Below are positions 1-64,000 of a stretch of DNA of 64,000 bases, one piece after another (the stretch's first letter is position 1; the number at the start of each line of letters is the position of its first letter). The position numbers and the translations under genes were made by a program. The notes below the pieces were generated by a model. The model saw only the letters and a list, made by a program, of their open reading frames with translations. It ran no database searches and was not told the origin of the DNA. The DNA lies in contig NZ_JAAAPN010000007.1 in the NCBI RefSeq assembly GCF_009909205.1, forward strand, positions 62,001 to 126,000, written 5' to 3'. The stretch comes from Aquabacterium fontiphilum. GTDB lineage: Bacteria > Pseudomonadota > Gammaproteobacteria > Burkholderiales > Burkholderiaceae_C.

Positions 1-1
1 C

Positions 2-2026
2 GTCAGTCAACTCGACGCCCTCGGGCAGTGGCGCGCCGAAACCGATGCGCGGCTGGCCTCGCTGGCGCGATTCGCCCGCGAGCACGACCTGTTGGACGAT
101 GCCTCGGCCGAGTGGTTCGAAGCCATGCGGCAGCGCCTGGCGGGCGAAAAGCTGATGGTGGCCTTCGTGGCCGAGTTCTCGCGCGGCAAGTCCGAGCTGA
201 TCAACGCCATCTTCTTCTCGGACAAGGGTCGCCGCATCATGCCGGCGTCAGCCGGGCGCACGACGATGTGCCCGGTCGAGCTGGGTTACGAGGCAGATGA
301 GCCGGTGGGCCTCAGCCTGCTGCCCATCGAGACCCGACTGGAAGCCTTGTCGCTGAGCGAGTACCGCATGCAGCCGGGCACCTGGCATCGCTTCGAACTC
401 GACCTGAATAACCCCGACCAGATGGCCGAGGTGCTGGGCGAGGTCATGCGCACGCGCTGGGTGGACACCGAGATGGCGGCCCGGCTGGGTTTCTGGGACG
501 CCGAGCACCCGGAAGACAACCCGCCGCAGCGTGACGACGGGCTGGTCGAGGTGCCGGCCTGGCGACACGCCCGCATCAATCTGCCACATCCGCTGCTCAA
601 GCGCGGGCTGGTGGTGCTCGACACACCCGGCTTGAATGCGATTGGCACCGAGCCCGAACTGACACTGGGCCTGTTGCCCCAGGCGCATGCCACGGTGTTC
701 ATCCTGGGCGCCGACACGGGCGTGACCAAATCGGACCTGGCCATCTGGCGCGATCACCTCTCCGGTCCGGCCCTGGCCCGCTTCGTGGCCCTCAACAAGA
801 TCGATGCCCTGGCCGATCCGCTGAGCAGCCCGGACGAGGTGCAAGCCGTGATCCGACGCCAGTGCGAGAGCGTGGCGCAGACGCTGGAGATCCCCCCTGC
901 GCACGTGTTTCCGATCTCGGCTCGGCAGGCGCTGGCCGCGCGGCTGCAGGGCGACGCCGATGCGCTGAGCGGCAGCCGGCTGGAAGCCTTTGAGCAGGCC
1001 TTGTCTGAAGGCCTGTTGCCGCGCCGACGCGACAACCTGGCGCAGTCGGCACGCGAGGGCGCGCAGCGCCTGCAGCACCAGCTTTCGCGCCGCTTCGGCG
1101 AGATGCGGCGCCTGTATGCTGACCAGTTGCTGGAGCTGCGCGGCCTCAAAGGCAAGAGCGCAGGCAAGGTGCAGCTGATGCTGCAGCGCGTGCAAGCCGA
1201 GGCGGGCGAGTTCGAGCAGTGCACCGCCCGGCTGCAGGCCATGCGCTCGGTGCATGCGCGCATGCTGCGCCATGTGCTGCACGACTTGTCGGCCGACCGG
1301 CTGCGCCAGGAGGTCGACCAGCTGCATCAGGTGCTGGGTGGCTCGTGGCTTCCCCTGGGCGCGAAGAAGGCGTTTCTGGAGCTGTGCGAACGGCTGCGCA
1401 TGCTGATCGAGCAGGCCCAGCAGCGCAACGAAGAGATCCACGCCATGCTGGTCGCTTCGTTTGCCAAGCTCAACGCCGAATTCGGTTTCAGCCTGGTGGC
1501 CGATGCGCAGCTCGATGTGCGCAAGTACACCGAAGACCTGGAACTCATCGAGCGCAACTATGTGCAATACCTCGGGCTGAGTCAGGCCTTCCGCCTGGCG
1601 CAGCCGGGCTTTCAGGAGCAGTTCCGCCGCATGCTGGTGTCGCGCCTGCGCGTGGTGTTCGAGACAGTGAGCAACGACATCGAGCTGTGGAACAAGACAG
1701 CCTCGGCCCAGGTGGACAGTCAGCTGCGCGAGCGGCGCCGCAACTTCAAGCGGCGGTATGAGTCGCTGGACCGCATTCAGTCAGCGTCGACCGAACTGGA
1801 TAACCGGCTGCAAGAGGTCCAGGCGCTGGACGAGCGCGTGCTGCAGTTGCAGACGCGTCTGGCGCAGCTTGTCGACGAGGTGATGGCCCAGGTGCAGCCC
1901 GTGCTGCCGATGGCGGAGGCAGGCGATGAGGCCGGCTTCGAGACTGGTCTTGACGATGGCGGCACCGTGCCCGCCGCGCTGGCCAGCCTGTCTCTCTCGC
2001 TCGACGACGACGTTCGCCGCCCATGA
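2..2026 (+). CDS. Dynamin-family GTPase, 5' end outside window
   Basis: The frame is open to the window edge and ends in TGA at 2024-2026. The codons before the first ATG (92) read as a normal helical protein sequence, so I treat the gene as 5'-truncated. Counting from that ATG, residues 27-34 form the P-loop (AEFSRGKS, with Ala where the family usually has Gly), residues around 177 give the G3 motif DTPG, and around 233 the G4 motif NKID. The C-terminal half is rich in Glu, Gln, Leu and Arg and looks like coiled-coil, as in bacterial dynamin-like proteins that act on membranes. The stop overlaps the mutY start (ATGA), so the two are translationally coupled. The exact cellular role cannot be read from sequence. 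Confidence 0.82.
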   Translation, partial: VSQLDALGQWRAETDARLASLARFAREHDLLDDASAEWFEAMRQRLAGEKLMVAFVAEFSRGKSELINAIFFSDKGRRIMPASAGRTTMCPVELGYEADEPVGLSLLPIETRLEALSLSEYRMQPGTWHRFELDLNNPDQMAEVLGEVMRTRWVDTEMAARLGFWDAEHPEDNPPQRDDGLVEVPAWRHARINLPHPLLKRGLVVLDTPGLNAIGTEPELTLGLLPQAHATVFILGADTGVTKSDLAIWRDHLSGPALARFVALNKIDALADPLSSPDEVQAVIRRQCESVAQTLEIPPAHVFPISARQALAARLQGDADALSGSRLEAFEQALSEGLLPRRRDNLAQSAREGAQRLQHQLSRRFGEMRRLYADQLLELRGLKGKSAGKVQLMLQRVQAEAGEFEQCTARLQAMRSVHARMLRHVLHDLSADRLRQEVDQLHQVLGGSWLPLGAKKAFLELCERLRMLIEQAQQRNEEIHAMLVASFAKLNAEFGFSLVADAQLDVRKYTEDLELIERNYVQYLGLSQAFRLAQPGFQEQFRRMLVSRLRVVFETVSNDIELWNKTASAQVDSQLRERRRNFKRRYESLDRIQSASTELDNRLQEVQALDERVLQLQTRLAQLVDEVMAQVQPVLPMAEAGDEAGFETGLDDGGTVPAALASLSLSLDDDVRRP

Positions 2027-3141
2027 CCCTGGATCTGGCCCAGGGCCTGGCCGATCGGGCGCAGGCCCTGTCGCCCTTTCTGGCTGACCGGCTCGTGGCC
2101 TGGCAGCGCCAGCAGGGGCGGCATCATCTGCCGTGGCAGCAAACGCGTGATCCCTACCGCGTGTGGTTGTCAGAGATCATGCTGCAGCAGACCCAGGTCA
2201 GCACGGTGATGGGCTACTACGCGCGCTTTCTGGAACGCTTTCCCGATGTGGCGGCGCTTGCGGCCGCCCCGCAAGACGAGGTCATGGCCTTGTGGGCTGG
2301 TCTGGGCTATTACAGCCGCGCACGCAACCTGCACCGCTGCGCCCAGGTTGTGGTCGCCGATCACGGCGGCGAGTTCCCGCGCACGGCGGCTGGGCTGCAG
2401 ACCTTGCCGGGCATCGGGCCCTCGACGGCTTCGGCCATCGCAGCCTTCTGCTTTGGCGAGCGCATCTCCATCCTCGACGGCAACGTGAAACGCGTGCTCA
2501 GCCGTGTGCTGGCCTGGGAGCAGGATCTGGCCGTGAAGGCGCACGAGCGTGCCCTGTGGGAGGCTGCCCAACGCTTGTTGCCAGCCACCAGCCAGGCCAT
2601 GCCGGCCTACACGCAGGGTCTGATGGACCTGGGCGCCACCGTGTGCACACCCCGACAGCCGATGTGTCTGACCTGTCCCTGGTCAGATGTGTGCGAAGGC
2701 CGTCGCACGGGCGACCCGCAGCGCCTGCCCGTCAAGTCTCGCCGCCTGGTGCGGGGGCAGCGCGAGAATGCCTGGGCGTGGCTGGTCTGGTCGCGTGAAG
2801 ACGGCCCTTGTCTGTGGCTGGAGCAGATGCCGCAGACAGGCCTGTGGGCCGGCCTGTGGACCTTGCCGCTGTTCGACGATGAAGCAGCCTTGCGTGCCTG
2901 CCTGCCCGAGCCGTGTCAGGGCCGGGTGGAGGCGCAGCCGCGTTTCAAGCATGTGCTGACCCACCTGGACTGGTGGCTGCAGGCGCATCGCGTCGAGGTG
3001 ACCGATGCAGAAGCTGACTGCCTCACGGTCATGTTGCGCGCGCGGCCGGGCGCTGGCGGCGCCGGCCAGTGGGTGGCCGAGCGCGATCTGGCGCGCTGGG
3101 GCCTGCCTGCAGCGGTGCGCAAGGTGTTGACTGGCGCCTGA
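2023..3141 (+). CDS. mutY: A/G-specific adenine DNA glycosylase MutY
   Basis: The 372-residue product removes adenine mispaired with 8-oxoguanine or guanine. It shows the helix-hairpin-helix region LPGIGPSTASAI followed by the catalytic-Asp segment ILDGNVKRV, the substrate motif SEIMLQQTQV near the N-terminus, and a C-x6-C-x2-C-x5-C cluster (CTPRQPMCLTCPWSDVC) for the [4Fe-4S] centre. The last third is the NUDIX-like domain that recognises 8-oxoguanine. It overlaps the upstream GTPase gene by four bases. Three copies of GCCTGACA run across and just after the stop codon. Confidence 0.97.
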   Translation: MTLDLAQGLADRAQALSPFLADRLVAWQRQQGRHHLPWQQTRDPYRVWLSEIMLQQTQVSTVMGYYARFLERFPDVAALAAAPQDEVMALWAGLGYYSRARNLHRCAQVVVADHGGEFPRTAAGLQTLPGIGPSTASAIAAFCFGERISILDGNVKRVLSRVLAWEQDLAVKAHERALWEAAQRLLPATSQAMPAYTQGLMDLGATVCTPRQPMCLTCPWSDVCEGRRTGDPQRLPVKSRRLVRGQRENAWAWLVWSREDGPCLWLEQMPQTGLWAGLWTLPLFDDEAALRACLPEPCQGRVEAQPRFKHVLTHLDWWLQAHRVEVTDAEADCLTVMLRARPGAGGAGQWVAERDLARWGLPAAVRKVLTGA

Positions 3142-3178
3142 CAATGCCTGACAGCGCCTGACAGCGCGGGCGTGCCGG

Positions 3179-3958
3179 TCAGCCCAGCGTGGCGATCACC
3201 GGCGCGTGGTCGCTAGGGCGCTCGTTCTTGCGCGGGCCCTTGTCGATCACGCAGGCAGACACCTGTCCGGCCAGCGCCTGACTGACGAGGATGTGGTCGA
3301 TGCGCAGACCCTGGTTCTTGCGGAAGGCCAGGTTGCGGTAATCCCACCAGCTCCAGCTTTTGACGGGCTGTTCGAACAGGCGGAAGGCGTCACGCAGCCC
3401 CAGGTCGATCAGGCGCTGGAAGTGGGCGCGCTCCTCAGGCGTGCAGTGGATCTGGTCTTTCCACGCGACGGGGTCATACACGTCTGCATCGGTGGGCGCG
3501 ATGTTGTAGTCCCCCATCAACACCAGTTGGGGATGCTGCTGCAACTCGGCCTGGACCCAGTCGTGCAACGCGCTCAGCCAGGCCATCTTGTAGGCGAACT
3601 TCTCTGATCCGGGCGCCTGCCCGTTGGGGAAGTAGGCGCCGATCACGCGGATGCTGCCGGCCGTGGGGTGGGGCACGGTGCCCGCGATCACACGGGCCTG
3701 CTCGTCGGCAAAGCCCGGGATGTTGCGCACGATGTCGACAGCCGGTGTGCGCGTCAGCAGGGCCACGCCGTTGTAGGTGCGCTGGCCGAACCACTGCGCG
3801 TGGTAGCCCGCCTGGGCCAGCTCGGCGTGAGGGAACTTGTCGTCGGTGAGCTTGGTTTCCTGCAGCACCAGCGCGTCGACCGGGTTGTCGGCCAACCAGG
3901 CCAGCAGCTGAGGCAGGCGCACCGACAGCGAGTTGACGTTCCAGGTCGCGAGCTTCAT
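3179..3958 (-). CDS. xth: Exodeoxyribonuclease III
   Basis: This 259-residue AP endonuclease / 3'-5' exonuclease of the ExoIII family acts in base excision repair. Seen in sequence: the N-terminal MKLATWNVNSL, the metal-binding Glu in VLQETKL, the MGDYNIAP segment, and the C-terminal SDHAPV catalytic His motif. Its ATG overlaps the end of folA by four bases, so the two form an operon on the minus strand. It converges with mutY about 37 bases away. Confidence 0.96.
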   Translation of the reverse strand: MKLATWNVNSLSVRLPQLLAWLADNPVDALVLQETKLTDDKFPHAELAQAGYHAQWFGQRTYNGVALLTRTPAVDIVRNIPGFADEQARVIAGTVPHPTAGSIRVIGAYFPNGQAPGSEKFAYKMAWLSALHDWVQAELQQHPQLVLMGDYNIAPTDADVYDPVAWKDQIHCTPEERAHFQRLIDLGLRDAFRLFEQPVKSWSWWDYRNLAFRKNQGLRIDHILVSQALAGQVSACVIDKGPRKNERPSDHAPVIATLG

Positions 3959-4476
3959 GGTGTCGTACGGCGGCGGTAGGTGACGAAGGCGAAGCCGGGC
4001 TCGCCGGCTGGGCCGGGGGGGTGGGCCTCGCGGTGGATGGTCGCGAACGCCTCGCGCGGCCAGGCCGGGAAGAAGGTGTCGGCCTCGAATGTGGCGTCGA
4101 CCTCGGTCAGCTCGAGCTCATCGGCCATGGGCAGCGCCAGCGCGTACAGCTCGCCGCCCCCCATCACAAACACCTTCGGTGCATCGGCGACCAGGGCCAA
4201 CGCCGCGTCCAGACTGTGGGCCACTTCGGCGCCTTGGGCCTGCCAGCTGGAGTTGCGCGTGACCACGACATTGCGCCGGCCGGGCAGCGGGCGAAAGCGC
4301 TCGGGCAGCGAATCCCAGGTGCGACGGCCCATGATGACCGGGCAGCCCATGGTGGTGGCGCGGAAGTGCTTCTGGTCGCGGCTGTCGTGCCAGAGCAGGT
4401 CGTTGTTGCGGCCGATGGCGCCATTGGCGGCCACGGCGGCAATCAGGCTGAGCGTGTCGGGTTTCTTGGAAGGCAT
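3955..4476 (-). CDS. folA: Dihydrofolate reductase
   Basis: The 173-residue product reduces dihydrofolate to tetrahydrofolate with NADPH. Diagnostic segments are IAAVAANGAIGRNNDLLWH near the N-terminus, MGRRTWDSLP for NADPH binding, and VFVMGGGELY in the second half. It is the upstream gene of a two-gene unit with xth. thyA, which makes the dihydrofolate that this enzyme recycles, lies about 1.2 kb away on the same strand. Confidence 0.97.
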   Translation of the reverse strand: MPSKKPDTLSLIAAVAANGAIGRNNDLLWHDSRDQKHFRATTMGCPVIMGRRTWDSLPERFRPLPGRRNVVVTRNSSWQAQGAEVAHSLDAALALVADAPKVFVMGGGELYALALPMADELELTEVDATFEADTFFPAWPREAFATIHREAHPPGPAGEPGFAFVTYRRRTTP

Positions 4477-4505
4477 GCGGGCTTGCGGCGATCAGGCGCG
4501 CAAGC

Positions 4506-5495
4506 TTACACGGCTTCGGCTGCCGCCATGCTGGCCGAGACCAGCAACTGCCGGCGCGCGTCGTGCAGCTCGCAGCGCGCGGCGTCGCTGAGCAGCTCGA
4601 CCGTCTGGCCGGTGAACACCGGGCGGCAGAAGCGTATGGCCAGATGCCGGTTGGCGGGCTGATGGCGCCGCAGGTGGGCGAGCATCAGGTTGGCCGTGTA
4701 CAGGCCCTGCACAAAGGCCGCCGGGTGGCCGAGCCGCCGTGCCAGCCAGTGCTGGGTGTGCAGTGGGTTGAGGTCGCCCGAGAGCTGGCCGTAGCGCCGG
4801 CCCTGATCCTTGGGGATCACGATGGCCTGCCTGGCGCTGGCGTGATCGGGCTGCAGGTGCGGTTGCGCATGCCGCAGGCCGCGCAGCGCCTCGTACCAGG
4901 TTGCGTCCGGCCCGTGCTGAACCGGTGCGAGCTGATCCAGCAACGCGGGGGGCAGGCGGTCGACCAGCATGGTGTCGTCCTGACGCATCAGCGATCGGCC
5001 TGACAGCGTGGTGATTTCGGTTTCGAAATCGAGTGCCACACGCCGTTCGCCCATGCGCACGCAGGCCTTGAGCCGGGCATGAAAGACGTAGGGCTGGCGT
5101 GCCTTGTAGCCGTGGAAGTCGGCCTCCCAACCCAGTCGCACGCCCAGGTGCATCACGTTGGCGAAGTTCAGACCGAGCCGCGCCAGCGTGGTGAACAAGT
5201 AGTCGCGGCTGAGATGCACATGGCAGGTCTGAAGCACCCCGCCGTGCCCCGTGGGTGCCTGAAAGGCGTGGCGCCATTGCGCATGCAGGCGCTCGGTCAG
5301 TGTGAATGGCTGCGCGTACACATGGCCGTGCGTGGCTGCCTTGAGCCGGTGGGCGCGCAGGATGTTGGGCAGCAGCCTGGCCTGATAGGCCAGCCCGTGC
5401 CAGGCGCGCCAGGTGTCCAGTTCGCGCGCAGCGTGTTGCGCGAACAATGGGGGGGACGTGGGCGTCCTTGCGGCGCCGTGTTGCGGTGTCGTCAT
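4506..5495 (-). CDS. MaoC-like (hot-dog) acyl dehydratase
   Basis: The product of about 329 residues has a C-terminal MaoC domain with the hydratase-2 motif GDLNPLHTQ, where Asp and His are the catalytic pair, and an N-terminal half that reads as a second, degenerate hot-dog fold. Family members hydrate or dehydrate enoyl-CoA or enoyl-ACP. I chose the ATG at 5495 because AGGGAAG lies about ten bases upstream; the frame stays open to 5564, so a longer form is possible. The substrate is unknown. It stands alone between folA and thyA. Confidence 0.78.
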   Translation of the reverse strand: MTTPQHGAARTPTSPPLFAQHAARELDTWRAWHGLAYQARLLPNILRAHRLKAATHGHVYAQPFTLTERLHAQWRHAFQAPTGHGGVLQTCHVHLSRDYLFTTLARLGLNFANVMHLGVRLGWEADFHGYKARQPYVFHARLKACVRMGERRVALDFETEITTLSGRSLMRQDDTMLVDRLPPALLDQLAPVQHGPDATWYEALRGLRHAQPHLQPDHASARQAIVIPKDQGRRYGQLSGDLNPLHTQHWLARRLGHPAAFVQGLYTANLMLAHLRRHQPANRHLAIRFCRPVFTGQTVELLSDAARCELHDARRQLLVSASMAAAEAV

Positions 5496-5660
5496 GGCCT
5501 GGCTTCCCTGTTGTGTTGTGTTGCGCCGTGATGGCGGCCGGGCCATCGGGCTGATGGCGCGCACTTTAGGGAGCCTGGGCCGACCCTGACAAGGGTGGGG
5601 CGAGTAAAAACTTGCATGATGCGGAACATCGTGCGACCGCCCCGGGGGGCGGCAGACGGG

Positions 5661-6503
5661 TCAGACCGCGACCGGGGCCTTGATGGCGGGGTGGTGCTGG
5701 TAGTCGAGCACTTCGAAGTCTTCGTATTCGTAATCGAAGATCGACGCCGGCTTGCGCTTGATGTTCAGCACGGGGTAGGGATGGGGCTGCCGGCTCAACT
5801 GCAACTCGACCTGTTCGGTGTGGTTGCTGTAGATGTGGCAGTCGCCGCCGGTCCAGATGAAGTCGCCTACGTCCATGTCGCACTGCTGGGCGAGCATGTG
5901 GGTCAGCAGGGCATAGCTGGCGATGTTGAAGGGCACGCCGAGGAAGATGTCAGCGCTGCGCTGGTAGAGCTGGCAGCTCAGGCGGGGCCGCTCGCCTTCG
6001 GCCTGTGGCGGCGCCACATAGAACTGGAAGAACGCGTGGCAGGGAGGCAGGGCCATCTGCTCGATCAGGCCGACGTTCCACGCACTGACGATGATGCGGC
6101 GCGAATCGGGGCTCTGCTTGAGCTGCTTGACGACTTCCGAAATCTGGTCGACATGCGTGCCATCGGGCTTGGGCCAGTTGCGCCATTGCACCCCATAGAC
6201 CGGGCCGAGCGAGCCGTCTTCACGGGCCCATTCGTCCCAGATGGTGACGCCGCGCTCCTGCAGCCACTTGACGTTGTCGTCGCCCCGCAGAAACCACAAC
6301 AACTCGATGATGATGCTCTTGAGGTGCACCTTCTTCGTGGTGACCAGCGGAAAACCCTCGCGCAGGTCGAAGCGCATCTGGTGGCCGAAGACGCTGCGCG
6401 TGCCGGTGCCAGTGCGGTCGGTCTTGAGCACGCCCGTGGTGTGCACGAGGCGCATGAAATCTTCGTACTGGCTGCGCACGGGGCGCGTGGACGGCTGGCT
6501 CAC
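5661..6503 (-). CDS. thyA: Thymidylate synthase
   Basis: Makes dTMP from dUMP using methylene-tetrahydrofolate. The catalytic Cys is in [11 protein letters not shown], and RTGTGT near the start and the phosphate-binding RRIIVSAWN segment are present. The frame opens with an ATG at 6539, but that ATG lies inside the intrinsic terminator of the neighbouring lipoprotein gene (its first codons encode GGFF from the G-run and T-run), so it is an unlikely start. The family usually begins just before the QYEDFM-like segment; a GTG at 6503 gives 280 residues and is my choice. The ribosome-binding site for this GTG is weak. Confidence 0.93.
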
Positions 6504-6525
6504 GGACGGGCTCGCATCAGGAATG

Positions 6526-6555
6526 AAAAAGCCCCCCATTGTAGGTCTGGGGGGC
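6526..6555 (-). terminator. Intrinsic terminator of the OmpA-family lipoprotein gene
   Basis: On the minus strand GCCCCCCA pairs with TGGGGGGC across a nine-base loop and is followed by TTTTTC. It sits 20 bases after the lipoprotein stop codon. It overlaps the first ATG of the thyA frame, which argues against that ATG as the real start. Confidence 0.88.
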
Positions 6556-6575
6556 TTCGGATCGCTTCAGGCGGA

Positions 6576-7265
6576 TCAGGACGCGCCGGGCTCGCGCAGG
6601 AAGATCTCGACGCGGCGGTTCTTCGACTGGCCTTCGGGCGTGGCATTGCTGGCGATGGGCTCGCGTGAGCCACGGCCGGCGGTTTCAATGCGGCTGCCCG
6701 GGATGCCACGGTCGGTCAGGTAGTCGCGCACGGTGTCGGCACGGCGCTGCGACAGGGGCTCGTTGATGGCGTCGGTGCCGGTGCTGTCGGTGTGGCCGAC
6801 GATGCGCACGATCAGGCCGGCACCGTTCTGGCGAAGGTTGCCCGCGAAGGCATCGAGCACGCCACGCAGTTCGGGCTTGAGTGTGGCGCTGTTGCGGTCG
6901 AACGAGATGTCGCTGGGGATCTGCAGCTTGAGCTGGTTGTCGGCCGTGCGGGTGACCTCGACCGGGGTGCCCTGGGTGGCCTGCTCCATGGCGCGCTGTT
7001 GCTCTTCCATGCGGCGCGACCACACGTTACCGGCCACGGCGCCGGCCACGCCACCGATCACAGCGCCCGTGGCCGCCTTGTTGCCCGTGGCCTTGCCGAT
7101 GACCGCGCCAGCGACTGCGCCGATGGCGGCGCCCTTGGCCGTGCCTTGCTGCTCGGGTGTCATGTTGGCACAGCCTGACAGCACCAGCACGGCGGCGAGG
7201 GTGGCCGCGGTGATACCGCGCGCAGCGTGGGGCATGGAAATGTGGCGGGGTGTTGTTTGCAGCAT
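6576..7265 (-). CDS. OmpA-family lipoprotein with glycine-zipper segment
   Basis: The 229-residue product begins with a lipoprotein signal peptide ending in the lipobox LSGC, so it should be lipidated after Cys cleavage. Next comes a Gly-Ala-rich glycine-zipper segment (GAVAGAVIGKATG and similar). The C-terminal OmpA domain carries peptidoglycan-binding residues in GHTDSTG and SQRRADTVRDYL. Organisation resembles YiaD-type outer-membrane proteins that tether the membrane to the cell wall. The ATG at 7265 is chosen because AGGAGA lies six bases upstream; the frame runs further but without a ribosome-binding site. A strong terminator follows. Confidence 0.9.
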   Translation of the reverse strand: MLQTTPRHISMPHAARGITAATLAAVLVLSGCANMTPEQQGTAKGAAIGAVAGAVIGKATGNKAATGAVIGGVAGAVAGNVWSRRMEEQQRAMEQATQGTPVEVTRTADNQLKLQIPSDISFDRNSATLKPELRGVLDAFAGNLRQNGAGLIVRIVGHTDSTGTDAINEPLSQRRADTVRDYLTDRGIPGSRIETAGRGSREPIASNATPEGQSKNRRVEIFLREPGAS

Positions 7266-7341
7266 GCGGTGTCTCCTGTCTTGCAGCGTGCAGCTCACGC
7301 ACTCATTCAACGCGGCAGCAGGCCACCGCGATGACACAGTA

Positions 7342-9144
7342 TCACGCGTCATGCAGTTGCATGGCAGCCAGCCGCGCGTACAGGCCGCTGCGGGCCATCA
7401 ACTCCTGATGGGTGCCCATGTCGACGATGGTGCCGCCATCGAGCACGACGATGCGATCGGCATGCACCACCGTGCTGAGCCGGTGGGCGATGACCAGGGT
7501 GGTGCGACCCTGCATGGCTTCCTCCAGGGCCGCCTGCACGGCGCGCTCGCTTTCGGTGTCGAGCGCGCTGGTGGCTTCGTCCAGCAGCAACAGGGGGGCA
7601 TTCTTCAGGATGGCGCGCGCAATGTTGATGCGCTGGCGTTGCCCGCCCGACAGGCGGACGCCACGTTCGCCCAGGTGGGTGGCATAGCCCTCGGGCAACT
7701 GGCGGATGAAGCCGTCTGCATGGGCGGCGCGGGCGGCTGCCACGACGTCGTCATCTGTGGCGTCGGGTCGGCCGTAGCGGATGTTGTCCATGGCCGAGGC
7801 CGAGAAAATGGTGCTGTCCTGCGGCACGATGGCAATGCGCTCGCGCAGCGCGTGCAGACTCAGCTCGCGCACCGACACGCCGTCGATGCGGATGTCGCCC
7901 GATTGCGGATCGTAAAAACGCAGCAGCAACTGGAAGACGGTGGTCTTGCCCGCGCCGCTGGGGCCGACCAGTGCCACGGTTTCACCCGGGGCGACGTCCA
8001 GGCTGACATCGTGCAGCGCCGCCTGTTGCGGCCGCGAAGGGTAGTGGAAGACCACGTGGTCGAGGCTGACCCGTGCGCCGCCTTGCACGGCGGGCAGGGC
8101 GCGCGGCCGGGCAGGATCGGCAATGGGTGACTTCGCAGCCAGCAGTTCCATCAGCCGCTCGGTGGCGCCGGCTGCACGCAGGATGTCGCTGTAGACCTCG
8201 GACAGCGCGGCGACCGAGCCCAACAGCAGGATCACATACAGCACGGTCTGGCCGAGGTGACCGGCACTGATGCGGCCGGCCATCACCGCCTGTGTGCCCT
8301 GATACAGCCCCCACAGCATGGCACCGGTGGTGGCCGTGATGATGAAGGCCACGAGGAAGGCGCGGGCCCGGATGCGGCGCTCGGCCGTGCGGAAGGCCTG
8401 CTCGGTCGAGGCGCCGAAGCGGGCCGCCTCGCGCGACTCGGCCGCATGGCTCTGCACCACGGGCACGGCATTGAGCACCTCGGCCGCAATCGCGCTGGCG
8501 TCGGCGATGCGGTCCTGGCTGGCTCGCGACAGCTTGCGCACGCGCCGTCCATACAGGATGGCCGGCATCAGGATCAACACGAGCGCCCCGAGCACCTGGG
8601 CCATGACCACGGGGTTGGTGATGATGAGCATCAGCAGCGCCCCGGCGCCCATGATGCTGTTGCGCAGGCCCAGCGACACGCTGGTGCCCACGACGGTCTG
8701 GATCAGCGTGGTGTCGGCCGTGAGGCGCGAGACGACCTCGCCTGTTTGCGTGCGCTCGAAGAACGCTGGACTCTGCCTGAGCACATGACGGTAAACCGCC
8801 TCGCGCAGGTCGGCGGTGATGCGCTCGCCCAGCCAGCTCACCATGAAGTAGCGCGCAGCCGAGAACACGCCCAGCGCCGCCCCGACGCCGAACAGCGCGA
8901 GAAAGTGCTCCTGCATCAGCGCCACGCGCTCAGCCGGATCGGACGAGATCAGACCCTGGTCGATCAGCGCGCGCAAGGCAATCGGCAGCACCAGGGTGGT
9001 GACGGCCGCCAGCACCAGGAAGATGCCGGCCAGCGCGATGCGCCCGCGGTAGGGTCGGATGAAGGGCCCCAGCGCACGCAGCGCGCGGGGCGACGAACGG
9101 GTGTCAGCGGGACGTTGGTCGGAACGGTGGGCAGCTTGGCTCAT
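7342..9144 (-). CDS. ABC exporter, fused permease and ATPase (MsbA-like)
   Basis: The 600-residue half-transporter has an N-terminal six-helix membrane domain (about residues 40-330) and a C-terminal ATPase. The Walker A motif is GPSGAGKTT, the signature is LSGGQRQRINIARAIL, Walker B is LLLLDEATSALD, and the switch His is in IAHRLS. It should work as a homodimer exporting a lipid or hydrophobic substrate. Similarity to MsbA is at family level, and the real substrate is not evident. It stands alone on the minus strand. Confidence 0.9.
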   Translation of the reverse strand: MSQAAHRSDQRPADTRSSPRALRALGPFIRPYRGRIALAGIFLVLAAVTTLVLPIALRALIDQGLISSDPAERVALMQEHFLALFGVGAALGVFSAARYFMVSWLGERITADLREAVYRHVLRQSPAFFERTQTGEVVSRLTADTTLIQTVVGTSVSLGLRNSIMGAGALLMLIITNPVVMAQVLGALVLILMPAILYGRRVRKLSRASQDRIADASAIAAEVLNAVPVVQSHAAESREAARFGASTEQAFRTAERRIRARAFLVAFIITATTGAMLWGLYQGTQAVMAGRISAGHLGQTVLYVILLLGSVAALSEVYSDILRAAGATERLMELLAAKSPIADPARPRALPAVQGGARVSLDHVVFHYPSRPQQAALHDVSLDVAPGETVALVGPSGAGKTTVFQLLLRFYDPQSGDIRIDGVSVRELSLHALRERIAIVPQDSTIFSASAMDNIRYGRPDATDDDVVAAARAAHADGFIRQLPEGYATHLGERGVRLSGGQRQRINIARAILKNAPLLLLDEATSALDTESERAVQAALEEAMQGRTTLVIAHRLSTVVHADRIVVLDGGTIVDMGTHQELMARSGLYARLAAMQLHDA

Positions 9145-9217
9145 GACAAGGCTGAAAGCAGCCGGCCATTATGGGCTGTGCCGGGAAAACCTGCCGGCCG
9201 CAGCCAGGCTCACTGCC

Positions 9218-9988
9218 TCAGCGCGGCACGGCGTAATGCGCTTCGTCCATCAGGTCGACGCCGCACTGCAGCCCTTCGACCCACTGGATGAACTGCTGCA
9301 CGGCCGGGCCGGCCAGCGGCGCGCCATGCTGCGGCACGATCATGTCGATGGGCAGCTGCCGCACCATCCGGGCCCACAGCCGCAGGATCTTGCCCGAGAC
9401 CATGTAACGCCGATGAAAGGCGTCCATGCCAGGCGGCAGCGGGTCCAGGCTGCGGATGGGTTCGCTTGCTGCCGCGCCGCTCACCATGGACACACCGAGG
9501 TCACCCGAGAACAGGATGCGGCTGATCGGGTCATAGAACTGGAAGTTGCCCTCGGCATGCATGAAGTGCGCCGGCAGGGCAATGAGTTCGCTGTTGCCAA
9601 TGGGGATGCGCATGCCGCTGTCCGGGATGCCCACGATGCGGCCCGAGGTTTTGCCGGGCTTGCAGAAGTGGGGCACGAAGCGCTCCCACAGGGTGGACAC
9701 ATACAGCTTGGCCGTGGGTGTGGCTGTCATCCAGCGGTCCAGCGACGCGATGATGTCGGGGTCGGCATGCGATGCGAGGATGGCCGACAGGCGCGAGGGC
9801 GGGAAGTGCCGCGTCATGCCCAGATACAGCTCGCTGTAAGCGAGGTTGCCGCCGGGGTCGATGATGGCGCCCGTGTCCTCGTTGACCACCAGGAACTGGT
9901 TGGCCTGGACGGCTTCGCCGCCCTCGTTGCACAGGTCGGAGAACATCAGGCACACGTGGCCCGGGCTGCGGAACAGTTCGTACGGCAT
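9218..9988 (-). CDS. MBL-fold (ODP-type) metallo-hydrolase-like protein
   Basis: The 256-residue product resembles the oxygen-binding, metallo-beta-lactamase-like domain of flavodiiron proteins without their flavodoxin part. Metal-ligand-like segments are SHADPDI, HFMHAEGN and FSGDLG. In the first of these the family usually has His after HxExD; here there is Ile, so one ligand looks lost and the metal site may be altered. The start ATG at 9988 begins MPYELF; the frame continues to 10033 without support. Function is unknown. Confidence 0.72.
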   Translation of the reverse strand: MPYELFRSPGHVCLMFSDLCNEGGEAVQANQFLVVNEDTGAIIDPGGNLAYSELYLGMTRHFPPSRLSAILASHADPDIIASLDRWMTATPTAKLYVSTLWERFVPHFCKPGKTSGRIVGIPDSGMRIPIGNSELIALPAHFMHAEGNFQFYDPISRILFSGDLGVSMVSGAAASEPIRSLDPLPPGMDAFHRRYMVSGKILRLWARMVRQLPIDMIVPQHGAPLAGPAVQQFIQWVEGLQCGVDLMDEAHYAVPR

Positions 9989-10049
9989 GGGTGATTTCCA
10001 GCAAGGGGGCCAGTATCGGCAGCGGCCCCTCAAGCGGACTTAACCCAGG

Positions 10050-11027
10050 TCAAGACGTGGCGTGTTCTGGCGCGAGGAAGGCCTCACGCACGCGCTTTTG
10101 TGCGTCATCCGCATCACATCGCACGACGACGCGGTGCGGCATGCTGCGCAGCCAGGTGATCTGCCGCTTGGCGAGCTGACGGGTGGCGGCGATGCCCCGT
10201 TCGGTCACCCCAGCAAGGTGGCCGGGGTCGTTCAGATCAAGTCCGGCGTCCAGTGCCTCCCAGACCTGGCGGTAGCCCACGCAGCGGATGGACGGCAGGC
10301 TGGCATGCAGGTCGGGGCGCGCGCGCAGACGACGCACCTCGTCCACAAAGCCCTGCGCCATCATCTGCTCGAAGCGCAGCGCGATGCGGCGATGCAGCCA
10401 GGCCCGATCATCGGGTTCGAGCGACACCAGGCGTGCAGCGACCTTGGGTGGCGCGGCGGTGTCGGATGCCGTGCGGGTGTGGTAACTCGATAGCGGCCGG
10501 CCGGTGCTGCGCCACACCTCGAGTGCCCGCTGGATGCGCTGTGTGTCTCCCGGGGCCAGGCGTGCCGCCGTGACCGGATCCACCTGCGCCAGTTCGGCAT
10601 GCATGGCTGGCGTGCCACGCTCGGCAAAGGCCGCATCGAGTTCGGCGCGGACGGCCGGGTCGGCGGGTGGCAATTCGTCCAGCCCTTCCAGCAGTGCCTT
10701 GATGTACAGCATGGTGCCGCCCACCAGCAGCGGCGTGCGGCCACGCGCGCGAATCTCGGCCACCAGGCGGTGGGTGTCGGCCACAAAGCGCGCGGCGCTG
10801 TATGACTCGGCTGGGTCCAGGATGTCGATCAGGTGATGCGGCACGCGCGCCATCTCGTCGGGCGTGGGCTTGGCCGTGCCGACGTCCATGCCGCGGTAGA
10901 TCAGGGCCGAGTCGACGCTGATGACCTCCAGCGGGATCTCGTCGGCCAACGCCAGGGCAGCGGCGGTCTTGCCGCAGGCTGTGGGGCCGGCCAGGATCCA
11001 CAGGGGCGGGGTGTGCGCTGTCGTCAT
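10050..11027 (-). CDS. miaA: tRNA dimethylallyltransferase
   Basis: The 325-residue enzyme adds a dimethylallyl group to A37 of tRNAs that read codons starting with U. It shows the P-loop [26 protein letters not shown], and HHLIDILDP. The frame is open far upstream through the next gene, but the family start is the ATG at 11027, which overlaps the stop of the transporter gene (TCAT, four bases), indicating coupled translation. Confidence 0.95.
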
Positions 11028-12286
11028 GGCGTGGCGTGGTGTGGCAGGCCGTCGCGCTGAACGCGGCGCAGGGCGGTCCAGGCGGTGAGCGCCCCTCCGG
11101 CGGCCACGCCCAGCGCCATGGGGTGCAGCGTGCCGGCCCAGCCGGGCAGGCCCGACCACCAGGCCATGATGGCGCCCACGCCGAAGGCGATGGCCGACAG
11201 CACAAAGCCCGACAGGGCTGACGCCGCGCCGGCCTGGCGGGGGAAGGCGGCCACGACGCCGGTTTGACCGCAGGGCTGGTGGATGCCGTGCGCAAAGGCA
11301 TAAAGCCACATCCCCGGCAGCAGCGCGTAGGGCGAGACATCGAAGCCGCCCAGCCCGTGCCAGGCCGAGATACCGGCCATGGCCAGCCCGCCAGCCAGCG
11401 AACACCAGCCGGCCAGCTTCACGGTGCCGGGCAGGCCGCGCCGGGGCAACACCTTGCGGCACACCACCGTGCCGAGCAGGTAGGACAGCGACAGCGTGGC
11501 GGCCGACAGCCCATACCAGTTGCGCGACTGGTGCAACACATCGAGGAACACGAAAGCCGACAGCGCCAGGTAGACGTACAGCCCACCATAGGTGGACGAG
11601 GTCAGCAGTGTGTGTGCCCGGAAGGTCGGGTGTTGTGCGACCTGCCACCACTGGCGGATCAGGCCACCCCAGTGCAGCCGGGGCTGGCGCCGGTCGTCAG
11701 GCAGGGTCTCGGGCAGCATGCGCCACACAAAGGCCAGCAGCGTGCCACCGGCCAGCACCATCACACCCATGGTCAGGCGCCAGCCGCCCAGGGTGGCCGT
11801 CAGCCCGCCGGTGATGGGGCCGACCAGCGCCAGCACACCCAGCACGCTCATGCCACGGGCCATCATGCGTGCACCGTCTTCGGGTGGGTACAGGTCGCGC
11901 ACCATGGCACGGCCACAGACCACGGCGGCCGACAGGCAGGCGCCCTGCGCGGCCCGGGCCACCAGCATCATCACCGCATCGAGCGCAAGCACGGCGGCCA
12001 GGCTCGCCAGCACATAGCCCGCCAGCCCCCAGCGCAGCACCGGCTGGCGGCCGAAGCGGTCGGAGATCGGCCCCCAGATCAACTGGCCCACGCCAAAGGC
12101 CAGGATGAGCACCGACAGCGTCCACTGCGCCAGCGAGGGGCTCATGCCCAGGCCGCGCTGCAGATCGGGCAGCGCGGGCAGGTAGAGGTCGGTGCTGATG
12201 GGTTGCAGGCCGGTCAGGCAGCCCAGTGCCACCACGACCACCCACACCGGCAGCGGCCCGCGCCGTGAATGCTCAGAAACGCTCAT
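11024..12286 (-). CDS. Bcr/CflA-family drug:proton antiporter (MFS)
   Basis: This 420-residue membrane protein has about twelve hydrophobic helices. The N-terminal segment [12 protein letters not shown] is typical of the Bcr/CflA group, followed by the MFS loop 2-3 motif [11 protein letters not shown]. Likely an efflux pump in the inner membrane; the substrate is not known. It overlaps the upstream pseudouridine synthase gene by 14 bases and miaA by four, so the three form one transcription unit. Confidence 0.88.
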
Positions 12287-13409
12287 CGGGTCGCAGATAG
12301 CGCCACTGACCCATGGGCAGGCGCCCCAGCGGGATGCGCCCCATGCGCACGCGTTTGAGGCCCACCACCTTCAGGCCCACCAGCTCGCACATGCGGCGGA
12401 TCTGCCGCTTGCGGCCTTCCTTGAGCACGACGCGCAACTGGTGCTCGTTCTGCCATGACACCTTGGCCGGCTTCAGCTGCCGGCCGTCGAGCTCCAGCCC
12501 GTGGCGCATCTGCTCGATGACCTCTTCGGGCACGACGGCGGAGACGTTCTCCGCCTCGGGCTCGGCCAGCCACTGCACGCGCACCAGATACTCTTTCTCG
12601 ATGTCGGAGTCTTCCCCAATCAGCTCGCGTGCCACGCGACCGTCTTGCGTGAACACCAGCAGGCCGGTGGAGTCGATGTCGAGCCGGCCAGCCGGCGCCA
12701 GCTTGCGCAAATGGGCGCGGCTGTAGCGGATGGGCGTCTTGTCCTCTTTCCAGCGGTTCTCAGGGGTGAGCAACACGACTGCCGGGTCGTGGCCGTCTTC
12801 GGCCTGCCCCGACACGTAGCCAATGGGCTTGTGCAGCAGGATGGTCACGCGCTGCGCCTGCTCCTCACGGGCGGCCCGATCCACGGTGATCTGCTGATGC
12901 GGGTAGATCCGCGCGCCCAGTTCGCTGACGACTTCGCCATCGACGCGCACCCAACCTTGCTCGATCCAGGTGTCGGCCTCGCGCCGCGATGCCAGACCGC
13001 GCTCGCTCATCAGCTTGGACAGCCGGACGCGGCCGTCGTGGTCAACGGGCTCGCGCGCCTCCACCGGTGCAGGGGCAGGGCGCGGGGCAGGGCGGGGCGC
13101 GCGCTGCTCGGCCACGGGCGGGCGTTGGCGCTCCGACGTGCGGCGATCCGGTTCACGGCGTTCGTGGCGTTCGTGGCGCGCCTGACGTTCAGGGCGCTCC
13201 GTCCATCGCCCGTCGGGCGCGGCTCGCTCGGCGTGTTGCGCTTGTTCGGCCGCACGCGCCTGGCGGGCCTGACGTGCCTCTTCGGCTTCTGCCGCGGTCA
13301 TGCGCTTGCGCGGGGCCACGCCGCGCACGGGGGCGTGGCGGCGCGGGGCCTCGCCGGCCTCATCGGGATGGGGGCGGGCGGGCAGGCCGATCTTCTTGCG
13401 TTCAGTCAT
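12273..13409 (-). CDS. Ribosomal large-subunit pseudouridine synthase (RsuA/RluF group)
   Basis: The 378-residue product has a low-complexity charged N-terminal extension (about residues 1-125, rich in Arg, Glu, Ala and Pro), then an S4 RNA-binding domain (RLSKLMSERGLASRREAD), then the catalytic domain with Asp in GRLDIDSTGLL and the RKRQIRRMCE motif. Arrangement and C-terminal half resemble RluF more than RluB, but I do not assign a symbol. It heads the unit with the transporter and miaA. Confidence 0.85.
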   Translation of the reverse strand: MTERKKIGLPARPHPDEAGEAPRRHAPVRGVAPRKRMTAAEAEEARQARQARAAEQAQHAERAAPDGRWTERPERQARHERHERREPDRRTSERQRPPVAEQRAPRPAPRPAPAPVEAREPVDHDGRVRLSKLMSERGLASRREADTWIEQGWVRVDGEVVSELGARIYPHQQITVDRAAREEQAQRVTILLHKPIGYVSGQAEDGHDPAVVLLTPENRWKEDKTPIRYSRAHLRKLAPAGRLDIDSTGLLVFTQDGRVARELIGEDSDIEKEYLVRVQWLAEPEAENVSAVVPEEVIEQMRHGLELDGRQLKPAKVSWQNEHQLRVVLKEGRKRQIRRMCELVGLKVVGLKRVRMGRIPLGRLPMGQWRYLRPDERF

Positions 13410-13425
13410 GTTCAGGGTGGCGGCC

Positions 13426-15441
13426 TCAACGGCCGCGCAGGAAGAGCGCGTCGAGTTCGCGCACGCTCAGTTGGCGCCAGGTCGGGCGGCCATGGTTGCA
13501 CTGGTCGGCCCGCTCGGTGGCCTCCATGTCGCGCAGCAGGGCGTTCATCTCGGGCAGGGTGAGCCGGCGGTTGGCCCGCACGGCGCCATGGCAGGCCATG
13601 GTGGCCAGCAGTTCATGTTGGGCGCGCTGCACCACGTGGCTGGCTTCCACCTGGGCGAGTTCGGCCAGCACCGAGCGCGCCAGCTCGATGCCATCGGCCT
13701 GGGCCAGCGCCATGGGCAACGCGCGCACCGCCAGCTTGGAAGGCCCCAGTGCATCCACGTCCAGGCCCAGGGCCATCAGCGTGTCGCGGTGGGCCTCGGC
13801 GGTGGCCATCTCCTGTGGCGTAGCGGCAAAGCTCAGCGGGATCAGCAGGGGCTGGCTGTCAAGCTGGGCATGGGCCAATTGGGCCTTGAGCCGTTCGTAG
13901 ACCACGCGTTCGTGTGCCGCGTGCATGTCGACAATGACCAGCCCTTGGGCGTTTTCAGCCAGGATGTAGATGCCGGCCACCTGGCCGATGGCGCGGCCCA
14001 GCGGCCACTGCTCCTGGGCGGCATGGTCGACTGGGGCTGCCTCGGCGCCGGCTGCGGCACTCGCGCCGCCTGCCGACGTCAACAGCGAGCCGGGCGAGCT
14101 TGTGGGTGCGGCCACCACCTCGCCGTCACGCGCGACCACGCGCGGCAGTGTCAGATCGCCAAAGGCGTCCACCGGGGCCGCAGAAGCAGCAGGCCAGCCA
14201 GCCCAGCGCTGCTGCGGTGCATCGGTGTCTCGACGCCAGGGCAGGGGCGCCTGCTCGGCCGCGATCAGGCCAGGGCTGATGCTTGCGGCGGCCTGGCCGG
14301 TCGTGACCGGCGATGTGTTCGTAGTCGGCGATGTAGCGGCTGGGGCCGGGCTGGCGCCATCGCCGGCCGCCCCTGGTCGGGTGTCGGCCAGACAGGCGTC
14401 CACCGCGCGCCGCACCGCCTGGTGCACCTCGCGCGAATCCCGAAAGCGCACCTCGATCTTGGTGGGGTGGACGTTGACATCGACCAGCTCGGGCGCAATG
14501 TCGATGAACAGCACGTAAGCCGGCTGCCGGTTGCCATGCAGCACATCCTCATAAGCGGCACGCACGCCGTGCGCAATCAGCTTGTCGCGCACATAACGCC
14601 CGTTGACGTAGCAGTATTGCGTGTCGGCCCGCGCCCGCGCGGCTTCGGGTAGCCCCGCCCGGCCGTGTACCCTCAGCGGACCAACCTGCAACTGCACCAC
14701 GCGGCTGTGCCGCACGAAGTCCTCGCCCAGCACGTCGAGCACGCGTTGTTCGGCCGTGCCAGGGCGGTATTGCTCGACCAGCTTGCCTTCATGCCAGATG
14801 CTGAAGCCCACATCCGGCCGGGCCAGCGCGTGACGGCGCACCGCCTCCACGCAGTGCGCCAGCTCGGTGGCGTCGGTTTTCAGGAACTTGCGCCGCGCCG
14901 GCGTGCTGAAGAACAGCTCGCGCACCTCGACGCTGGTGCCCACCGCGCGGGCCGCGGGGCCGACCTCGCCCGAGCGGGCATCGAGCCGGTGCGCGTGGGC
15001 GTCAGAGGCGGTGCGGCTGCTGATTGACGCATCCGACACCGAGGCGATTGCGGCCAGCGCCTCGCCCCGAAAGCCCATGGTCAGCACGTGTTCGAGGTCG
15101 TTCAGCGAACGGATCTTGCTGGTGGCGTGGCGCTTGAGCGCCAGGGGCAGTTCAGACAGCGGAATGCCGCAGCCGTCGTCTTCGACCAGGATCTGGCGCA
15201 CCCCGCCGGCCAGCAGTTTGACGGTGACCTGGGTGGCCCCGGCATCCAGCGCGTTGTCGACCAGTTCGCGTACGACCGAGGCCGGGCGCTCCACGACCTC
15301 GCCGGCCGCGATCTGACTGATGAGTTCGTCCGGCAGCTCGCGGATGCTGCGCCGCGGTGCTGTCTGATCCCCAGCCTGCCCCTCAGATGCGGGGGAAAGA
15401 CCAGTGGCTGGCAGGGGCTCGGCGGCACGCTCGGTTGTCAT
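13426..15441 (-). CDS. mutL: DNA mismatch repair protein MutL
   Basis: The 671-residue protein has a GHKL ATPase N-terminus (IAAGEVVERPASVVREL, DDGCGI, GFRGEAL), a Pro/Ala-rich linker around residues 345-460, and a C-terminal dimerisation domain. That domain carries DMHAAHERVVYE, matching the D[QM]HA-x2-E-x4-E metal-dependent nicking motif, plus ACHGAVRAN and CNHGRPT segments that complete the site. This suggests a MutL with its own endonuclease. The frame is open to 16059 opposite the DedA gene; the start ATG is at 15441, in the 63-base divergent gap. Confidence 0.95.
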   Translation of the reverse strand: MTTERAAEPLPATGLSPASEGQAGDQTAPRRSIRELPDELISQIAAGEVVERPASVVRELVDNALDAGATQVTVKLLAGGVRQILVEDDGCGIPLSELPLALKRHATSKIRSLNDLEHVLTMGFRGEALAAIASVSDASISSRTASDAHAHRLDARSGEVGPAARAVGTSVEVRELFFSTPARRKFLKTDATELAHCVEAVRRHALARPDVGFSIWHEGKLVEQYRPGTAEQRVLDVLGEDFVRHSRVVQLQVGPLRVHGRAGLPEAARARADTQYCYVNGRYVRDKLIAHGVRAAYEDVLHGNRQPAYVLFIDIAPELVDVNVHPTKIEVRFRDSREVHQAVRRAVDACLADTRPGAAGDGASPAPAATSPTTNTSPVTTGQAAASISPGLIAAEQAPLPWRRDTDAPQQRWAGWPAASAAPVDAFGDLTLPRVVARDGEVVAAPTSSPGSLLTSAGGASAAAGAEAAPVDHAAQEQWPLGRAIGQVAGIYILAENAQGLVIVDMHAAHERVVYERLKAQLAHAQLDSQPLLIPLSFAATPQEMATAEAHRDTLMALGLDVDALGPSKLAVRALPMALAQADGIELARSVLAELAQVEASHVVQRAQHELLATMACHGAVRANRRLTLPEMNALLRDMEATERADQCNHGRPTWRQLSVRELDALFLRGR

Positions 15442-15504
15442 CGGGCTATTGTAGAAGGTGGTGCTCGTCGGCGTGTGGACGCCGGGCCGCCATAATCCTC
15501 GCCC

Positions 15505-16161
15505 ATGGACCTCATCTACTTCCTGATCGATTTCATCCTGCACGTCGACAAGCACCTGACCGAGTTCGTGCAGGCCTACGGCGCGTGGGTGTACGGCCTG
15601 CTGTTCCTCATCGTTTTCGTCGAAACCGGTCTGGTGGTGATGCCTTTCCTGCCGGGCGACTCGCTGCTGTTCATGGTCGGCACGCTGTGCGGCGCGGGGG
15701 CGATGAGCCTGCCCACGTCGATCGTCGTGCTGCTGGTGGCGGCGATTGTGGGTGATCAGGTCAATTATTCGATCGGGCGCTACTTCGGGCCGAAGGTGTT
15801 TCAGTGGGAAGACTCGCGCTGGTTCAACCGCCGGGCGTTTGACGCGGCCAACCGCTTCTACAACACCCATGGCGGCATCACGATCATCATCGCGCGCTTC
15901 ATGCCCTTCATCCGCACGTTTGCGCCCTTTGTGGCCGGCGTGGCCGAGATGGATCGCGCCAAGTTCACCTTCTACAACGTGCTGGGCGCGGTGATCTGGG
16001 TGGTGAGCCTGACGGTGATCGGCTACCTGTTCGGCAACATCCCCATCGTGCAACAGCACCTCAGCAAGATCATCTGGGCAATGATCCTGATCCCGGGCCT
16101 GATTGCGCTGTATGGCGGCTGGAAGGCCAGCCGTCAGCCGCGCCAGGCGGCCGGGGCCTGA
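15505..16161 (+). CDS. DedA-family membrane protein
   Basis: The 218-residue integral membrane protein has the DedA signature region (FVETGLVVMPFLPGDSLLF and the segment ARFMPFIRTFAPFVAGVAEM with its conserved Arg residues). DedA proteins are linked to lipid-carrier recycling and membrane homeostasis. It diverges from mutL and converges with amiC 12 bases away. Confidence 0.92.
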   Translation: MDLIYFLIDFILHVDKHLTEFVQAYGAWVYGLLFLIVFVETGLVVMPFLPGDSLLFMVGTLCGAGAMSLPTSIVVLLVAAIVGDQVNYSIGRYFGPKVFQWEDSRWFNRRAFDAANRFYNTHGGITIIIARFMPFIRTFAPFVAGVAEMDRAKFTFYNVLGAVIWVVSLTVIGYLFGNIPIVQQHLSKIIWAMILIPGLIALYGGWKASRQPRQAAGA

Positions 16162-16173
16162 GCGCGCTCGGCA

Positions 16174-17739
16174 TCACAGCGTCCGTTTGCGCGCCAGCGG
16201 CGGGTTTTTGGCGAAGTAGCGGCGGATGCCGGCCATCAGTGCGTCGGCCAACTGGTTCTGATAAGCCTCGTCGCGCAGCTTGGCTTCTTCCTGGGGATTG
16301 GTGATGAAGCCGGTCTCCACCAGGATGGACGGGATGTCAGGCGCCTTGAGCACCGCAAAGCCGGCTTGTTCGACGCGCGGTTTGTGCAGACGGCCAACCT
16401 TGCCGAGCTGACCCAGCACCGCGCTGCCCAGGCGCATGCTGTCCTGGATCTGGGCGGTGGTAGACATGTCGAGCATGGCGCGCATGACGTGAGCGTCACG
16501 CACCTTCACGTTCACCCCCCCGACCAGATCCGACGCATTCTCGCGTTTGGCCAGCCAGCGTGCCGCGGTGCTGGTGGCGCCGTTCTCCGACAGCGCAAAC
16601 ACCGACGCACCACGCGCCTGCGGATTCATGAACGCATCCGCGTGGATGGAGATGAACAGGTCGGCCTGAACACGGCGCGCCTTGTTCACGCGTTCGTGCA
16701 GCGGCACGAAGTAGTCCGATTCACGCGTCATGAACGCGCGCATGCCGGGCTCGGCGTTGATGCGGGCGCGCAGCTTCTGCGCCACGGCCAGGACCACGTC
16801 TTTTTCGAACAGCCCCGTCGGCCCGATGGCGCCCGGATCTTCGCCGCCATGGCCGGCGTCGAGCGCCACGATGATCATGCGCTCGGGCACGCGCGGCCCG
16901 CGGCCCGGTGCATCTCCCTTTCGGGTCTGACCCGTCTCCGCAGGCCTGTCAGCAGGCCGGTCGGCCTGCTGCGCGGTGCGTGTGTCACGACCGGCTGGCG
17001 TCTGGCGCAATTGCTCGACGAACTGGTCCAGCGCATCGTTGACGGCCTCGGCCGCGTCGGCCGAAGCCTGGGCCGTGCCACGCGGGCTGTCGCCAGCTGG
17101 CGCCTGCATGTAGGCGCCCGGGCTGGCACTGGTCGGCGGTGTGGGGCGCGCTGGCGGGGGCTCTGTCGTCCGGGGCCCGGGCGCGGCAGGGCTGGCGGCT
17201 GCGCCGGAGGCTGGCACTTCAGGCGAGGGCAGGGCCGAATTCGCGGGGGCCGTGCGGGCGGGTTGCTGCTGAATCAGGGCCAGCAAGGGATCGGGGGCAT
17301 GCTTGGGATGAAGGTCGAACACCAGCCGGTGCTGGTAGGCCGCCACCGGCGGCAGCCCGAACACCTGCGGATTGACCAACTGCTTGAGGTCGATCACCAG
17401 TCGCACGACCTTGGGTCGGTTCTGACCGACACGCACGCCGCCGATGAACGGGTCATCGGCCTTCACCTTGCTGACCAGTTCGCGCAGCTGCGCGCTCAGC
17501 TCCAGCCCGTCGATGTCGATGACCAGCCGGTTGGGGTTGTCGACCTGGAAGAACGTCGCGTTCAGCGGGACATCGGATTCCAGCGTCACGCGCGTGTAGG
17601 CCTGCGCCGGCCACACGCGTACGGCCACCAGTTGCGCGCCCCAGGCCAGCTCGTTGGGGCCCAGCACCAGCAAGGCCACGCCCCCCATGCCCTGCGTCAG
17701 CAGGCGGCGGCGGCTGCGGTCGGACGGTCTGCGGCTCAT
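16174..17739 (-). CDS. amiC: N-acetylmuramoyl-L-alanine amidase AmiC
   Basis: The 521-residue periplasmic hydrolase splits septal peptidoglycan during daughter-cell separation. It begins with a twin-arginine signal (SRRRLL), continues with an AMIN domain (about 35-140), then a long Pro/Ala/Thr linker, and ends in an Amidase_3 domain with zinc ligands in LDAGHGGEDPGA, SIHADAF and LVETGF. It overlaps tsaE by four bases, an order common in Burkholderiales. Confidence 0.94.
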   Translation of the reverse strand: MSRRPSDRSRRRLLTQGMGGVALLVLGPNELAWGAQLVAVRVWPAQAYTRVTLESDVPLNATFFQVDNPNRLVIDIDGLELSAQLRELVSKVKADDPFIGGVRVGQNRPKVVRLVIDLKQLVNPQVFGLPPVAAYQHRLVFDLHPKHAPDPLLALIQQQPARTAPANSALPSPEVPASGAAASPAAPGPRTTEPPPARPTPPTSASPGAYMQAPAGDSPRGTAQASADAAEAVNDALDQFVEQLRQTPAGRDTRTAQQADRPADRPAETGQTRKGDAPGRGPRVPERMIIVALDAGHGGEDPGAIGPTGLFEKDVVLAVAQKLRARINAEPGMRAFMTRESDYFVPLHERVNKARRVQADLFISIHADAFMNPQARGASVFALSENGATSTAARWLAKRENASDLVGGVNVKVRDAHVMRAMLDMSTTAQIQDSMRLGSAVLGQLGKVGRLHKPRVEQAGFAVLKAPDIPSILVETGFITNPQEEAKLRDEAYQNQLADALMAGIRRYFAKNPPLARKRTL

Positions 17740-18278
17740 GCCGGCTCCCCCAGGGGCTGCGCGGGTTGGGCCATCGCCTCAAGCCAGGGCGCAGCCGCGC
17801 GGCTCAAACCATGCAGGCGCACGCGCCGACCCGTGTCGCTGACGGGCTCGATTTCGATCTTCAGGTCGGGCGTGGGCAGCAGCCCGGCAGCTTTGTCTGG
17901 CCACTCGGTCAGGCGCAGGCCCGGGCTCGCAAACAGGTCGCGAAAGCCCGCGTCTTCCCACTCCTGAGGATCGTTGAAGCGGTAAAAGTCGAAGTGGTGG
18001 ACGGCGAAGCCGGGCAGCTCATGGGTCTCGACCACGGCATAACTGGGGCTCTTGATGCGGCCCGCGACGCCCAATGCGCGCAACAGATGGCGGGTGAACG
18101 TCGTCTTGCCCGCGCCCAAGGGCCCGTCGAGCGACACATCGACCGAGCCGCCCTGTTCCAGCGTGGGGCGCAAGCAGGCAGCCAGCCTCGTTGCCCACTC
18201 GCAACAGGCCGACTCGCTGGCCCATTGGGCCTCGATGACAGGGGCAAAGCCTTCGCTTGCTAGGATCGGTGCATGCAT
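17736..18278 (-). CDS. tsaE: tRNA threonylcarbamoyladenosine biosynthesis ATPase TsaE
   Basis: The 180-residue ATPase of the t6A37 tRNA pathway has Walker A GPLGAGKTTF, the SPSYAVVETHE segment, and HHFDFYR. I use the ATG at 18278 (MHAPIL); another in-frame ATG lies at 18308. It is the first gene of the unit with amiC and diverges from queG, another tRNA-modification gene, across 60 bases. Confidence 0.93.
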   Translation of the reverse strand: MHAPILASEGFAPVIEAQWASESACCEWATRLAACLRPTLEQGGSVDVSLDGPLGAGKTTFTRHLLRALGVAGRIKSPSYAVVETHELPGFAVHHFDFYRFNDPQEWEDAGFRDLFASPGLRLTEWPDKAAGLLPTPDLKIEIEPVSDTGRRVRLHGLSRAAAPWLEAMAQPAQPLGEPA

Positions 18279-18338
18279 CGTCAATGTTTCACCCCTCATG
18301 CCGCGCATGAGTCCGCCACAGCGTCGGGCCCTGGCGCG

Positions 18339-19461
<1,123 letters not shown>

Positions 19462-19472
<11 letters not shown>

Positions 19473-20439
19473 CCAGCACCACCTTGCCGCGCACCTGACG
19501 CGAACCCATCAGCGCGAACGCCTCCTTGAGTTGCGACATGGGCAGCTTGTGCTCGATGACGGGTTTGATCTTGCCTTCCATGTACCAGGCGGCCAGTTGC
19601 ATCAGGCAGGCCGCGTTGTTTTGCGGTTCGCGCTTGGCGAACTCGCCCCAGAACACGCCCATCACCGAGGCGCCTTTGAGCAGCGGCAGGTTCAGCGGCA
19701 GAGCCGGGATGGGGCCGTTGGCAAAGCCGATGATCAGGTGGCGTCCGCGCCAGGCAATCGAGCGGAAGGCCTGCTCGGTCAGGTCGCCTCCAACCGGGTC
19801 ATAGACCACATCGGGGCCCTTGCCTTCGGTCAGGGTCTTGAGCGCGTCGCGCAGATTCTCGGTGCTGTAGTTGATCGTGGCGTCGGCGCCCAACTCACGG
19901 CACAACGCGCATTTCTCGTCTGTCGACGCAGCCGCGATCACCTTCGCGCCAGCCGCCTTGGCGATCTGAATGGCGGCGGTGCCCACGCCGCCCGCGGCGC
20001 CCAGGACCAGCACCGTTTCGCCCGCCTTGAGCGCAGCGCGGTCCATCAGCGCGTGGTAGGTGGTGCCGTAGGTGCACAGAAAGGCCGCGGCATCCTCGAA
20101 CGAAAACACCGGCGGCAGCGGCATCAGCACAAAGGCCGGTGCGATGGCGTGCGTGCCGAAGCCGCCGGTGCCCGCGAAGCCGGCCACATGCGTGCCCACA
20201 GCGAGGTGCTTGACCCCTTCGCCCACGGCCTCGACCACGCCAGCGAACTCGGCGCCCGGCACGAAGGGCAGGGGCGGCTTCATCTGGTACTTGCCCTGCA
20301 CGATCAGCAGGTCAGGAAAATTCAGGCTGGCGGCCTTGATGGCCACACGCACTTCGCCCTTGCCGGGCTCGGCGGTGGCCTGCGTCTGCCACGTCAGGGC
20401 ATCGGGGCCGGCGAATTCGCTGCAGATCCAGGCTTGCAT
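19462..20439 (-). CDS. NADPH:quinone oxidoreductase family protein (MDR superfamily)
   Basis: The 325-residue zinc-free medium-chain reductase has a GroES-like N-terminal half (SLNFPDLL, PGAEFAGVVEAVG) and a Rossmann half with GAAGGVGTAAIQIAKAAGA. It likely reduces quinones or activated alkenes with NADPH. The ATG at 20439 has GGAG nine bases upstream; the frame stays open to 22119 only because it lies opposite a GC-rich gene. It converges with queG with an 11-base overlap. Confidence 0.9.
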
Positions 20440-20529
20440 GGGGTGTCTCCGTTGTGATGATCTGGAACCGGAGCATGTTAGCAGCGCCCCCCTAGAATCG
20501 CGGCTCACAGCCCGACTGCCACTGACACG

Positions 20530-22101
20530 ATGCGCCTGCCCCACCCAGCGGCTTCTGCCGCCACCTTGCCGCCCGCCCGCTGGTTGTGGTGGGTCGCCCT
20601 GGGCGCACTGGCCACGCGGTGGGCGCTGGCTGCCGCCTTGCCGCTGACGGGTGATGAGGCGCTCTTCTACTGGTGGTCGCGGTTTCTGGACTACGGCTAT
20701 TACGACCACCCGCCCATGGTGGCCTGGTGGATCGCGGGTGCCAGGGCGCTGCTGGGCGAAGCCACCTGGGCCGTGCGCATGCCGGCGGTGTTGCTGCAAC
20801 TGGCCGTCGGCGGTCTGATCTGGTGGGCGTGGTCGCCCATGGACAGGGCGCGTGCGGCCTGGGCCGTGCTGCTGTTCTGGCTCACGCCGTTCAACTGGCT
20901 GGTCTCGCTCGTGGCCACCGACACGCCGCTGATCTTCTGGGTCGCGGCCTCGGTGGCGGCGCTGGTGCGGGCAGAGCACGGCGCGGCCCAAGGGCGCATG
21001 CCCTGGGGCCTGTACGCGCTCAGCGGGGTGTGCATCGGCGCGGCGTTTCTGTCGAAGTACTTTGCCGTGCTGCTGGGCGTGGCCTACCTGGTCTATTTCG
21101 CCGGATGGGCGAGGGCCCGCTGGCGCGGGCTGATCGTGCTGGTGGCTTGCGCGTTGCCGGCCGCCGTGGTCAACGTGGTGTGGAACCTCCAGCACTGCTG
21201 GACGAACATCATGTTCAACCTGGTCAACCGCACAGAGGGCAGCGAGCTGTCGTGGTCGGGCCTGCTGGCCTTTGTCGGCATGATGGCCTACCTTTCCGGG
21301 CCGGTGTGGCTCTGGCTGAGCTGGCGCCATCGTCGGGCATGGGGCAGTGCGCTGCGCGCCCAGCCGTTGGCGGCGTGTGCCGCGCTGGTGCCCTTGCTGT
21401 GTTTTGCGCTGGTGGCGCTGCGCAAGGACATCGGGCTGCACTGGGTCATGGCCTTCTATCCCTTCCTGTTCGTGCTGGCTGTGTGGGTGTGGCCTGAAGC
21501 CGTGTGGCGCCGGGCAGCGCAGGGCATGGCGGCCTTTCTGGCGCTGCACCTGCTCGTCGTGGCGGTGTTGGCGGCCGTGCCCTTGAGCCACTGGCAGGGT
21601 CACAAGCTCTACCCCCGCATCGTCAACGCGGTGGACGCGCGCGCCATCGTGGCCCGTTTCGATGCGCCTGGCGTCGTGATCGCCGCGAGTTCGTACGGTT
21701 CCGGCTCCGTGTACGGCTATGCGCTGGGGCGCCATGTGCCGGTGGTGGGGCCCGGCAGCGTCCACGCCCGGCAGGACGACCTCAACGTCGATTACGCCGC
21801 GCTGCACGGCCGGACGGTGCGCATCCTCCAGGTGCGCGAGCCGGATCTCGCGCCCTACCGCGCCTATTTCGATTCGGTGCGCCTGCTGACCGTCACCCAG
21901 CGTGGCGCCACCTTTTACGCGGTGGAAGGCACGGGCTTCAACTACCCGGCCTACCGGCAGGCGGTGCTGCTGCCTGTCAACGCCCGCTACTACGCCTTTC
22001 CCGACTGGTTGCCCGTGTGGGATTGCCCCTTCTGCCAACGCCTTTGCGGCGCCGCGCGCTGTCCGGTGGAGGGCGGCGATAGAATCCCGCCTCACCCCTA
22101 G
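20530..22101 (+). CDS. Family-39 (ArnT/PMT-like) membrane glycosyltransferase
   Basis: The 523-residue protein has many hydrophobic helices and an N-terminal periplasmic-loop motif GDEALFYWWSRFLDYGYYDHPPMVAWW, cited here only as residues about 38-64; its key features are the acidic pair GDEA and HPPM, typical of lipid-linked sugar transferases. Likely moves a sugar from an undecaprenyl or dolichyl-type carrier to an envelope acceptor. A related protein is encoded at 27000-28799. The acceptor is unknown. Confidence 0.82.
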   Translation: MRLPHPAASAATLPPARWLWWVALGALATRWALAAALPLTGDEALFYWWSRFLDYGYYDHPPMVAWWIAGARALLGEATWAVRMPAVLLQLAVGGLIWWAWSPMDRARAAWAVLLFWLTPFNWLVSLVATDTPLIFWVAASVAALVRAEHGAAQGRMPWGLYALSGVCIGAAFLSKYFAVLLGVAYLVYFAGWARARWRGLIVLVACALPAAVVNVVWNLQHCWTNIMFNLVNRTEGSELSWSGLLAFVGMMAYLSGPVWLWLSWRHRRAWGSALRAQPLAACAALVPLLCFALVALRKDIGLHWVMAFYPFLFVLAVWVWPEAVWRRAAQGMAAFLALHLLVVAVLAAVPLSHWQGHKLYPRIVNAVDARAIVARFDAPGVVIAASSYGSGSVYGYALGRHVPVVGPGSVHARQDDLNVDYAALHGRTVRILQVREPDLAPYRAYFDSVRLLTVTQRGATFYAVEGTGFNYPAYRQAVLLPVNARYYAFPDWLPVWDCPFCQRLCGAARCPVEGGDRIPPHP

Positions 22102-22121
22102 CCTCAAGGTGTGTCGCATTC

Positions 22122-23768
22122 ATGTCTGGTGTAACGGATTCTTCCCTGCCCGTGGTGGTGATTGGTGCCGGTCTGGCCGGGCTCACCGTGGCGCTGCACC
22201 TGGCTGACCGCCAGCCCGTGATCGTGCTGGCCAAGCGCCAGCTGGAAGAGGCCGCCACCGCCTGGGCTCAGGGGGGCATCGTGGGTGTGCTGGGCAGCGA
22301 CGACAGCGTCGAATCCCATGTGCGCGACACCCAAGAGGCCGGCGCCGGCCTGGTCGATGAGCGCACGGCCGAATTCATCGCACGCCACAGCGCCGAGGCC
22401 GTGGAGTGGCTGGTGCAGCGCGGCGTGCCGTTTTCTCCGGATCCGGATGGTCCGCTGGGTCTGCATCTGACGCGCGAAGGCGGGCATGCGGTGCGCCGCA
22501 TTGCGCACGCAGCCGATGCCACCGGCAAGGCCATCCATGACGTGCTGCTTGACGAGGTCAAGCGCCATCCCAACATCACGCTGCGCGAGAAGTGGATGGC
22601 GATCGATCTGATCACCAACCGCCACCTCAAGCGCGCGCCGCAAGAAGGGGTGATGCGTCCGCATGAAGCGGGCCGCTGCCATGGCGTCTATGCGCTCGAC
22701 ATCACCGACGGCCGCATCGAGACCCTGGCTGCCTCGGCTGTGGTGCTGGCCTCGGGCGGCGTGGGCAAGGTGTACCGTTACACCAGCAACCCCGATACGT
22801 CGACTGGCGATGGCATCGCCATGGCCTGGCGGGCCGGCTGCCGGGTGGCCAACATGGAATTCATCCAGTTCCACCCGACCTGCCTGTATCACCCGCAAGA
22901 GCGCAGCTTCCTGATCACCGAGGCGCTGCGCGGGGAGGGCGCCATCCTGCGCCTGCCCGATGGCACTCGCTTCATGCCCGCGCACGACGAGCGCGGTGAG
23001 CTGGCGCCGCGTGACATCGTCGCCCGAGCCATCGACTTCGAGATGAAGAAGCACGGCCTGGACCACGTCTGGCTTGATGCCACGCACCTGGGTGAAGCCT
23101 TCCTCAAGGAGCACTTCCCCACCATCCATGCCCGCTGCCTGTCGCTGGGCATCGACATCGCGACGCAGCCCATCCCCGTGGTGCCCGCAGCCCACTACAC
23201 CTGTGGCGGCGTGGTGACCGATCTGCACGGCCGCACGGATCTGCCCGGGCTGTATGCCGTCGGTGAGACCACCTACACCGGCCTGCACGGTGCCAACCGT
23301 CTGGCTAGCAACTCGCTGCTCGAATGCGTGGTGCTGGGCCGCACCTGTGCCGAAGACATCCAGGCCAGCTTGCCCGATGCAGCGCCCCGTGTGCGCGACT
23401 GGGACGAAAGCCAGGTCACCGACGCCGATGAAGAGGTGGTGATCGCCCACAACTGGGACGAGTTGCGCCTGCTGATGTGGAACTACGTGGGCATCGTGCG
23501 CACCACGCGCCGCCTGGAGCGGGCCCTGCATCGCATCAAGCTGCTGCGCCAGGAGATCGACGACTACTACGCCGCCTTCCGCGTGAGCCGCGACCTGCTG
23601 GAGTTGCGCAACCTGGTGGATTGCGCCGAGCTCATCGTGCGCTCGGCGCTGTCGCGGCAGGAAAGCCGGGGGCTGCATTTCAGCCGCGACTACCCGCGCA
23701 CGCTGCCGGTGAGCTTTCCGACCATCTTGTGCAAGAAGCCCAAGAAGCGGGACGCCTGGCTGCCCTGA
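22122..23768 (+). CDS. nadB: L-aspartate oxidase
   Basis: The 548-residue flavoenzyme oxidises aspartate to iminoaspartate, the first step of de novo NAD synthesis. It shows the FAD motif VIGAGLAGLTVAL, the QFHPT and RGEGA segments, catalytic Arg in PRDIVARAID, and HYTCGG. nadC and nadA, which use its product, lie convergently just downstream, so the pathway is clustered but split over two strands. Confidence 0.97.
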   Translation: MSGVTDSSLPVVVIGAGLAGLTVALHLADRQPVIVLAKRQLEEAATAWAQGGIVGVLGSDDSVESHVRDTQEAGAGLVDERTAEFIARHSAEAVEWLVQRGVPFSPDPDGPLGLHLTREGGHAVRRIAHAADATGKAIHDVLLDEVKRHPNITLREKWMAIDLITNRHLKRAPQEGVMRPHEAGRCHGVYALDITDGRIETLAASAVVLASGGVGKVYRYTSNPDTSTGDGIAMAWRAGCRVANMEFIQFHPTCLYHPQERSFLITEALRGEGAILRLPDGTRFMPAHDERGELAPRDIVARAIDFEMKKHGLDHVWLDATHLGEAFLKEHFPTIHARCLSLGIDIATQPIPVVPAAHYTCGGVVTDLHGRTDLPGLYAVGETTYTGLHGANRLASNSLLECVVLGRTCAEDIQASLPDAAPRVRDWDESQVTDADEEVVIAHNWDELRLLMWNYVGIVRTTRRLERALHRIKLLRQEIDDYYAAFRVSRDLLELRNLVDCAELIVRSALSRQESRGLHFSRDYPRTLPVSFPTILCKKPKKRDAWLP

Positions 23769-23796
23769 GCCGCTCAGAGGCGCGGGCCAGGGCGGC

Positions 23797-24081
23797 TCAG
23801 CGCCGCGCGCGCATCGCGTAACGCGCCTGCACGAACTCGAACGCGAAGGCCACCGCCTCGCGCACCAACTGCTCGTTGTCGTTGCGCTCTTTCTCGGTCA
23901 TGTGAAACGCCAGATCCACCTTGTGGCGGATGTAGCGGGGCGGCAGCCGGTTCAGCGCCACGCAGGCCACGTCCGGGTGCTGTGACTCGGTGAGCACGGG
24001 GTAGTGCGGGGCCAAGTCGATCACCATCTGGATGACCTGGTGCTCGTAGAAGTTGTGCAGGGACGTGAAATCGGCGGGCAT
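23797..24081 (-). CDS. ComFB-like small protein
   Basis: The 94-residue protein matches the late-competence ComFB domain, with the signature ACVALNRLPPRYIRH and the N-terminal LHNFYEHQV. ComFB-like domains occur in competence and in signalling proteins; the function of free-standing proteobacterial versions is not established. ATG at 24081 is preferred over a TTG at 24093. It lies between nadB and nadC. Confidence 0.75.
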   Translation of the reverse strand: MPADFTSLHNFYEHQVIQMVIDLAPHYPVLTESQHPDVACVALNRLPPRYIRHKVDLAFHMTEKERNDNEQLVREAVAFAFEFVQARYAMRARR

Positions 24082-24175
24082 GGCTCGGCTCAAGCGCCTC
24101 AGGGCGCCACACCACAGTGTGACCGAGCGGCAGCCGCCCCTGGCGTGAAAAATGGGGATTTGCGTGCGCGCGGCG

Positions 24176-25084
24176 TCAGGCGGCCAGCCTTTCCAGCACG
24201 CGCAGAGAAAAATCGATGGCGCGCACGTCCTTGGTCAGCTTGCCGATCGAGATGCGGTCCACCCCCGTCTCGGCGATGCCGCGCAGCTGCTCCAGGGTCA
24301 CGCCGCCTGAGACTTCCAGCAAGGCCTCGCCCTGGGTGAGTTGCTGATTCAGCGCGACGGCCTCGCGCATCATGTCGTGGCTGAAGTTGTCCAGCAGCAC
24401 GCTGCGGGCGCCCGCTTCGAGCGCCTCACGCAACTCGGCAATGTTTTCCACCTCGACCTGGATGGTGATCTGCTCGCGCAGCGGTGAGGCTTGGGCCGCG
24501 ACCAGCGCCTGCGCGTTCTTCACGGCGGCCGTGACGCTGCCGGCTGCGGCAATGTGGTTCTCTTTGATGAGGATGCCGTCATACAGGGCCAGGCGCTGGT
24601 TGGCGCCGCCGCCCACGCGCACGGCGTACTTCTGCGCCAGGCGCAGGCCCGGCAGCGTCTTGCGCGTGTCGAGCACCACACAGCCGCGCGGGTTGGGCGA
24701 GGCGCCTTCGATGGCCTCCATGTGTCGGCGAGTCACCGTGGCCACGGCCGACAGGGTCTGCAGGAAGTTGATACCCGGGCGTTCGGCCGTCAGCAACGCG
24801 CGCGCGTCAGCCTCGATCAGGCACACCTCGGTGTCGGCCTGCATCCAGTCGCCTTCCTGGTAAGCCCAACGCACCGTGGCGCTGGCGTCCAGCTGCAACA
24901 GGCCGGCCTCAAACCACTCGCGGCCGCACAGCACGGCGGGTTCGCGCACGATCAGGCGCGCCTTGACGCGCTGGCCGGCAGGCACCAGTTGGGCCGTCCA
25001 GTCGCACACGCCCACGTCTTCGAACAGGGCGTCGCGCACATTGCGCGCGCGGGCTTCTTCCAGGGTTTCGTTGTGATCGAACAT
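24176..25084 (-). CDS. nadC: Nicotinate-nucleotide pyrophosphorylase (quinolinate phosphoribosyltransferase)
   Basis: The 302-residue enzyme converts quinolinate and PRPP to nicotinate mononucleotide. It carries ERPGINFLQTLSAVAT, the DTRKTLPGLR segment, and the C-terminal SGGVTLEQL. It follows nadA by 15 bases on the minus strand and is clearly co-transcribed. Confidence 0.97.
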   Translation of the reverse strand: MFDHNETLEEARARNVRDALFEDVGVCDWTAQLVPAGQRVKARLIVREPAVLCGREWFEAGLLQLDASATVRWAYQEGDWMQADTEVCLIEADARALLTAERPGINFLQTLSAVATVTRRHMEAIEGASPNPRGCVVLDTRKTLPGLRLAQKYAVRVGGGANQRLALYDGILIKENHIAAAGSVTAAVKNAQALVAAQASPLREQITIQVEVENIAELREALEAGARSVLLDNFSHDMMREAVALNQQLTQGEALLEVSGGVTLEQLRGIAETGVDRISIGKLTKDVRAIDFSLRVLERLAA

Positions 25085-25099
25085 GATGATCCGGGCGGC

Positions 25100-26221
25100 T
25101 CAGGCCGCGCCGATGTTGGGTACGAAGCCTTGAGCAGGCTTGGCAATCGCAGAAGGGTTGCGGGCCACGAAGTTCAGCATGCGGTCGATGCAGCCGTGGG
25201 CCTTGGCGCGGATGTCTTCGGGCACGGTGATCTCGCCCGTGCCTTGTTCCAGGCAATCCAGGATGCCTTGCAGCGCGTTCATCGCCATCCAGGGGCAGTG
25301 GGCGCAGCTCTTGCAGGTGGCACTGTTGCCCGCCGTGGGCGCCTCGATCAGCACCTTGCTCGGCGCCATCTGGCGCATGCGGTGCAGGATGCCGTTGTCG
25401 GTGGCGACGATGAACTCGGGCGCATCCATCTCGACGACGGCCTTGAGCAGTTGGGAGGTCGAGCCCACCACATCGGCCTGGGCCACGACGCTTTCGGGCG
25501 ACTCCGGGTGCACCAGGATCTTGGCCTTCGGGTGCTCCTTGCGCAGCAGATCCAGTTCGAGTGCTTTGAACTCGTCATGCACGATGCAGGCGCCGTTCCA
25601 CATCAGCATGTCGGCGCCAGTCTGCTTCTCGATGTAGCGGCCCAGGTGGCGGTCAGGCGCCCACAGGATTTTTTCGCCCTGCGCTTTGAGGTGCTCGACG
25701 ATGGCCAGCGCACAAGACGAGGTCACCATCCAGTCGGCACGCGCCTTCACGGCCGCGCTGGTGTTGGCATACACCACAACCTTGCGGTCCGGATGGGCAT
25801 CGCAGAATGCTGTGAAGTCGTCGGCGGGGCAGCCCAGATCGAGCGAGCAGGTCGCGTCGAGATCCGGCATCAGCACGCGCTTTTCGGGGCTGAGAATCTT
25901 GGCCGATTCACCCATGAACTTCACGCCCGCCACGATCAGCGTCTGCGCGGGGTGATCACGACCGAAACGGGCCATCTCGAGCGAGTCCGAGACGCAGCCA
26001 CCCGTTTCCTGGGCCAGATCCTGGATGTCGCCGTCGACGTAGTAATGCGCGACGAGCACGGCGTTGTGCGCCTTGAGCTGCTCCTTGATGCGCGCGCGCA
26101 CCTGCGCCTTGGTCTCGGCATCCAGCGCGGGCGGCACCTTGGCCCAGGCGTGGGCCGTGCAGGTGGCGCCTTGGGCATCCTGCCGGTCGTAATCGTATGA
26201 AACGGTGAGTGGGGTGGCCAT
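25100..26221 (-). CDS. nadA: Quinolinate synthase
   Basis: The 373-residue iron-sulfur enzyme condenses iminoaspartate with dihydroxyacetone phosphate. Cluster-ligand Cys residues are visible in the [22 protein letters not shown] and [10 protein letters not shown] segments. The frame also offers a GTG at 26230, nine bases upstream of the chosen ATG. First gene of nadA-nadC. Confidence 0.97.
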
Positions 26222-26254
26222 GGTGCTCACGGGCGGCGCGGCGTATGCTGTGCT

Positions 26255-27007
26255 TCAGGCAGCCGACCGCGGGGGGAACCACGAGTCGGCAGCCCACCTG
26301 ATCGCCAGGCTGGCCAGCCACACCGCATAAAACGAAAAGACAACGTCGCTGAGATAGTGCCCGCCTTGCAGGATGCGGCCGAGCCCCACCACGCTTCCCG
26401 TGGCGAGCCCGATCAGCAACCAACGGCGTCGCCACAACGGGCCGCATGCCAGGCCCAGCCCCAAAAGGGCGTAGCCGGCCGCCGCCGTGCTGCTGACGAA
26501 GCTGCGGTGCACGGCAGGATTGTCGCCGATCTGGAATGGCCCCTGGAACGGTGCGGCGCCGCCAAAGACGTCGGTCTGCACTGGCCGGGGGCGCCCCACG
26601 GTGTGCTTGGTCAGACCCTCACTGAGCAGGCCCGGACCGCACGCTGCCACCAGCAGGGCCAGGATGGCTGTGCGTCGGCCGAAGCCCATCAAGTGATCGC
26701 GCCAGCCCGCACGGTGGCGTAGCACCCAGGCCAGCAGCGGGCTCAGTGTGAGAAACAGCAGCAAAAGGGCCACCAGCGTGAGGCCGACCCGGGGTGTCCA
26801 GGCGTGAAGGGCCTGCACCCAGGTCGCCTCTCCCAGCACGAAGCCGCGCTCGGGGTGGTGGTAACGCGACGAAACCAACAGGTCGAGCGCGGGGAACTTG
26901 GCGAATATCGCCGCAGAAAACAGCAATCCGGCCCAGAGGTAGCGATCCAGCCGTTGGGCTTCTTCCAGGGCCGCGTCCGAGGGCGCGCGGCCGCGGGGGT
27001 CAGTCAT
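26255..27007 (-). CDS. PAP2-superfamily membrane phosphatase-like protein
   Basis: The 250-residue protein has about six hydrophobic segments. Motif 1 is KHTVGRPRP and motif 3 is GRILQGGHYLSDV, both intact. Motif 2, usually SFPSGHA with the catalytic-acid His, reads SFVSSTA, so that His appears replaced by Thr. Intact relatives dephosphorylate lipid phosphates such as undecaprenyl pyrophosphate. It overlaps the end of the upstream glycosyltransferase gene by eight bases, suggesting joint work on a lipid-linked envelope sugar. Confidence 0.8.
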   Translation of the reverse strand: MTDPRGRAPSDAALEEAQRLDRYLWAGLLFSAAIFAKFPALDLLVSSRYHHPERGFVLGEATWVQALHAWTPRVGLTLVALLLLFLTLSPLLAWVLRHRAGWRDHLMGFGRRTAILALLVAACGPGLLSEGLTKHTVGRPRPVQTDVFGGAAPFQGPFQIGDNPAVHRSFVSSTAAAGYALLGLGLACGPLWRRRWLLIGLATGSVVGLGRILQGGHYLSDVVFSFYAVWLASLAIRWAADSWFPPRSAA

Positions 27008-28799
27008 TCACCGGGGTCTCCATGCTGGGCGCGGCGGTGCCGCTTTGCTGACGGTAAGTGGCGTCATCGTAGCCGAGGAATCCGCGCAGCAGCATCAGCT
27101 TGAACTGCCGCTCGGCGCCGTCTTCCGTCCGCACCACCACGTCTTGCAGCGGCCGTACCCAGGCGAAGCGCGCTGCGATGGCGGCTTCCTGGCCAGGATG
27201 GGTCAGCAGCAGCACATCGGCGCCCACCCGGTTCGGCAAGCTCTGTTGTGTGGCGTAGTGATGGGTCTGGGCGCCGGTGGGGTTCCAGTACAGATGCTGC
27301 AACCGCATGCCACGCAGGTGGTAGATGGACTGGGCCATCAACTCGGGATCATCGGTCAGGAAGGGCAACCCGCGCACGACCGGCTCGTTGACCGCCGGTG
27401 TGATCTGATGAAAGACCGCCTCCCAGCCGCGCGTGCGTGCCAGCACGTCGGCCTGGGCCGGCAGGTTGGGGCCCACCAGCTCGCGAACGTACACCGTGCC
27501 CACGCTGCCGGCGATGTTGCCCGCCAGCACGATCATCAGCCAGATGTTCGGACGCGGCGCCGCCAGCGGAACCATGGGCTGGCTCAGGCGCGAAGCCACC
27601 AGCAGGCTCAGGCCGACCATGGCCGGCGCGGCCCAGTGGATTAGCGAGCCAGCCCGGAAAGCCTGAACCAACGCAATCAGCAGCAAGGGCACGCTGCAAG
27701 CCCACAGAAAGCGGTAGCTGCTGACCGCCGCAAGGTAGTAGGCCGAGCCGCGCGCCACAGGCTTGCGCTGGCCGACGCCGCCCGGTTGGGTGAGCAGCGT
27801 GGAGGGCGGGGCCGAGGCACCTTCCAGGCGGGACGACAGCTGGGTGCTGTTCGCCCATTGCGAAGCGCTGACAGAAGATGGCCGTGTGGGCCCTGCGGCG
27901 CCGGGCGTGATGGCCGGCACGGGGCGCCACCACAGCCACAGACCGGCCAGGATGGTCAGCGGCCCGAGCATCAGGATCTGACCGGCAAGAAAACCAAGGG
28001 CGCCCTGTGGGCCGCCGGCTGCGTCCTGCGCCGCCGTGACCTGCGCGGTGTAGTGCAGCGTTGGGAAATGGTGCTGGACGTTCCAGGCCAGGTGAGGCGA
28101 CACCACGGCCAGCGCAATGGCCACCGTGGCCCAGGGGCCCAGACGCAGGATGCCTTTCTTCGGGCCATGAATGCCCCACAAGGCCCAGATGAAAGTGGGC
28201 ACGAAGGCCATCATCGTGTACTTGCTCAGCAGGCCTAAGCCCACGGCCACGCCCAGCCATGCCCAGTACTTCAGACGGTCGGTCACCTGGGCGCGCCACA
28301 GGGCCCAGCAGGCCAGCGCCCAGCACAGCAGCAGCGGTGCGTCGGTCGTGGCCAGCAGGCCCAGCACGGCCAGGCCGGGCAGGGTCATGTACAGCGCCGC
28401 GGCGACGATGCCCGTGCGCACCCCGCTGCTGGTGGGCCACAGCGCGCGGGCGAAGCCCACCAGACACAAGGCCGTGATGGGATACAACAGCATGGCCAGC
28501 GCCTTGACGCCCAGTTCGCCCGAGCCGAACAGGGCGGTGCTCAGCCGCACCAGCGCCACAATCAGAGGCGGCTTGTCATGGAAGCCCCAGGCCAGTTCGC
28601 GCGACCAGTCCCAATACTGGGCTTCGTCCAAGAACAGCGACATGCTCGAAAAGCTGAACATCCCCATCCGCATGGCCAACAGCGCGGCAAGGAGAGCCAG
28701 CAGCATCCACAGGCGCGGCCCGACGATGCTGGGCCAGCGGCCCGCTGTGCGCGTAGAAGAGGAGGACGACCGAGTAGCGGGAGCAGTGGTGGTGGCCAT
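27000..28799 (-). CDS. Family-39 (ArnT/PMT-like) membrane glycosyltransferase
   Basis: The 599-residue protein has a Ser/Thr/Ala-rich N-terminus, a first helix near residues 30-43, then the periplasmic-loop motif FLDEAQYWDWSRE followed by HDKPPLI, and roughly a dozen hydrophobic helices. A low-complexity insert (about residues 300-345) interrupts the membrane core. It shares its motif layout with the protein at 20530-22101. It is co-transcribed with the overlapping PAP2 gene. Confidence 0.82.
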   Translation of the reverse strand: MATTTAPATRSSSSSTRTAGRWPSIVGPRLWMLLALLAALLAMRMGMFSFSSMSLFLDEAQYWDWSRELAWGFHDKPPLIVALVRLSTALFGSGELGVKALAMLLYPITALCLVGFARALWPTSSGVRTGIVAAALYMTLPGLAVLGLLATTDAPLLLCWALACWALWRAQVTDRLKYWAWLGVAVGLGLLSKYTMMAFVPTFIWALWGIHGPKKGILRLGPWATVAIALAVVSPHLAWNVQHHFPTLHYTAQVTAAQDAAGGPQGALGFLAGQILMLGPLTILAGLWLWWRPVPAITPGAAGPTRPSSVSASQWANSTQLSSRLEGASAPPSTLLTQPGGVGQRKPVARGSAYYLAAVSSYRFLWACSVPLLLIALVQAFRAGSLIHWAAPAMVGLSLLVASRLSQPMVPLAAPRPNIWLMIVLAGNIAGSVGTVYVRELVGPNLPAQADVLARTRGWEAVFHQITPAVNEPVVRGLPFLTDDPELMAQSIYHLRGMRLQHLYWNPTGAQTHHYATQQSLPNRVGADVLLLTHPGQEAAIAARFAWVRPLQDVVVRTEDGAERQFKLMLLRGFLGYDDATYRQQSGTAAPSMETPVND

Positions 28800-29110
28800 G
28801 GGGGTACTGATTGCTGCGGTGCCACGCCGCAGAACGGCAGGGAACGACGACCGGCCATACCGGCACCCGTACTGTGCGGTGCAAGCAGCCTGCAGCGCAT
28901 TGGCACTTTCGCCTAGAGGGCCCCGGATGAGGGGTACAGGCGACCGATGATAGGGCGGGGGGCGCGCGAGCCGTGGTGCACCGCATCAACTGAGGGGCGC
29001 GAGCGCGATAATGATGCAAAAGGCCCACGCCCCGCACGGGGTGCCGTGGCCATGTGTGCGATTCCCCAGTTCCCCTATCCCCGTATCCGCCACCTTCATC
29101 AGGAACAGCC
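28800..29110 (+). other. Intergenic region between divergent genes
   Basis: This 311-base gap separates the minus-strand glycosyltransferase from rraA. It should hold both promoters, but I cannot place one with confidence. A short GC-rich hairpin (CCCCG-CA-CGGGG) lies near 29032-29043. No convincing coding sequence is seen. Confidence 0.5.
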
Positions 29111-29608
29111 ATGAGCCTCGACTTTGCGACCTGCGACCTCTGCGATGCCCACAAGAACGACACGGACGGCGATTTCCGTGTGCTGCCCCCGGTGTTCAAG
29201 GACTACGGCAAGCGCATCAAGTTTGCCGGCCCGGTCGCGACGGTGAAATGCTTCGAAGACAACACCCTCGTCAAGGCCGCGGTGGACTCGCCCGGCCACG
29301 GCCGCGTGCTGGTGGTGGACGGCGGTGCCTCGCTGCGCCGCGCGCTGGTGGGCGGCAACCTGGGCAAGGCCGCGGCCAAGAACGGCTGGGCCGGTGTGGT
29401 CGTAGATGGCTGCGTGCGCGATTCGGCCGAGCTGGCCGAATGCGATGTGGGCATCCGGGCGCTGGGTCTGATGCCGCTGCCCACCGAGAAGCGCAATGAG
29501 GGCCAGAGCGACGTGGCCGTGCAGGTTCAGGGCGTGTGGGTGCGCCCCGGCGACTGGCTGTATGCCGACGAAGACGGCATCGTGATTGCCTCGAAGGCGC
29601 TGATCTGA
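29111..29608 (+). CDS. rraA: RraA-family protein (regulator of ribonuclease E activity)
   Basis: The 165-residue protein has the family core [20 protein letters not shown], the CVRD motif, and a C-terminal [10 protein letters not shown]. Classical RraA binds RNase E and damps mRNA decay; near relatives are aldolases, and the two cannot be told apart with certainty here. The ATG at 29111 gives a family-length protein; the frame is open from 29054. Confidence 0.88.
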
Positions 29609-29615
29609 CAGGCCG

Positions 29616-30317
29616 TCAGGCCGCAGACACCACTTCGAGCAGGCGGTCAAGACCGCCCTGGTTGATCGCCACCATCGCCTGTTCGCGCACCTTCGGCTTG
29701 GCGTGATACGCCACGCTCAGGCCCGAGGCGCCCATCATCAGCAGGTCGTTGGCGCCATCGCCGACGGCAATGGCCTGCGACGGCGCGCAGCCCACCCGGG
29801 CGCACAGCGCCAACATGTGCTGCTTTTTGGCCTCGCCATCAACGATGTCGCCGAGCACCTGCCCGGTGAGCAGGCCGCCCTCGATCTCGAGGGTGTTGGA
29901 ATGGGCTTCGTGCATGCCCAGGCGCTCGCGCACGCGGTCGGCGAAGAAGGTGAAGCCGCCCGAGACCAGCAGCGTCTGCAGACCGGCCGCGCGGGCTGCC
30001 GCCATCAGCTCATGGGCACCCGGGTTGACCTTCAACCGCTCGTCGTAGACCTGCTGCAAGGCCTCGGCCGGCACGCCACGCAGCAGGGCCACACGCCGAC
30101 GCAGGCTGTCCTTGAAATCGGTGATCTCGCCGCGCATGGCGGCTTCCGTGATCGCGGCCACTTCGGCCTTCTTGCCCACCGCGTCGGCGATCTCGTCGAT
30201 GCACTCGATGCTGATCAGGGTCGAGTCCATGTCGAACGCGATGACCTTGAAATCGGTCAGGCGCAGCGGCGGGGTGAAGCGCTGGATGACCAGCCCGGGA
30301 GCAAATTCGGTAGACAT
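29616..30317 (-). CDS. serB: Phosphoserine phosphatase
   Basis: The 233-residue HAD-family enzyme performs the last step of serine synthesis. It shows the nucleophile motif FDMDSTLI, LLVSGGFTFF, and the C-terminal VGDGANDLLMM. It lacks the N-terminal ACT-like region of longer SerB proteins. The frame is open far upstream, but the family start is the ATG at 30317. Confidence 0.95.
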   Translation of the reverse strand: MSTEFAPGLVIQRFTPPLRLTDFKVIAFDMDSTLISIECIDEIADAVGKKAEVAAITEAAMRGEITDFKDSLRRRVALLRGVPAEALQQVYDERLKVNPGAHELMAAARAAGLQTLLVSGGFTFFADRVRERLGMHEAHSNTLEIEGGLLTGQVLGDIVDGEAKKQHMLALCARVGCAPSQAIAVGDGANDLLMMGASGLSVAYHAKPKVREQAMVAINQGGLDRLLEVVSAA

Positions 30318-30351
30318 GACCGAATTATCCCCGCTGTCTGGGGTCATGGCG

Positions 30352-31287
30352 TCAGGCAAGCGGGGTGGGAACCACCTGAGGGCGCAAGCGCTGGATGGTA
30401 GCCGGGTCGCACAGGGCGGTGCCTTGCGCAGCCAGCGCGGCGGCCGAGGCGGCCATGGCCAGCGCAAACGCGTCGCGCAGCGGCTGGCCTTGAGACAAGC
30501 CCCAGACCAGGCCGGCCACAAAGCTGTCGCCCGCGCCGATGGTGCTGTGAACAGCCACGGGCAGCGCAGGTGCAGACCAGGCCTCATCGGCACTGACCAG
30601 CATGGCGCCGGCCTCGCCCAGCGAGAGCGCAACCGCTTCGGCGCTGCCTTGTGCGATCAGTTGACGGCAGGCCTGCAGCCGCTCAGCCGGTGTGGTCAGC
30701 GCCTGCCCGGTCAGTTCCCGCAGCTCACGCAGGCTGGGCTTGAACAGGAAGACGCCAGCATCCAACGCAGCCCGCAAGGCTGGTCCCGAAGAGTCCAGCA
30801 CCAGACGCGTCCCCTGCGCTCGACAGGGCTCGGCCAGCATGGCGTAGGCCTCATCCGGCATGCCTGGGCACAGGCTGCCCGATGCCACGAGGTAGGCAGG
30901 CGCATTGGCCAGGCAGGCGTCCAGGCAGGCCTGCCACTCCTGCGCGCGCAGCGTGGGGCCGGGCAACACGAAGCGGTATTCGTCGCCCGTTTCGGTGGCC
31001 ATGGCAGAAAAGCTCTCGCGTGTGTCCTGCGAGGTCGGCACCACGTGCATGGGCACGCCCTCTTTCTGCAGCAGCCGCACCAGTGTGGCACCCGTGGGGC
31101 CCCCTGAGGGGAACACCGCCCGCACCTCCGCACCCAGCCGCTTGAGCACCCGCGCCACGTTGATGCCGCCGCCACCCGGGTGCATGACCGGCTCGCTGCA
31201 GCGCAGCTTGTGGGAGGGCTCGATGCGTGGCACCGTGGTCGAGATGTCGAGTGCCGGATTGAAGGTCAGGGTGAGGATGGCGGTCAT
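30352..31287 (-). CDS. PfkB-family hexose-phosphate kinase
   Basis: The 311-residue ribokinase-fold enzyme begins with TLTFNPALD, typical of 1-phosphofructokinase, tagatose-6-phosphate kinase and 6-phosphofructokinase II. The GGGGINVARVLKRLG segment binds the sugar phosphate and the C-terminal TIGAGDSFVAG holds the catalytic Asp. Which sugar phosphate it uses cannot be decided. It precedes serB by 34 bases and may share its transcript. Confidence 0.85.
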   Translation of the reverse strand: MTAILTLTFNPALDISTTVPRIEPSHKLRCSEPVMHPGGGGINVARVLKRLGAEVRAVFPSGGPTGATLVRLLQKEGVPMHVVPTSQDTRESFSAMATETGDEYRFVLPGPTLRAQEWQACLDACLANAPAYLVASGSLCPGMPDEAYAMLAEPCRAQGTRLVLDSSGPALRAALDAGVFLFKPSLRELRELTGQALTTPAERLQACRQLIAQGSAEAVALSLGEAGAMLVSADEAWSAPALPVAVHSTIGAGDSFVAGLVWGLSQGQPLRDAFALAMAASAAALAAQGTALCDPATIQRLRPQVVPTPLA

Positions 31288-31343
31288 GCGGGGCTCTTTC
31301 ATGACCAGCATGCCACGCCGGGGTGATGTGGTGCAATGCGGGC

Positions 31344-32030
31344 ATGAGCCGATCCCTCGCCCGTGCAGCGTTTGCGCAGCACATCGTCGACCTGATGCGC
31401 GCCTTTGCCAGCGTGCAGGCGCGCGCGATGTTCGGCGGCCACGGGCTCTACCGCGATGGGCTGATGTTTGCGCTGCTGCTCGACGAGCGCCTGTACCTCA
31501 AGGTGGATGACGACAACCAGGCGCTGTTTGACGCCCAGGGCCTGCCGCCCTTCACCTACGTGACCAAGGATGGCAAGACCGGTAGCCTGCGCTACCACGA
31601 GGCGCCGCCGGACGCGTTTGAAGACCCGCAGATCATGGCGCAATGGGCGCGTGTGGGGTTTGAGGCGGCCGTGCGCGCGAACGCGAAAGCGACGTCGAAA
31701 AAGGCAGGGCGTCGGCTTGCAGCCAGCGGCAGCAAGGCCCGGGCTACGCGATCAACCACAGCGGGCGCCGCATTGGCCGAGCTTCGCAACCTGGGGCCGG
31801 CCAGCGCCGCCATGCTGCTGAACGCGGGCATCCGCACGCCGGCTCAACTGCGCAAACTGGGCGCCGTGCGCGCGTTCGACCAAGTCCGGCAGCGCGAGCC
31901 GAAAGCCTCGCTCAACCTGCTTTGGGCCATCGAAGGCGCGCTAAGCGACCGCCCTTGGCAGGAGGTGGCCGAAGCCGACCGGGCCAGTCTGTTGATGGCG
32001 CTGGAGGATTTGAAGCTGTTGCGAGGGTGA
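31344..32030 (+). CDS. TfoX/Sxy-family protein
   Basis: The 228-residue product joins a TfoX N-terminal domain (residues about 14-105: ARAMFGGHGLYRDGLMFALL) to a TfoX C-terminal helix-hairpin-helix-like domain (about 135-228: LRNLGPASAAMLLNAGI) through a basic Ala/Lys/Arg linker. In gamma-proteobacteria such proteins activate competence genes; the role in betaproteobacteria is inferred. It is the last core gene before the attC array, whose left end is about 40 bases downstream. Confidence 0.86.
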   Translation: MSRSLARAAFAQHIVDLMRAFASVQARAMFGGHGLYRDGLMFALLLDERLYLKVDDDNQALFDAQGLPPFTYVTKDGKTGSLRYHEAPPDAFEDPQIMAQWARVGFEAAVRANAKATSKKAGRRLAASGSKARATRSTTAGAALAELRNLGPASAAMLLNAGIRTPAQLRKLGAVRAFDQVRQREPKASLNLLWAIEGALSDRPWQEVAEADRASLLMALEDLKLLRG

Positions 32031-32068
32031 GGGCGCTCTCTGCGAGGTTGTCCATCAGCTTCAGACAA

Positions 32069-32100
32069 GGTTCGTGTCCGCGTTGACCTGATAGTCAGGC
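32069..32100 (-). repeat. Truncated attC, left end of array
   Basis: Only the first half of an attC remains. On the plus strand it reads GTCCGCGTTGACCTG followed by a decayed core GTCAGGC in place of GTTAGGC. It belongs to the same sequence family as the sites at 36819 and 42733. The partner half with the crossover point is missing. Confidence 0.75.
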
Positions 32101-32158
32101 TTGGGCGTGGAGTGGAAAGTGTTGCGGCACACGAAATGCTGATTTTCTTGTGAGCGTC

Positions 32159-32662
32159 CTAGTTCGATCGACTTGATTTAGCTAGAGCACGCCTTAGCCA
32201 GATGACAGCCAAGCCAATGATGCCCAGGGAGACACAAAGCAGGTGAAGGTGGTCCAGGGAGACGATTCGGTAAAGACCATTGCTGGCACTAAAGGGGCTA
32301 AATGGTGCAATGTCGCTGTGCATGATGCTGTCGAGCGCCACGTGGGTGTACGCGCCGAGAAATGCGCCGACCGCCACTTGCTTTACTCCCAGTGAGCGCC
32401 ATCCAAAGAGATCGGGGAGCCAAAAGCGAGATGCAAACCAGCGAAGTGCAAGGAACATGGTGATCGCACCCAACGCGGCTAAGGTTGCTCCTGCGTATGT
32501 GTGCAGGAAGGCGTGAACTGGGTTTCTGTGGTGGACCAAGTTATAGAGCGATTCCAAATCGATAAGCACATTGGTTGCACAAAACGATAGGAAGCTGACA
32601 GTTCGAGGCGACGCAGCATGTAGTGCAGCGCCCAGCCCAAAATGGAATGGAGTAATCGGCAT
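32159..32662 (-). CDS. Cassette 12: YdjM-like membrane metal-dependent hydrolase
   Basis: The 167-residue protein begins MPITPFHFGLG and has about four hydrophobic segments. Its His/Asp-rich segments (YNLVHHRNPVHAFLHT and AYTHVALDSIMHSD) match the family of putative membrane-bound metal-dependent hydrolases that includes YdjM. The reaction is not known. The ATG lies only 11 bases after the cassette junction at 32674-32680, leaving no room for a strong leader. It is the last cassette and its own attC is truncated. Confidence 0.72.
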   Translation of the reverse strand: MPITPFHFGLGAALHAASPRTVSFLSFCATNVLIDLESLYNLVHHRNPVHAFLHTYAGATLAALGAITMFLALRWFASRFWLPDLFGWRSLGVKQVAVGAFLGAYTHVALDSIMHSDIAPFSPFSASNGLYRIVSLDHLHLLCVSLGIIGLAVIWLRRALAKSSRSN

Positions 32663-32673
32663 ACGTTGTTGAG

Positions 32674-32790
32674 GTCTAACACCGAGTTCACCGGCGCCGG
32701 AGCCCGTAATGGCGGAGGGCACAAGAACCGGCCCTGAAAATGTTAAAGGCGTGGCCGGTTTTTGCGTCCGCGTGCAACGCCGAGTTAGGC
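32674..32790 (-). repeat. attC of cassette 11
   Basis: A 117-base site with outer ends GTCTAAC (32674-32680) and GTTAGGC (32784-32790). Inner boxes are CCGGCGCCGG near the left end and GCGTCCGCG near the right. The centre pairs CGGCC with GGCCGG, giving the usual long single-strand hairpin. Confidence 0.92.
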
Positions 32791-32870
32791 TGAGGCGCGG
32801 AGTGGAAGGTTTGAAAAGTACGCATAGCCCGAATTTTTTGGGTGTTGCACTTCACGTGTCAATCCGCGCT
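32791..32870 (-). repeat. Conserved attC-flanking hairpin, copy B
   Basis: On the plus strand GCGCGGA (32795-32801) pairs with TCCGCGC (32863-32869), TTGA (32811-32814) with TCAA (32859-32862), and AAGTACGCA imperfectly with TGCACTT (32846-32852). Copies occur beside three other attC sites, with compensatory changes. It lies after the stop codon of cassette 11. Confidence 0.7.
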
Positions 32871-32914
32871 GGGGCGCGAAGGCACGGCGTTTCTGTTTCA
32901 TAGACGGACTGGGA

Positions 32915-33316
32915 CTAGTTACTATGCAGGAGCCAAACCATTAAGGGAATGAAGCATAAGCATACGAGGCCGTAAGTTAGATAATTTCCTGTGCGGGGAT
33001 CGAAGTCAGGCCAGATCTTGCGCCATTGCTTACGCATGAGCAATCGACCCATGCCAATGTCGAAGGCAGCCATGAACAGCGCTAAGCCGATGCCTAAGGC
33101 CAGATGCGCTAATGGCGTGTGCAGACCGATGCTCGGCACCTGAAACAGGCAAATTCCAAAGGCAAGAACGGTTCCGGTCACTGCACTGAGTTTGATTGCT
33201 CTTTCCTTGCCGATGCAAGGCGTAACAAGTGCGGTCCTGGCAATGCCGTGCAAAGTCTCGGCGGAGGCGAGTAGCAAGCAAAGTGAGCCGATACGGACCA
33301 GAGTTTCGAGGTTCAT
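32915..33316 (-). CDS. Cassette 11: small membrane protein of unknown function
   Basis: The 133-residue protein has four predicted hydrophobic helices (about residues 8-25, 47-65, 70-93 and 115-130) and a short charged loop RKQWRKIWPDFDPRTGN before the last. I do not recognise the family. ATG at 33316 (MNLETLV) is preferred; the frame runs back through attC sequence to 33400, which is artefactual. A hairpin element and then attC follow it. Confidence 0.65.
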   Translation of the reverse strand: MNLETLVRIGSLCLLLASAETLHGIARTALVTPCIGKERAIKLSAVTGTVLAFGICLFQVPSIGLHTPLAHLALGIGLALFMAAFDIGMGRLLMRKQWRKIWPDFDPRTGNYLTYGLVCLCFIPLMVWLLHSN

Positions 33317-33334
33317 CAACGCACAGCAGATGGG

Positions 33335-33454
33335 GCCTAACGCCCAAGGTAAGCGGCGCCGGAAGGAGCGCAGCGGGTGGAGGGTACCAACAAAGCCCAT
33401 GAAAATGGCGAAGCCATGGGCTTTGTTGGCGTCCGCTTGACCGCCGAGTTAGGC
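33335..33454 (-). repeat. attC of cassette 10
   Basis: A 120-base site with ends GCCTAAC (33335-33341) and GTTAGGC (33448-33454), inner boxes GCGGCGCCGG and GGCGTCCGCTTGA, and a central stem made by AAAGCCCATG and CATGGGCTTT. It differs from the site at 40370-40489 at only about five positions. The stop codon of the preceding gene lies in its first core (GCC-TAA-C). Confidence 0.94.
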
Positions 33455-34564
33455 AACGTTGATGCCAAGCTGCGCCTCCAGTTTACAAATATCATCGTTA
33501 ATTCGTGCGAATGCTACCGAAGTCGCTTGGCGCCTAGCATCGCTGCCGATTTTCGCTCGCATGGAGTAATTTAGGTAAGACGCGTGAAGAGTCGGTCCAT
33601 CACGACCCCAGCAACATTTATAGAAATCTGCCAACGCATCGTACTGAGACTGCTCCTCACGTGCGAGGAGAGCTTTAGCGATGGCGCGAACTGCCACATC
33701 AAGCGACCAAAGACTCCAAGACGCCTCGTTGGGGGTGGACGAATACTTGCCGAATTGCTGAACTAGGCATATATCCCAGGTGGCGTTCCTTAAACCCCTT
33801 CTTAGTTTTTCCGTCGAAGGTGAGTTGATGCCTTTTAGCATTTGACCTTTTGGAGGCTGATGCGATGCGGACGCAATGCAATATAAAGATGCTGCCGCAT
33901 TATAGAAAGACTCCTCGGCCTGCCAGCGGTGAAACTCAAGGGCGGCATCAAGAGGAGGGAGCCCTCCGCGTCTAAGTGCTGCAATCTTTAGCACGTACAG
34001 GTAGTTAGGTCGCCATAACGTCAGTCGCTTCTCAAAGTTCGACTCTATTGATGGCGTGAGTACGGAAGGGTCTGATCGGATATCAGACAAGTGATCCTGC
34101 GGGATTTGGTCTGCGCGACCAAGGGCCACATCGATAAAAAATGCTGGGTCTGCGTTGTCGGCTATCCTGAAGTTGGAGTAATCCTCTAGTGCAGCCGAGT
34201 TTCCTTGTGTTGACCCATATTCATAAAGCGCCATTGATGGCTCGATAAGAATGTCGGCTAGTATGCAGAATGCTGCGCAAGCGCATGCAATGCGGGTACT
34301 TTTGGTTGATTCTATGGAGCCCACGAGGCGCTTCCCCGAGGCCAACTCAGCCAGAGGTGAAAGCAGATTTCTATCAAACAGTGCTTTGAATTCCACACCC
34401 CCGATTCTTCCGGCAGAAAGGTACTCCGAGAGATCAAATGAATAACTGTCCTCGTAGTTTCCTGTTACGAGTGGGGATGCTTCATTTAATAAATTCCGAA
34501 GTGCCATGTAGTCCTCTGGCGTAATCGGTACCCATACTGCTCCAGTGATGTTTTCATCGCTCAT
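33449..34564 (-). CDS. Cassette 10: protein of unknown function
   Basis: The 371-residue soluble protein is Ala-, Ser- and Leu-rich with long helical stretches; no signal peptide or membrane helix is evident and I recognise no motif. Its stop codon TAA is supplied by the attC core, so the last residues (GINVA) depend on that site. ATG at 34564 is eight bases from the cassette junction; a GTG at 34582 is inside the neighbouring attC. One of the largest genes in the array. Confidence 0.68.
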   Translation of the reverse strand: MSDENITGAVWVPITPEDYMALRNLLNEASPLVTGNYEDSYSFDLSEYLSAGRIGGVEFKALFDRNLLSPLAELASGKRLVGSIESTKSTRIACACAAFCILADILIEPSMALYEYGSTQGNSAALEDYSNFRIADNADPAFFIDVALGRADQIPQDHLSDIRSDPSVLTPSIESNFEKRLTLWRPNYLYVLKIAALRRGGLPPLDAALEFHRWQAEESFYNAAASLYCIASASHQPPKGQMLKGINSPSTEKLRRGLRNATWDICLVQQFGKYSSTPNEASWSLWSLDVAVRAIAKALLAREEQSQYDALADFYKCCWGRDGPTLHASYLNYSMRAKIGSDARRQATSVAFARINDDICKLEAQLGINVA

Positions 34565-34570
34565 GTAGTT

Positions 34571-34639
34571 GCCTAACGCCACGTTAACAGACGGCTGCCA
34601 GCGAAGCTGGTAGACGTCCTGTTGAACAACATGTTAGGC
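34571..34639 (-). repeat. attC of cassette 9, short type
   Basis: A 69-base site with ends GCCTAAC (34571-34577) and GTTAGGC (34633-34639). Inner arms GTTAACAG and CTGTTGAAC pair, with GCCAGC-GAA-GCTGG at the tip. It is closely related only to the other short site at 38037-38106. Confidence 0.92.
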
Positions 34640-34640
34640 G

Positions 34641-35549
34641 TCATAGCTTGGACTTGCCCGTGATGGCATCGATGTAGATGAGGCCCTTCGTTTGGGCTGC
34701 TTTGATTTTGCGATCCAGCATCTGTGAAAAAGTCATTAGTCCTTCCAAGACTACGATCAAGTCTGCACCATCTATAAACACAGTCTTTATTGCTTTGCCA
34801 GCTACCAGCGATCCAACAACATGCTCGCTATAGCCGTGGATCGAAAAGAAGAGGCCGCGCCCATACATCTTTCCCTCGATCTTGCCTGCGAACTGATAGA
34901 CCGCCTCGTTCGCCGCACTCTTGTCCTGCCACTTCGCCTCGATGATGTAGTGCTCGCCGTCGTACTTGACCGACCCGTCGATCTGTTCACCGTTCACACG
35001 GAACGGTTCCGTGACATCTAGCGAATTGAGTTTGGCTAGCTCTTGAAGAATTTCTTCCAGTGCATAACCACGTTTCGCTCCCGCAGTTTCTCCTTGAAGT
35101 AGGGAGATAAAGCGGGCCTTCAGATTAGGGAGAGTGACCGCCGGAGATCTGGCTGCTGCTTCTTTCCGCTCCCGTTCTTTGCGCTGTTCCTGTATTTTGT
35201 GATCGCGAATCTCTTGCAGGATCTTTAGCTGAGCAATTGAGCGTTCTGCTTCTGATCTGTCCAACTTCTTTAGTTTGTCGAAGTAGTAGGAATCAAACTG
35301 CTTCCAGTTGAGCAGCGATTGAAGCATTGCCCGGAACTGGCCAAGACCTTCATCAGGTTTCGCGGACAAATGATCGAACATGGCATCGACGATTGCGTAG
35401 CGATGCATGGTCTTGTAGTCACCAAGCGCTCGAATGTCCGACTTTGTGCAACTGTTGTTCTCGAAGAACGAGACGATGTCGTCCTTTGGCCATAGCACCT
35501 TCAGGATGCACTCGCGCATGCACAGCTTGATATCACTAGGGAACGTCAT
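34641..35549 (-). CDS. Cassette 9: Mrr-like restriction endonuclease with N-terminal helical domain
   Basis: The 302-residue protein has an unassigned helical domain (about 1-105), a charged coiled-coil linker (about 106-132, many Arg, Lys and Glu), and a C-terminal PD-(D/E)xK nuclease domain. Catalytic-looking residues are Glu165/166 in GYALEEIL, Asp191 in EQIDGSV, and Glu204-x-Lys206 in IIEAKW, as in Mrr-type enzymes. It probably cuts foreign or modified DNA. No methyltransferase or helicase partner is adjacent, so it may act alone. Confidence 0.8.
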   Translation of the reverse strand: MTFPSDIKLCMRECILKVLWPKDDIVSFFENNSCTKSDIRALGDYKTMHRYAIVDAMFDHLSAKPDEGLGQFRAMLQSLLNWKQFDSYYFDKLKKLDRSEAERSIAQLKILQEIRDHKIQEQRKERERKEAAARSPAVTLPNLKARFISLLQGETAGAKRGYALEEILQELAKLNSLDVTEPFRVNGEQIDGSVKYDGEHYIIEAKWQDKSAANEAVYQFAGKIEGKMYGRGLFFSIHGYSEHVVGSLVAGKAIKTVFIDGADLIVVLEGLMTFSQMLDRKIKAAQTKGLIYIDAITGKSKL

Positions 35550-35565
35550 AGAGCATGATTCTGAG

Positions 35566-35682
35566 GCCTAACGCCCAAGTTAAGCGGCGCCGGAGCCCGA
35601 TAAGGCGTAGGGTGCCAACACTGGCCATGAAAATGGCGAAGCCATGGCCAGTGTTGGCGTCCGCTTGAACGCCCAGTTAGGC
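35566..35682 (-). repeat. attC of cassette 8
   Basis: A 117-base site with ends GCCTAAC (35566-35572) and GTTAGGC (35676-35682), inner boxes TTAAGCGGCGCC and GGCGTCCGCTTGAA, and a centre pairing CAACACTGGCCATG with CATGGCCAGTGTTG. Confidence 0.94.
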
Positions 35683-35743
35683 TGGTGATAAATGCAAAAA
35701 TATTGCATTTGCTTGATTCGTCAACTTAGGCTTTTTTTAGAAA

Positions 35744-36775
35744 TCATGCTTCATGCAGCATACGTTCAAGTGCATGGAGAATCATTCTTGGCACCTCTCG
35801 AACAAGCCTGAAGTCTTCCTCATTGTCGACCAGGAATTTTTCTATGTAGGGGTTGTGGGTGCTAACCATAAGGAGTTCTTCAAACTCGCCTATGACACGC
35901 TTTTTCGCTGCGGGTGTCTTGGCGGCCTGCAACTTCGCCAGAAGAACATTCCCTTCATCGTAGATCCATGGCGTTATTTCTCGTAGCAAGCTTAGGCCGA
36001 CACGAATGCCAAGTGATGGACTTTTCGAGCCGAACATTAGTTCCTCCATCATTCCGGGATGAAAGCGACGACGGCGCTTCATGGAGCGGGAGGCTTCGCT
36101 GCGCTCAATTCTCGAGGGAAGATCTTGGAACATGATCTTGATTTCTTCGAAAAGCTTCGCAGAAGAGTTTTCGATTTCGTCGATGTTCTGGCGCTTTGAT
36201 GCGTGAGGCTGCGGCGAGCCAGCAGACAAAGTGCTGAGAATGCCATCAACGGTAGTTTTGAACTTCCCTACTTGGAAGCGAATCGTGTCCCGGTCGGGCT
36301 CAGACCCAGGGATTCGATTCACTAGTTGAAACACCAGCTTCGTTAAAGAGTCTTCGTCGTCTCCGCAGTTCTGAAACTGCGCAAATGGCCCTGTGGAAAC
36401 GTTCTTGAGCTCGATTCCGAGCGCAACTCCCAGGATGGGCGTGTCCAGCTTTCCCTTGGCCATGCCTGCCTCAAAGAGGATCCATGGCCGGTTAACGCTG
36501 CGGTCAGTTAACAGGCACACAACATCAGACGCAGACTGAATGTTTTTGATGATCTCTGGATACCACTCAACCCCGTACTCAATCCCCTGATTGCCTCGTC
36601 TGTCCGAGGTGCGAAAAGATTTAAGTACACCTGCACTTACGCTCTTGAGTAGATTGCTAAAGGCTTCCGCTAATTCAGCATCCCGAGTGTCGTGGCTAAT
36701 AAATACCAGCGGGTTGGCGGCTTTGGTAAGGGGGGTGTCAATGACGTCTTTTTCTTCTGCCAAGTTGTTCTCCAC
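35744..36775 (-). CDS. Cassette 8: TIR-domain protein
   Basis: The 343-residue protein has an N-terminal TIR domain (about 22-150): PLVFISHDTRD on strand A, and WILFEAGMAKGK with Glu102 at the position of the catalytic Glu of NAD-cleaving TIR enzymes. The remaining two thirds are helical and charged, including a MKRRRR patch around residue 230, and may sense or oligomerise. It starts with GTG (VENNLAEE) with no clear ribosome-binding site. Bacterial TIR proteins commonly deplete NAD in anti-phage defence. No Thoeris or nucleotide-cyclase partner lies next to it. Confidence 0.82.
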   Translation of the reverse strand: MENNLAEEKDVIDTPLTKAANPLVFISHDTRDAELAEAFSNLLKSVSAGVLKSFRTSDRRGNQGIEYGVEWYPEIIKNIQSASDVVCLLTDRSVNRPWILFEAGMAKGKLDTPILGVALGIELKNVSTGPFAQFQNCGDDEDSLTKLVFQLVNRIPGSEPDRDTIRFQVGKFKTTVDGILSTLSAGSPQPHASKRQNIDEIENSSAKLFEEIKIMFQDLPSRIERSEASRSMKRRRRFHPGMMEELMFGSKSPSLGIRVGLSLLREITPWIYDEGNVLLAKLQAAKTPAAKKRVIGEFEELLMVSTHNPYIEKFLVDNEEDFRLVREVPRMILHALERMLHEA

Positions 36776-36818
36776 AAAAGTTGTGGTTGGGGGTGGCTCT
36801 CGAATGGTTCGCCATGAA

Positions 36819-36936
36819 GCCTAACTACCAAGGTAACCGGCGCCGGAGCCCGCCAGGGCGGAGGGCACAAGCAAGGGTCATGAAAATGCCGAAGGCATGG
36901 CCCTTGGTTGCGTCCGCGTTGACCTGACAGTTAGGC
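36819..36936 (-). repeat. attC of cassette 7
   Basis: A 118-base site with ends GCCTAAC (36819-36825) and GTTAGGC (36930-36936), inner boxes ACCGGCGCCGG and GCGTCCGCGTTGA. It differs from the site at 42733-42850 at only two positions. Confidence 0.94.
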
Positions 36937-37015
36937 TGGGGCGCGAAGTGGAAGGTTTTCATAATGCGTAAGCCTGCACTTTTGAGTGTCGCATTTCGTG
37001 TTTGAAAACGCACGC
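36937..37015 (-). repeat. Conserved attC-flanking hairpin, copy C
   Basis: Plus-strand TTTTCA (36956-36961) pairs with TGAAAA (37003-37008), and AATGCG (36963-36968) with CGCATT (36990-36995); CACT and AGTG close the tip. Relative to copies B and E the outer pair is swapped (TTCA/TGAA instead of TTGA/TCAA), a compensatory change. Confidence 0.7.
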
Positions 37016-37063
37016 ACCACGGATATTAGTTTTAGGTGTTGCTACACATTTTTGAGCCACGCA

Positions 37064-38026
37064 TTACTCTGAAAGACCATCGTAGTTGGATGCAAATGAC
37101 TCTTGCGCTAATGCATAGCCGAATGCCTTTGAATGTTCAACCGTGTAACCTTGGGTAGGCAATAAGTTCGTGAGGATGTCTTGCTTATACTGAGGCATTC
37201 TTGGATCAAAGCAAATAGAATCTATGAAGTCATGAGGGATTTCAGCGAAGATGTAGTCTTCCAGTTCACCAGCCTGAGCCGATTCGAAGAGGTTTTGAAG
37301 AGGATTATTTCTTTTGAGCCACACTTCATGAGGGAGATCGTTGCGGACGCCGGCATAAAGCACGCCACGAACTTCGCGTTCGTGGCTGAAGGCGGCGTCT
37401 TTTAAGAAAACACCATCACCATTTGCGGCGCTGTTAGCCTGAAATTCAAGATAGTCAGCGCGAAACTTGGTAGGGTCAGAAAGATACGTGGGATCTGCGC
37501 TAGCTTTTTCCATTGTTGCATTGTGGGATTTGCTGTAGCGCTCACGGATGACGTCTCTTAGCGTAAAGTAGTTTACATACCTCACCGGTTTTACTTGGTA
37601 GTGCCAGGCAATCGGAGCTCTCGTCCCATGCTCGTGGGCATGATTTGTCCAACTCCTCTGGCTCAGGCACTTATTCAGAGCATCGCATAGCTTGCCTGCA
37701 GTCGTGCTGACGCGAATGCCGGATTTATCAGAAGAATATAGAGACCACATTGCTATGCTGTCCGGCTCGGTAGTCCAGCATGTGGCATAGTGATTTTCTC
37801 TTGTAAGGGCGTGCTCCTTCTCTATTTCTGCTCTATCGATGTACTTTTGTCGAAAAATGGTGTTGTCTTGCATTACTAAGATGCTACCAACGCCCTCGTT
37901 TTTATCCTCAAAGGTGGCGAACTTCGATAGACGAATTCTTCTTCGTCCTGCTATTTCGTAAAAATCGAATAAAGACACAAACCGGAATAATCTTGTTTTG
38001 GGATCAAGGGGTGAGGCAACAGACAT
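37064..38026 (-). CDS. Cassette 7: DUF2971-like protein
   Basis: The 320-residue protein has DUF2971 hallmarks: an N-terminal LFRFVSLFDF, then CWTTEPDSIAMWSLYSSDKSGIRV, and a later AFSHEREVRGVLY. Proteins of this type are frequent in genomic islands and defence-rich regions, but no activity is established to my knowledge. The ATG at 38026 lies 11 bases from the neighbouring attC. Its 3' side carries the conserved hairpin before attC. Confidence 0.74.
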   Translation of the reverse strand: MSVASPLDPKTRLFRFVSLFDFYEIAGRRRIRLSKFATFEDKNEGVGSILVMQDNTIFRQKYIDRAEIEKEHALTRENHYATCWTTEPDSIAMWSLYSSDKSGIRVSTTAGKLCDALNKCLSQRSWTNHAHEHGTRAPIAWHYQVKPVRYVNYFTLRDVIRERYSKSHNATMEKASADPTYLSDPTKFRADYLEFQANSAANGDGVFLKDAAFSHEREVRGVLYAGVRNDLPHEVWLKRNNPLQNLFESAQAGELEDYIFAEIPHDFIDSICFDPRMPQYKQDILTNLLPTQGYTVEHSKAFGYALAQESFASNYDGLSE

Positions 38027-38036
38027 GGTTTAATGG

Positions 38037-38106
38037 GCCTAACGCCCGCGTTAACAGGCGACTGCCGGCGGAGCCGGTAGACGTCCTGTTGAACAACCGG
38101 TTAGGC
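38037..38106 (-). repeat. attC of cassette 6, short type
   Basis: A 70-base site with ends GCCTAAC (38037-38043) and GTTAGGC (38100-38106); arms GTTAACAGG and CCTGTTGAAC pair and the tip is CCGGC-GGA-GCCGG. Related to the site at 34571-34639. Confidence 0.92.
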
Positions 38107-38183
38107 ATCGGCCGGAATGATCGGACGCAATTAAAGCGTAATCAAGTGCCATATTTGATGATTATCTGATTTCTCACGTCGGC

Positions 38184-38621
38184 TCACTGTGCGTCGGCTG
38201 TTAACGCCCGACGGATGCGTTTAGCGAACACTGCGTTATGTACAAAGAAAGTTGCTATGAGAAGGTAGCCAAAAAATGCCGGTAGCACTGCATCTGGACG
38301 ACTATATTGCAGATCCATGTACAACACACCCGCAAAGAATGTGATCAGCAACAGTATCCATAAATTTAAATCGACGTGCGGTGCGTGTATTTTTCCGGTC
38401 TCATGTATTCGTATCCCCAGGACTTTTTGCCAATCGTTTTCTCGATCCAAAACAGCGGTGATTGTTTGGCCGGAAATCAATTCGGGATTTCCCTTCACCG
38501 AAATCGAGAAATATTTCTCCCCATCCGATTCAAAACTAAACCAGGTCTCTCGAGTGTTTTCTGAGAAGTTTTTTGGCTGAACATCGAATACGCGGTCCAT
38601 GCGAATAGTGACGGTTTGCAT
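38184..38621 (-). CDS. Cassette 6: protein with two C-terminal membrane helices, unknown function
   Basis: The 145-residue protein has a soluble N-terminal half of alternating strands (TVTIRMDRVFDV through LDRENDWQKVLG) and two hydrophobic helices (about 87-105 and 113-131). The soluble part resembles small beta-rich domains found next to membrane anchors, but I recognise no family. ATG at 38621; the frame upstream to 38717 is translated attC. About 77 bases separate its stop from attC. Confidence 0.65.
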   Translation of the reverse strand: MQTVTIRMDRVFDVQPKNFSENTRETWFSFESDGEKYFSISVKGNPELISGQTITAVLDRENDWQKVLGIRIHETGKIHAPHVDLNLWILLLITFFAGVLYMDLQYSRPDAVLPAFFGYLLIATFFVHNAVFAKRIRRALTADAQ

Positions 38622-38639
38622 AGGTCGATTTATTGAGTG

Positions 38640-38755
38640 GCCTAACTTCTGGTTAACCGGCGCCGGAGCGCGAAGCGCGCAGGGCACCAACAGAGGCCAT
38701 GAAAATGCCGAAGGCATGGCCTCTGTTGGCGTCCGCGTTCAACCTACAGTTAGAC
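38640..38755 (-). repeat. attC of cassette 5
   Basis: A 116-base site with ends GCCTAAC (38640-38646) and GTTAGAC (38749-38755), inner boxes ACCGGCGCCGG and GGCGTCCGCGTT, centre pairing AACAGAGGCCATG with CATGGCCTCTGTT. The stop codon of the HNH gene lies in its first core. Confidence 0.94.
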
Positions 38756-39628
38756 ATTTTTCGCCTCAAGCGGCTGTTTTGCAGATATTTTAATGTTAGG
38801 CGATACTATTTCGACCAGAACTCGCCGAAATGACATTTTTACTAACCCATGATCTGGATTTAGATATATAACTTGACCCAAATCGAAATCACCTTCATGC
38901 GGCAACTCATCTGTAAATGCTGGCGCGTTCAGCATGCCAACATACCTTCCCAGAACCCCAACAAAAACCGCCAATCTGTTCTTGCTTGGAACTAAGCCTA
39001 CAACTGAATAGGGCGACGCCAGTTCGCATATTTTTCGAAATATTTGAACTTGAGGTTGGTTTTCCGATTGCAGATCGGTGTCAACTAATGTCTCGAAATT
39101 TTTTAATGTATCCCTCAATTCTTTGAGAGATCTGTTCATCAGCATTCGCAATTCATCATGCTTTACGTGGTGTTGAAATTTTTCTCCGTAAACAAATTGC
39201 CCTGCTGATAGCGCAACTTTTGCACAGAACCTAATACATAAATGGATGTCAACTTCAACTGAGAACGTTATGTTCTCGGGAAGTTGATTATTGAATGCCG
39301 TCTTTGATATTGGATCCCAAGCTTTTAGGCCTCCGTGCTGATCCAAACTAATCCGTAACGGGCGATTGCTACTCATTCCCCGAGCATTCTTTGTTACAAA
39401 AACTGGTTTTTTGCCGCTATGTCCTTTTGTCGCGTGCTTGTTTCGGCGATTGAGAATGAAAAAGTCATTTGCCATTGCGCCATCTATTTTGCTTCCAACA
39501 GCAGAGTTGAAAGCTCTGTCAACTGGGATGACAAAGGCGTTCAGACCTCCCAAAGCCAAAGGAATGATGTGCTCAGGAGAGCACTGATCCTGCCTTAGGA
39601 GCGAATTTGTATAGGGGCAGTACGGCAT
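38750..39628 (-). CDS. Cassette 5: HNH endonuclease-like protein
   Basis: The 292-residue protein begins with a short Cys-containing motif (PYCPYTNS) and then CSPEHIIPLALGG, the first part of an HNH nuclease fold, with a likely second-site Asn in DRAFNSAVG. The remaining 220 residues show no motif I know and may give specificity. The gene is clearly AT-rich. Its stop TAA is provided by the attC core (GTC-TAA-C). Possible role in cutting invading DNA; not shown by the sequence. Confidence 0.75.
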   Translation of the reverse strand: MPYCPYTNSLLRQDQCSPEHIIPLALGGLNAFVIPVDRAFNSAVGSKIDGAMANDFFILNRRNKHATKGHSGKKPVFVTKNARGMSSNRPLRISLDQHGGLKAWDPISKTAFNNQLPENITFSVEVDIHLCIRFCAKVALSAGQFVYGEKFQHHVKHDELRMLMNRSLKELRDTLKNFETLVDTDLQSENQPQVQIFRKICELASPYSVVGLVPSKNRLAVFVGVLGRYVGMLNAPAFTDELPHEGDFDLGQVIYLNPDHGLVKMSFRRVLVEIVSPNIKISAKQPLEAKNV

Positions 39629-39643
39629 TGACGCTCTTGAAAT

Positions 39644-39728
39644 GTCTAACGCCCAAGTTCAGGGGCGCCCATAAGGCATGGCCGGAGCGATGCGACGTGT
39701 GAGCGTCCCCTGCAACGCCCAGTTAGGC
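39644..39728 (-). repeat. attC of cassette 4, intermediate length
   Basis: An 85-base site with ends GTCTAAC (39644-39650) and GTTAGGC (39722-39728). Inner boxes are less standard: AGTTCAGGGGCGCC on the left and GAGCGTCCCCTGCAAC on the right, which pair over GGGGCGC/GCGTCCCC. Confidence 0.88.
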
Positions 39729-39925
39729 CAAGGTGCAAGTAGCAGGGCCTTTGCGCGGCCAGCGAGCCCACACACGAGGCGCCAGCCTGGTGTGTGCGAT
39801 CAGCTGCAGTGGCAGCTTCCGAGATGAACCGTGCCATCACGCCTCCCTTTGCGTATGGCGTCAGCCACGCGCTGACGAATGCCTCAATCTAACGTACGTT
39901 TAACCCGTGCGGCGAGGGCGGCAGG

Positions 39926-40351
39926 TCACTTTGAGCGACGCACCGCTTGCCAAACTTGAAAGGCGATGATGAGTGGCCCACCGATCACGATGATGGCCCA
40001 TGTTGGTACATAAAATCCGCGCCTACTTTCGTAGGCCACGCTCGGAGTCGCAAGCGTGTGGACGTCTGGGTTCTTGGGGTCGACGTGTACCGTCACCTTT
40101 GCTCCAACGCTAACGTCGGTGCAGTGCTTTGGGGCGTTGGGCTCATTGGTGCCAATGTGTCGCTTGCCGTTGAAGTAGAACTCGTACCAATACTGTCCGT
40201 GGTTATTGCAGTTCAACGAGTAGACCGTACCCTCGATAGGAACGCTTCGCTCCGCCAACGCTTGGAACTCCGATGCGTTGTTGTAGCAACCGGCGAGAGC
40301 TGTGGCCATGAGAACCATGGCGGTAGTGTGCATACGAATAAGGGCGGGCAT
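39926..40351 (-). CDS. Cassette 4: small lipoprotein with C-terminal membrane helix
   Basis: The 141-residue product has a signal peptide ending in a lipobox (ATALAGC), a soluble strand-rich domain with several Cys and His residues (SLNCNNHGQYWYEFYFNGK), and a C-terminal hydrophobic helix (WAIIVIGGPLIIAFQVW). The overall layout recalls DUF3592-like proteins, at low confidence. An internal ATG at 40333 would give a shorter signal peptide. About 197 bases without a gene separate its stop from attC. Confidence 0.66.
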   Translation of the reverse strand: MPALIRMHTTAMVLMATALAGCYNNASEFQALAERSVPIEGTVYSLNCNNHGQYWYEFYFNGKRHIGTNEPNAPKHCTDVSVGAKVTVHVDPKNPDVHTLATPSVAYESRRGFYVPTWAIIVIGGPLIIAFQVWQAVRRSK

Positions 40352-40369
40352 GCAATGAGCGGTCTTTGG

Positions 40370-40489
40370 GCCTAACGCCCAAGGTAAGCGGCGCCGGAAG
40401 GAGCGCAGCGAGTGGAGGGTACCATCAAAGCCCATGAAAATGGCGAAGCCATGGGCTTTGTTGGCGTCCGCTTGACCGATCAGTTAGGC
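40370..40489 (-). repeat. attC of cassette 3
   Basis: A 120-base site with ends GCCTAAC (40370-40376) and GTTAGGC (40483-40489), nearly identical to the site at 33335-33454. The preceding caspase-like gene reads through the first core and stops just inside the site (TGA at 40480-40482). Confidence 0.94.
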
Positions 40490-41991
40490 GCTGGATTTGG
40501 CGGGGCATTCGCAACCAATGCAGTTTCAGCGTTTGCTTCAGTCTGAGTGGCTAATGATTCCAGGTACTTTCGGATGTCTAGTTCACCGTTCCGGGCCGCT
40601 TCTCGCCACACGATGTCTGGATCAGCAACCACGCTGCGCCACGGATAGCTCTGATATTTCCACTGAACCTCGGAAAGTTCAGGTGCTTTTGCATTCCACC
40701 CTTTTTGAGTAAGGCGTACGGTTGCTGAAAGCACCATTACATCGGTAAGGGAGTGCACGAGCCCAATATATATGTTGAATGCCGGAAGGGAGGGATGCTG
40801 GGAAACCAGTGAGAGTTCGGCCACCTCCATGGGCAATGACTCAGTAACTTCAAGTGTGCTGGGTCGATAACGAGTTTCAACAATGTATTCGTCATCATTC
40901 TCTTTCGTTACTATCCATTTCCTCCCTAGGCCACCACTTAAGATTGAGCCAATCGGATCTTTGGGGACGCGAACTTTGTATGCTTCTTGGCTGACTTTGG
41001 CAAAGTACCTCTTGGGCCAGCCCTGCTCGTCAGCAAAGGTTGCGACGGCTTTTGATTTTGGAATTTGCGCAAGTTTGCCATCTATCTTTGCGGAGAGAGA
41101 GTAAAAGCGGCTTACGATTGAGTCAGATATTTTTGCGTTAATGATGCTCGTTTTGGTTGACTCGATTGCTTGCAAAACCTGTTCGTGGGGCACAAACTGG
41201 CTATCGCGGTGCCTAACTTCTATCTCTATCTGATTGGCGATGGTGAGTTCTGGCTTTTCAGCAGTCGTCGACTTGGTTCGTGCGTCGTGCAGAGACCTTA
41301 TATCTTCACCGACATGGCAAAAGACTTCCAATCCGCTGCCTTGGTTGACAAAAAATGGTGTTTGATCGCTGGAGGTTACGAAGGCATCTGCGAGTGCTGC
41401 TTGTATGTCCCGATAAAGGATGGCCCCTTCCCTCTTCGATAGTGCCGCCTCTATCCATTTGGATGTAAAGAAACTTTCTGTGGCAGAGGCATAGGAGGAT
41501 TGATCCTGTCGGCTTGATGCCATACAGATAAATGACTTCAGTTGACTGCGGCCGAGTGCTTTTTCAAATCCCGCGTTTGCATCCTTAATGTAAGGTGAGC
41601 CTGATTGGCATGCATCAATAATTTTGACGGCCACATTAGGCTTTACGCTTCGCAAGAGGTCGTCGAGCTCTGCGTTACTTATAGATGTTGTAGCGGGTCG
41701 AGCGGAGTCAAAGTCACTGCAGCATAGCAATGCATCATTCTGGAATAGGCCGTGGCCAGAGAAGTAAATGAAGGCCTCTTCGATGTCCTCTCTGTCTTGG
41801 TATTTTGCAAAGAAACTTCTCAGCGAGTCTTTGACTTGGCTTGCGGTTGTTTGGTCTGTGATAATTTGAATATCGTCATATTTCCTGGTTGCGGACAGCA
41901 GTGTTCGCATGTTCTCTGCATCTAGCTTGCAGGCGGGTAATGGAATTTCTGATAGGTAGTTTGATATTCCAATCAGGATTGCGATATTCAA
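40480..41991 (-). CDS. Cassette 3: caspase-like (peptidase C14) protein
   Basis: The 503-residue protein has an N-terminal caspase fold (about 1-230). The catalytic His is His80 in YFSGHG and the Cys is Cys128 in IIDACQSG. The C-terminal 270 residues are unassigned and could be a sensor or a target-binding part. It begins with TTG, supported by AGGAG six bases upstream (41998-42002), one of the best ribosome-binding sites in the array. Bacterial caspase-like proteases often trigger cell death upon infection. No partner gene (gasdermin, Avs, CRISPR) lies beside it. Confidence 0.85.
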   Translation of the reverse strand: MNIAILIGISNYLSEIPLPACKLDAENMRTLLSATRKYDDIQIITDQTTASQVKDSLRSFFAKYQDREDIEEAFIYFSGHGLFQNDALLCCSDFDSARPATTSISNAELDDLLRSVKPNVAVKIIDACQSGSPYIKDANAGFEKALGRSQLKSFICMASSRQDQSSYASATESFFTSKWIEAALSKREGAILYRDIQAALADAFVTSSDQTPFFVNQGSGLEVFCHVGEDIRSLHDARTKSTTAEKPELTIANQIEIEVRHRDSQFVPHEQVLQAIESTKTSIINAKISDSIVSRFYSLSAKIDGKLAQIPKSKAVATFADEQGWPKRYFAKVSQEAYKVRVPKDPIGSILSGGLGRKWIVTKENDDEYIVETRYRPSTLEVTESLPMEVAELSLVSQHPSLPAFNIYIGLVHSLTDVMVLSATVRLTQKGWNAKAPELSEVQWKYQSYPWRSVVADPDIVWREAARNGELDIRKYLESLATQTEANAETALVANAPPNPAPN

Positions 41992-41997
41992 GTTAAT

Positions 41998-42002
41998 CTC
42001 CT
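41998..42002 (-). promoter_or_regulatory. Ribosome-binding site that fixes a TTG start
   Basis: AGGAG on the minus strand lies six bases before the TTG at 41991. There is no ATG at the conserved N-terminus of the caspase-like protein, so this site decides the start. Confidence 0.85.
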
Positions 42003-42044
42003 GTGTGATGAAGATATTTTGCTGTGCTCAAAACTACTGCCGGT

Positions 42045-42161
42045 GCCTAACGCCTTAGTTAACTGGCGCCGGATCCCGCAGGGCGGAGGGCACCGTCATG
42101 GGCCATGAAAATGCCGAAGGCATGGCCCATGACGGCGTCCACGTTGAACGCCCAGTTAGGC
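42045..42161 (-). repeat. attC of cassette 2
   Basis: A 117-base site with ends GCCTAAC (42045-42051) and GTTAGGC (42155-42161), inner boxes TTAACTGGCGCCGG and GGCGTCCACGTTGAA, centre pairing GTCATGGGCCATG with CATGGCCCATGAC. Confidence 0.94.
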
Positions 42162-42235
42162 AGGGGGGCAGGGGCACGGCTTTCATAGTGGCTAGCTTGG
42201 GTGTTGGGGGTCGCACTTGACGTGTGAAGTCCGCA
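42162..42235 (-). repeat. Conserved attC-flanking hairpin, copy D
   Basis: The most diverged copy. Plus-strand TTTCA (42181-42185) pairs with TGAA (42225-42228), and AGTGGC with GCACT across a bulge; the loop keeps GGGTGTTGG. It sits directly between the stop codon of cassette 2 (42236) and its attC. Confidence 0.55.
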
Positions 42236-42673
42236 TCACGGTGTGGACCCTCCTCTGCTGCGAGGGGCAAGTCGCCGCCGAAACTTAAGCAGCTCTTGTA
42301 CGCGAACATCCTTCCACAGCCATACGCCTTCTGACCAAAAAATGGGAAGACTTAGGAGAAAGGCGAAAAGCCGGTTGACACCTGGCTGTGTGCTGAATGG
42401 ACTAAGTACAAGCAGTACAAGTCCGACAGCGACGAACATGATGAAGACAAAGAAGGCAGCTTGGGCAGAGAGCATCTCCCTCTGAATAAGCAGATCGTCA
42501 CGCCGAAGTTCGCGGACTCGTCGAAGCGACTTGGCCCGGGAGCCTCGGAACAACCGGCGGACTATAGGCGAGAGGTATCTCCAAACTCGCGGGACGAGCA
42601 TGATCAATAGCGCTGGAACGAAGGCGGTAAACCACCACGCAGGATCGCGCAGATTGTTAAGAATGCTTTCCAT
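42236..42673 (-). CDS. Cassette 2: membrane protein of unknown function
   Basis: The 145-residue protein has three hydrophobic segments (about 15-30, 70-90 and 98-112) separated by a strongly basic stretch (RRLFRGSRAKSLRRVRELRR, about 38-57), and a basic C-terminus. No family recognised. ATG at 42673 (MESILNN) is used; the upstream part of the frame is attC sequence. Confidence 0.66.
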   Translation of the reverse strand: MESILNNLRDPAWWFTAFVPALLIMLVPRVWRYLSPIVRRLFRGSRAKSLRRVRELRRDDLLIQREMLSAQAAFFVFIMFVAVGLVLLVLSPFSTQPGVNRLFAFLLSLPIFWSEGVWLWKDVRVQELLKFRRRLAPRSRGGSTP

Positions 42674-42700
42674 TCTTGTTTGTTGACGAGTTGTAGGAGG

Positions 42701-42732
42701 GCCTAACGAACTAGGTAACTGGCGCCGGAGGG
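42701..42732 (-). repeat. Isolated attC half-site
   Basis: GCCTAAC (42701-42707) is followed by AGGTAACTGGCGCCGGAG and then breaks off directly into the next, complete attC. It is the crossover-side half of a site whose other half is missing. Confidence 0.85.
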
Positions 42733-42850
42733 GCCTAACTACCAAGGTAACCGGCGCCGGAGCCCGCCAGGGCGGAGGGCACAAGCAAGGGCCATGAAAA
42801 TGCCGCAGGCATGGCCCTTGGTTGCGTCCGCGTTGACCTGACAGTTAGGC
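42733..42850 (-). repeat. attC of cassette 1
   Basis: A 118-base site with ends GCCTAAC (42733-42739) and GTTAGGC (42844-42850), two mismatches from the site at 36819-36936. It abuts the isolated half-site at 42701-42732. Confidence 0.94.
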
Positions 42851-42927
42851 TGGGGCGCGGAGTGGAAGGTTTTGATAGTACGACGGCCTGCATTTTTGGT
42901 GTTGTACTTTACGTGTCAATCCACGCT
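42851..42927 (-). repeat. Conserved attC-flanking hairpin, copy E
   Basis: Plus-strand GCGCGGA (42855-42861) pairs with TCCACGC (42920-42926) with one mismatch, TTGA (42872-42875) with TCAA (42916-42919), and AGTACGAC (42877-42884) with GTTGTACT (42901-42908) through one G-T pair. The right edge overlaps the last codons of the cassette 1 gene. Confidence 0.7.
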
Positions 42928-43440
42928 GGTGATAGATGCATCACGCATTGGGTGCGTAGTTTCTTGTGTTTCCTGCCTGGGAGGCAATTCATTTACAAAC
43001 CATTCATAGTACTTGCGCATGACAGGGTAGAAGATTTCTCGAGAGTCAACTCCGTCGATGCGGTAGTAGACCTGCCCCAGCGAATCTGTGCAGGGGCTGT
43101 CACATGTCATGCCTCTCGTCACAGATGTGCTGCCACCGCGCTTGACGTTGTGGTGCTTACTTCGATTGCATAAAGACTTAATGGTGCGAAACTCTTCCAA
43201 TGCACCGATGTCAAAGTAAAGTTGCTCTTGAGGCAAAAGCGCGGCACCAGTAGCTCGCTTTTTCTCCATCGCTTCATGGCTGCTCCCTGCAATCCATTCG
43301 CGTAAATGATTCAAGGAAAAGAGCAGAAACAAAAGCACCCGACTGGTTGGTTCATGATCATATTCGACGATGGCCTTCTGAACTTCCTTGAAGAGATCCA
43401 GCGGACTTTCAAGCTCAAATAAATCAATAGAGTTGTTCAT
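42916..43440 (-). CDS. Cassette 1: predicted helical protein of unknown function
   Basis: The 174-residue protein is helical, with a segment EFRTIKSLCNRSKHHNVK that resembles the Asn/Arg...His signature of HEPN-like proteins; this is a weak hint only. ATG at 43440 (MNNSIDLF) is chosen; the frame reaches back to 43509 across the array boundary. It is the first cassette in reading order. Its 3' end overlaps the conserved hairpin by 12 bases. Confidence 0.65.
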   Translation of the reverse strand: MNNSIDLFELESPLDLFKEVQKAIVEYDHEPTSRVLLFLLFSLNHLREWIAGSSHEAMEKKRATGAALLPQEQLYFDIGALEEFRTIKSLCNRSKHHNVKRGGSTSVTRGMTCDSPCTDSLGQVYYRIDGVDSREIFYPVMRKYYEWFVNELPPRQETQETTHPMRDASITSVD

Positions 43441-43464
43441 TTGGTCGGCAAGACAGGGTGAATG

Positions 43465-43518
43465 GCCTAACTGGATATAGACCGCAAAAGCGACGATTTT
43501 TGCCGCCAAAAGTGACGG
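43465..43518 (-). other. Right boundary core site with direct repeats, possible attI relic
   Basis: A single core GTTAGGC (minus strand, 43471-43465) opens the first cassette; no attC lies outside it. Beyond it are two imperfect direct repeats, CCGCAAAAGCGACGA (43482-43496) and CCGCCAAAAGTGACGG (43503-43518). Integron attI sites also carry integrase-binding repeats outside their core. No integrase gene follows, so the assignment is inference. Confidence 0.45.
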
Positions 43519-43780
43519 ATAACCTGTGAGGCAGGGGCCGGCGTGACGGCTAACCTGGACAGGCCGTTCCGTCGTAAGTGCTTGACCCGCAAGCAGTAAT
43601 GGGCATTTGGCTCCATGTCCCTCCCAGGATATGTGGCGTCGTGTTCTGCGTGATGAACAGTCTACACGTGTGACTGTGCTGCACGGGGCGCTTTCCGCGC
43701 CTTGCCGCGTGGGCGCGCATGCGCAGGAGCGGCCTGCCCACAGGCCGGTCCCAATGGGCGGGAGATTTCGCGAACCGCCG
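43519..43780 (-). other. Non-coding stretch between array and mfd
   Basis: I see no supported gene. A hairpin GGCCTG-CCCA-CAGGCC (43727-43742 region) lies shortly after the mfd stop codon and may be a terminator without a good T-run. Translation in all frames gives no integrase or transposase remnant that I recognise. Confidence 0.5.
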
Positions 43781-46700
43781 TCAGTGCGCGAGCGGCTGCC
43801 CGAGTTGCCGCATCAGATCGCGCACATACTGCGCGCGGTCCTTCGGGTCTTTCAGCTCTTTTTCGATGCGCAGTTTCTCGTTGCCTGCCAGCTTGATGTG
43901 ACGGTTCTTTTGCACCAGCTCGATGATGCGCATCGGGTCGACCGGTGGGTTGGGCCGGAAGGTCACGTTGATCACGCCGGGCGCCGCATCGATCTTCACC
44001 ACGCCATAGGGCTTGCACAACACGCGCAGCTTGTGCGTGTCGAACAGGGTCTGGGCCTGGGCGGGCAGCTTGCCGAAGCGGTCCACAATCTCTTCCAGCA
44101 TGGTCTCGATCTTGTCCACTGAGTCGGCTGTGGCCAGGCGTTTGTACAGGCTCAGGCGCACATGCACATCACCACAGTAGGCATCGGGCAGCAAGGCGGG
44201 GGCGTGCAGGTTGATGTCTGTGTTGCTGCCGAACATGCCTGATGGCGACAACAGATCGGGTTCCTTGCCCGACTTGAGGGCGCGCACCGCCTCGGCCAGC
44301 ATCTCGTTGTAGAGCTGGAAGCCCACTTCCATCATGTTGCCGCTCTGGTTGTCGCCCAGCACCTCGCCCGCGCCGCGGATTTCCAGGTCGTGCATGGCCA
44401 GATAGAAGCCGCTGCCCAGCTCTTCCATGTTCTGGATGGCGTCCAGGCGTTGCGCGGCCTGTTTGGTCAGGCCTTCCACATCGGGCACCAGCAGGTAGGC
44501 ATAAGCCTGGTGGTGCGAGCGGCCCACGCGGCCACGCAGCTGGTGCAGCTGGGCCAGGCCGAACTTGTCGGCGCGGGTGATGACGATGGTGTTGGCAGAG
44601 GGCACGTCGATGCCCGTCTCGATGATGGTCGAGCACAGCAGCACGTTGTGGCGCTGGGCCACGAAGTCGCGCATCACGCGTTCGAGCTCGCGCTCGGGCA
44701 TCTGGCCGTGGGCAATCGCAATGCGCGCTTCGGGGATGAGCTCGGCAAGCTTGTCGCGCCGGTTCTCGATGGTCTCGACCTCGTTATGCAGGAAGTAGAC
44801 CTGGCCGCCGCGCTTGAGCTCGCGCAACACGGCCTCGCGGATGACGCTGCTGTTCTCGCTACGCACGAAGGTCTTGATGGCCAGGCGGCGCTGCGGCGCG
44901 GTGGCGATCACGCTCAGGTCGCGCAGGCCCTCCATGGCCATGCCCAGCGTGCGGGGGATGGGCGTGGCGGTGAGCGTGAGCACGTCGATGTCGGCGCGCA
45001 TGGCCTTGATGGCCTCTTTGTGGCGCACGCCGAAACGGTGTTCTTCGTCGATGATGAGCAGGCCCAGGCGCTTGAACTTGACGGAGTCGCTGAGCAGCTT
45101 GTGGGTGCCCACGACGATGTCGATGGTGCCGTCTTCCAGCCCCTGCATGGCGCCCTTGATCTCTTTGGCCGAGCGGAAGCGCGACATCTCGGCCACCTTC
45201 ACCGGCCACTGCGCAAAGCGGTCGGCGATGTTCTGGTAATGCTGCTCGGCCAGCAGCGTGGTGGGCGCCAGCAGGGCCACCTGCTTGCCGCTGGTGACGG
45301 CCACGAACATGGCGCGCAGCGCCACTTCTGTCTTGCCAAAGCCCACATCGCCGCAGACCAGGCGGTCCATCGGGCGGGGGCTGATCATGTCCTGGATGAC
45401 GGCGTGGATGGCGGCGCGCTGGTCGGGGGTTTCTTCAAAGCCAAAGCTGGTGGCAAAGGCCTCATAGTCTTGCGCGCTGAAGCGGAAGGCATGGCCCTCG
45501 CGCGCGGCGCGGCGGGCATACAGATTGAGCAACTCTGCGGCGGTATCGCGCACTTGCTCGGCGGCCTTGCGTTTGGCCTTGTCCCATTGTGGCGAGCCCA
45601 GCTTGTGCAACGGCGCCTCTTCGGCGCTCACGCCGGTATAGCGGCTGATCAGATGCAACTGCGACACGGGCACGTACAGCACCGCCTTGTCTGCGTACTC
45701 CAGGTGCAAGAACTCCGAAGGCCCTTCGCCCAGGTCGAGGTTGATCAGGCCCTGGTAGCGCCCAATACCGTGGTTGCTGTGCACCACCGGATCGCCCACG
45801 TTGAGCTCGGACAGGTCCTTGACCAGGGTGTCGATGTCGGTGGCTTGGTCGTGCTTGCGGCGTCGGCGTGTGGCGGGAGCGGCATCGAACAGCTCGGTCT
45901 CGGTGACCAGGTGCAGACTGCGCTCGGGTTGGGTCGGGTCGTGCCAGATGAAGCCCGCGGCCAACGGGGCCACGGTGATGGCGTGACGGTGGTCGCTGTC
46001 CACAAAGGCCTGCAGCCCGTCCAGGCTGGGCAGGTCGATGCGGTGATCGCGCAGCAGCTCCATCAGGCTTTCGCGGCGGCCCGGGCTCTCCGCCACCACC
46101 AGCACGCGCGCCGGCGTCTGGGCGATGTGCTGCTCCAGCTTGCGCAGCGGGTCTTGCCCGCCGCGCTCCACGCTCAGCGCAGGCAGTGGGCGCGCCCAGT
46201 CCACCGGCTCGCTGCCGCGCACCACGAGCTGCGCATGGGCGTTGGCCAGAGTAAAGAAGTCTTCAGGCTTCAGGAACAAGGTCTCGGGCGGCAGGATGGG
46301 CCGCTCGGGGTCGTGTTGCAGAAAGCGGTGCCGTTCGCGCGTTTCGGTCCAGAAGCGGCGCAGCGCCTCGTCGATGTCGCCATGCAGCACCACGGCTGCC
46401 CCGCCTTTGCCCGGGTCGCCCAGGTGCTGGAAGAAGGTGGCCGTTTCGTCGAAGAACAGGGGCAGGTAGTACTCGATGCCGGCTGTTGCCACGCCGCTGC
46501 CAATGTCCTTGTAGATGCGCGATTTGGTCGGGTCACCTTCGATGCGCTCGCGCCAGCGGTTGCGAAAGGCACCGCGCGCAGCCTCGTCCATCGGGAACTC
46601 GCGACCCGGCAACAGCCGCACTTCGGGCACGGGGTAGAGGCTGCGTTGCGTGTCCGGGTCGAAGGTGCGAATGGAATCGACCTCGTCGCCGAACAGGTCC

Positions 46701-47275
46701 ACCCGGTAGGGCACGGGCGAGCCCATGGGAAACAGGTCGATCAGGCCGCCGCGCACGGCGTACTCGCCAGGCGACACGACCTGGCTGACATGGTTGTAGC
46801 CCGCCAGCGTGAGTTGGGCCTTGAGCGCGGCCTCGTCCAACTTCTGCTTTTGCTTGAAATGGAAGGTGTAGGCCGCCAGGAAGGACGGAGGCGCCAGCCG
46901 GGTCAGGGCCGTGGTGGCGGGCAGCAGCACCACATCCACACCGGTTTCGCCTTCGCCCTTCACGCCCTGCTGCATGCGCCACAGCGTGGCCAGGCGCTCC
47001 GAGATCAGATCCTGGTGCGGCGAGAAGGTGTCATAGGGCAGCGTTTCCCAGTCCGGGAAGATCGCACAGCGCAGGCCCGGCGCAAAAAAGGCGATCTCGT
47101 CCATCAACCGCACGGCATCGGCCGGATCGGCCGTCATCAGCGTGGTCAACTGCCCCTGGGCCTTGCGGGCCTGCGCGAACTGCGCCAGCAACAGGGCATC
47201 GGCCGAGCCGGTAGGGCGGGGCACGGTGTAGCGTTTGCCTTGGGCGATCGAGGGCAGGGGCAGGGCGGGCAGCAT
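43781..47275 (-). CDS. mfd: Transcription-repair coupling factor Mfd
   Basis: The 1164-residue translocase removes stalled RNA polymerase and recruits UvrA. It has an N-terminal UvrB-like region (PDWETLPYD, SVERGG), an RNA-polymerase-interaction domain (VGDPVVHSNHGIGRYQG), and a superfamily-2 helicase core: VCGDVGFGKTEVALRA, LAPTTLLAEQH, IDEEHRFG, TLTATPIPRTL, and QLRGRVGRS. The start ATG is at 47275; the frame's TTG at 47308 is unlikely. A GC-rich hairpin followed by a T-rich run lies in its leader (about 47287-47315). Confidence 0.97.
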   Translation of the reverse strand: MLPALPLPSIAQGKRYTVPRPTGSADALLLAQFAQARKAQGQLTTLMTADPADAVRLMDEIAFFAPGLRCAIFPDWETLPYDTFSPHQDLISERLATLWRMQQGVKGEGETGVDVVLLPATTALTRLAPPSFLAAYTFHFKQKQKLDEAALKAQLTLAGYNHVSQVVSPGEYAVRGGLIDLFPMGSPVPYRVDLFGDEVDSIRTFDPDTQRSLYPVPEVRLLPGREFPMDEAARGAFRNRWRERIEGDPTKSRIYKDIGSGVATAGIEYYLPLFFDETATFFQHLGDPGKGGAAVVLHGDIDEALRRFWTETRERHRFLQHDPERPILPPETLFLKPEDFFTLANAHAQLVVRGSEPVDWARPLPALSVERGGQDPLRKLEQHIAQTPARVLVVAESPGRRESLMELLRDHRIDLPSLDGLQAFVDSDHRHAITVAPLAAGFIWHDPTQPERSLHLVTETELFDAAPATRRRRKHDQATDIDTLVKDLSELNVGDPVVHSNHGIGRYQGLINLDLGEGPSEFLHLEYADKAVLYVPVSQLHLISRYTGVSAEEAPLHKLGSPQWDKAKRKAAEQVRDTAAELLNLYARRAAREGHAFRFSAQDYEAFATSFGFEETPDQRAAIHAVIQDMISPRPMDRLVCGDVGFGKTEVALRAMFVAVTSGKQVALLAPTTLLAEQHYQNIADRFAQWPVKVAEMSRFRSAKEIKGAMQGLEDGTIDIVVGTHKLLSDSVKFKRLGLLIIDEEHRFGVRHKEAIKAMRADIDVLTLTATPIPRTLGMAMEGLRDLSVIATAPQRRLAIKTFVRSENSSVIREAVLRELKRGGQVYFLHNEVETIENRRDKLAELIPEARIAIAHGQMPERELERVMRDFVAQRHNVLLCSTIIETGIDVPSANTIVITRADKFGLAQLHQLRGRVGRSHHQAYAYLLVPDVEGLTKQAAQRLDAIQNMEELGSGFYLAMHDLEIRGAGEVLGDNQSGNMMEVGFQLYNEMLAEAVRALKSGKEPDLLSPSGMFGSNTDINLHAPALLPDAYCGDVHVRLSLYKRLATADSVDKIETMLEEIVDRFGKLPAQAQTLFDTHKLRVLCKPYGVVKIDAAPGVINVTFRPNPPVDPMRIIELVQKNRHIKLAGNEKLRIEKELKDPKDRAQYVRDLMRQLGQPLAH

Positions 47276-47366
47276 GGCGGTCAGAAAAGACAAAGCGCCC
47301 GGGCACAAGGGTGGCCGGGCGAATCAGTTCACTGGCTGCAGATTGTAGGTGGGCGAGAATGACGGG

Positions 47367-48119
47367 ATGTCGTACACCGTCGCGTCACCCTCGTTTCAGC
47401 CCCGTTGTTATGCCCTGGTGCCCTGTGCGGGCGTGGGCGAGCGCGCGGGCGTTGGCGGCCCCAAGCAATATCACGCGGTGGCAGGTCAGGCGGTGGTGGC
47501 TCACACGCTGGCTGCCTTGCAGGCCGTGCCTCGCCTGACGGCCACGCTGGTGGTCCTGTCGCCCGAAGATGCCGCCTTTGAGCGGCACACACCCCACTTC
47601 ACGGGCGAGGGCGCCTGGGTGGCGCGTGTGGGCGGCGCCAGTCGGGCCGAGAGCGTGGCCAATGGCTTGCAAGAGCTGCTGGCGCGCGGTGCCCAGCCAC
47701 ATGACTGGGTGCTGGTGCACGACGCGGCCCGTTGCCTGCTGCGCCCGGAATGGGTCGACCGGTTGATCGCGGCCTGCGACGACGACGAGGTGGGCGGGCT
47801 GCTGGCGCTGCCGCTGGCAGACACCTTGAAAGCGGCGGCTCCTGGCGCCCACGGCGAGCCCCGCGCACAGCAGACGGTGGACCGCACGGCCAAGTGGGCG
47901 GCCCAGACGCCGCAGATGTTCCGCCTCGGCCTGCTTCAACCCGCGCTGGTGTCTGCTCTGTCTGATCCTGTCAAGGCGGCCGCTGTGACCGACGAGGCCA
48001 GTGCCATCGAGATGCTGGGCCACACGCCCCGGCTGGTCACAGGCGATTTCGAGAACATCAAGCTGACGTGGCCGGGCGATTTCGCTTTGGCCGAGCGCCT
48101 GCTGTCGACGCGAGCTTGA
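47367..48119 (+). CDS. ispD: 2-C-methyl-D-erythritol 4-phosphate cytidylyltransferase
   Basis: The 250-residue enzyme of the non-mevalonate isoprenoid pathway shows the nucleotide-binding segment VPCAGVGERAG (Arg-poor variant), GGPKQYHAV, the VHDAARCLL segment, and QTPQMFR. ATG at 47367 (MSYTV) is preferred over a GTG at 47349. In many relatives ispF follows at once; here it lies 2.8 kb further on. Its 3' end overlaps the convergent toxin gene by 62 bases. Confidence 0.94.
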   Translation: MSYTVASPSFQPRCYALVPCAGVGERAGVGGPKQYHAVAGQAVVAHTLAALQAVPRLTATLVVLSPEDAAFERHTPHFTGEGAWVARVGGASRAESVANGLQELLARGAQPHDWVLVHDAARCLLRPEWVDRLIAACDDDEVGGLLALPLADTLKAAAPGAHGEPRAQQTVDRTAKWAAQTPQMFRLGLLQPALVSALSDPVKAAAVTDEASAIEMLGHTPRLVTGDFENIKLTWPGDFALAERLLSTRA

Positions 48120-48753
48120 TCGCCGCCATCGCAATGGGCTTGACCCAATCGGGCGTGGCGGCCAGCGCTGTCGCGTCTGCCGGCAGACGCACCTGCCCCG
48201 CTTGCCAGTGCAAGACCAGCCGCGGGCGGGGCGCCTGGCCCTGATGGGGATCGGCCTCGTCGCTGTTGTCGTACACGCGCAGCTCGGTTAGCAGCGGCAA
48301 CAGGCTGATCAGCTGCAGCCGGCTCTGGTCGAAGCGCCGACGGATGTCGGCCTCGGGAATGTCGTGTCCGCCCTTGCGCACGCGCGCCTTCACCCGCGCC
48401 AGGTGGTGCTCCGGGCTGGCCAGCCCCACATACCAGATGCGCAGCTCGAAGCCGGCCTCGGCCGCCTGCTTGAGCAGACGCGCGAAGCTCTGTCCGCCCA
48501 GCGTGGTTTCGAAGTTGTAGTCCAGCCGCTGCGCAATGGCGTGCTGCAACAGGCGCTTGCCTTCGTGCCACGCGGCGCTGTTGGCCTGCGTGGCGCTCAG
48601 ATGCGGCTGTGCCGCGCGAATGCGCGCGGCGGCCTCATCGGGGTTGAAATACTGCGCGCCTCGGGCGCGAATCATCGCGCCGCCAATGCTGCTCTTGCCG
48701 GCGCCATTGGTGCCGGCCAGCACGAACAGGCGTGGGGTGTGGTCTGGGGCCAC
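48058..48753 (-). CDS. Zeta-toxin-like P-loop kinase
   Basis: The 231-residue protein has Walker A GTNGAGKSS, FNPDEAAARI, and NFETTLGGQS, as in zeta toxins and related small kinases; zeta toxins phosphorylate UDP-sugars of cell-wall synthesis. The start is GTG (48753) with AGAGAG seven bases upstream. It follows an antitoxin-like gene by 126 bases. Its C-terminus overlaps the end of ispD convergently. Toxic activity is inferred from family and context. Confidence 0.82.
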   Translation of the reverse strand: MAPDHTPRLFVLAGTNGAGKSSIGGAMIRARGAQYFNPDEAAARIRAAQPHLSATQANSAAWHEGKRLLQHAIAQRLDYNFETTLGGQSFARLLKQAAEAGFELRIWYVGLASPEHHLARVKARVRKGGHDIPEADIRRRFDQSRLQLISLLPLLTELRVYDNSDEADPHQGQAPRPRLVLHWQAGQVRLPADATALAATPDWVKPIAMAAIKLASTAGARPKRNRPATSA

Positions 48754-48816
48754 GGTGTGCTCTCTGTGTAAATGATGCGCAGGCAGCCGCGCTGCGTTGG
48801 CGCGGTGCCATCAGAT

Positions 48817-48835
48817 GGGGGCGCAAGGTGCCCCC
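48817..48835 (-). terminator. Hairpin between antitoxin and toxin genes
   Basis: GGGGGC and GCCCCC pair across a seven-base loop without a T-run. It could lower toxin transcription relative to antitoxin. Confidence 0.4.
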
Positions 48836-48879
48836 CGGTCAGTCGGGATGTCAGGTCTGCGCGCGAGGTCGGCGCCGCG

Positions 48880-49251
48880 TCAATGCGAGTGGCCCGACGA
48901 CGGGCTGGATGCCTGTGCAGCCGCCATGGCTGCCAGCCCCAGTTCTTCGGGCGAGGCGTCGAAGGCATCCATGACCCCTGCACGTGAGGCAGGCGACTGC
49001 ATCTGCTGCAGCAAGGTATCGAACTCCTGGCTGAGACTGCCCAGGGCCTGGTCGCGGGCGTCGATCAGCGCCTGATACGCGTCGAGCGACAGCACCACGG
49101 CGGTGGTGCGGTCGCGCTTGGTGATGGCCACCATCCCCTGGCTGAACGCCGTGTCCAGCACCCGGCCAAAGCTGTTCTTCGCCTCGGTGGCCGAAAACTC
49201 GGGCACATCGACGTGGTCGCCCAGGGGGTTGCGCAGGGGCAGGGCAGTCAT
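48880..49251 (-). CDS. Phd/YefM-type antitoxin
   Basis: The 123-residue protein has an N-terminal Phd/YefM DNA-binding domain: FSATEAKNSFGRVLDTA, then VAITKRDRTTAVVLSLDAYQAL. The C-terminal half is longer than usual and ends in a Ser/His-rich tail; it probably binds and neutralises the toxin. It is encoded upstream of the zeta-type kinase, a pairing different from the classical epsilon-zeta module. Confidence 0.85.
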   Translation of the reverse strand: MTALPLRNPLGDHVDVPEFSATEAKNSFGRVLDTAFSQGMVAITKRDRTTAVVLSLDAYQALIDARDQALGSLSQEFDTLLQQMQSPASRAGVMDAFDASPEELGLAAMAAAQASSPSSGHSH

Positions 49252-49337
49252 GATGGTCAGCCTTCTTGGTCAGCTGTGGCGACATTGCCGAGGTCCATTT
49301 TAGCCAATTTGGCCATTTTGTCCATCAGCGGGCGATG

Positions 49338-50540
49338 TCACCACGCGACTTCCTGCTCGGGTGTGGCCTTGATGCGGTGAATCGACAGGTCGGCTCCGTC
49401 GAACTCTTCTTCTTGCGACAGGCGCACCCCCATCAGCTTGTTGATCAGGCCGTAGACCAGGCCGCCCGTGAGCAAGGCGAACGCTACCACGCACAGCGTG
49501 CCCACCAGCTGCGTCCAGACGCTCACGCCCCCGATGCCGCCCAGTGCCTGCTGGCCGAAGATGCCGGCCGCCACCCCGCCCCAGGCGCCACACAGGCCAT
49601 GCAGTGGCCACACACCCAGCACGTCGTCGATCTTCCACTTGTTCTGCACCAGCGTGAACAGCCAGACGAACAGGGCCCCGGCGATGCCGCCCACCACCAG
49701 TGCGCCGGCGGGGTGCATGATGTCCGATCCGGCGCACACCGCCACGAGGCCGGCCAGCGGCCCGTTGTAGGCGAAGCCCGGGTCATTGCGTCCCATGAGC
49801 ACGGCCACCAGCGTGCCGCCCACCATGGCCATCAGCGAGTTGACGGCCACCAGACCCGAGATCTTGTCGATCGTCTGTGCGCTCATCACATTGAAGCCGA
49901 ACCAGCCCACGGCCAGCACCCAGGAGCCCAGCGCCAGAAACGGAATGCTCGAGGGCGGGTGGGCCGACATGGCGCCGTCCTTGCGATAGCGATTGCGCCG
50001 CGCCCCCAGGATCAGCACCGCGGGCAGGGCGATCCAGCCACCAAAGGCATGCACCACCACCGAGCCGGCGAAGTCGTGCATGGGCACGCCGTTGAGGCTT
50101 TGCAGCCAGTCCGCAAAGCCGAACTTGTTGTTCCAGATGGCGCCTTCGCACAGCGGATAGAACAGGCCCACGATCACCGCCGTGGCCAGCAGTTGAGGGC
50201 CGAAGCGCGCCCGTTCGGCAATGCCCCCTGACACGATCGCCGGGATGGCCGCCGCAAACGTGAGCAGGAAGAAGAACTTCACCAGTGCATAGCCATTGGC
50301 CTGCGCCAGCGTGCCGGCGTCGGTGAAGAAATCGACACCGTAGGCCACGGTGTAGCCCACGAAGAAGTAGACCAGCGTCGACACGCAGAAATCCACCAGG
50401 ATCTTGACCAGCGCATTGACCTGGTTCTTGTGGCGCACCGTGCCGAGTTCCAGGAAGGCAAAGCCGGCATGCATCGCCAGTACCATCACCGCGCCCAGAA
50501 GGATGAACAGCGCATCTGCGCCCTGTTTGAGTTGTTCCAT
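49338..50540 (-). CDS. amt: Ammonium transporter
   Basis: The 400-residue Amt/MEP channel has eleven hydrophobic helices. Conserved segments include the twin-His residues (VPMHDFAGSVVVHAFGG and WPLHGLCGAWGG) and the AERARFGPQL loop. No cleavable signal is apparent. Usually a PII gene (glnK) lies next to amt; none is found here. ATG at 50540 is used; GTG at 50546 is possible. It separates ispD from ispF together with the toxin-antitoxin pair. Confidence 0.93.
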   Translation of the reverse strand: MEQLKQGADALFILLGAVMVLAMHAGFAFLELGTVRHKNQVNALVKILVDFCVSTLVYFFVGYTVAYGVDFFTDAGTLAQANGYALVKFFFLLTFAAAIPAIVSGGIAERARFGPQLLATAVIVGLFYPLCEGAIWNNKFGFADWLQSLNGVPMHDFAGSVVVHAFGGWIALPAVLILGARRNRYRKDGAMSAHPPSSIPFLALGSWVLAVGWFGFNVMSAQTIDKISGLVAVNSLMAMVGGTLVAVLMGRNDPGFAYNGPLAGLVAVCAGSDIMHPAGALVVGGIAGALFVWLFTLVQNKWKIDDVLGVWPLHGLCGAWGGVAAGIFGQQALGGIGGVSVWTQLVGTLCVVAFALLTGGLVYGLINKLMGVRLSQEEEFDGADLSIHRIKATPEQEVAW

Positions 50541-50590
50541 GCTCACGCTTTCTTCTTAAAGAGCAAGGGGCGCCGCCACCGCGTTGGCGA

Positions 50591-50755
50591 GCGCACCAGG
50601 GAAGGACATGGCGCACCAGGCATGCAAGACATGGGCCTGAGTTTGGGGCGTTTGGCTGCGTCCAGTGGCGTTTCTGGTGCGTCAATGCGCCGCTTTGGTG
50701 ATCTAATCGGCTCAGATTTGGTGCGCCGCGGTTCGTGTGCGCAAGAATGGTGCGC
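50591..50755. promoter_or_regulatory. Cluster of five GCGCACCA / TGGTGCGC repeats upstream of amt
   Basis: Two forward copies (50591-50598 and 50611-50618, spaced 20 bases) and three reverse copies (50675-50681 partial, 50719-50726, 50748-50755) lie in the 336-base gap between amt and ispF. GCACCA-type half-sites are bound by nitrogen regulator NtrC, so this may be its enhancer for amt. I found no correctly spaced sigma-54 promoter. Confidence 0.5.
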
Positions 50756-50876
50756 CTGCCACAGCCGTGCAACTGGACGCGCGGCACGGGCGCTGTCACG
50801 CCCACGTCAACTGGGCAGCCGTCGGCGCCATCCGGCCTGACAATGCAGCTTGCACGTCACTCTGCTTCGCAAAGAC

Positions 50877-51371
50877 ATGAACCTGCCAGCCATCCGCGTC
50901 GGTGAAGGATGGGATACCCACGCCCTCGTTCAGGGCCGCCCTTTGATCCTCGGCGGCATCACCATTCCGCACAGCCACGGCTTGCTCGGCCATTCCGATG
51001 CCGATGCCTTGCTGCACGCCATCACCGATGCCTTGCTGGGCGCCGCCGCGCTGGGTGACATTGGCCGCCACTTCCCGGACACCGACCCGGCCTTCAAGGG
51101 GGCCGACTCAGTGGTGCTGCTGACCGAAACCGCCCGCCGTGTGCGCGTAGCCGGCTGGCAGATCGGCAATGTGGACAGCACCATCGTGGCCCAGGCGCCC
51201 AAAATGGCGCCCCACATCACGGCCATGCGCGAGCGCATCGCCCAGGCACTGGGCCTGGGCGTCGACGCCGTGAACGTGAAGGCCAAGACGGCCGAGAAGA
51301 TGGGCCCGGTGGGCGAGGGGCGCGCCATCGAGACGCGCGCCGTCTGTCTGCTGTTCAGGCCGCCCGCTTGA
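50877..51371 (+). CDS. ispF: 2-C-methyl-D-erythritol 2,4-cyclodiphosphate synthase
   Basis: The 164-residue zinc enzyme shows GEGWDTHAL with metal-binding Asp and His, the [18 protein letters not shown] segment, and [10 protein letters not shown]. It completes the step after IspD and IspE. ATG at 50877 is the family start. Its 3' end overlaps the convergent histidine kinase gene by 17 bases. Confidence 0.95.
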
Positions 51372-52683
51372 GCTTGATGTGGGCCACCAGCCCGCCGCCG
51401 GGCGCGTTGGCCAGCTCGAAGGCGCCGCCCATGCGCTGCAGCGCCTTCTCCACAATCGCCAGGCCCAGCCCTGCGCCCGAGGCAGCCGTGCGCGCCGCAT
51501 CCCCCCGGAAGAAGGGCGTGGTCAGCTGCGCGAGCTTTTCGACCGCCACCCCCGGACCGTGGTCACGTACGCTCAGGATCACCCACGAACCCGAGCGCGT
51601 GTAGCTCACGTCCACATTGGTCACACCCGTGTAGGTGTTGCGCCCATAGCGTCGCGCGTTCTCGAACAGGTTGGTCAGCACGCGGCCCAGTTCGGTTTCG
51701 TCGGCCAGCACCTTGGTGTCGATGGGCAGCTTGGCCGTGATGCGGATGCGCTTGGTGTCTCGGAACTGGCTGATGGCCTTGTCCACCACCGACGACAGAT
51801 GCACTGGCACCAGCTCGACCTCGCCCGGCCTGGCGTAGTCCATGAACTTGTCGATGATGGCGTCGAGCTGGTCGATGTCGGCGGCGATGTTGCGCTTGGC
51901 CTCTTCGTCCACCACGCTCATCTCGGCCTCCAGCCGCAGTCTGGCCAGCGGGGTGCGCAGGTCATGCGAGATGCCCGCCAGCATCACCGCGCGGTCTTCT
52001 TCCACCTTGGCCAGCTCGCGCGCCATGCGGTTGAAGCCCTGGTTCACCTCGCGGATCTCGCGCGTGATCATCGACTCATCCAGCACCGAGTCGTATTCAC
52101 CCTCGCGGATGCGGCTGGCCGCGAACGACAGCTCCTTGAGCGGCTGGTTGATCAGCCTTGCGATCACGGCCGAGCCCAGCAGCGTCGCGATCATCGCGAT
52201 GCCCACCCAGACGAACCAGGTGCGCCCGGTCATGGGCTCGATACGGCGGGTGTCGGCCTGCAGCCAGTACTGGTCGCGCTCGATGTGGAAGCCCACCCAC
52301 AGTCCCGGTATGCCGTTGACGCTGCTGGCCACCACGGTGGAGGGCCCCAAGCGGCTGCGCAGCTCCTCTGCAATGGCCCGCGTGAAGCGGCTGACCTCGA
52401 ACGGCTCGTAGCGGTCGGTCGGCTCGCGGGGCTTGAGGATGATGGCTTCCTGATCCGACAGGGTCTTGATCAGCGTGACCCGGCTGATGCTGTCTGCATA
52501 GCGCAGGCCGGTGCGCGACAGGTTCACCAGGCTGGCGATCTGCTGGGCGGCCTGGACCGACCGCGGCTCGAACTCGAGCGCGCGGAAGGTTTGTACCCAC
52601 GCCACGATGCCGGCTGTCAGCAGCAGCCCCAGCAGGATGAAGGTTCGCCAGAACAGGCTGAGCGCAAAGCGCTTTCTTGGCAT
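51355..52683 (-). CDS. envZ: EnvZ-like sensor histidine kinase
   Basis: The 442-residue membrane kinase has two transmembrane helices (about 10-27 and 155-175) enclosing a periplasmic sensor, a HAMP domain, a dimerisation helix with the phosphorylated His in [14 protein letters not shown], and a HATPase domain ([27 protein letters not shown]). Its partner regulator gene ends four bases upstream. It probably responds to osmotic or envelope conditions, as EnvZ does. Confidence 0.92.
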
Positions 52684-52686
52684 CGA

Positions 52687-53424
52687 TCAAGCCCCGCCAT
52701 CCGGCACAAACACATAGCCCACACCCCAGACCGTCTGGATGTAGCGGGGCTGTGCCGGATCGGGCTCGATCATCTTGCGCAGGCGCGAGATCTGCACGTC
52801 GAGACTGCGGTCGAAGGGTTCGAACTCTCGGCCACGCGCCAATTGCGCCAGCTTGTCGCGCGACAGCGGCTGACGCGGGTGGCGCACCAGCGCCTTGAGC
52901 ATCGAGAACTCGCCTGTGGTCAGCGCAATGGGCTCGCCGTCCTTGCTCAGGCGGCGCAGGGCCAGGTCGAACTCGAAGGGGCCGAAGGCCACCGTCTGGG
53001 CCTCCTTGGCCGGTGCACCGGGGGCTTCCGGCGCCGGACGGCGGCGCAACACTGCATGGATGCGGGCCAGCAACTCGCGCGGGTTGAACGGCTTGGGCAG
53101 GTAGTCGTCAGCGCCCACTTCGAGGCCGACGATGCGGTCCACGTCCTCGACCTTGGCCGTCAGCATGATGATGGGCGTCACGTCGTTGGCAGCGCGCAGG
53201 CGGCGGCAGATCGACAGGCCGTCCTCGCCGGGCAGCATCAGATCCAGCACGATCAGGTCGACCGTCTCACGGGTCAGCAGGCGGTTCAAGGCCTTGGCGT
53301 CTTCGGCCAACAGCACATCGAAGCCCTCCTGACTCAGGTAGCGGCGGAGCAGGTCCCGGATGCGTGCGTCGTCATCGACGACGAGGATGCGGTCCGGGCG
53401 CGGGCTCACAGAGACAGCGGTCAT
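52687..53424 (-). CDS. ompR: OmpR-family response regulator
   Basis: The 245-residue regulator has a receiver domain with acidic DDD, the phospho-acceptor Asp in VLDLMLPGEDG and Lys in DYLPKPF, followed by a winged-helix DNA-binding domain (LTTGEFSMLKALV, RSLDVQISRLRK, VWGVGYVF). The ATG at 53424 has AGGAAG seven bases upstream; the frame is open to 53529. Partner of the adjacent kinase. Confidence 0.94.
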   Translation of the reverse strand: MTAVSVSPRPDRILVVDDDARIRDLLRRYLSQEGFDVLLAEDAKALNRLLTRETVDLIVLDLMLPGEDGLSICRRLRAANDVTPIIMLTAKVEDVDRIVGLEVGADDYLPKPFNPRELLARIHAVLRRRPAPEAPGAPAKEAQTVAFGPFEFDLALRRLSKDGEPIALTTGEFSMLKALVRHPRQPLSRDKLAQLARGREFEPFDRSLDVQISRLRKMIEPDPAQPRYIQTVWGVGYVFVPDGGA

Positions 53425-53613
53425 GGTTCTTCCTCGGCATTTGTAACAAGCGGGGATTGTGCGCAGGTTGAAGCCCGGTTTCCCGGGGTGCTGACCACCT
53501 GTTACAAATATTGCGGCTCTGGTCGCCATCCGTCAAGCGCATGATCTGAGCCGCGTCGTCCACATGGGGATGGCGTGCGTTGTACACATGTGAGCCACTT
53601 CAGGAGCCATTAC

Positions 53614-54354
53614 GTGACCCGATTTCCCTCGCGACTGAACCGCCTTCCGCTGCTTGCTGCTTCCGCCATGCTGGCACTCGGCGCGGCCAGCGCCCATGCC
53701 GACGCGCCGGGGCCGTTGCGCCACAACGTCGTGAACTTCAGCGCCACTGCGACCGAAGAACTGACACAGGACTGGATGACCGTGACGCTGCACGCCCAGC
53801 GCGACGGCACGCACGCCGCCGAGGTGCAGCGCACGCTGCGCGAAACCGTTGACGCCGCGCTCACCGAGGCGCGCAAGCTCGCCCAGGGGCAGGACGGCAT
53901 GCGCGTGCGCACGGGCAGCTTCAATGTGCATCCGCGCTACAGCAACCAGGGGCGCATTGCCGGCTGGTATGGCAGCGCGCAAGTCGTGCTCGAAGGCACC
54001 GACACGGCCCGCATCGCGCAGGCCGTGGGCAAGCTCAACATGCTGCAGGTGGGGCAGGTCAGCTACGGGCTGTCGCGCCAGTTGCGTGAGCAACAAGAGG
54101 CCGCACTGACCGCCCAGGCCATTCGCCAGTTCCGTGACCGAGCTGGCCAGCTCGCCCGCGAATTCGGCTTCAAGGGCTACAGCCTTGGAGAAGTGGCCGT
54201 GTCATCGACCGATCCTGGCTTCGAGGCCCGTCCGGTCATGATGGCCATGCGCGCCAAGTCGGCGGAGATGGCGGCCGATGCGCCGCTGCCCGTCGAGCCG
54301 GGCAAGGGGGTGTTGAGTGTCACGGTCAGTGGCCAGATCGTGCTGACGCCTTGA
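53614..54354 (+). CDS. SIMPL-domain periplasmic protein
   Basis: The 246-residue product has a signal peptide (LPLLAASAMLALGAASAHA) and a SIMPL (DUF541) domain with alternating strands and helices. The start is GTG at 53614, fixed by AGGAG seven bases upstream; the frame offers earlier GTG codons without such a site. Family members are periplasmic or surface proteins of largely unknown function, some immune-related. Confidence 0.88.
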   Translation: MTRFPSRLNRLPLLAASAMLALGAASAHADAPGPLRHNVVNFSATATEELTQDWMTVTLHAQRDGTHAAEVQRTLRETVDAALTEARKLAQGQDGMRVRTGSFNVHPRYSNQGRIAGWYGSAQVVLEGTDTARIAQAVGKLNMLQVGQVSYGLSRQLREQQEAALTAQAIRQFRDRAGQLAREFGFKGYSLGEVAVSSTDPGFEARPVMMAMRAKSAEMAADAPLPVEPGKGVLSVTVSGQIVLTP

Positions 54355-54404
54355 CGCCCTGACCCCTCCTGGCTGAGGGTCGGCGATCGCGGCCCGGGCC
54401 CGCC

Positions 54405-55172
54405 TTACACCGGGGCTGCTGAAAACAAGGGCCCCGGGGCGTCCTGCCACTGACCGCCCACCAGGATCTGGTGGGGGTGGAACTGCGCCTTGTAGGCCAT
54501 CTTGCGGCTCTGGGCAATCCAGTAGCCCAGGTACAGATGAGGCAGGTTCAGCGAGCGGGCCTGCTCGACCTGCCACAGGATGTTGTAGGTGCCGTAGCTG
54601 GCGCCTTCTTCGGGTTCGTAGAAGGTGTAGACGGCCGACAGGCCATCGTTGAGGATGTCCAGGATGGACACCATTTTCAGCGCGCCCTGCGTCTGACCCG
54701 GCTCGGGCGGCGCCCGGAACTCCACCAGGCGCGAGTTCACGCGGCTTTGCAGCAGAAACTGCGAGTACTGGTCCACCGAATCCTGGTCCATGCCGCCGCC
54801 AGCATGACGGCCGGCCTGGTAGCGCAGGTAGAGCTGGTAATGCTCGGGGGTGAAGCACAGCCGCAGCACACGCGCTTCCAGGTTGCCGTGCTGACGCCAG
54901 GCGCGCCGCTGGCTGCGGCTGGGTTTGAACCGCGCCGCCGGGATGCGCAGCGGAACGCACGCGCGGCAGCCGTCGCAATAGGGGCGATAAGTGAACATGC
55001 CGCTGCGGCGGAAGCCGTTGGCCACCAGACCCGAGTACACATCGGCATTGATGATGTGGCTGGGCGTGGCCACCTGGGAGCGCGCCGTGTGACCTTCCAG
55101 ATAGCTGCAAGGGTAGGGCGCCGTCGCATAGAACTGCAGGGACGCCAGCGGAAGCTCTTTGAGGAGGGTCAC
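54405..55172 (-). CDS. bpt: Aspartate/glutamate leucyltransferase (bacterial ATE homologue)
   Basis: The 255-residue enzyme adds leucine to proteins with N-terminal Asp or Glu, marking them for ClpAP. It has the N-terminal CxY-type region ([16 protein letters not shown]), [13 protein letters not shown], and a GNAT-like C-terminal half ([15 protein letters not shown]). It overlaps aat by four bases, so both leucine-adding branches of the N-degron pathway form one operon. Confidence 0.94.
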
Positions 55173-55906
55173 GCGCTCGACTCAGGTGAGGACCATAGCG
55201 ACAGATCATAGGTCCAATTCACTGGCTCCGGCAGGTCGACCACCGTCTTGAGGTGGTGTTCAAACCGTTCGCGGCTCCAGGGCTCGGCCCCCAGTGAGGC
55301 CAGGTGGCTGGTTTGCTGCTGACAGTCAATGACGGTGATGCCATTGCTGCGACAAAAACCGACCAGCGCGGCCAGGGCAATCTTTGAGGCATCCGTCTGG
55401 TGGCTGAACATCGACTCGCCAAAGAACATTCGCCCGATGTTGACGCCGTAGAGGCCGCCCACGAGCCGGCCGTTGATCCAGGTCTCGAACGAGTGCACGC
55501 TACCCTCGCGGTGCCAGCGCCGGTAGGCCGCTTGCATCTCGGGCAGGATCCACGTCCCGGATTGGCCTGCGCGCGGCGTGCCCGCACAGCAGGCCAGCAC
55601 CTGGTCGAAGGCGTGATCAATGCGGATCTCGCAGCCGGGCGTGCGCGCGAAGCGACGCAGCGTCTTGCCCAGCGAGCGCGACACCTTGAACTGGTCGACC
55701 GGCAGCACCATGCGAGGCGCGGTGCTCCACCAGAGGATGGGTTGCCCCTCACCAAACCAGGGGAAGATCCCGCGCCGGTAAGCCGCACGCAGGCGTGAGG
55801 TGTCCAACCCTCCGCCAGCCGCGAGCAGGCCGGGCGCGTCCGAGCCCTCACCCAGCGCCAGGGCGGTATCGGGGAAAGGGGTGTCGTCCTCTAGCCAGGC
55901 AATCAT
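55169..55906 (-). CDS. aat: Leucyl/phenylalanyl-tRNA-protein transferase
   Basis: The 245-residue enzyme transfers Leu or Phe to proteins with N-terminal Lys or Arg. It shows [31 protein letters not shown], and [22 protein letters not shown] at 55906 is the family start; the frame reaches 56119 through the terminator of the preceding gene. Confidence 0.95.
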
Positions 55907-55917
55907 GTGCCGATCAT

Positions 55918-55948
55918 AAAAAAAGCCCGATGGCAGGGCCATCGGGCT
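55918..55948 (-). terminator. Intrinsic terminator of the phasin gene
   Basis: On the minus strand AGCCCGATGGC pairs perfectly with GCCATCGGGCT over a three-base loop, followed by seven T residues. It separates the phasin transcript from aat-bpt. Confidence 0.93.
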
Positions 55949-56119
55949 GCAAAGGTACCTTAGAAAAGGTTCATCGGGTACCGAGGAGACAACCTTTCCA
56001 GGGAGTTGCCACTTGTCCAGGGTGGCATCCCGTGTGATCCGCAGGCTGGGCCGAAGTTCGTGCCCACACCACGCAAAGTTGTGTAAGGCAGCCGACGCTG
56101 CGGATCGGATCAGCGGCAA

Positions 56120-56674
56120 TCAGGCAGCCTTGCGGGGCTTGGCAGCAGCAGCCTGGGTGGCCTTCACAGCGGTGCTGGTGATGGCTTGGAAGTTGGCTTC
56201 AGCAACGTCAGCAGCTTGCTTGGCAGCCTTTTGCACGGTGTCGAATGCGTTGTTGGCAGCGGCCACAGCCGACTTCACCAGCACCACAGCGTTTTCAGTG
56301 CCAGCCGGGGCGTTCTTGACGGCGTTGTCGACGACCGACATGAACTTCTTCTGGGCTTCGGTCACTTGGGCTTCAGCCAGCTTGCCGACTTCGGTGCTGG
56401 TGGCCGAGGCGATGTCGTACAGGTGGCGTCCGTAAGCGGCAGCCTTCTCGGCGCTGGGTTGCAGCAGGGCAGCTTGCAGGGCCAGCAGCTCTTGAGGATC
56501 CTTGGCGGCCAGCACGGCCTTGGCATGCTCGGCGGCTTCGTCCATCGAGGTCTTGGCCACTTGCATGTTCAGCTCGACCAGCTTTTCCACACCTTCGAAG
56601 GCCTTCTGACCCAGATCGAACAGGGTCGCGATGTTGGCTTTCTGGGCGGCCAGCAGTTGTTCAGCGGTCAGCAT
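56120..56674 (-). CDS. phaP: Phasin (polyhydroxyalkanoate granule protein)
   Basis: The 184-residue helical protein has the phasin_2 layout: an N-terminal [20 protein letters not shown], then [13 protein letters not shown], and an Ala/Lys-rich C-terminus (KPRKAA). It coats storage granules and limits their fusion. The codon use is strongly biased and it has a strong terminator, both fitting high expression. Confidence 0.93.
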
Positions 56675-56902
56675 GAGAGGTTCTCCGTCAAGGTTGGATT
56701 GATAGAACTGAGTGTCACGCCTGGGGCTGGTTTGCCTTTGCTGCAGCGCAACATGGTTCTAAGTATACGGACGCTCGGCCGGATTGCAAGTATTTTTTGT
56801 GCGGTGCAGCAAAAAAGTGTTGCGGCATGTCAGCCGGGCGTCGCCTACACTTGCGCGTCGACCGAATGTCAGACCGAATGTCCAACTGGTGATCCAACCA
56901 TC

Positions 56903-57436
56903 ATGAGCCTGCTGAATGTTCCTGCCGGTGCCAAGGCACCCGACGCTTTCAACGTCATCATCGAGATTCCCGCCAACGCCGACCCGATCAAGTACGAGAT
57001 CGATCACGAGACCGGCGCGGTCTTCGTGGACCGCTTCATGGGCACGGCCATGCACTATCCCTGCAATTACGGGTATGTGCCCCAGACCATCGCTGCAGAC
57101 GGCGACCCGGTCGACGTGCTGGTGGTGACCCCCTTCCCGCTGCAACCGGGTGTGGTGATCCCGTGTCGCCCGCTGGGCATCCTGAAGATGGAAGACGAGG
57201 CCGGCGGTGATTCCAAGCTGGTCGCCGTGCCCACGGAAAAGATCTGCGCGATGTACAAGGGCATCCAGAAGCTGGAAGACCTGCCTGAGCTGCTGATCAA
57301 CCAGATCAAGCACTTCTTCGAGCACTACAAGGACCTCGAGCCCGGCAAGTGGGTGAAGGTCGTGGGCTGGGAGGGCATCGACGCGGCCAAGGCCGAGGTC
57401 GTGACCGGCCTCGAGAACTTCAAGAAACAGCACTGA
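56903..57436 (+). CDS. ppa: Inorganic pyrophosphatase
   Basis: The 177-residue enzyme splits pyrophosphate. It shows [14 protein letters not shown], the metal-binding DGDPVDVLV signature, and [15 protein letters not shown]. Length matches the bacterial family I type. A strong terminator follows 58 bases downstream. Confidence 0.97.
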
Positions 57437-57494
57437 TCGCAGCACTGATCACCTGCGTGGCCGGCCCGTCTGTTGCCGGCGCGCGCTGCAGAAA

Positions 57495-57517
57495 GCCCCG
57501 CCCTGGCGGGGCTTTTT
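57495..57517 (+). terminator. Intrinsic terminator after ppa
   Basis: GCCCCGCC and GGCGGGGC form an eight-base stem with a two-base loop, extended by A/T pairs, and are followed by TTTTT. The opposite strand has AAA at the other end, so it may also stop transcripts from the aminotransferase gene. Confidence 0.92.
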
Positions 57518-57536
57518 CATGGTTAGCGTGCGTGAA

Positions 57537-58844
<1,308 letters not shown>

Positions 58845-58976
58845 GGCGGGCTCCGGCGAGGGTCTTACTGTTCACATCCTTGCACCGCGCCCCGCGGATG
58901 GGGGCCCGTGACCCTGCCAGTGTTGCCGTTTTGCGTCACCGTCGCACGGTCTTCCGCTGCGCGTGATGAAAGCCAG

Positions 58977-58999
58977 GTCTTATATAAGACATAAGTCTT
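58977..58999 (+). promoter_or_regulatory. Palindromic operator-like site upstream of aceA
   Basis: GTCTTATATAAGAC (58977-58990) is a perfect palindrome, and AAGAC-ATAA-GTCTT overlaps it, giving three consecutive half-sites. It lies 68 bases before the aceA start. Sites of this kind suit a dimeric GntR-type regulator of central carbon genes in betaproteobacteria; the actual regulator is not identified. Confidence 0.68.
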
Positions 59000-59067
59000 T
59001 GCCGCGAGGCTGAGCTGTGACTACAATTGCGGGTTTTCTAGCACCTCCCACCAATCCGGAGATCGTC

Positions 59068-60384
59068 ATGACTCAACTCACCCGTGAACAGCAAATCGCT
59101 GCCCTGGAAAAAGACTGGGCCGAAAACCCCCGTTGGAAGCTCGTCAAGCGCGGCTACTCCGCCGCTGACGTGGTTCGCCTGCGTGGCAGCCTGCAGCCCG
59201 AGTACACCCTGGCCAAGCGCGGCGCTGAAAAGCTGTGGGAGAAGGTCAACGGCGGTGCCAAGAAGGGCTACGTGAACGCTTTCGGCGCCATCACCGCCGG
59301 TCAAGCCATGCAACAGGCCAAGGCTGGCCTGGAAGCCGTGTACCTGTCGGGCTGGCAAGTCGCCGCCGACGGCAACACCTCGGAAACCATGTACCCCGAC
59401 CAGTCGCTGTACGCGTACGACTCGGTGCCCACCATGGTTCGCCGCATCAACAACACGTTCAAGCGTGCTGACGAAATCCAATGGTCGCGTGGCATCAACC
59501 CCGGCGACGAGAACTTCGTTGACTACTTCCTGCCCATCGTGGCGGATGCTGAAGCCGGTTTCGGCGGCGTGCTGAACGCTTTCGAACTGATGAAGAACAT
59601 GATCGCCGCTGGTGCTGCTGGCGTTCACTTCGAAGACCAGCTGGCCGCTGTGAAGAAGTGCGGTCACATGGGCGGCAAGGTGCTGGTTCCCACGCAAGAA
59701 GCCATCGAGAAGCTGATCGCTGCTCGTTTCGCTGCTGACGTGATGGGCGTGCCCACCATCGTTCTGGCCCGTACCGACGCTGAAGCCGCCAACCTGCTGA
59801 CCAGCGACCACGACGCCAACGACAAGCCCTTCCTGACCGGCGAGCGCACGCAAGAAGGCTTCTACCGCGTCAAGAACGGCCTGGAGCAAGCCATCAGCCG
59901 TGGCGTGGCCTACGCGCCCTACGCCGACCTGGTGTGGTGCGAAACCGGCACGCCCGACCTGGGCTTCGCCCGTGAATTCGCCCAAGCCGTGCACGCCAAG
60001 TGCCCCGGCAAGCTGCTGTCGTACAACTGCTCGCCTTCCTTCAACTGGAAGAAGAACCTGGACGACAAGACCATCGCTGCGTTCCAGGACGAGCTGTCGG
60101 CCCTGGGCTACAAGTACCAGTTCATCACCCTGGCTGGTATCCACATCAACTGGTACAACACGTTCCAGTTTGCCCACGCTTACGCTCGCGGCGAAGGCAT
60201 GAAGCACTACACCGAAATGGTGCAAGAGCCCGAATTCGCTGCTCGCGACAAGGGCTACACCTTCGTGTCGCACCAGCAAGAAGTGGGCGCTGGCTACTTC
60301 GACGACGTGACCACCGTGATCCAAGGTGGCTCGTCTTCCGTGAAGGCCCTGACCGGCTCGACCGAAGAAGAACAGTTCCACTGA
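59068..60384 (+). CDS. aceA: Isocitrate lyase
   Basis: The 438-residue enzyme splits isocitrate to succinate and glyoxylate, allowing growth on acetate or fatty acids. The catalytic signature [10 protein letters not shown] is present, with GVHFEDQ and SPSFNWKKN elsewhere. ATG at 59068 has GGAG ahead; the frame is open to 59017. Codon use is strongly biased, a sign of high expression. Its promoter region holds the palindromic site. Confidence 0.97.
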
Positions 60385-60429
60385 TCTGCGCGGGCCTTCG
60401 GGCCCGTGGCCTGATCGGCTTGAACAGAG

Positions 60430-60453
60430 ACGGCGCCTTCGGGCGCCGTTTTC
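60430..60453 (+). terminator. Intrinsic terminator after aceA
   Basis: ACGGCGCC-TTCG-GGCGCCGT forms a perfect eight-base stem with a stable tetraloop, followed by TTTTC. A second hairpin CGGGCC-TTCG-GGCCCG lies at 60391-60406 without a T-run. Confidence 0.93.
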
Positions 60454-60464
60454 ATTGGCGGCCT

Positions 60465-60470
60465 TATAAT
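60465..60470 (+). promoter_or_regulatory. Minus-10 box of the thrS leader promoter
   Basis: A perfect TATAAT lies 70 bases before the leader-peptide ATG. No strong minus-35 box is seen at the ideal distance because that area is the aceA terminator. Transcription should begin near 60477. Confidence 0.6.
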
Positions 60471-60534
60471 CTTGAATTCGATGAACGCCCGTGCAGGGCT
60501 CACTCGTAAGAAACGTAGAAAGGCACGATCGGTT

Positions 60535-60582
60535 ATGACACCGCGAACTTCGACCTCCACTGCAACCTCGACCGAGGTCTAG
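60535..60582 (+). CDS. Threonine-rich leader peptide of thrS
   Basis: A 15-codon reading frame from ATG to TAG has six Thr codons, four of them within the eight codons 5 to 12, interleaved with Ser and Ala (TSTSTATST). AAGG lies eleven bases before the ATG. An in-frame ATG at 60481 would give 33 residues, but lies almost at the predicted transcript start. It is followed 43 bases later by a strong terminator and then thrS. This is the layout of ribosome-mediated attenuation that senses charged threonyl-tRNA. Confidence 0.8.
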   Translation: MTPRTSTSTATSTEV

Positions 60583-60625
60583 TCGGCTGGCCGCTGCTTT
60601 CGCATTCCTTTCCTGATCGATCCAG

Positions 60626-60652
60626 AAAGCGCGGCGCCCACCGCGCTTTTTT
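60626..60652 (+). terminator. Attenuator terminator of thrS
   Basis: AAAGCGCGG pairs with CCGCGCTTT over a six-base loop and continues in T residues (six T in all). It ends about 62 bases before thrS. An upstream inverted repeat GACCTC (60552-60557) / GAGGTC (60574-60579) inside the leader peptide could take part in the switch. Confidence 0.85.
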
Positions 60653-60714
60653 GTTGCCTTGGCGGCGCATCTGGCCCTTGAGCCGCGCGCCCCAGCCCCT
60701 ATTGAGGACACCCC

Positions 60715-62634
60715 ATGATTTCGATTCAACTGCCGGACGGCTCCAAACGCGAGTACCCGGGCCCTGTGACCGTCGCCGAAGTGGCCGCCTCCATCGGCAC
60801 GGGCCTGGCCAAGGCCGCGCTCGCAGGCCGCGTGGGGCAGGGCGAGGCTGCCCGCCTGGTCGACACCTCCTACCGCATCGAGGCGGACACGCCGCTGGCC
60901 ATCGTCACCGAGAAAGACGCCGATGGCCTGGACATCATTCGCCACTCGACGGCCCACTTGCTGGCCTATGCGGTGAAGGAGCTGTTCCCCGAGGCGCAGG
61001 TCACCATCGGCCCGACCATCGAAGACGGCTTCTATTACGACTTTTCGTACAAGCGCCCGTTCACGCCTGAAGACCTTGAAGCCATCGAAAAGAAGATGGG
61101 CGAGCTCGCGAAGAAGGACGAGAAGGTCGAGCGCAAGGTGATGCCGCGCGACGAGGCGGTGGCCTACTTCAAGAGCCTGGGCGAGCACTACAAGGCCGAG
61201 ATCATCGAGAGCATCCCGGCTGATCAGGATGTGTCGCTGTACAGCGAAGGCGCCTTCACCGACCTGTGTCGCGGCCCCCACGTGCCCAGCACCGGCAAGC
61301 TCAAGCACTTCAAGCTGATGAAGGTGGCAGGCGCCTATTGGCGCGGCGACCACCGCAACGAGCAGTTGCAGCGCGTCTACGGCACGGCCTGGACGAGCAA
61401 GGAAGACCTGCAGCTGTACCTCACCCGCCTGGAAGAGGCCGAAAAGCGCGACCACCGCAAGCTCGGCCGCGAGCTGGATCTGTTCCACATCGACGACCAC
61501 GCCCCCGGCGTCGTGTTCTGGCACCCCAAGGGCTGGACGGTGTGGCAGGCGGTCGAGCAGTACATGCGCCAGGTCTACCGCGACAACGGCTACCAGGAGG
61601 TCAAAGGCCCGCAGATCATCGACAAGACGCTGTGGGAGAAGACCGGCCACTGGGACAAGTACCGCGAGAACATGTTCACCACCGAGTCAGAAAAGCGCGA
61701 CTACGCGCTCAAGCCGATGAACTGCCCCGGCCACATCCTGATCTACAACCAGGGCATCAAGAGCTACCGCGACCTGCCCATCCGCCTGGGTGAGTTCGGT
61801 CAGTGCCACCGCAACGAGCCGACGGGCGGCTTGCACGGCATCATGCGCGTGCGCGGATTCACCCAGGATGATGGCCATATCTTCTGTACCGAAGACCAGA
61901 TCCTGCAGGAGTGTGTGGACTTCACGGCCCTCCTGCAGAAGGTGTACGCCGACTTCGGCTTCACCGACATCATCTACAAGGTGGCCACGCGGCCGGAAAA
62001 GCGCATCGGCTCGGACGAGATCTGGGACAAGGCCGAAAACGCCCTGATGGAATCGCTGCGTGCCACGAACAGCGAGTTCACCATCGCTGCCGGCGACGGC
62101 GCCTTCTATGGCCCCAAGATCGAGTACACGCTGAAGGACGCGCTGGGCCGCCACTGGCAATGCGGCACCATCCAGGTCGATTTCTCGATGCCTGAGCGAC
62201 TGGGCGCCGAGTACGTGACCGAGTCCAGCGACCGCAAGCACCCGGTGATGCTGCACCGCGCCATCCTGGGTTCGCTCGAGCGTTTCATCGGCATCCTGAT
62301 CGAGCAGCACGCCGGCGCGCTGCCGGTCTGGCTGTCACCCGTGCAGGCCGTGGTGCTCAACATCACCGATGCACAGGCCGATTACGCGGCGGAAGTGGCT
62401 AAAACGCTCCAGAAACAAGGACTTAGGGTCCAGTTGGATTTGCGCAACGAAAAGATCACGTATAAAATCCGCGAGCATGCGTTGCAGAAGGTGCCGTACT
62501 TCATCGTTGTCGGTGACAAGGAGAAGGTTGATGGCACCGTCGCCGTGCGCGCCCGAGGCAACCAGAACCTCGGTGTGATGTCACTCGATGACTTCTCCCT
62601 GAAGATCGCTCAAGACATCGCCAGCAAGGCCTGA
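60715..62634 (+). CDS. thrS: Threonyl-tRNA synthetase
   Basis: The 639-residue class-II synthetase has an N-terminal TGS domain (about 1-60), an editing domain with [11 protein letters not shown] and the C-terminal part RGPHVPSTG, the catalytic core with motif 2 [19 protein letters not shown] and motif 3-like [11 protein letters not shown], and an anticodon-binding domain. The preceding leader indicates control by threonine supply. Confidence 0.98.
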
Positions 62635-62639
62635 TGGGC

Positions 62640-62673
62640 CGCGCTTTTGCCTCGCAGGTTTGGCAAAGGCGCG
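62640..62673 (+). terminator. Hairpin between thrS and infC
   Basis: CGCGCTTTTGCC pairs with GGCAAAGGCGCG over a ten-base loop with one G-T pair. There is no T-run, so it may be an RNA-processing or partial terminator structure. A second, small hairpin CGGGCC-CT-GGCCCG is at 62717-62730. Confidence 0.55.
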
Positions 62674-62748
62674 ACCCTGGTGTTGTTCGGGTGCGTGTGA
62701 ACTTGGTTAACCGGTGCGGGCCCTGGCCCGTGGCCTGAGGAATTCGAC

Positions 62749-63297
62749 ATCGCTAACTTTTTTGACCGCCGTACGCGCAATGATGAGCGCAAGCATCGGC
62801 TGAACCGCGAGATCACTGCACCCGAAGTCCGTCTGAATGGTCCGGAGAACGAACCACTCGGCATCGTGAGCATTCAGGAAGCCCTGCGCCTGTCTGCCGA
62901 ATACGATGTGGACCTGGTTGAAATTGCCGCCCAGGCCGACCCCCCGGTCTGCCGCCTGATGGACTACGGCAAGTTCAAGTACCAGGAGCAGAAGAAGGCT
63001 CACGACGCCAAGCTCAAGCAGAAGGTCATTGAAGTCAAGGAAGTCAAATTCCGTCCCGCGACGGACGAAGGCGACTACCAGATCAAGCTGCGCAACCTTC
63101 GCCGCTTCTTGGAAGACGGCGACAAGGGCAAGGTGACCCTGCGGTTCCGTGGCCGCGAAATCACCCACCAGGAGCTGGGCATGCGGCTGCTGGAGCGCGT
63201 ACGCGACGACTTGGCCGATTGCTCGGTCGTTGAGAACATGCCCAAGCTGGAAGGGCGCCAGATGATCATGGTGCTCGGCCCGAAGAAGAAGAAGTGA
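62749..63297 (+). CDS. infC: Translation initiation factor IF-3
   Basis: The 182-residue factor starts with the rare codon ATC, fixed by GAGG eight bases upstream and by the conserved N-terminal NFFDRR...[13 protein letters not shown]. Motifs include [25 protein letters not shown] and the C-terminal [15 protein letters not shown] non-AUG start lets IF-3 repress its own translation, as known for Escherichia coli. Any annotation starting at the first standard codon would lose the N-terminal domain. Confidence 0.96.
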
Positions 63298-63305
63298 ATT
63301 CAGTC

Positions 63306-63408
63306 ATGACGCCGGGAAACCGGTGTCATCACCCTGGTGGGGTTTGGTCGCCCCACCGAGGGATCCAAGTGCCTGCAGGCCATCAAGACCCGGAAGTGGT
63401 ATTCCGGG
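63306..63408 (+). promoter_or_regulatory. Three-hairpin leader upstream of rpmI
   Basis: Hairpin 1 (63306-63329) pairs ATGACGCCGG with CCGGTGTCAT over a GAAA tetraloop. Hairpin 2 (63336-63357) pairs GGTGGGG with CCCCACC. Hairpin 3 (63389-63408) pairs CCCGGAA with TTCCGGG. They fill most of the 145-base gap between infC and rpmI. In other bacteria L20 binds RNA here to repress rpmI-rplT. Confidence 0.65.
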
Positions 63409-63442
63409 CGCCTGGTAGGAACAAACCATAAGGAGCATCAAC

Positions 63443-63646
63443 ATGCCCAAGATGAAGACCAAGAAGAGCGCTGCCAAGCGTTTTCGCGTGCGTCCGGGTG
63501 GTACCGTCAAGCGCGGTCAAGCCTTCAAGCGTCACATCCTGACCAAGAAGACCACGAAGAACAAGCGTCACCTGCGTGGTGCCGTGAACGTGCATGACAG
63601 CAACATGGGCCACATGGCTCAGATGCTGCCGTTTGCCGGCCTGTAA
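63443..63646 (+). CDS. rpmI: 50S ribosomal protein L35
   Basis: The 67-residue basic protein has the L35 core [13 protein letters not shown] and [18 protein letters not shown] lies ten bases before the ATG. Family length is exact. Confidence 0.98.
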
Positions 63647-63708
63647 TCGGCTGCAAACAAGCACGATCGTCGTCTCAGTTCAGATAGTCAACGCCGAAGG
63701 AGTCACTC

Positions 63709-64000
63709 ATGCCTCGCGTCAAACGTGGTGTAACAGCCCGCGCCCGTCATAAAAAGGTTCTCGCCCTGGCCAAGGGTTTCCGTGGTCGCCGCAAGAACGT
63801 CTACCGCATCGCCAAACAGGCGGTCATGAAGGCAGGTCAGTATGCCTACCGTGACCGCCGCGCCAAGAAGCGCGAGTTCCGCCGTCTGTGGATCGCGCGT
63901 ATCAACGCCGCCAGCCGCTCGCTGGGTCTGACCTACAGCAAGTTCATGGCTGGCATCAAGAAGGCGTCGATCGAGATCGACCGCAAGGTGCTGGCTGACC
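63709..64000 (+). CDS. rplT: 50S ribosomal protein L20, 3' end outside window
   Basis: The first 97 residues are present: [18 protein letters not shown], then [13 protein letters not shown], and the [11 protein letters not shown] segment. GAAGGAG precedes the ATG. The usual length is about 119, so roughly 20 residues are cut off by the window end. L20 is the likely repressor acting on the leader upstream of rpmI. Confidence 0.97.

Follow-up and report, generated by a model that had tools for sequence, protein, structure and literature searches.

How does a row of gene cassettes come to stand between two core genes with no integrase gene beside it? The question is raised by a 64,000-nucleotide stretch of Aquabacterium fontiphilum DNA, here called the window, in which such an array lies between a tfoX-like gene and mfd. 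Integrase-less arrays of attC sites are termed CALINs and, according to the parts of PMC9024848 consulted, are reported with about the same frequency as complete integrons (2961 versus 2760). Decay and off-target insertion are the origins considered for CALINs. The initial annotation regarded the locus as a CALIN, a kind of array that may form by loss of intI or by off-target insertion. An integrase-less array is indeed present, but that account overlooks an attI at its head, an intI locus beside parC and a second attI-headed array in the same genome. With moderate confidence, we favour the view that the locus is a satellite array that received its cassettes at an attI of its own, presumably from an integrase acting in trans, and that it is now stalled.

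Genomes and models

The draft assembly comprises 37 contigs, and the species is represented in the comparison by this one genome. C3, C7, C10 and C13 denote its contigs; C7 (250 kb) carries the array, C3 is a separate contig, and G034 is a sister species. Rfam, applied at gathering thresholds, matched nothing in the window, and own models were therefore built. The attC covariance model (CM) was trained on 20 sites, including eight of the eleven complete attC sites of the array; the other three, short sites at 34571, 38037 and 39644, lie outside the training set. Integron integrases were sought with TIGR02249 (the IntI model), C7 being checked at E ≤ 0.001. Cassette ORFs were scanned against Pfam, PADLOC and NCBIfam (cassettes 11 and 12 against Pfam), those of cassettes 2 and 6 as longer ORFs, and cassette bodies were compared with the C3, C13 and C10 stretches of this genome. 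The tfoX/mfd locus was compared in 20 relatives, drawn from the 26 other genomes that had a TfoX match.

Architecture of the array

The features of the locus are as follows (start to end, strand, description).

31323 to 32030, plus: tfoX-like core gene (flank), Pfam TfoX_N and TfoX_C
32076 to 32100, minus: truncated attC of cassette 12, 25-nt 5' arm, R'' altered to GCCTGAC; direct repeat family D6, no CM match
32159 to 32662, minus: cassette 12 ORF, 167 aa, membrane-protein-like by eye, no Pfam match
32674 to 32790, minus: attC11, CM E 4.9e-29, DNA fold z -0.6
32915 to 33319, minus: cassette 11 ORF, 134 aa, membrane-protein-like by eye, no Pfam match
33335 to 33454, minus: attC10, CM E 5.9e-30, 98.3% identical to an attC of G003
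33449 to 34564, minus: cassette 10 ORF, 371 aa, no match in Pfam, PADLOC or NCBIfam
34571 to 34639, minus: attC9, short type, CM E 4.1e-4, fold z -4.75
34641 to 35549, minus: cassette 9 ORF, 302 aa, Mrr_cat restriction endonuclease domain (Pfam E 2.4e-6)
35566 to 35682, minus: attC8, CM E 6.7e-35, 97.4% to an attC of C13
35744 to 36775, minus: cassette 8 ORF, 343 aa, TIR_2 domain (Pfam E 5.2e-7; PADLOC TIR-TM E 5.7e-10)
36819 to 36936, minus: attC7, CM E 3.7e-38, 99.2% to attC sites of C3 and G034
37064 to 38026, minus: cassette 7 ORF, 320 aa, DUF2971 (Pfam E 5.1e-6; PADLOC candidate PDC-S31 E 1.4e-25)
38037 to 38106, minus: attC6, short type, CM E 2.6e-6
38184 to 38621, minus: cassette 6 ORF, 145 aa, no Pfam, PADLOC or NCBIfam match (scanned as longer ORF)
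38640 to 38755, minus: attC5, CM E 3.5e-34
38750 to 39628, minus: cassette 5 ORF, 292 aa, no Pfam, PADLOC or NCBIfam match
39644 to 39728, minus: attC4, CM E 2.7e-6, 96.4% over 83 nt to an attC of G014, fold z -1.2
39729 to 39893, minus: ORF-less stretch behind cassette 4, opening with an internal GTTAGAT core and found again in other species' arrays
39926 to 40351, minus: cassette 4 ORF, 141 aa, DUF3592 (Pfam E 6.8e-7)
40370 to 40489, minus: attC3, CM E 1.4e-29
40480 to 41991, minus: cassette 3 ORF, 503 aa, caspase-like peptidase, Peptidase_C14 (Pfam E 1.3e-17; PADLOC caspase E 4.3e-14)
42045 to 42161, minus: attC2, CM E 1.8e-35
42236 to 42673, minus: cassette 2 ORF, 145 aa, membrane-protein-like by eye, no Pfam, PADLOC or NCBIfam match (scanned as longer ORF)
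42701 to 42732, minus: right half of an attC, direct repeat family D4
42733 to 42850, minus: attC1, CM E 2.5e-38, 117 of 118 positions identical to attC sites of C3 and G034
42916 to 43440, minus: cassette 1 ORF, 174 aa, no Pfam, PADLOC or NCBIfam match
43465 to 43671, minus: attI with leader, core site GTTAGGC at 43465 to 43471, two AGGTTA-CCGTCAC direct repeats
43672 to 43780, no strand: 109-nt spacer from the mfd stop to the attI leader; intI remnant, LexA box and promoter not found
43781 to 47308, minus: mfd core gene (flank, Pfam), 96.5% identical in G034

The twelve minus-strand genes described earlier between the tfoX-like gene and mfd are confirmed as intact ORFs at the coordinates given for them, each starting 13–60 nt past a GTTRRRY core site. 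One attC had been assigned to every gene; eleven are complete, and at the tfoX end the remaining one is reduced to its 5' arm. All eleven complete sites were recovered by the CM with E-values of 4.1e-4 or lower, their bottom strand being the plus strand, and every one has canonical RYYYAAC and GTTRRRY end boxes. Five weaker matches (E 0.0036–0.13) are the opposite strand of the same sites, as expected of palindromes, and the best match in the rest of the window has E = 0.57. Folding as attC is borne out for nine of the eleven, whose bottom strands, as single-stranded DNA, beat shuffled sequences (z -3.6 to -6.2); those of attC4 and attC11 fold no better than shuffles. The half attC at 42701–42732 is probably the remnant of a lost cassette.

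No integron-integrase match was found in the window, in agreement with the initial annotation, or across C7. The check proposed there, ten or more attC hits with no intI within 10 kb, returned eleven hits and no intI match on C7. The locus thus has what defines a CALIN, eleven complete attC sites with no integron integrase nearby. As for a complete chromosomal integron, attI is present at the proximal end (by homology) and intI is absent in cis.

Judged by domain content, the cargo includes genes similar to those of anti-phage defence, namely the caspase-like, TIR, Mrr-type and DUF2971 genes. The cassette 3 product scores 68.7 bits against NCBIfam NF047832, below the 140-bit cut-off. The N-terminus of the cassette 5 product is, by eye, what we take to be HNH-like. 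Relatives of the ORF-less stretch at 39729–39893 are found at 88–93% in G014, where there are six copies, and in G009 and G034, in G001 at 76–92% and in G006 at 82%. The first 117 nt of cassette 4 are 97.4% identical to the first cassette of an intact integron in G037, up to the end of the G037 contig.

An attI at the head of the array

The array had been delimited to 32069–43471; it extends beyond 43471, into the attI and leader. The segment from mfd to the first cassette is 72% identical over 210 nt to the attI/leader of C3 and 80% over 209 nt to the attI of G034. By this homology the array has an attI and leader of its own at its head, at 43465–43671, and for this reason it does not consist merely of randomly dropped cassettes. 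The attI itself is closer to that of G034 (75.8%) than to the resident attI of C3 (70.1%), and is therefore not a simple copy of the present C3 attI. BLAST similarity to the two attI regions stops within one base of the same point, at 43669–43670, some 60 nt before the LexA box of C3 would be reached.

The spacer between mfd and the attI contains no intI remnant detectable by tblastn and no LexA box, and no sigma-70-type promoter was matched in 43400–43800 at the front of the array. No clear integrase cut sites were found at the array ends: on the left, the sole GTT in the spacer precedes CGC, and on the right the array ends in a broken attC. IntegronFinder, the software that reports CALINs, is limited to class 1 integrons in its detection of attI, according to the parts of PMC9024848 consulted. 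The label "CALIN" here conceals an attI for which standard software does not search.

Empty site and attI-headed arrays at other loci

In all 20 relatives mfd and tfoX are convergent, 2 bp to 3.7 kb apart, and attC is absent from the locus. The site is empty in G034, where the two stops lie 2 bp apart and the junction reads TGA-AC-TCA; in five others of the 20 the gap is 7, 9, 9, 48 and 49 bp.

A second intI-less array with attI is present in this genome on C13, adjoining rimO. Its attI, at C13:4493-4680, was recognised (E 2e-8) by an attI model whose training excluded it, and five attC sites lie behind it, four found by the CM plus one of 70 nt. Neither attI nor attC was found at the rimO locus of four of four relatives. 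An intI-less array beside glmS in G034 likewise has an attI (E 1.4e-16), with a cassette and attC, and no such array occurs at the glmS locus of G000 and three relatives. The attI modules also recur within arrays of other species. In G021 three of them, and in G011 two, lie near a single intI. Two attI copies of G003 on short array contigs are not counted as satellites, since these contigs may belong to the main array of G003.

In G009, G025 and G014, attC arrays lie on contigs other than the intI contig. The attI model gave no match on the stretches of these integrase-less arrays that were covered, which says little because the resident attI of G009 and of G014 is missed as well. By eye, two G014 arrays (L157 and L158) open with stretches resembling G014's own attI, which is of another type.

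Resident integron and shared cassette pool

The genome's single locus above the cut-off of the IntI model is C3:23209-24024, not on the array contig; it adjoins parC and 27 attC sites. A LexA box before this gene suggests SOS control. In the alignment the gene lacks 43 codons (129 nt) that are present in the intact gene of G034, which has the same parC-intI neighbourhood, and in seven further relatives; aligned with 2a3v, a solved integrase structure labelled IntI4, it leaves residues from about 76 to 113 uncovered. The shortened integrase is probably inactive. Service in trans within the genome would need an intact integrase gene, and here the sole intI is shortened; the C7, rimO and parC arrays are therefore all probably stalled. 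In G038, intI is split by an IS66-type transposase, by eye.

Near-identical attC sites occur across arrays: attC1 and attC7 are 99.2% identical to sites in C3 and G034, and attC8 is 97.4% identical to one in C13. The comparison indicates that the cassettes are drawn from a common pool. The attI copies of C7, C3 and G034 are only 70-76% alike, and compared with the near-identity of these attC sites and of cassette 4, this suggests that some cassettes, at the least, are more recent than the attI split, as expected if the C7 attI was used after the separation. No whole cassette is common to the C7 array and the C3, C13 and C10 stretches, where only tails of cassettes 1, 7 and 11 were found. The best attC match lies in this genome's other arrays, ties counted, for five of eleven sites (attC 1, 6, 7, 8 and 9) and in other species for six (attC 2, 3, 4, 5, 10 and 11), so that interspecies transfer explains as much as local exchange.

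Origin of the array

An explanation has to join what is observed: the array, its attI, the empty site in relatives, the deleted intI, the sibling satellites and the shared attC types. In the satellite reading, an attI with leader and twelve cassettes, devoid of their own integrase gene, occupy a former gap of a few bp between mfd and tfoX. The attI block would most likely have arrived as an array segment holding an internal attI module, such as the G021 array still has. An integron integrase working in trans, most likely this genome's own IntI from the parC locus, would then have inserted the cassettes successively at the C7 attI. The relocation route and the order of these events are inferred. 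Against this reading stand the lack of a whole shared cassette, the split of best matches, the unclear boundaries, the attI nearer to that of G034, the lack of a promoter match and, with the limit given above, the lack of attI matches at the integrase-less arrays of G009, G025 and G014. The uniform direction of the cassettes had been taken to favour descent from a real integron. Such descent is supported, but direction alone does not speak for a complete integron here, because stepwise insertion at a single site also orients cassettes alike.

Insertion of a complete integron (intI, attI and cassettes) between mfd and tfoX, with intI lost in place, is rather unlikely. It would explain why attI and leader are kept on the correct side, and damage to intI is known at parC in this genome and, by eye, in G038. 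However, the 109-nt spacer has neither intI remnant nor LexA box, the similarity to both attI regions ends at the same point before the C3 LexA box, and separate complete insertions with clean loss of intI would be required at mfd, at rimO and, in G034, at glmS.

We regard as unlikely, and somewhat more doubtful still, the horizontal transfer of an attI-plus-cassettes block from another species' integron, a block on which the parC integrase never acted. The greater similarity of the C7 attI to that of G034 than to the resident one, the best matches of six attC sites in other species and the lack of a whole cassette in common with this genome's other arrays would fit such a transfer; the best matches of the other five, in C3 or C13 with ties counted, argue against it.

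Off-target insertion, in which IntI would have placed cassettes into an attG-type chromosomal site beside mfd instead of an attI, is very improbable and largely rejected: such insertion is reported in work cited in the parts of PMC12444791 consulted and a single insertion point is compatible with the uniform orientation, but the attI upstream of the first cassette contradicts it, as about 207 nt there resemble two attI/leader regions, far beyond a core site, and the empty site of G034 carries no such sequence. Equally improbable is mis-joining of part of the parC array between mfd and tfoX during assembly, which highly similar attC sites can hamper (PMC9024848, parts consulted), since the C7 attI differs from that of C3, the cassette bodies are absent from the C3, C13 and C10 stretches save for the tails mentioned, and both flanks lie within one 250-kb contig.

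Relation to known systems and significance

The array resembles CALINs as defined by IntegronFinder in its eleven tandem attC sites without intI nearby, and differs in its recognisable attI with leader. It shares with sedentary chromosomal integrons, one of which is resident in the same genome, the build of cassettes and attC and the proximal attI. In contrast to these, it lacks intI in cis, and the genome has two attI-headed arrays besides the resident integron. The Xanthomonas CALINs away from ilvD are likewise integrase-less arrays at recurrent places beside core genes, and resident intI often decays in that genus, but no attI is reported for them in the parts of PMC12444791 consulted. Delta-attI-type cassettes of class 1 and 2 integrons also place attI sequence within arrays, and those tested recombine; as described in the parts of PMC12901181 consulted, they mostly carry 14-18 nt of attI replacing attC, in contrast to the present block of about 150-207 nt with leader, which heads arrays or lies between cassettes. 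No published report of attI-headed CALINs, or of duplicate or internal attI, was found in searches of an open-access library.

An attI at the head of three arrays bears on the origin of CALINs, and seeking it before integrase-less arrays, with an attI model built from the resident integron, is a test applicable to other genomes. We tentatively suggest that the integron of this genus may be distributed: attI-leader modules would multiply in arrays and at new loci, each seeding an array, with one integrase acting in trans, and CALINs in general may often be attI-headed satellites that go unseen as attI is not searched for. If this is general, a single integrase would supply several arrays, each with a landing site of its own, which would alter views of cassette order, expression and loss.

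Cassette array and its attC sites

The window covers positions 62001-126000 of contig C7 in the draft genome of A. fontiphilum (3.65 Mb, 37 contigs). It carries twelve minus-strand ORFs of 134-503 aa, ordered from mfd to the tfoX-like gene (tfoX), and each starts 13-60 nt past a GTTRRRY core site (12/12). The ORFs are separated by eleven complete attC. Eight of these measure 116-120 nt and the other three 69, 70 and 85 nt, and the end boxes are canonical throughout. A half attC directly follows attC1. The initial annotation placed an attC behind each of the twelve genes; this stands for eleven, whereas the twelfth site, on the tfoX side, is represented by a 25-nt 5′ arm only.

The attC covariance model was trained on 20 attC of this genome (eight from the window and twelve from contig C3, which bears the parC-linked integron), with the three short sites outside the training set. 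All eleven complete attC were matched (E 2.5e-38 to 4.1e-4), where ten or more matches had been sought in support of the array. The opposite strand of the same sites gave five weaker matches, and the best match in the window outside the array had E = 0.57. When folded as single-stranded DNA, nine of the eleven bottom strands exceed their own shuffles in stability (z -3.6 to -6.2), but attC4 and attC11 do not.

A 207-nt segment that leads up to and includes the first core site aligns with the stretch separating intI from cassette 1 on C3 (72% identity over 210 nt) and with its counterpart in the sister species G034 (80% identity over 209 nt). The aligned block contains two AGGTTA-CCGTCAC direct repeats; the motif CCTGGGAGG is common to the aligned blocks, which end alike in GTCTATATCC-AGTTAGGC. 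From this alignment we read the head block as an attI with its leader, which moves the end of the array from 43471, as first annotated, to ~43671. The attI identities are 70.1% between the window contig (C7) and C3, 75.8% between C7 and G034, and 70.1% between C3 and G034 (differences of 24-30%).

Integrase gene of the genome

No intI similarity, LexA box or promoter match was found in the 109 nt between the attI leader and the mfd stop. The genome has one intI locus, C3:23209-24024, the only one to score above the curated threshold of the integron-integrase model. It matches profile positions 1-71 and 114-315 in one open frame. Compared with the intact G034 gene, it lacks 129 nt (43 codons) in frame, a segment present in seven other aligned relatives, and residues ~76 to 113 are not covered in comparison with 2a3v. 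We infer that loss of this stretch probably leaves the protein non-functional. Upstream of both the C3 and the G034 intI stands a perfect LexA box (CTGT-N8-ACAG); the 64-kb window holds one match to this pattern in all. The 32 kb of C3 examined contain 27 attC, every one of them on the side of intI where the cassettes lie, and the whole genome yields at least 43 attC matches at E <= 0.01, a lower bound from 150 scored candidates.

The parC array also contains, at 1719-2693 of locus L018 (C3:1-12000), an ORF that by eye is an IS110-family-like transposase, next to an attC (3032-3142) with an interruption on its R′ side; it resembles the attC-targeting IS1111 group. A tyrosine-recombinase frame of 432 aa (C3:7130-7888) is flanked by one parC-array attC on each side, as if cassette-borne. 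In another genome of the group, G038, intI is split by an insertion with, by eye, an IS66-type transposase (L188 8303-12329, on G038:C3), and is flanked by an attC array and, on the opposite side, by an attI-like block.

The mfd-tfoX site in relatives

Twenty relatives, drawn from 26 with a TfoX match, were compared, and tfoX and mfd are convergent in all of them. The stop-to-stop gap is 2 bp in G034, and five others have gaps of 7, 9, 9, 48 and 49 bp; in the other 14/20 it spans 1.1-3.7 kb, compared with 11,750 bp in A. fontiphilum. The 1.1-3.7 kb gaps (within L026-L044) hold other DNA without an attC match. No attC was matched at E <= 0.1 in any of the 20 loci. Because these loci show no attC match and their gaps are smaller, the array is most simply a gain in the A. 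fontiphilum lineage. The mfd-tfoX gap is a tolerant insertion place.

Cassette relationships and cargo

Comparison of the array with the fetched loci showed 99.2% identity of attC1 and attC7 to attC sites on C3 and in G034, 97.4% of attC8 to an attC of C13 (the contig with the rimO array of this genome), 98.3% of attC10 to a G003 attC, and 96.4% of attC4 to a G014 attC. The best match, ties included, lies in other arrays of the same genome for 5/11 attC and in other species for 6/11. Over its first 117 nt, cassette 4 shares 97.4% identity with the cassette that comes first after the intact G037 intI, a comparison that stops at the end of the G037 contig. Among the fetched loci, attC2 has no match above 86.1% and attC11 none above 80.0%, and no whole cassette was found in common with C3, C13 or C10. 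Since these identities are high while the attI differ by 24-30%, some cassettes appear to post-date the divergence of the attI copies. Behind cassette 4 lies an ORF-less stretch (39729-39893) that is found again in arrays of G014, with six copies there, and of G009, G034, G001 and G006.

Pfam domains among the twelve proteins (12/12 scanned) include caspase-like peptidase, TIR, Mrr_cat, DUF2971 and DUF3592. In the ten of twelve scanned with PADLOC, caspase, TIR-TM and a candidate PDC-S31 were found; NCBIfam gave no match over cut-offs in the 10/12 scanned. A defence role of the cassette proteins may be read from these domains.

Other attI-headed arrays

When 42 genomes of the genus were searched with a first attI model, trained on the C7, C3 and G034 parC copies only, 11 further copies came up at E < 1e-3. 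Integrase-less arrays beside core genes are headed by an attI block in three cases, namely that on C7 and two others.

Further attI satellites (attI-headed arrays without intI, away from the resident integron)
C13:4493-4680, A. fontiphilum: attI beside rimO, attI model E 2e-8
C2:353425-353585, G034: attI beside glmS, attI model E 1.4e-16

Five attC lie behind the C13 copy, and a ParA-like gene (by eye) and one attC behind the glmS copy. Neither attI nor attC occurs within ~1.5 kb at the rimO loci of G034, G009, G006 and G014 or at the glmS loci of A. fontiphilum, G009, G006 and G014; the best attC matches at these comparison loci have E 0.65 (rimO) and 0.74 (glmS), and none matches attI at E <= 1.

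Modules also recur near integrases. G021 has three, 1.5-5.8 kb from one intI and with attC between them, and G011 has two in tandem adjoining intI. In G034, 2.2 kb separate the parC attI from intI; this interval (L045 11132-13338, on G034:C5) contains two decayed attC and, by eye, toxin-antitoxin-like genes. A broader model with 16 training copies found 19 modules at E < 1e-3 in 10/41 genomes, 16 of the 19 being the training copies. Eight of the 42 genomes, in which nothing matched IntI at E <= 1e-40, served as controls. The first model reached E < 1e-3 in none of them (lowest value 0.007, in G010) and gave no match at that threshold in 25/34 intI-bearing genomes. By eye, attI types vary within the genus. 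Of the G014 arrays, two whose contigs carry no intI (L157, around 13789; L158, around 8 kb) open with stretches that by eye resemble G014's own, different attI.

Origin of the array

The simplest account invokes multiple attI-leader modules: these would exist in more than one copy, a block carrying one would have come to occupy the mfd-tfoX gap, and an integrase acting in trans would have filled the array at the relocated attI. A clean integrase signature is absent at either end of the block. This account has two serious rivals. One is loss of intI in place at mfd-tfoX, since the attI lies on the correct side and both A. fontiphilum and G038 have a damaged intI; the other is acquisition of the whole block from another species. 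The array is not a random deposit, because it has its own landing site, the attI.

A Xanthomonas study (PMC12444791) describes CALINs (attC arrays without integrase) away from the resident ilvD locus in about half of the genomes and frequent decay of intI, and states that CALINs are mobilisable in trans by a functional IntI. Partial attI sites within mobile-integron arrays recombine in tests, according to PMC12901181, and a Treponema study states one attI per integron and describes intI loss (PMC3607928). No report of attI-headed CALINs was found in searches of an open-access library. The one intI found in the A. fontiphilum genome is shortened, and the system is therefore probably at rest in this strain.
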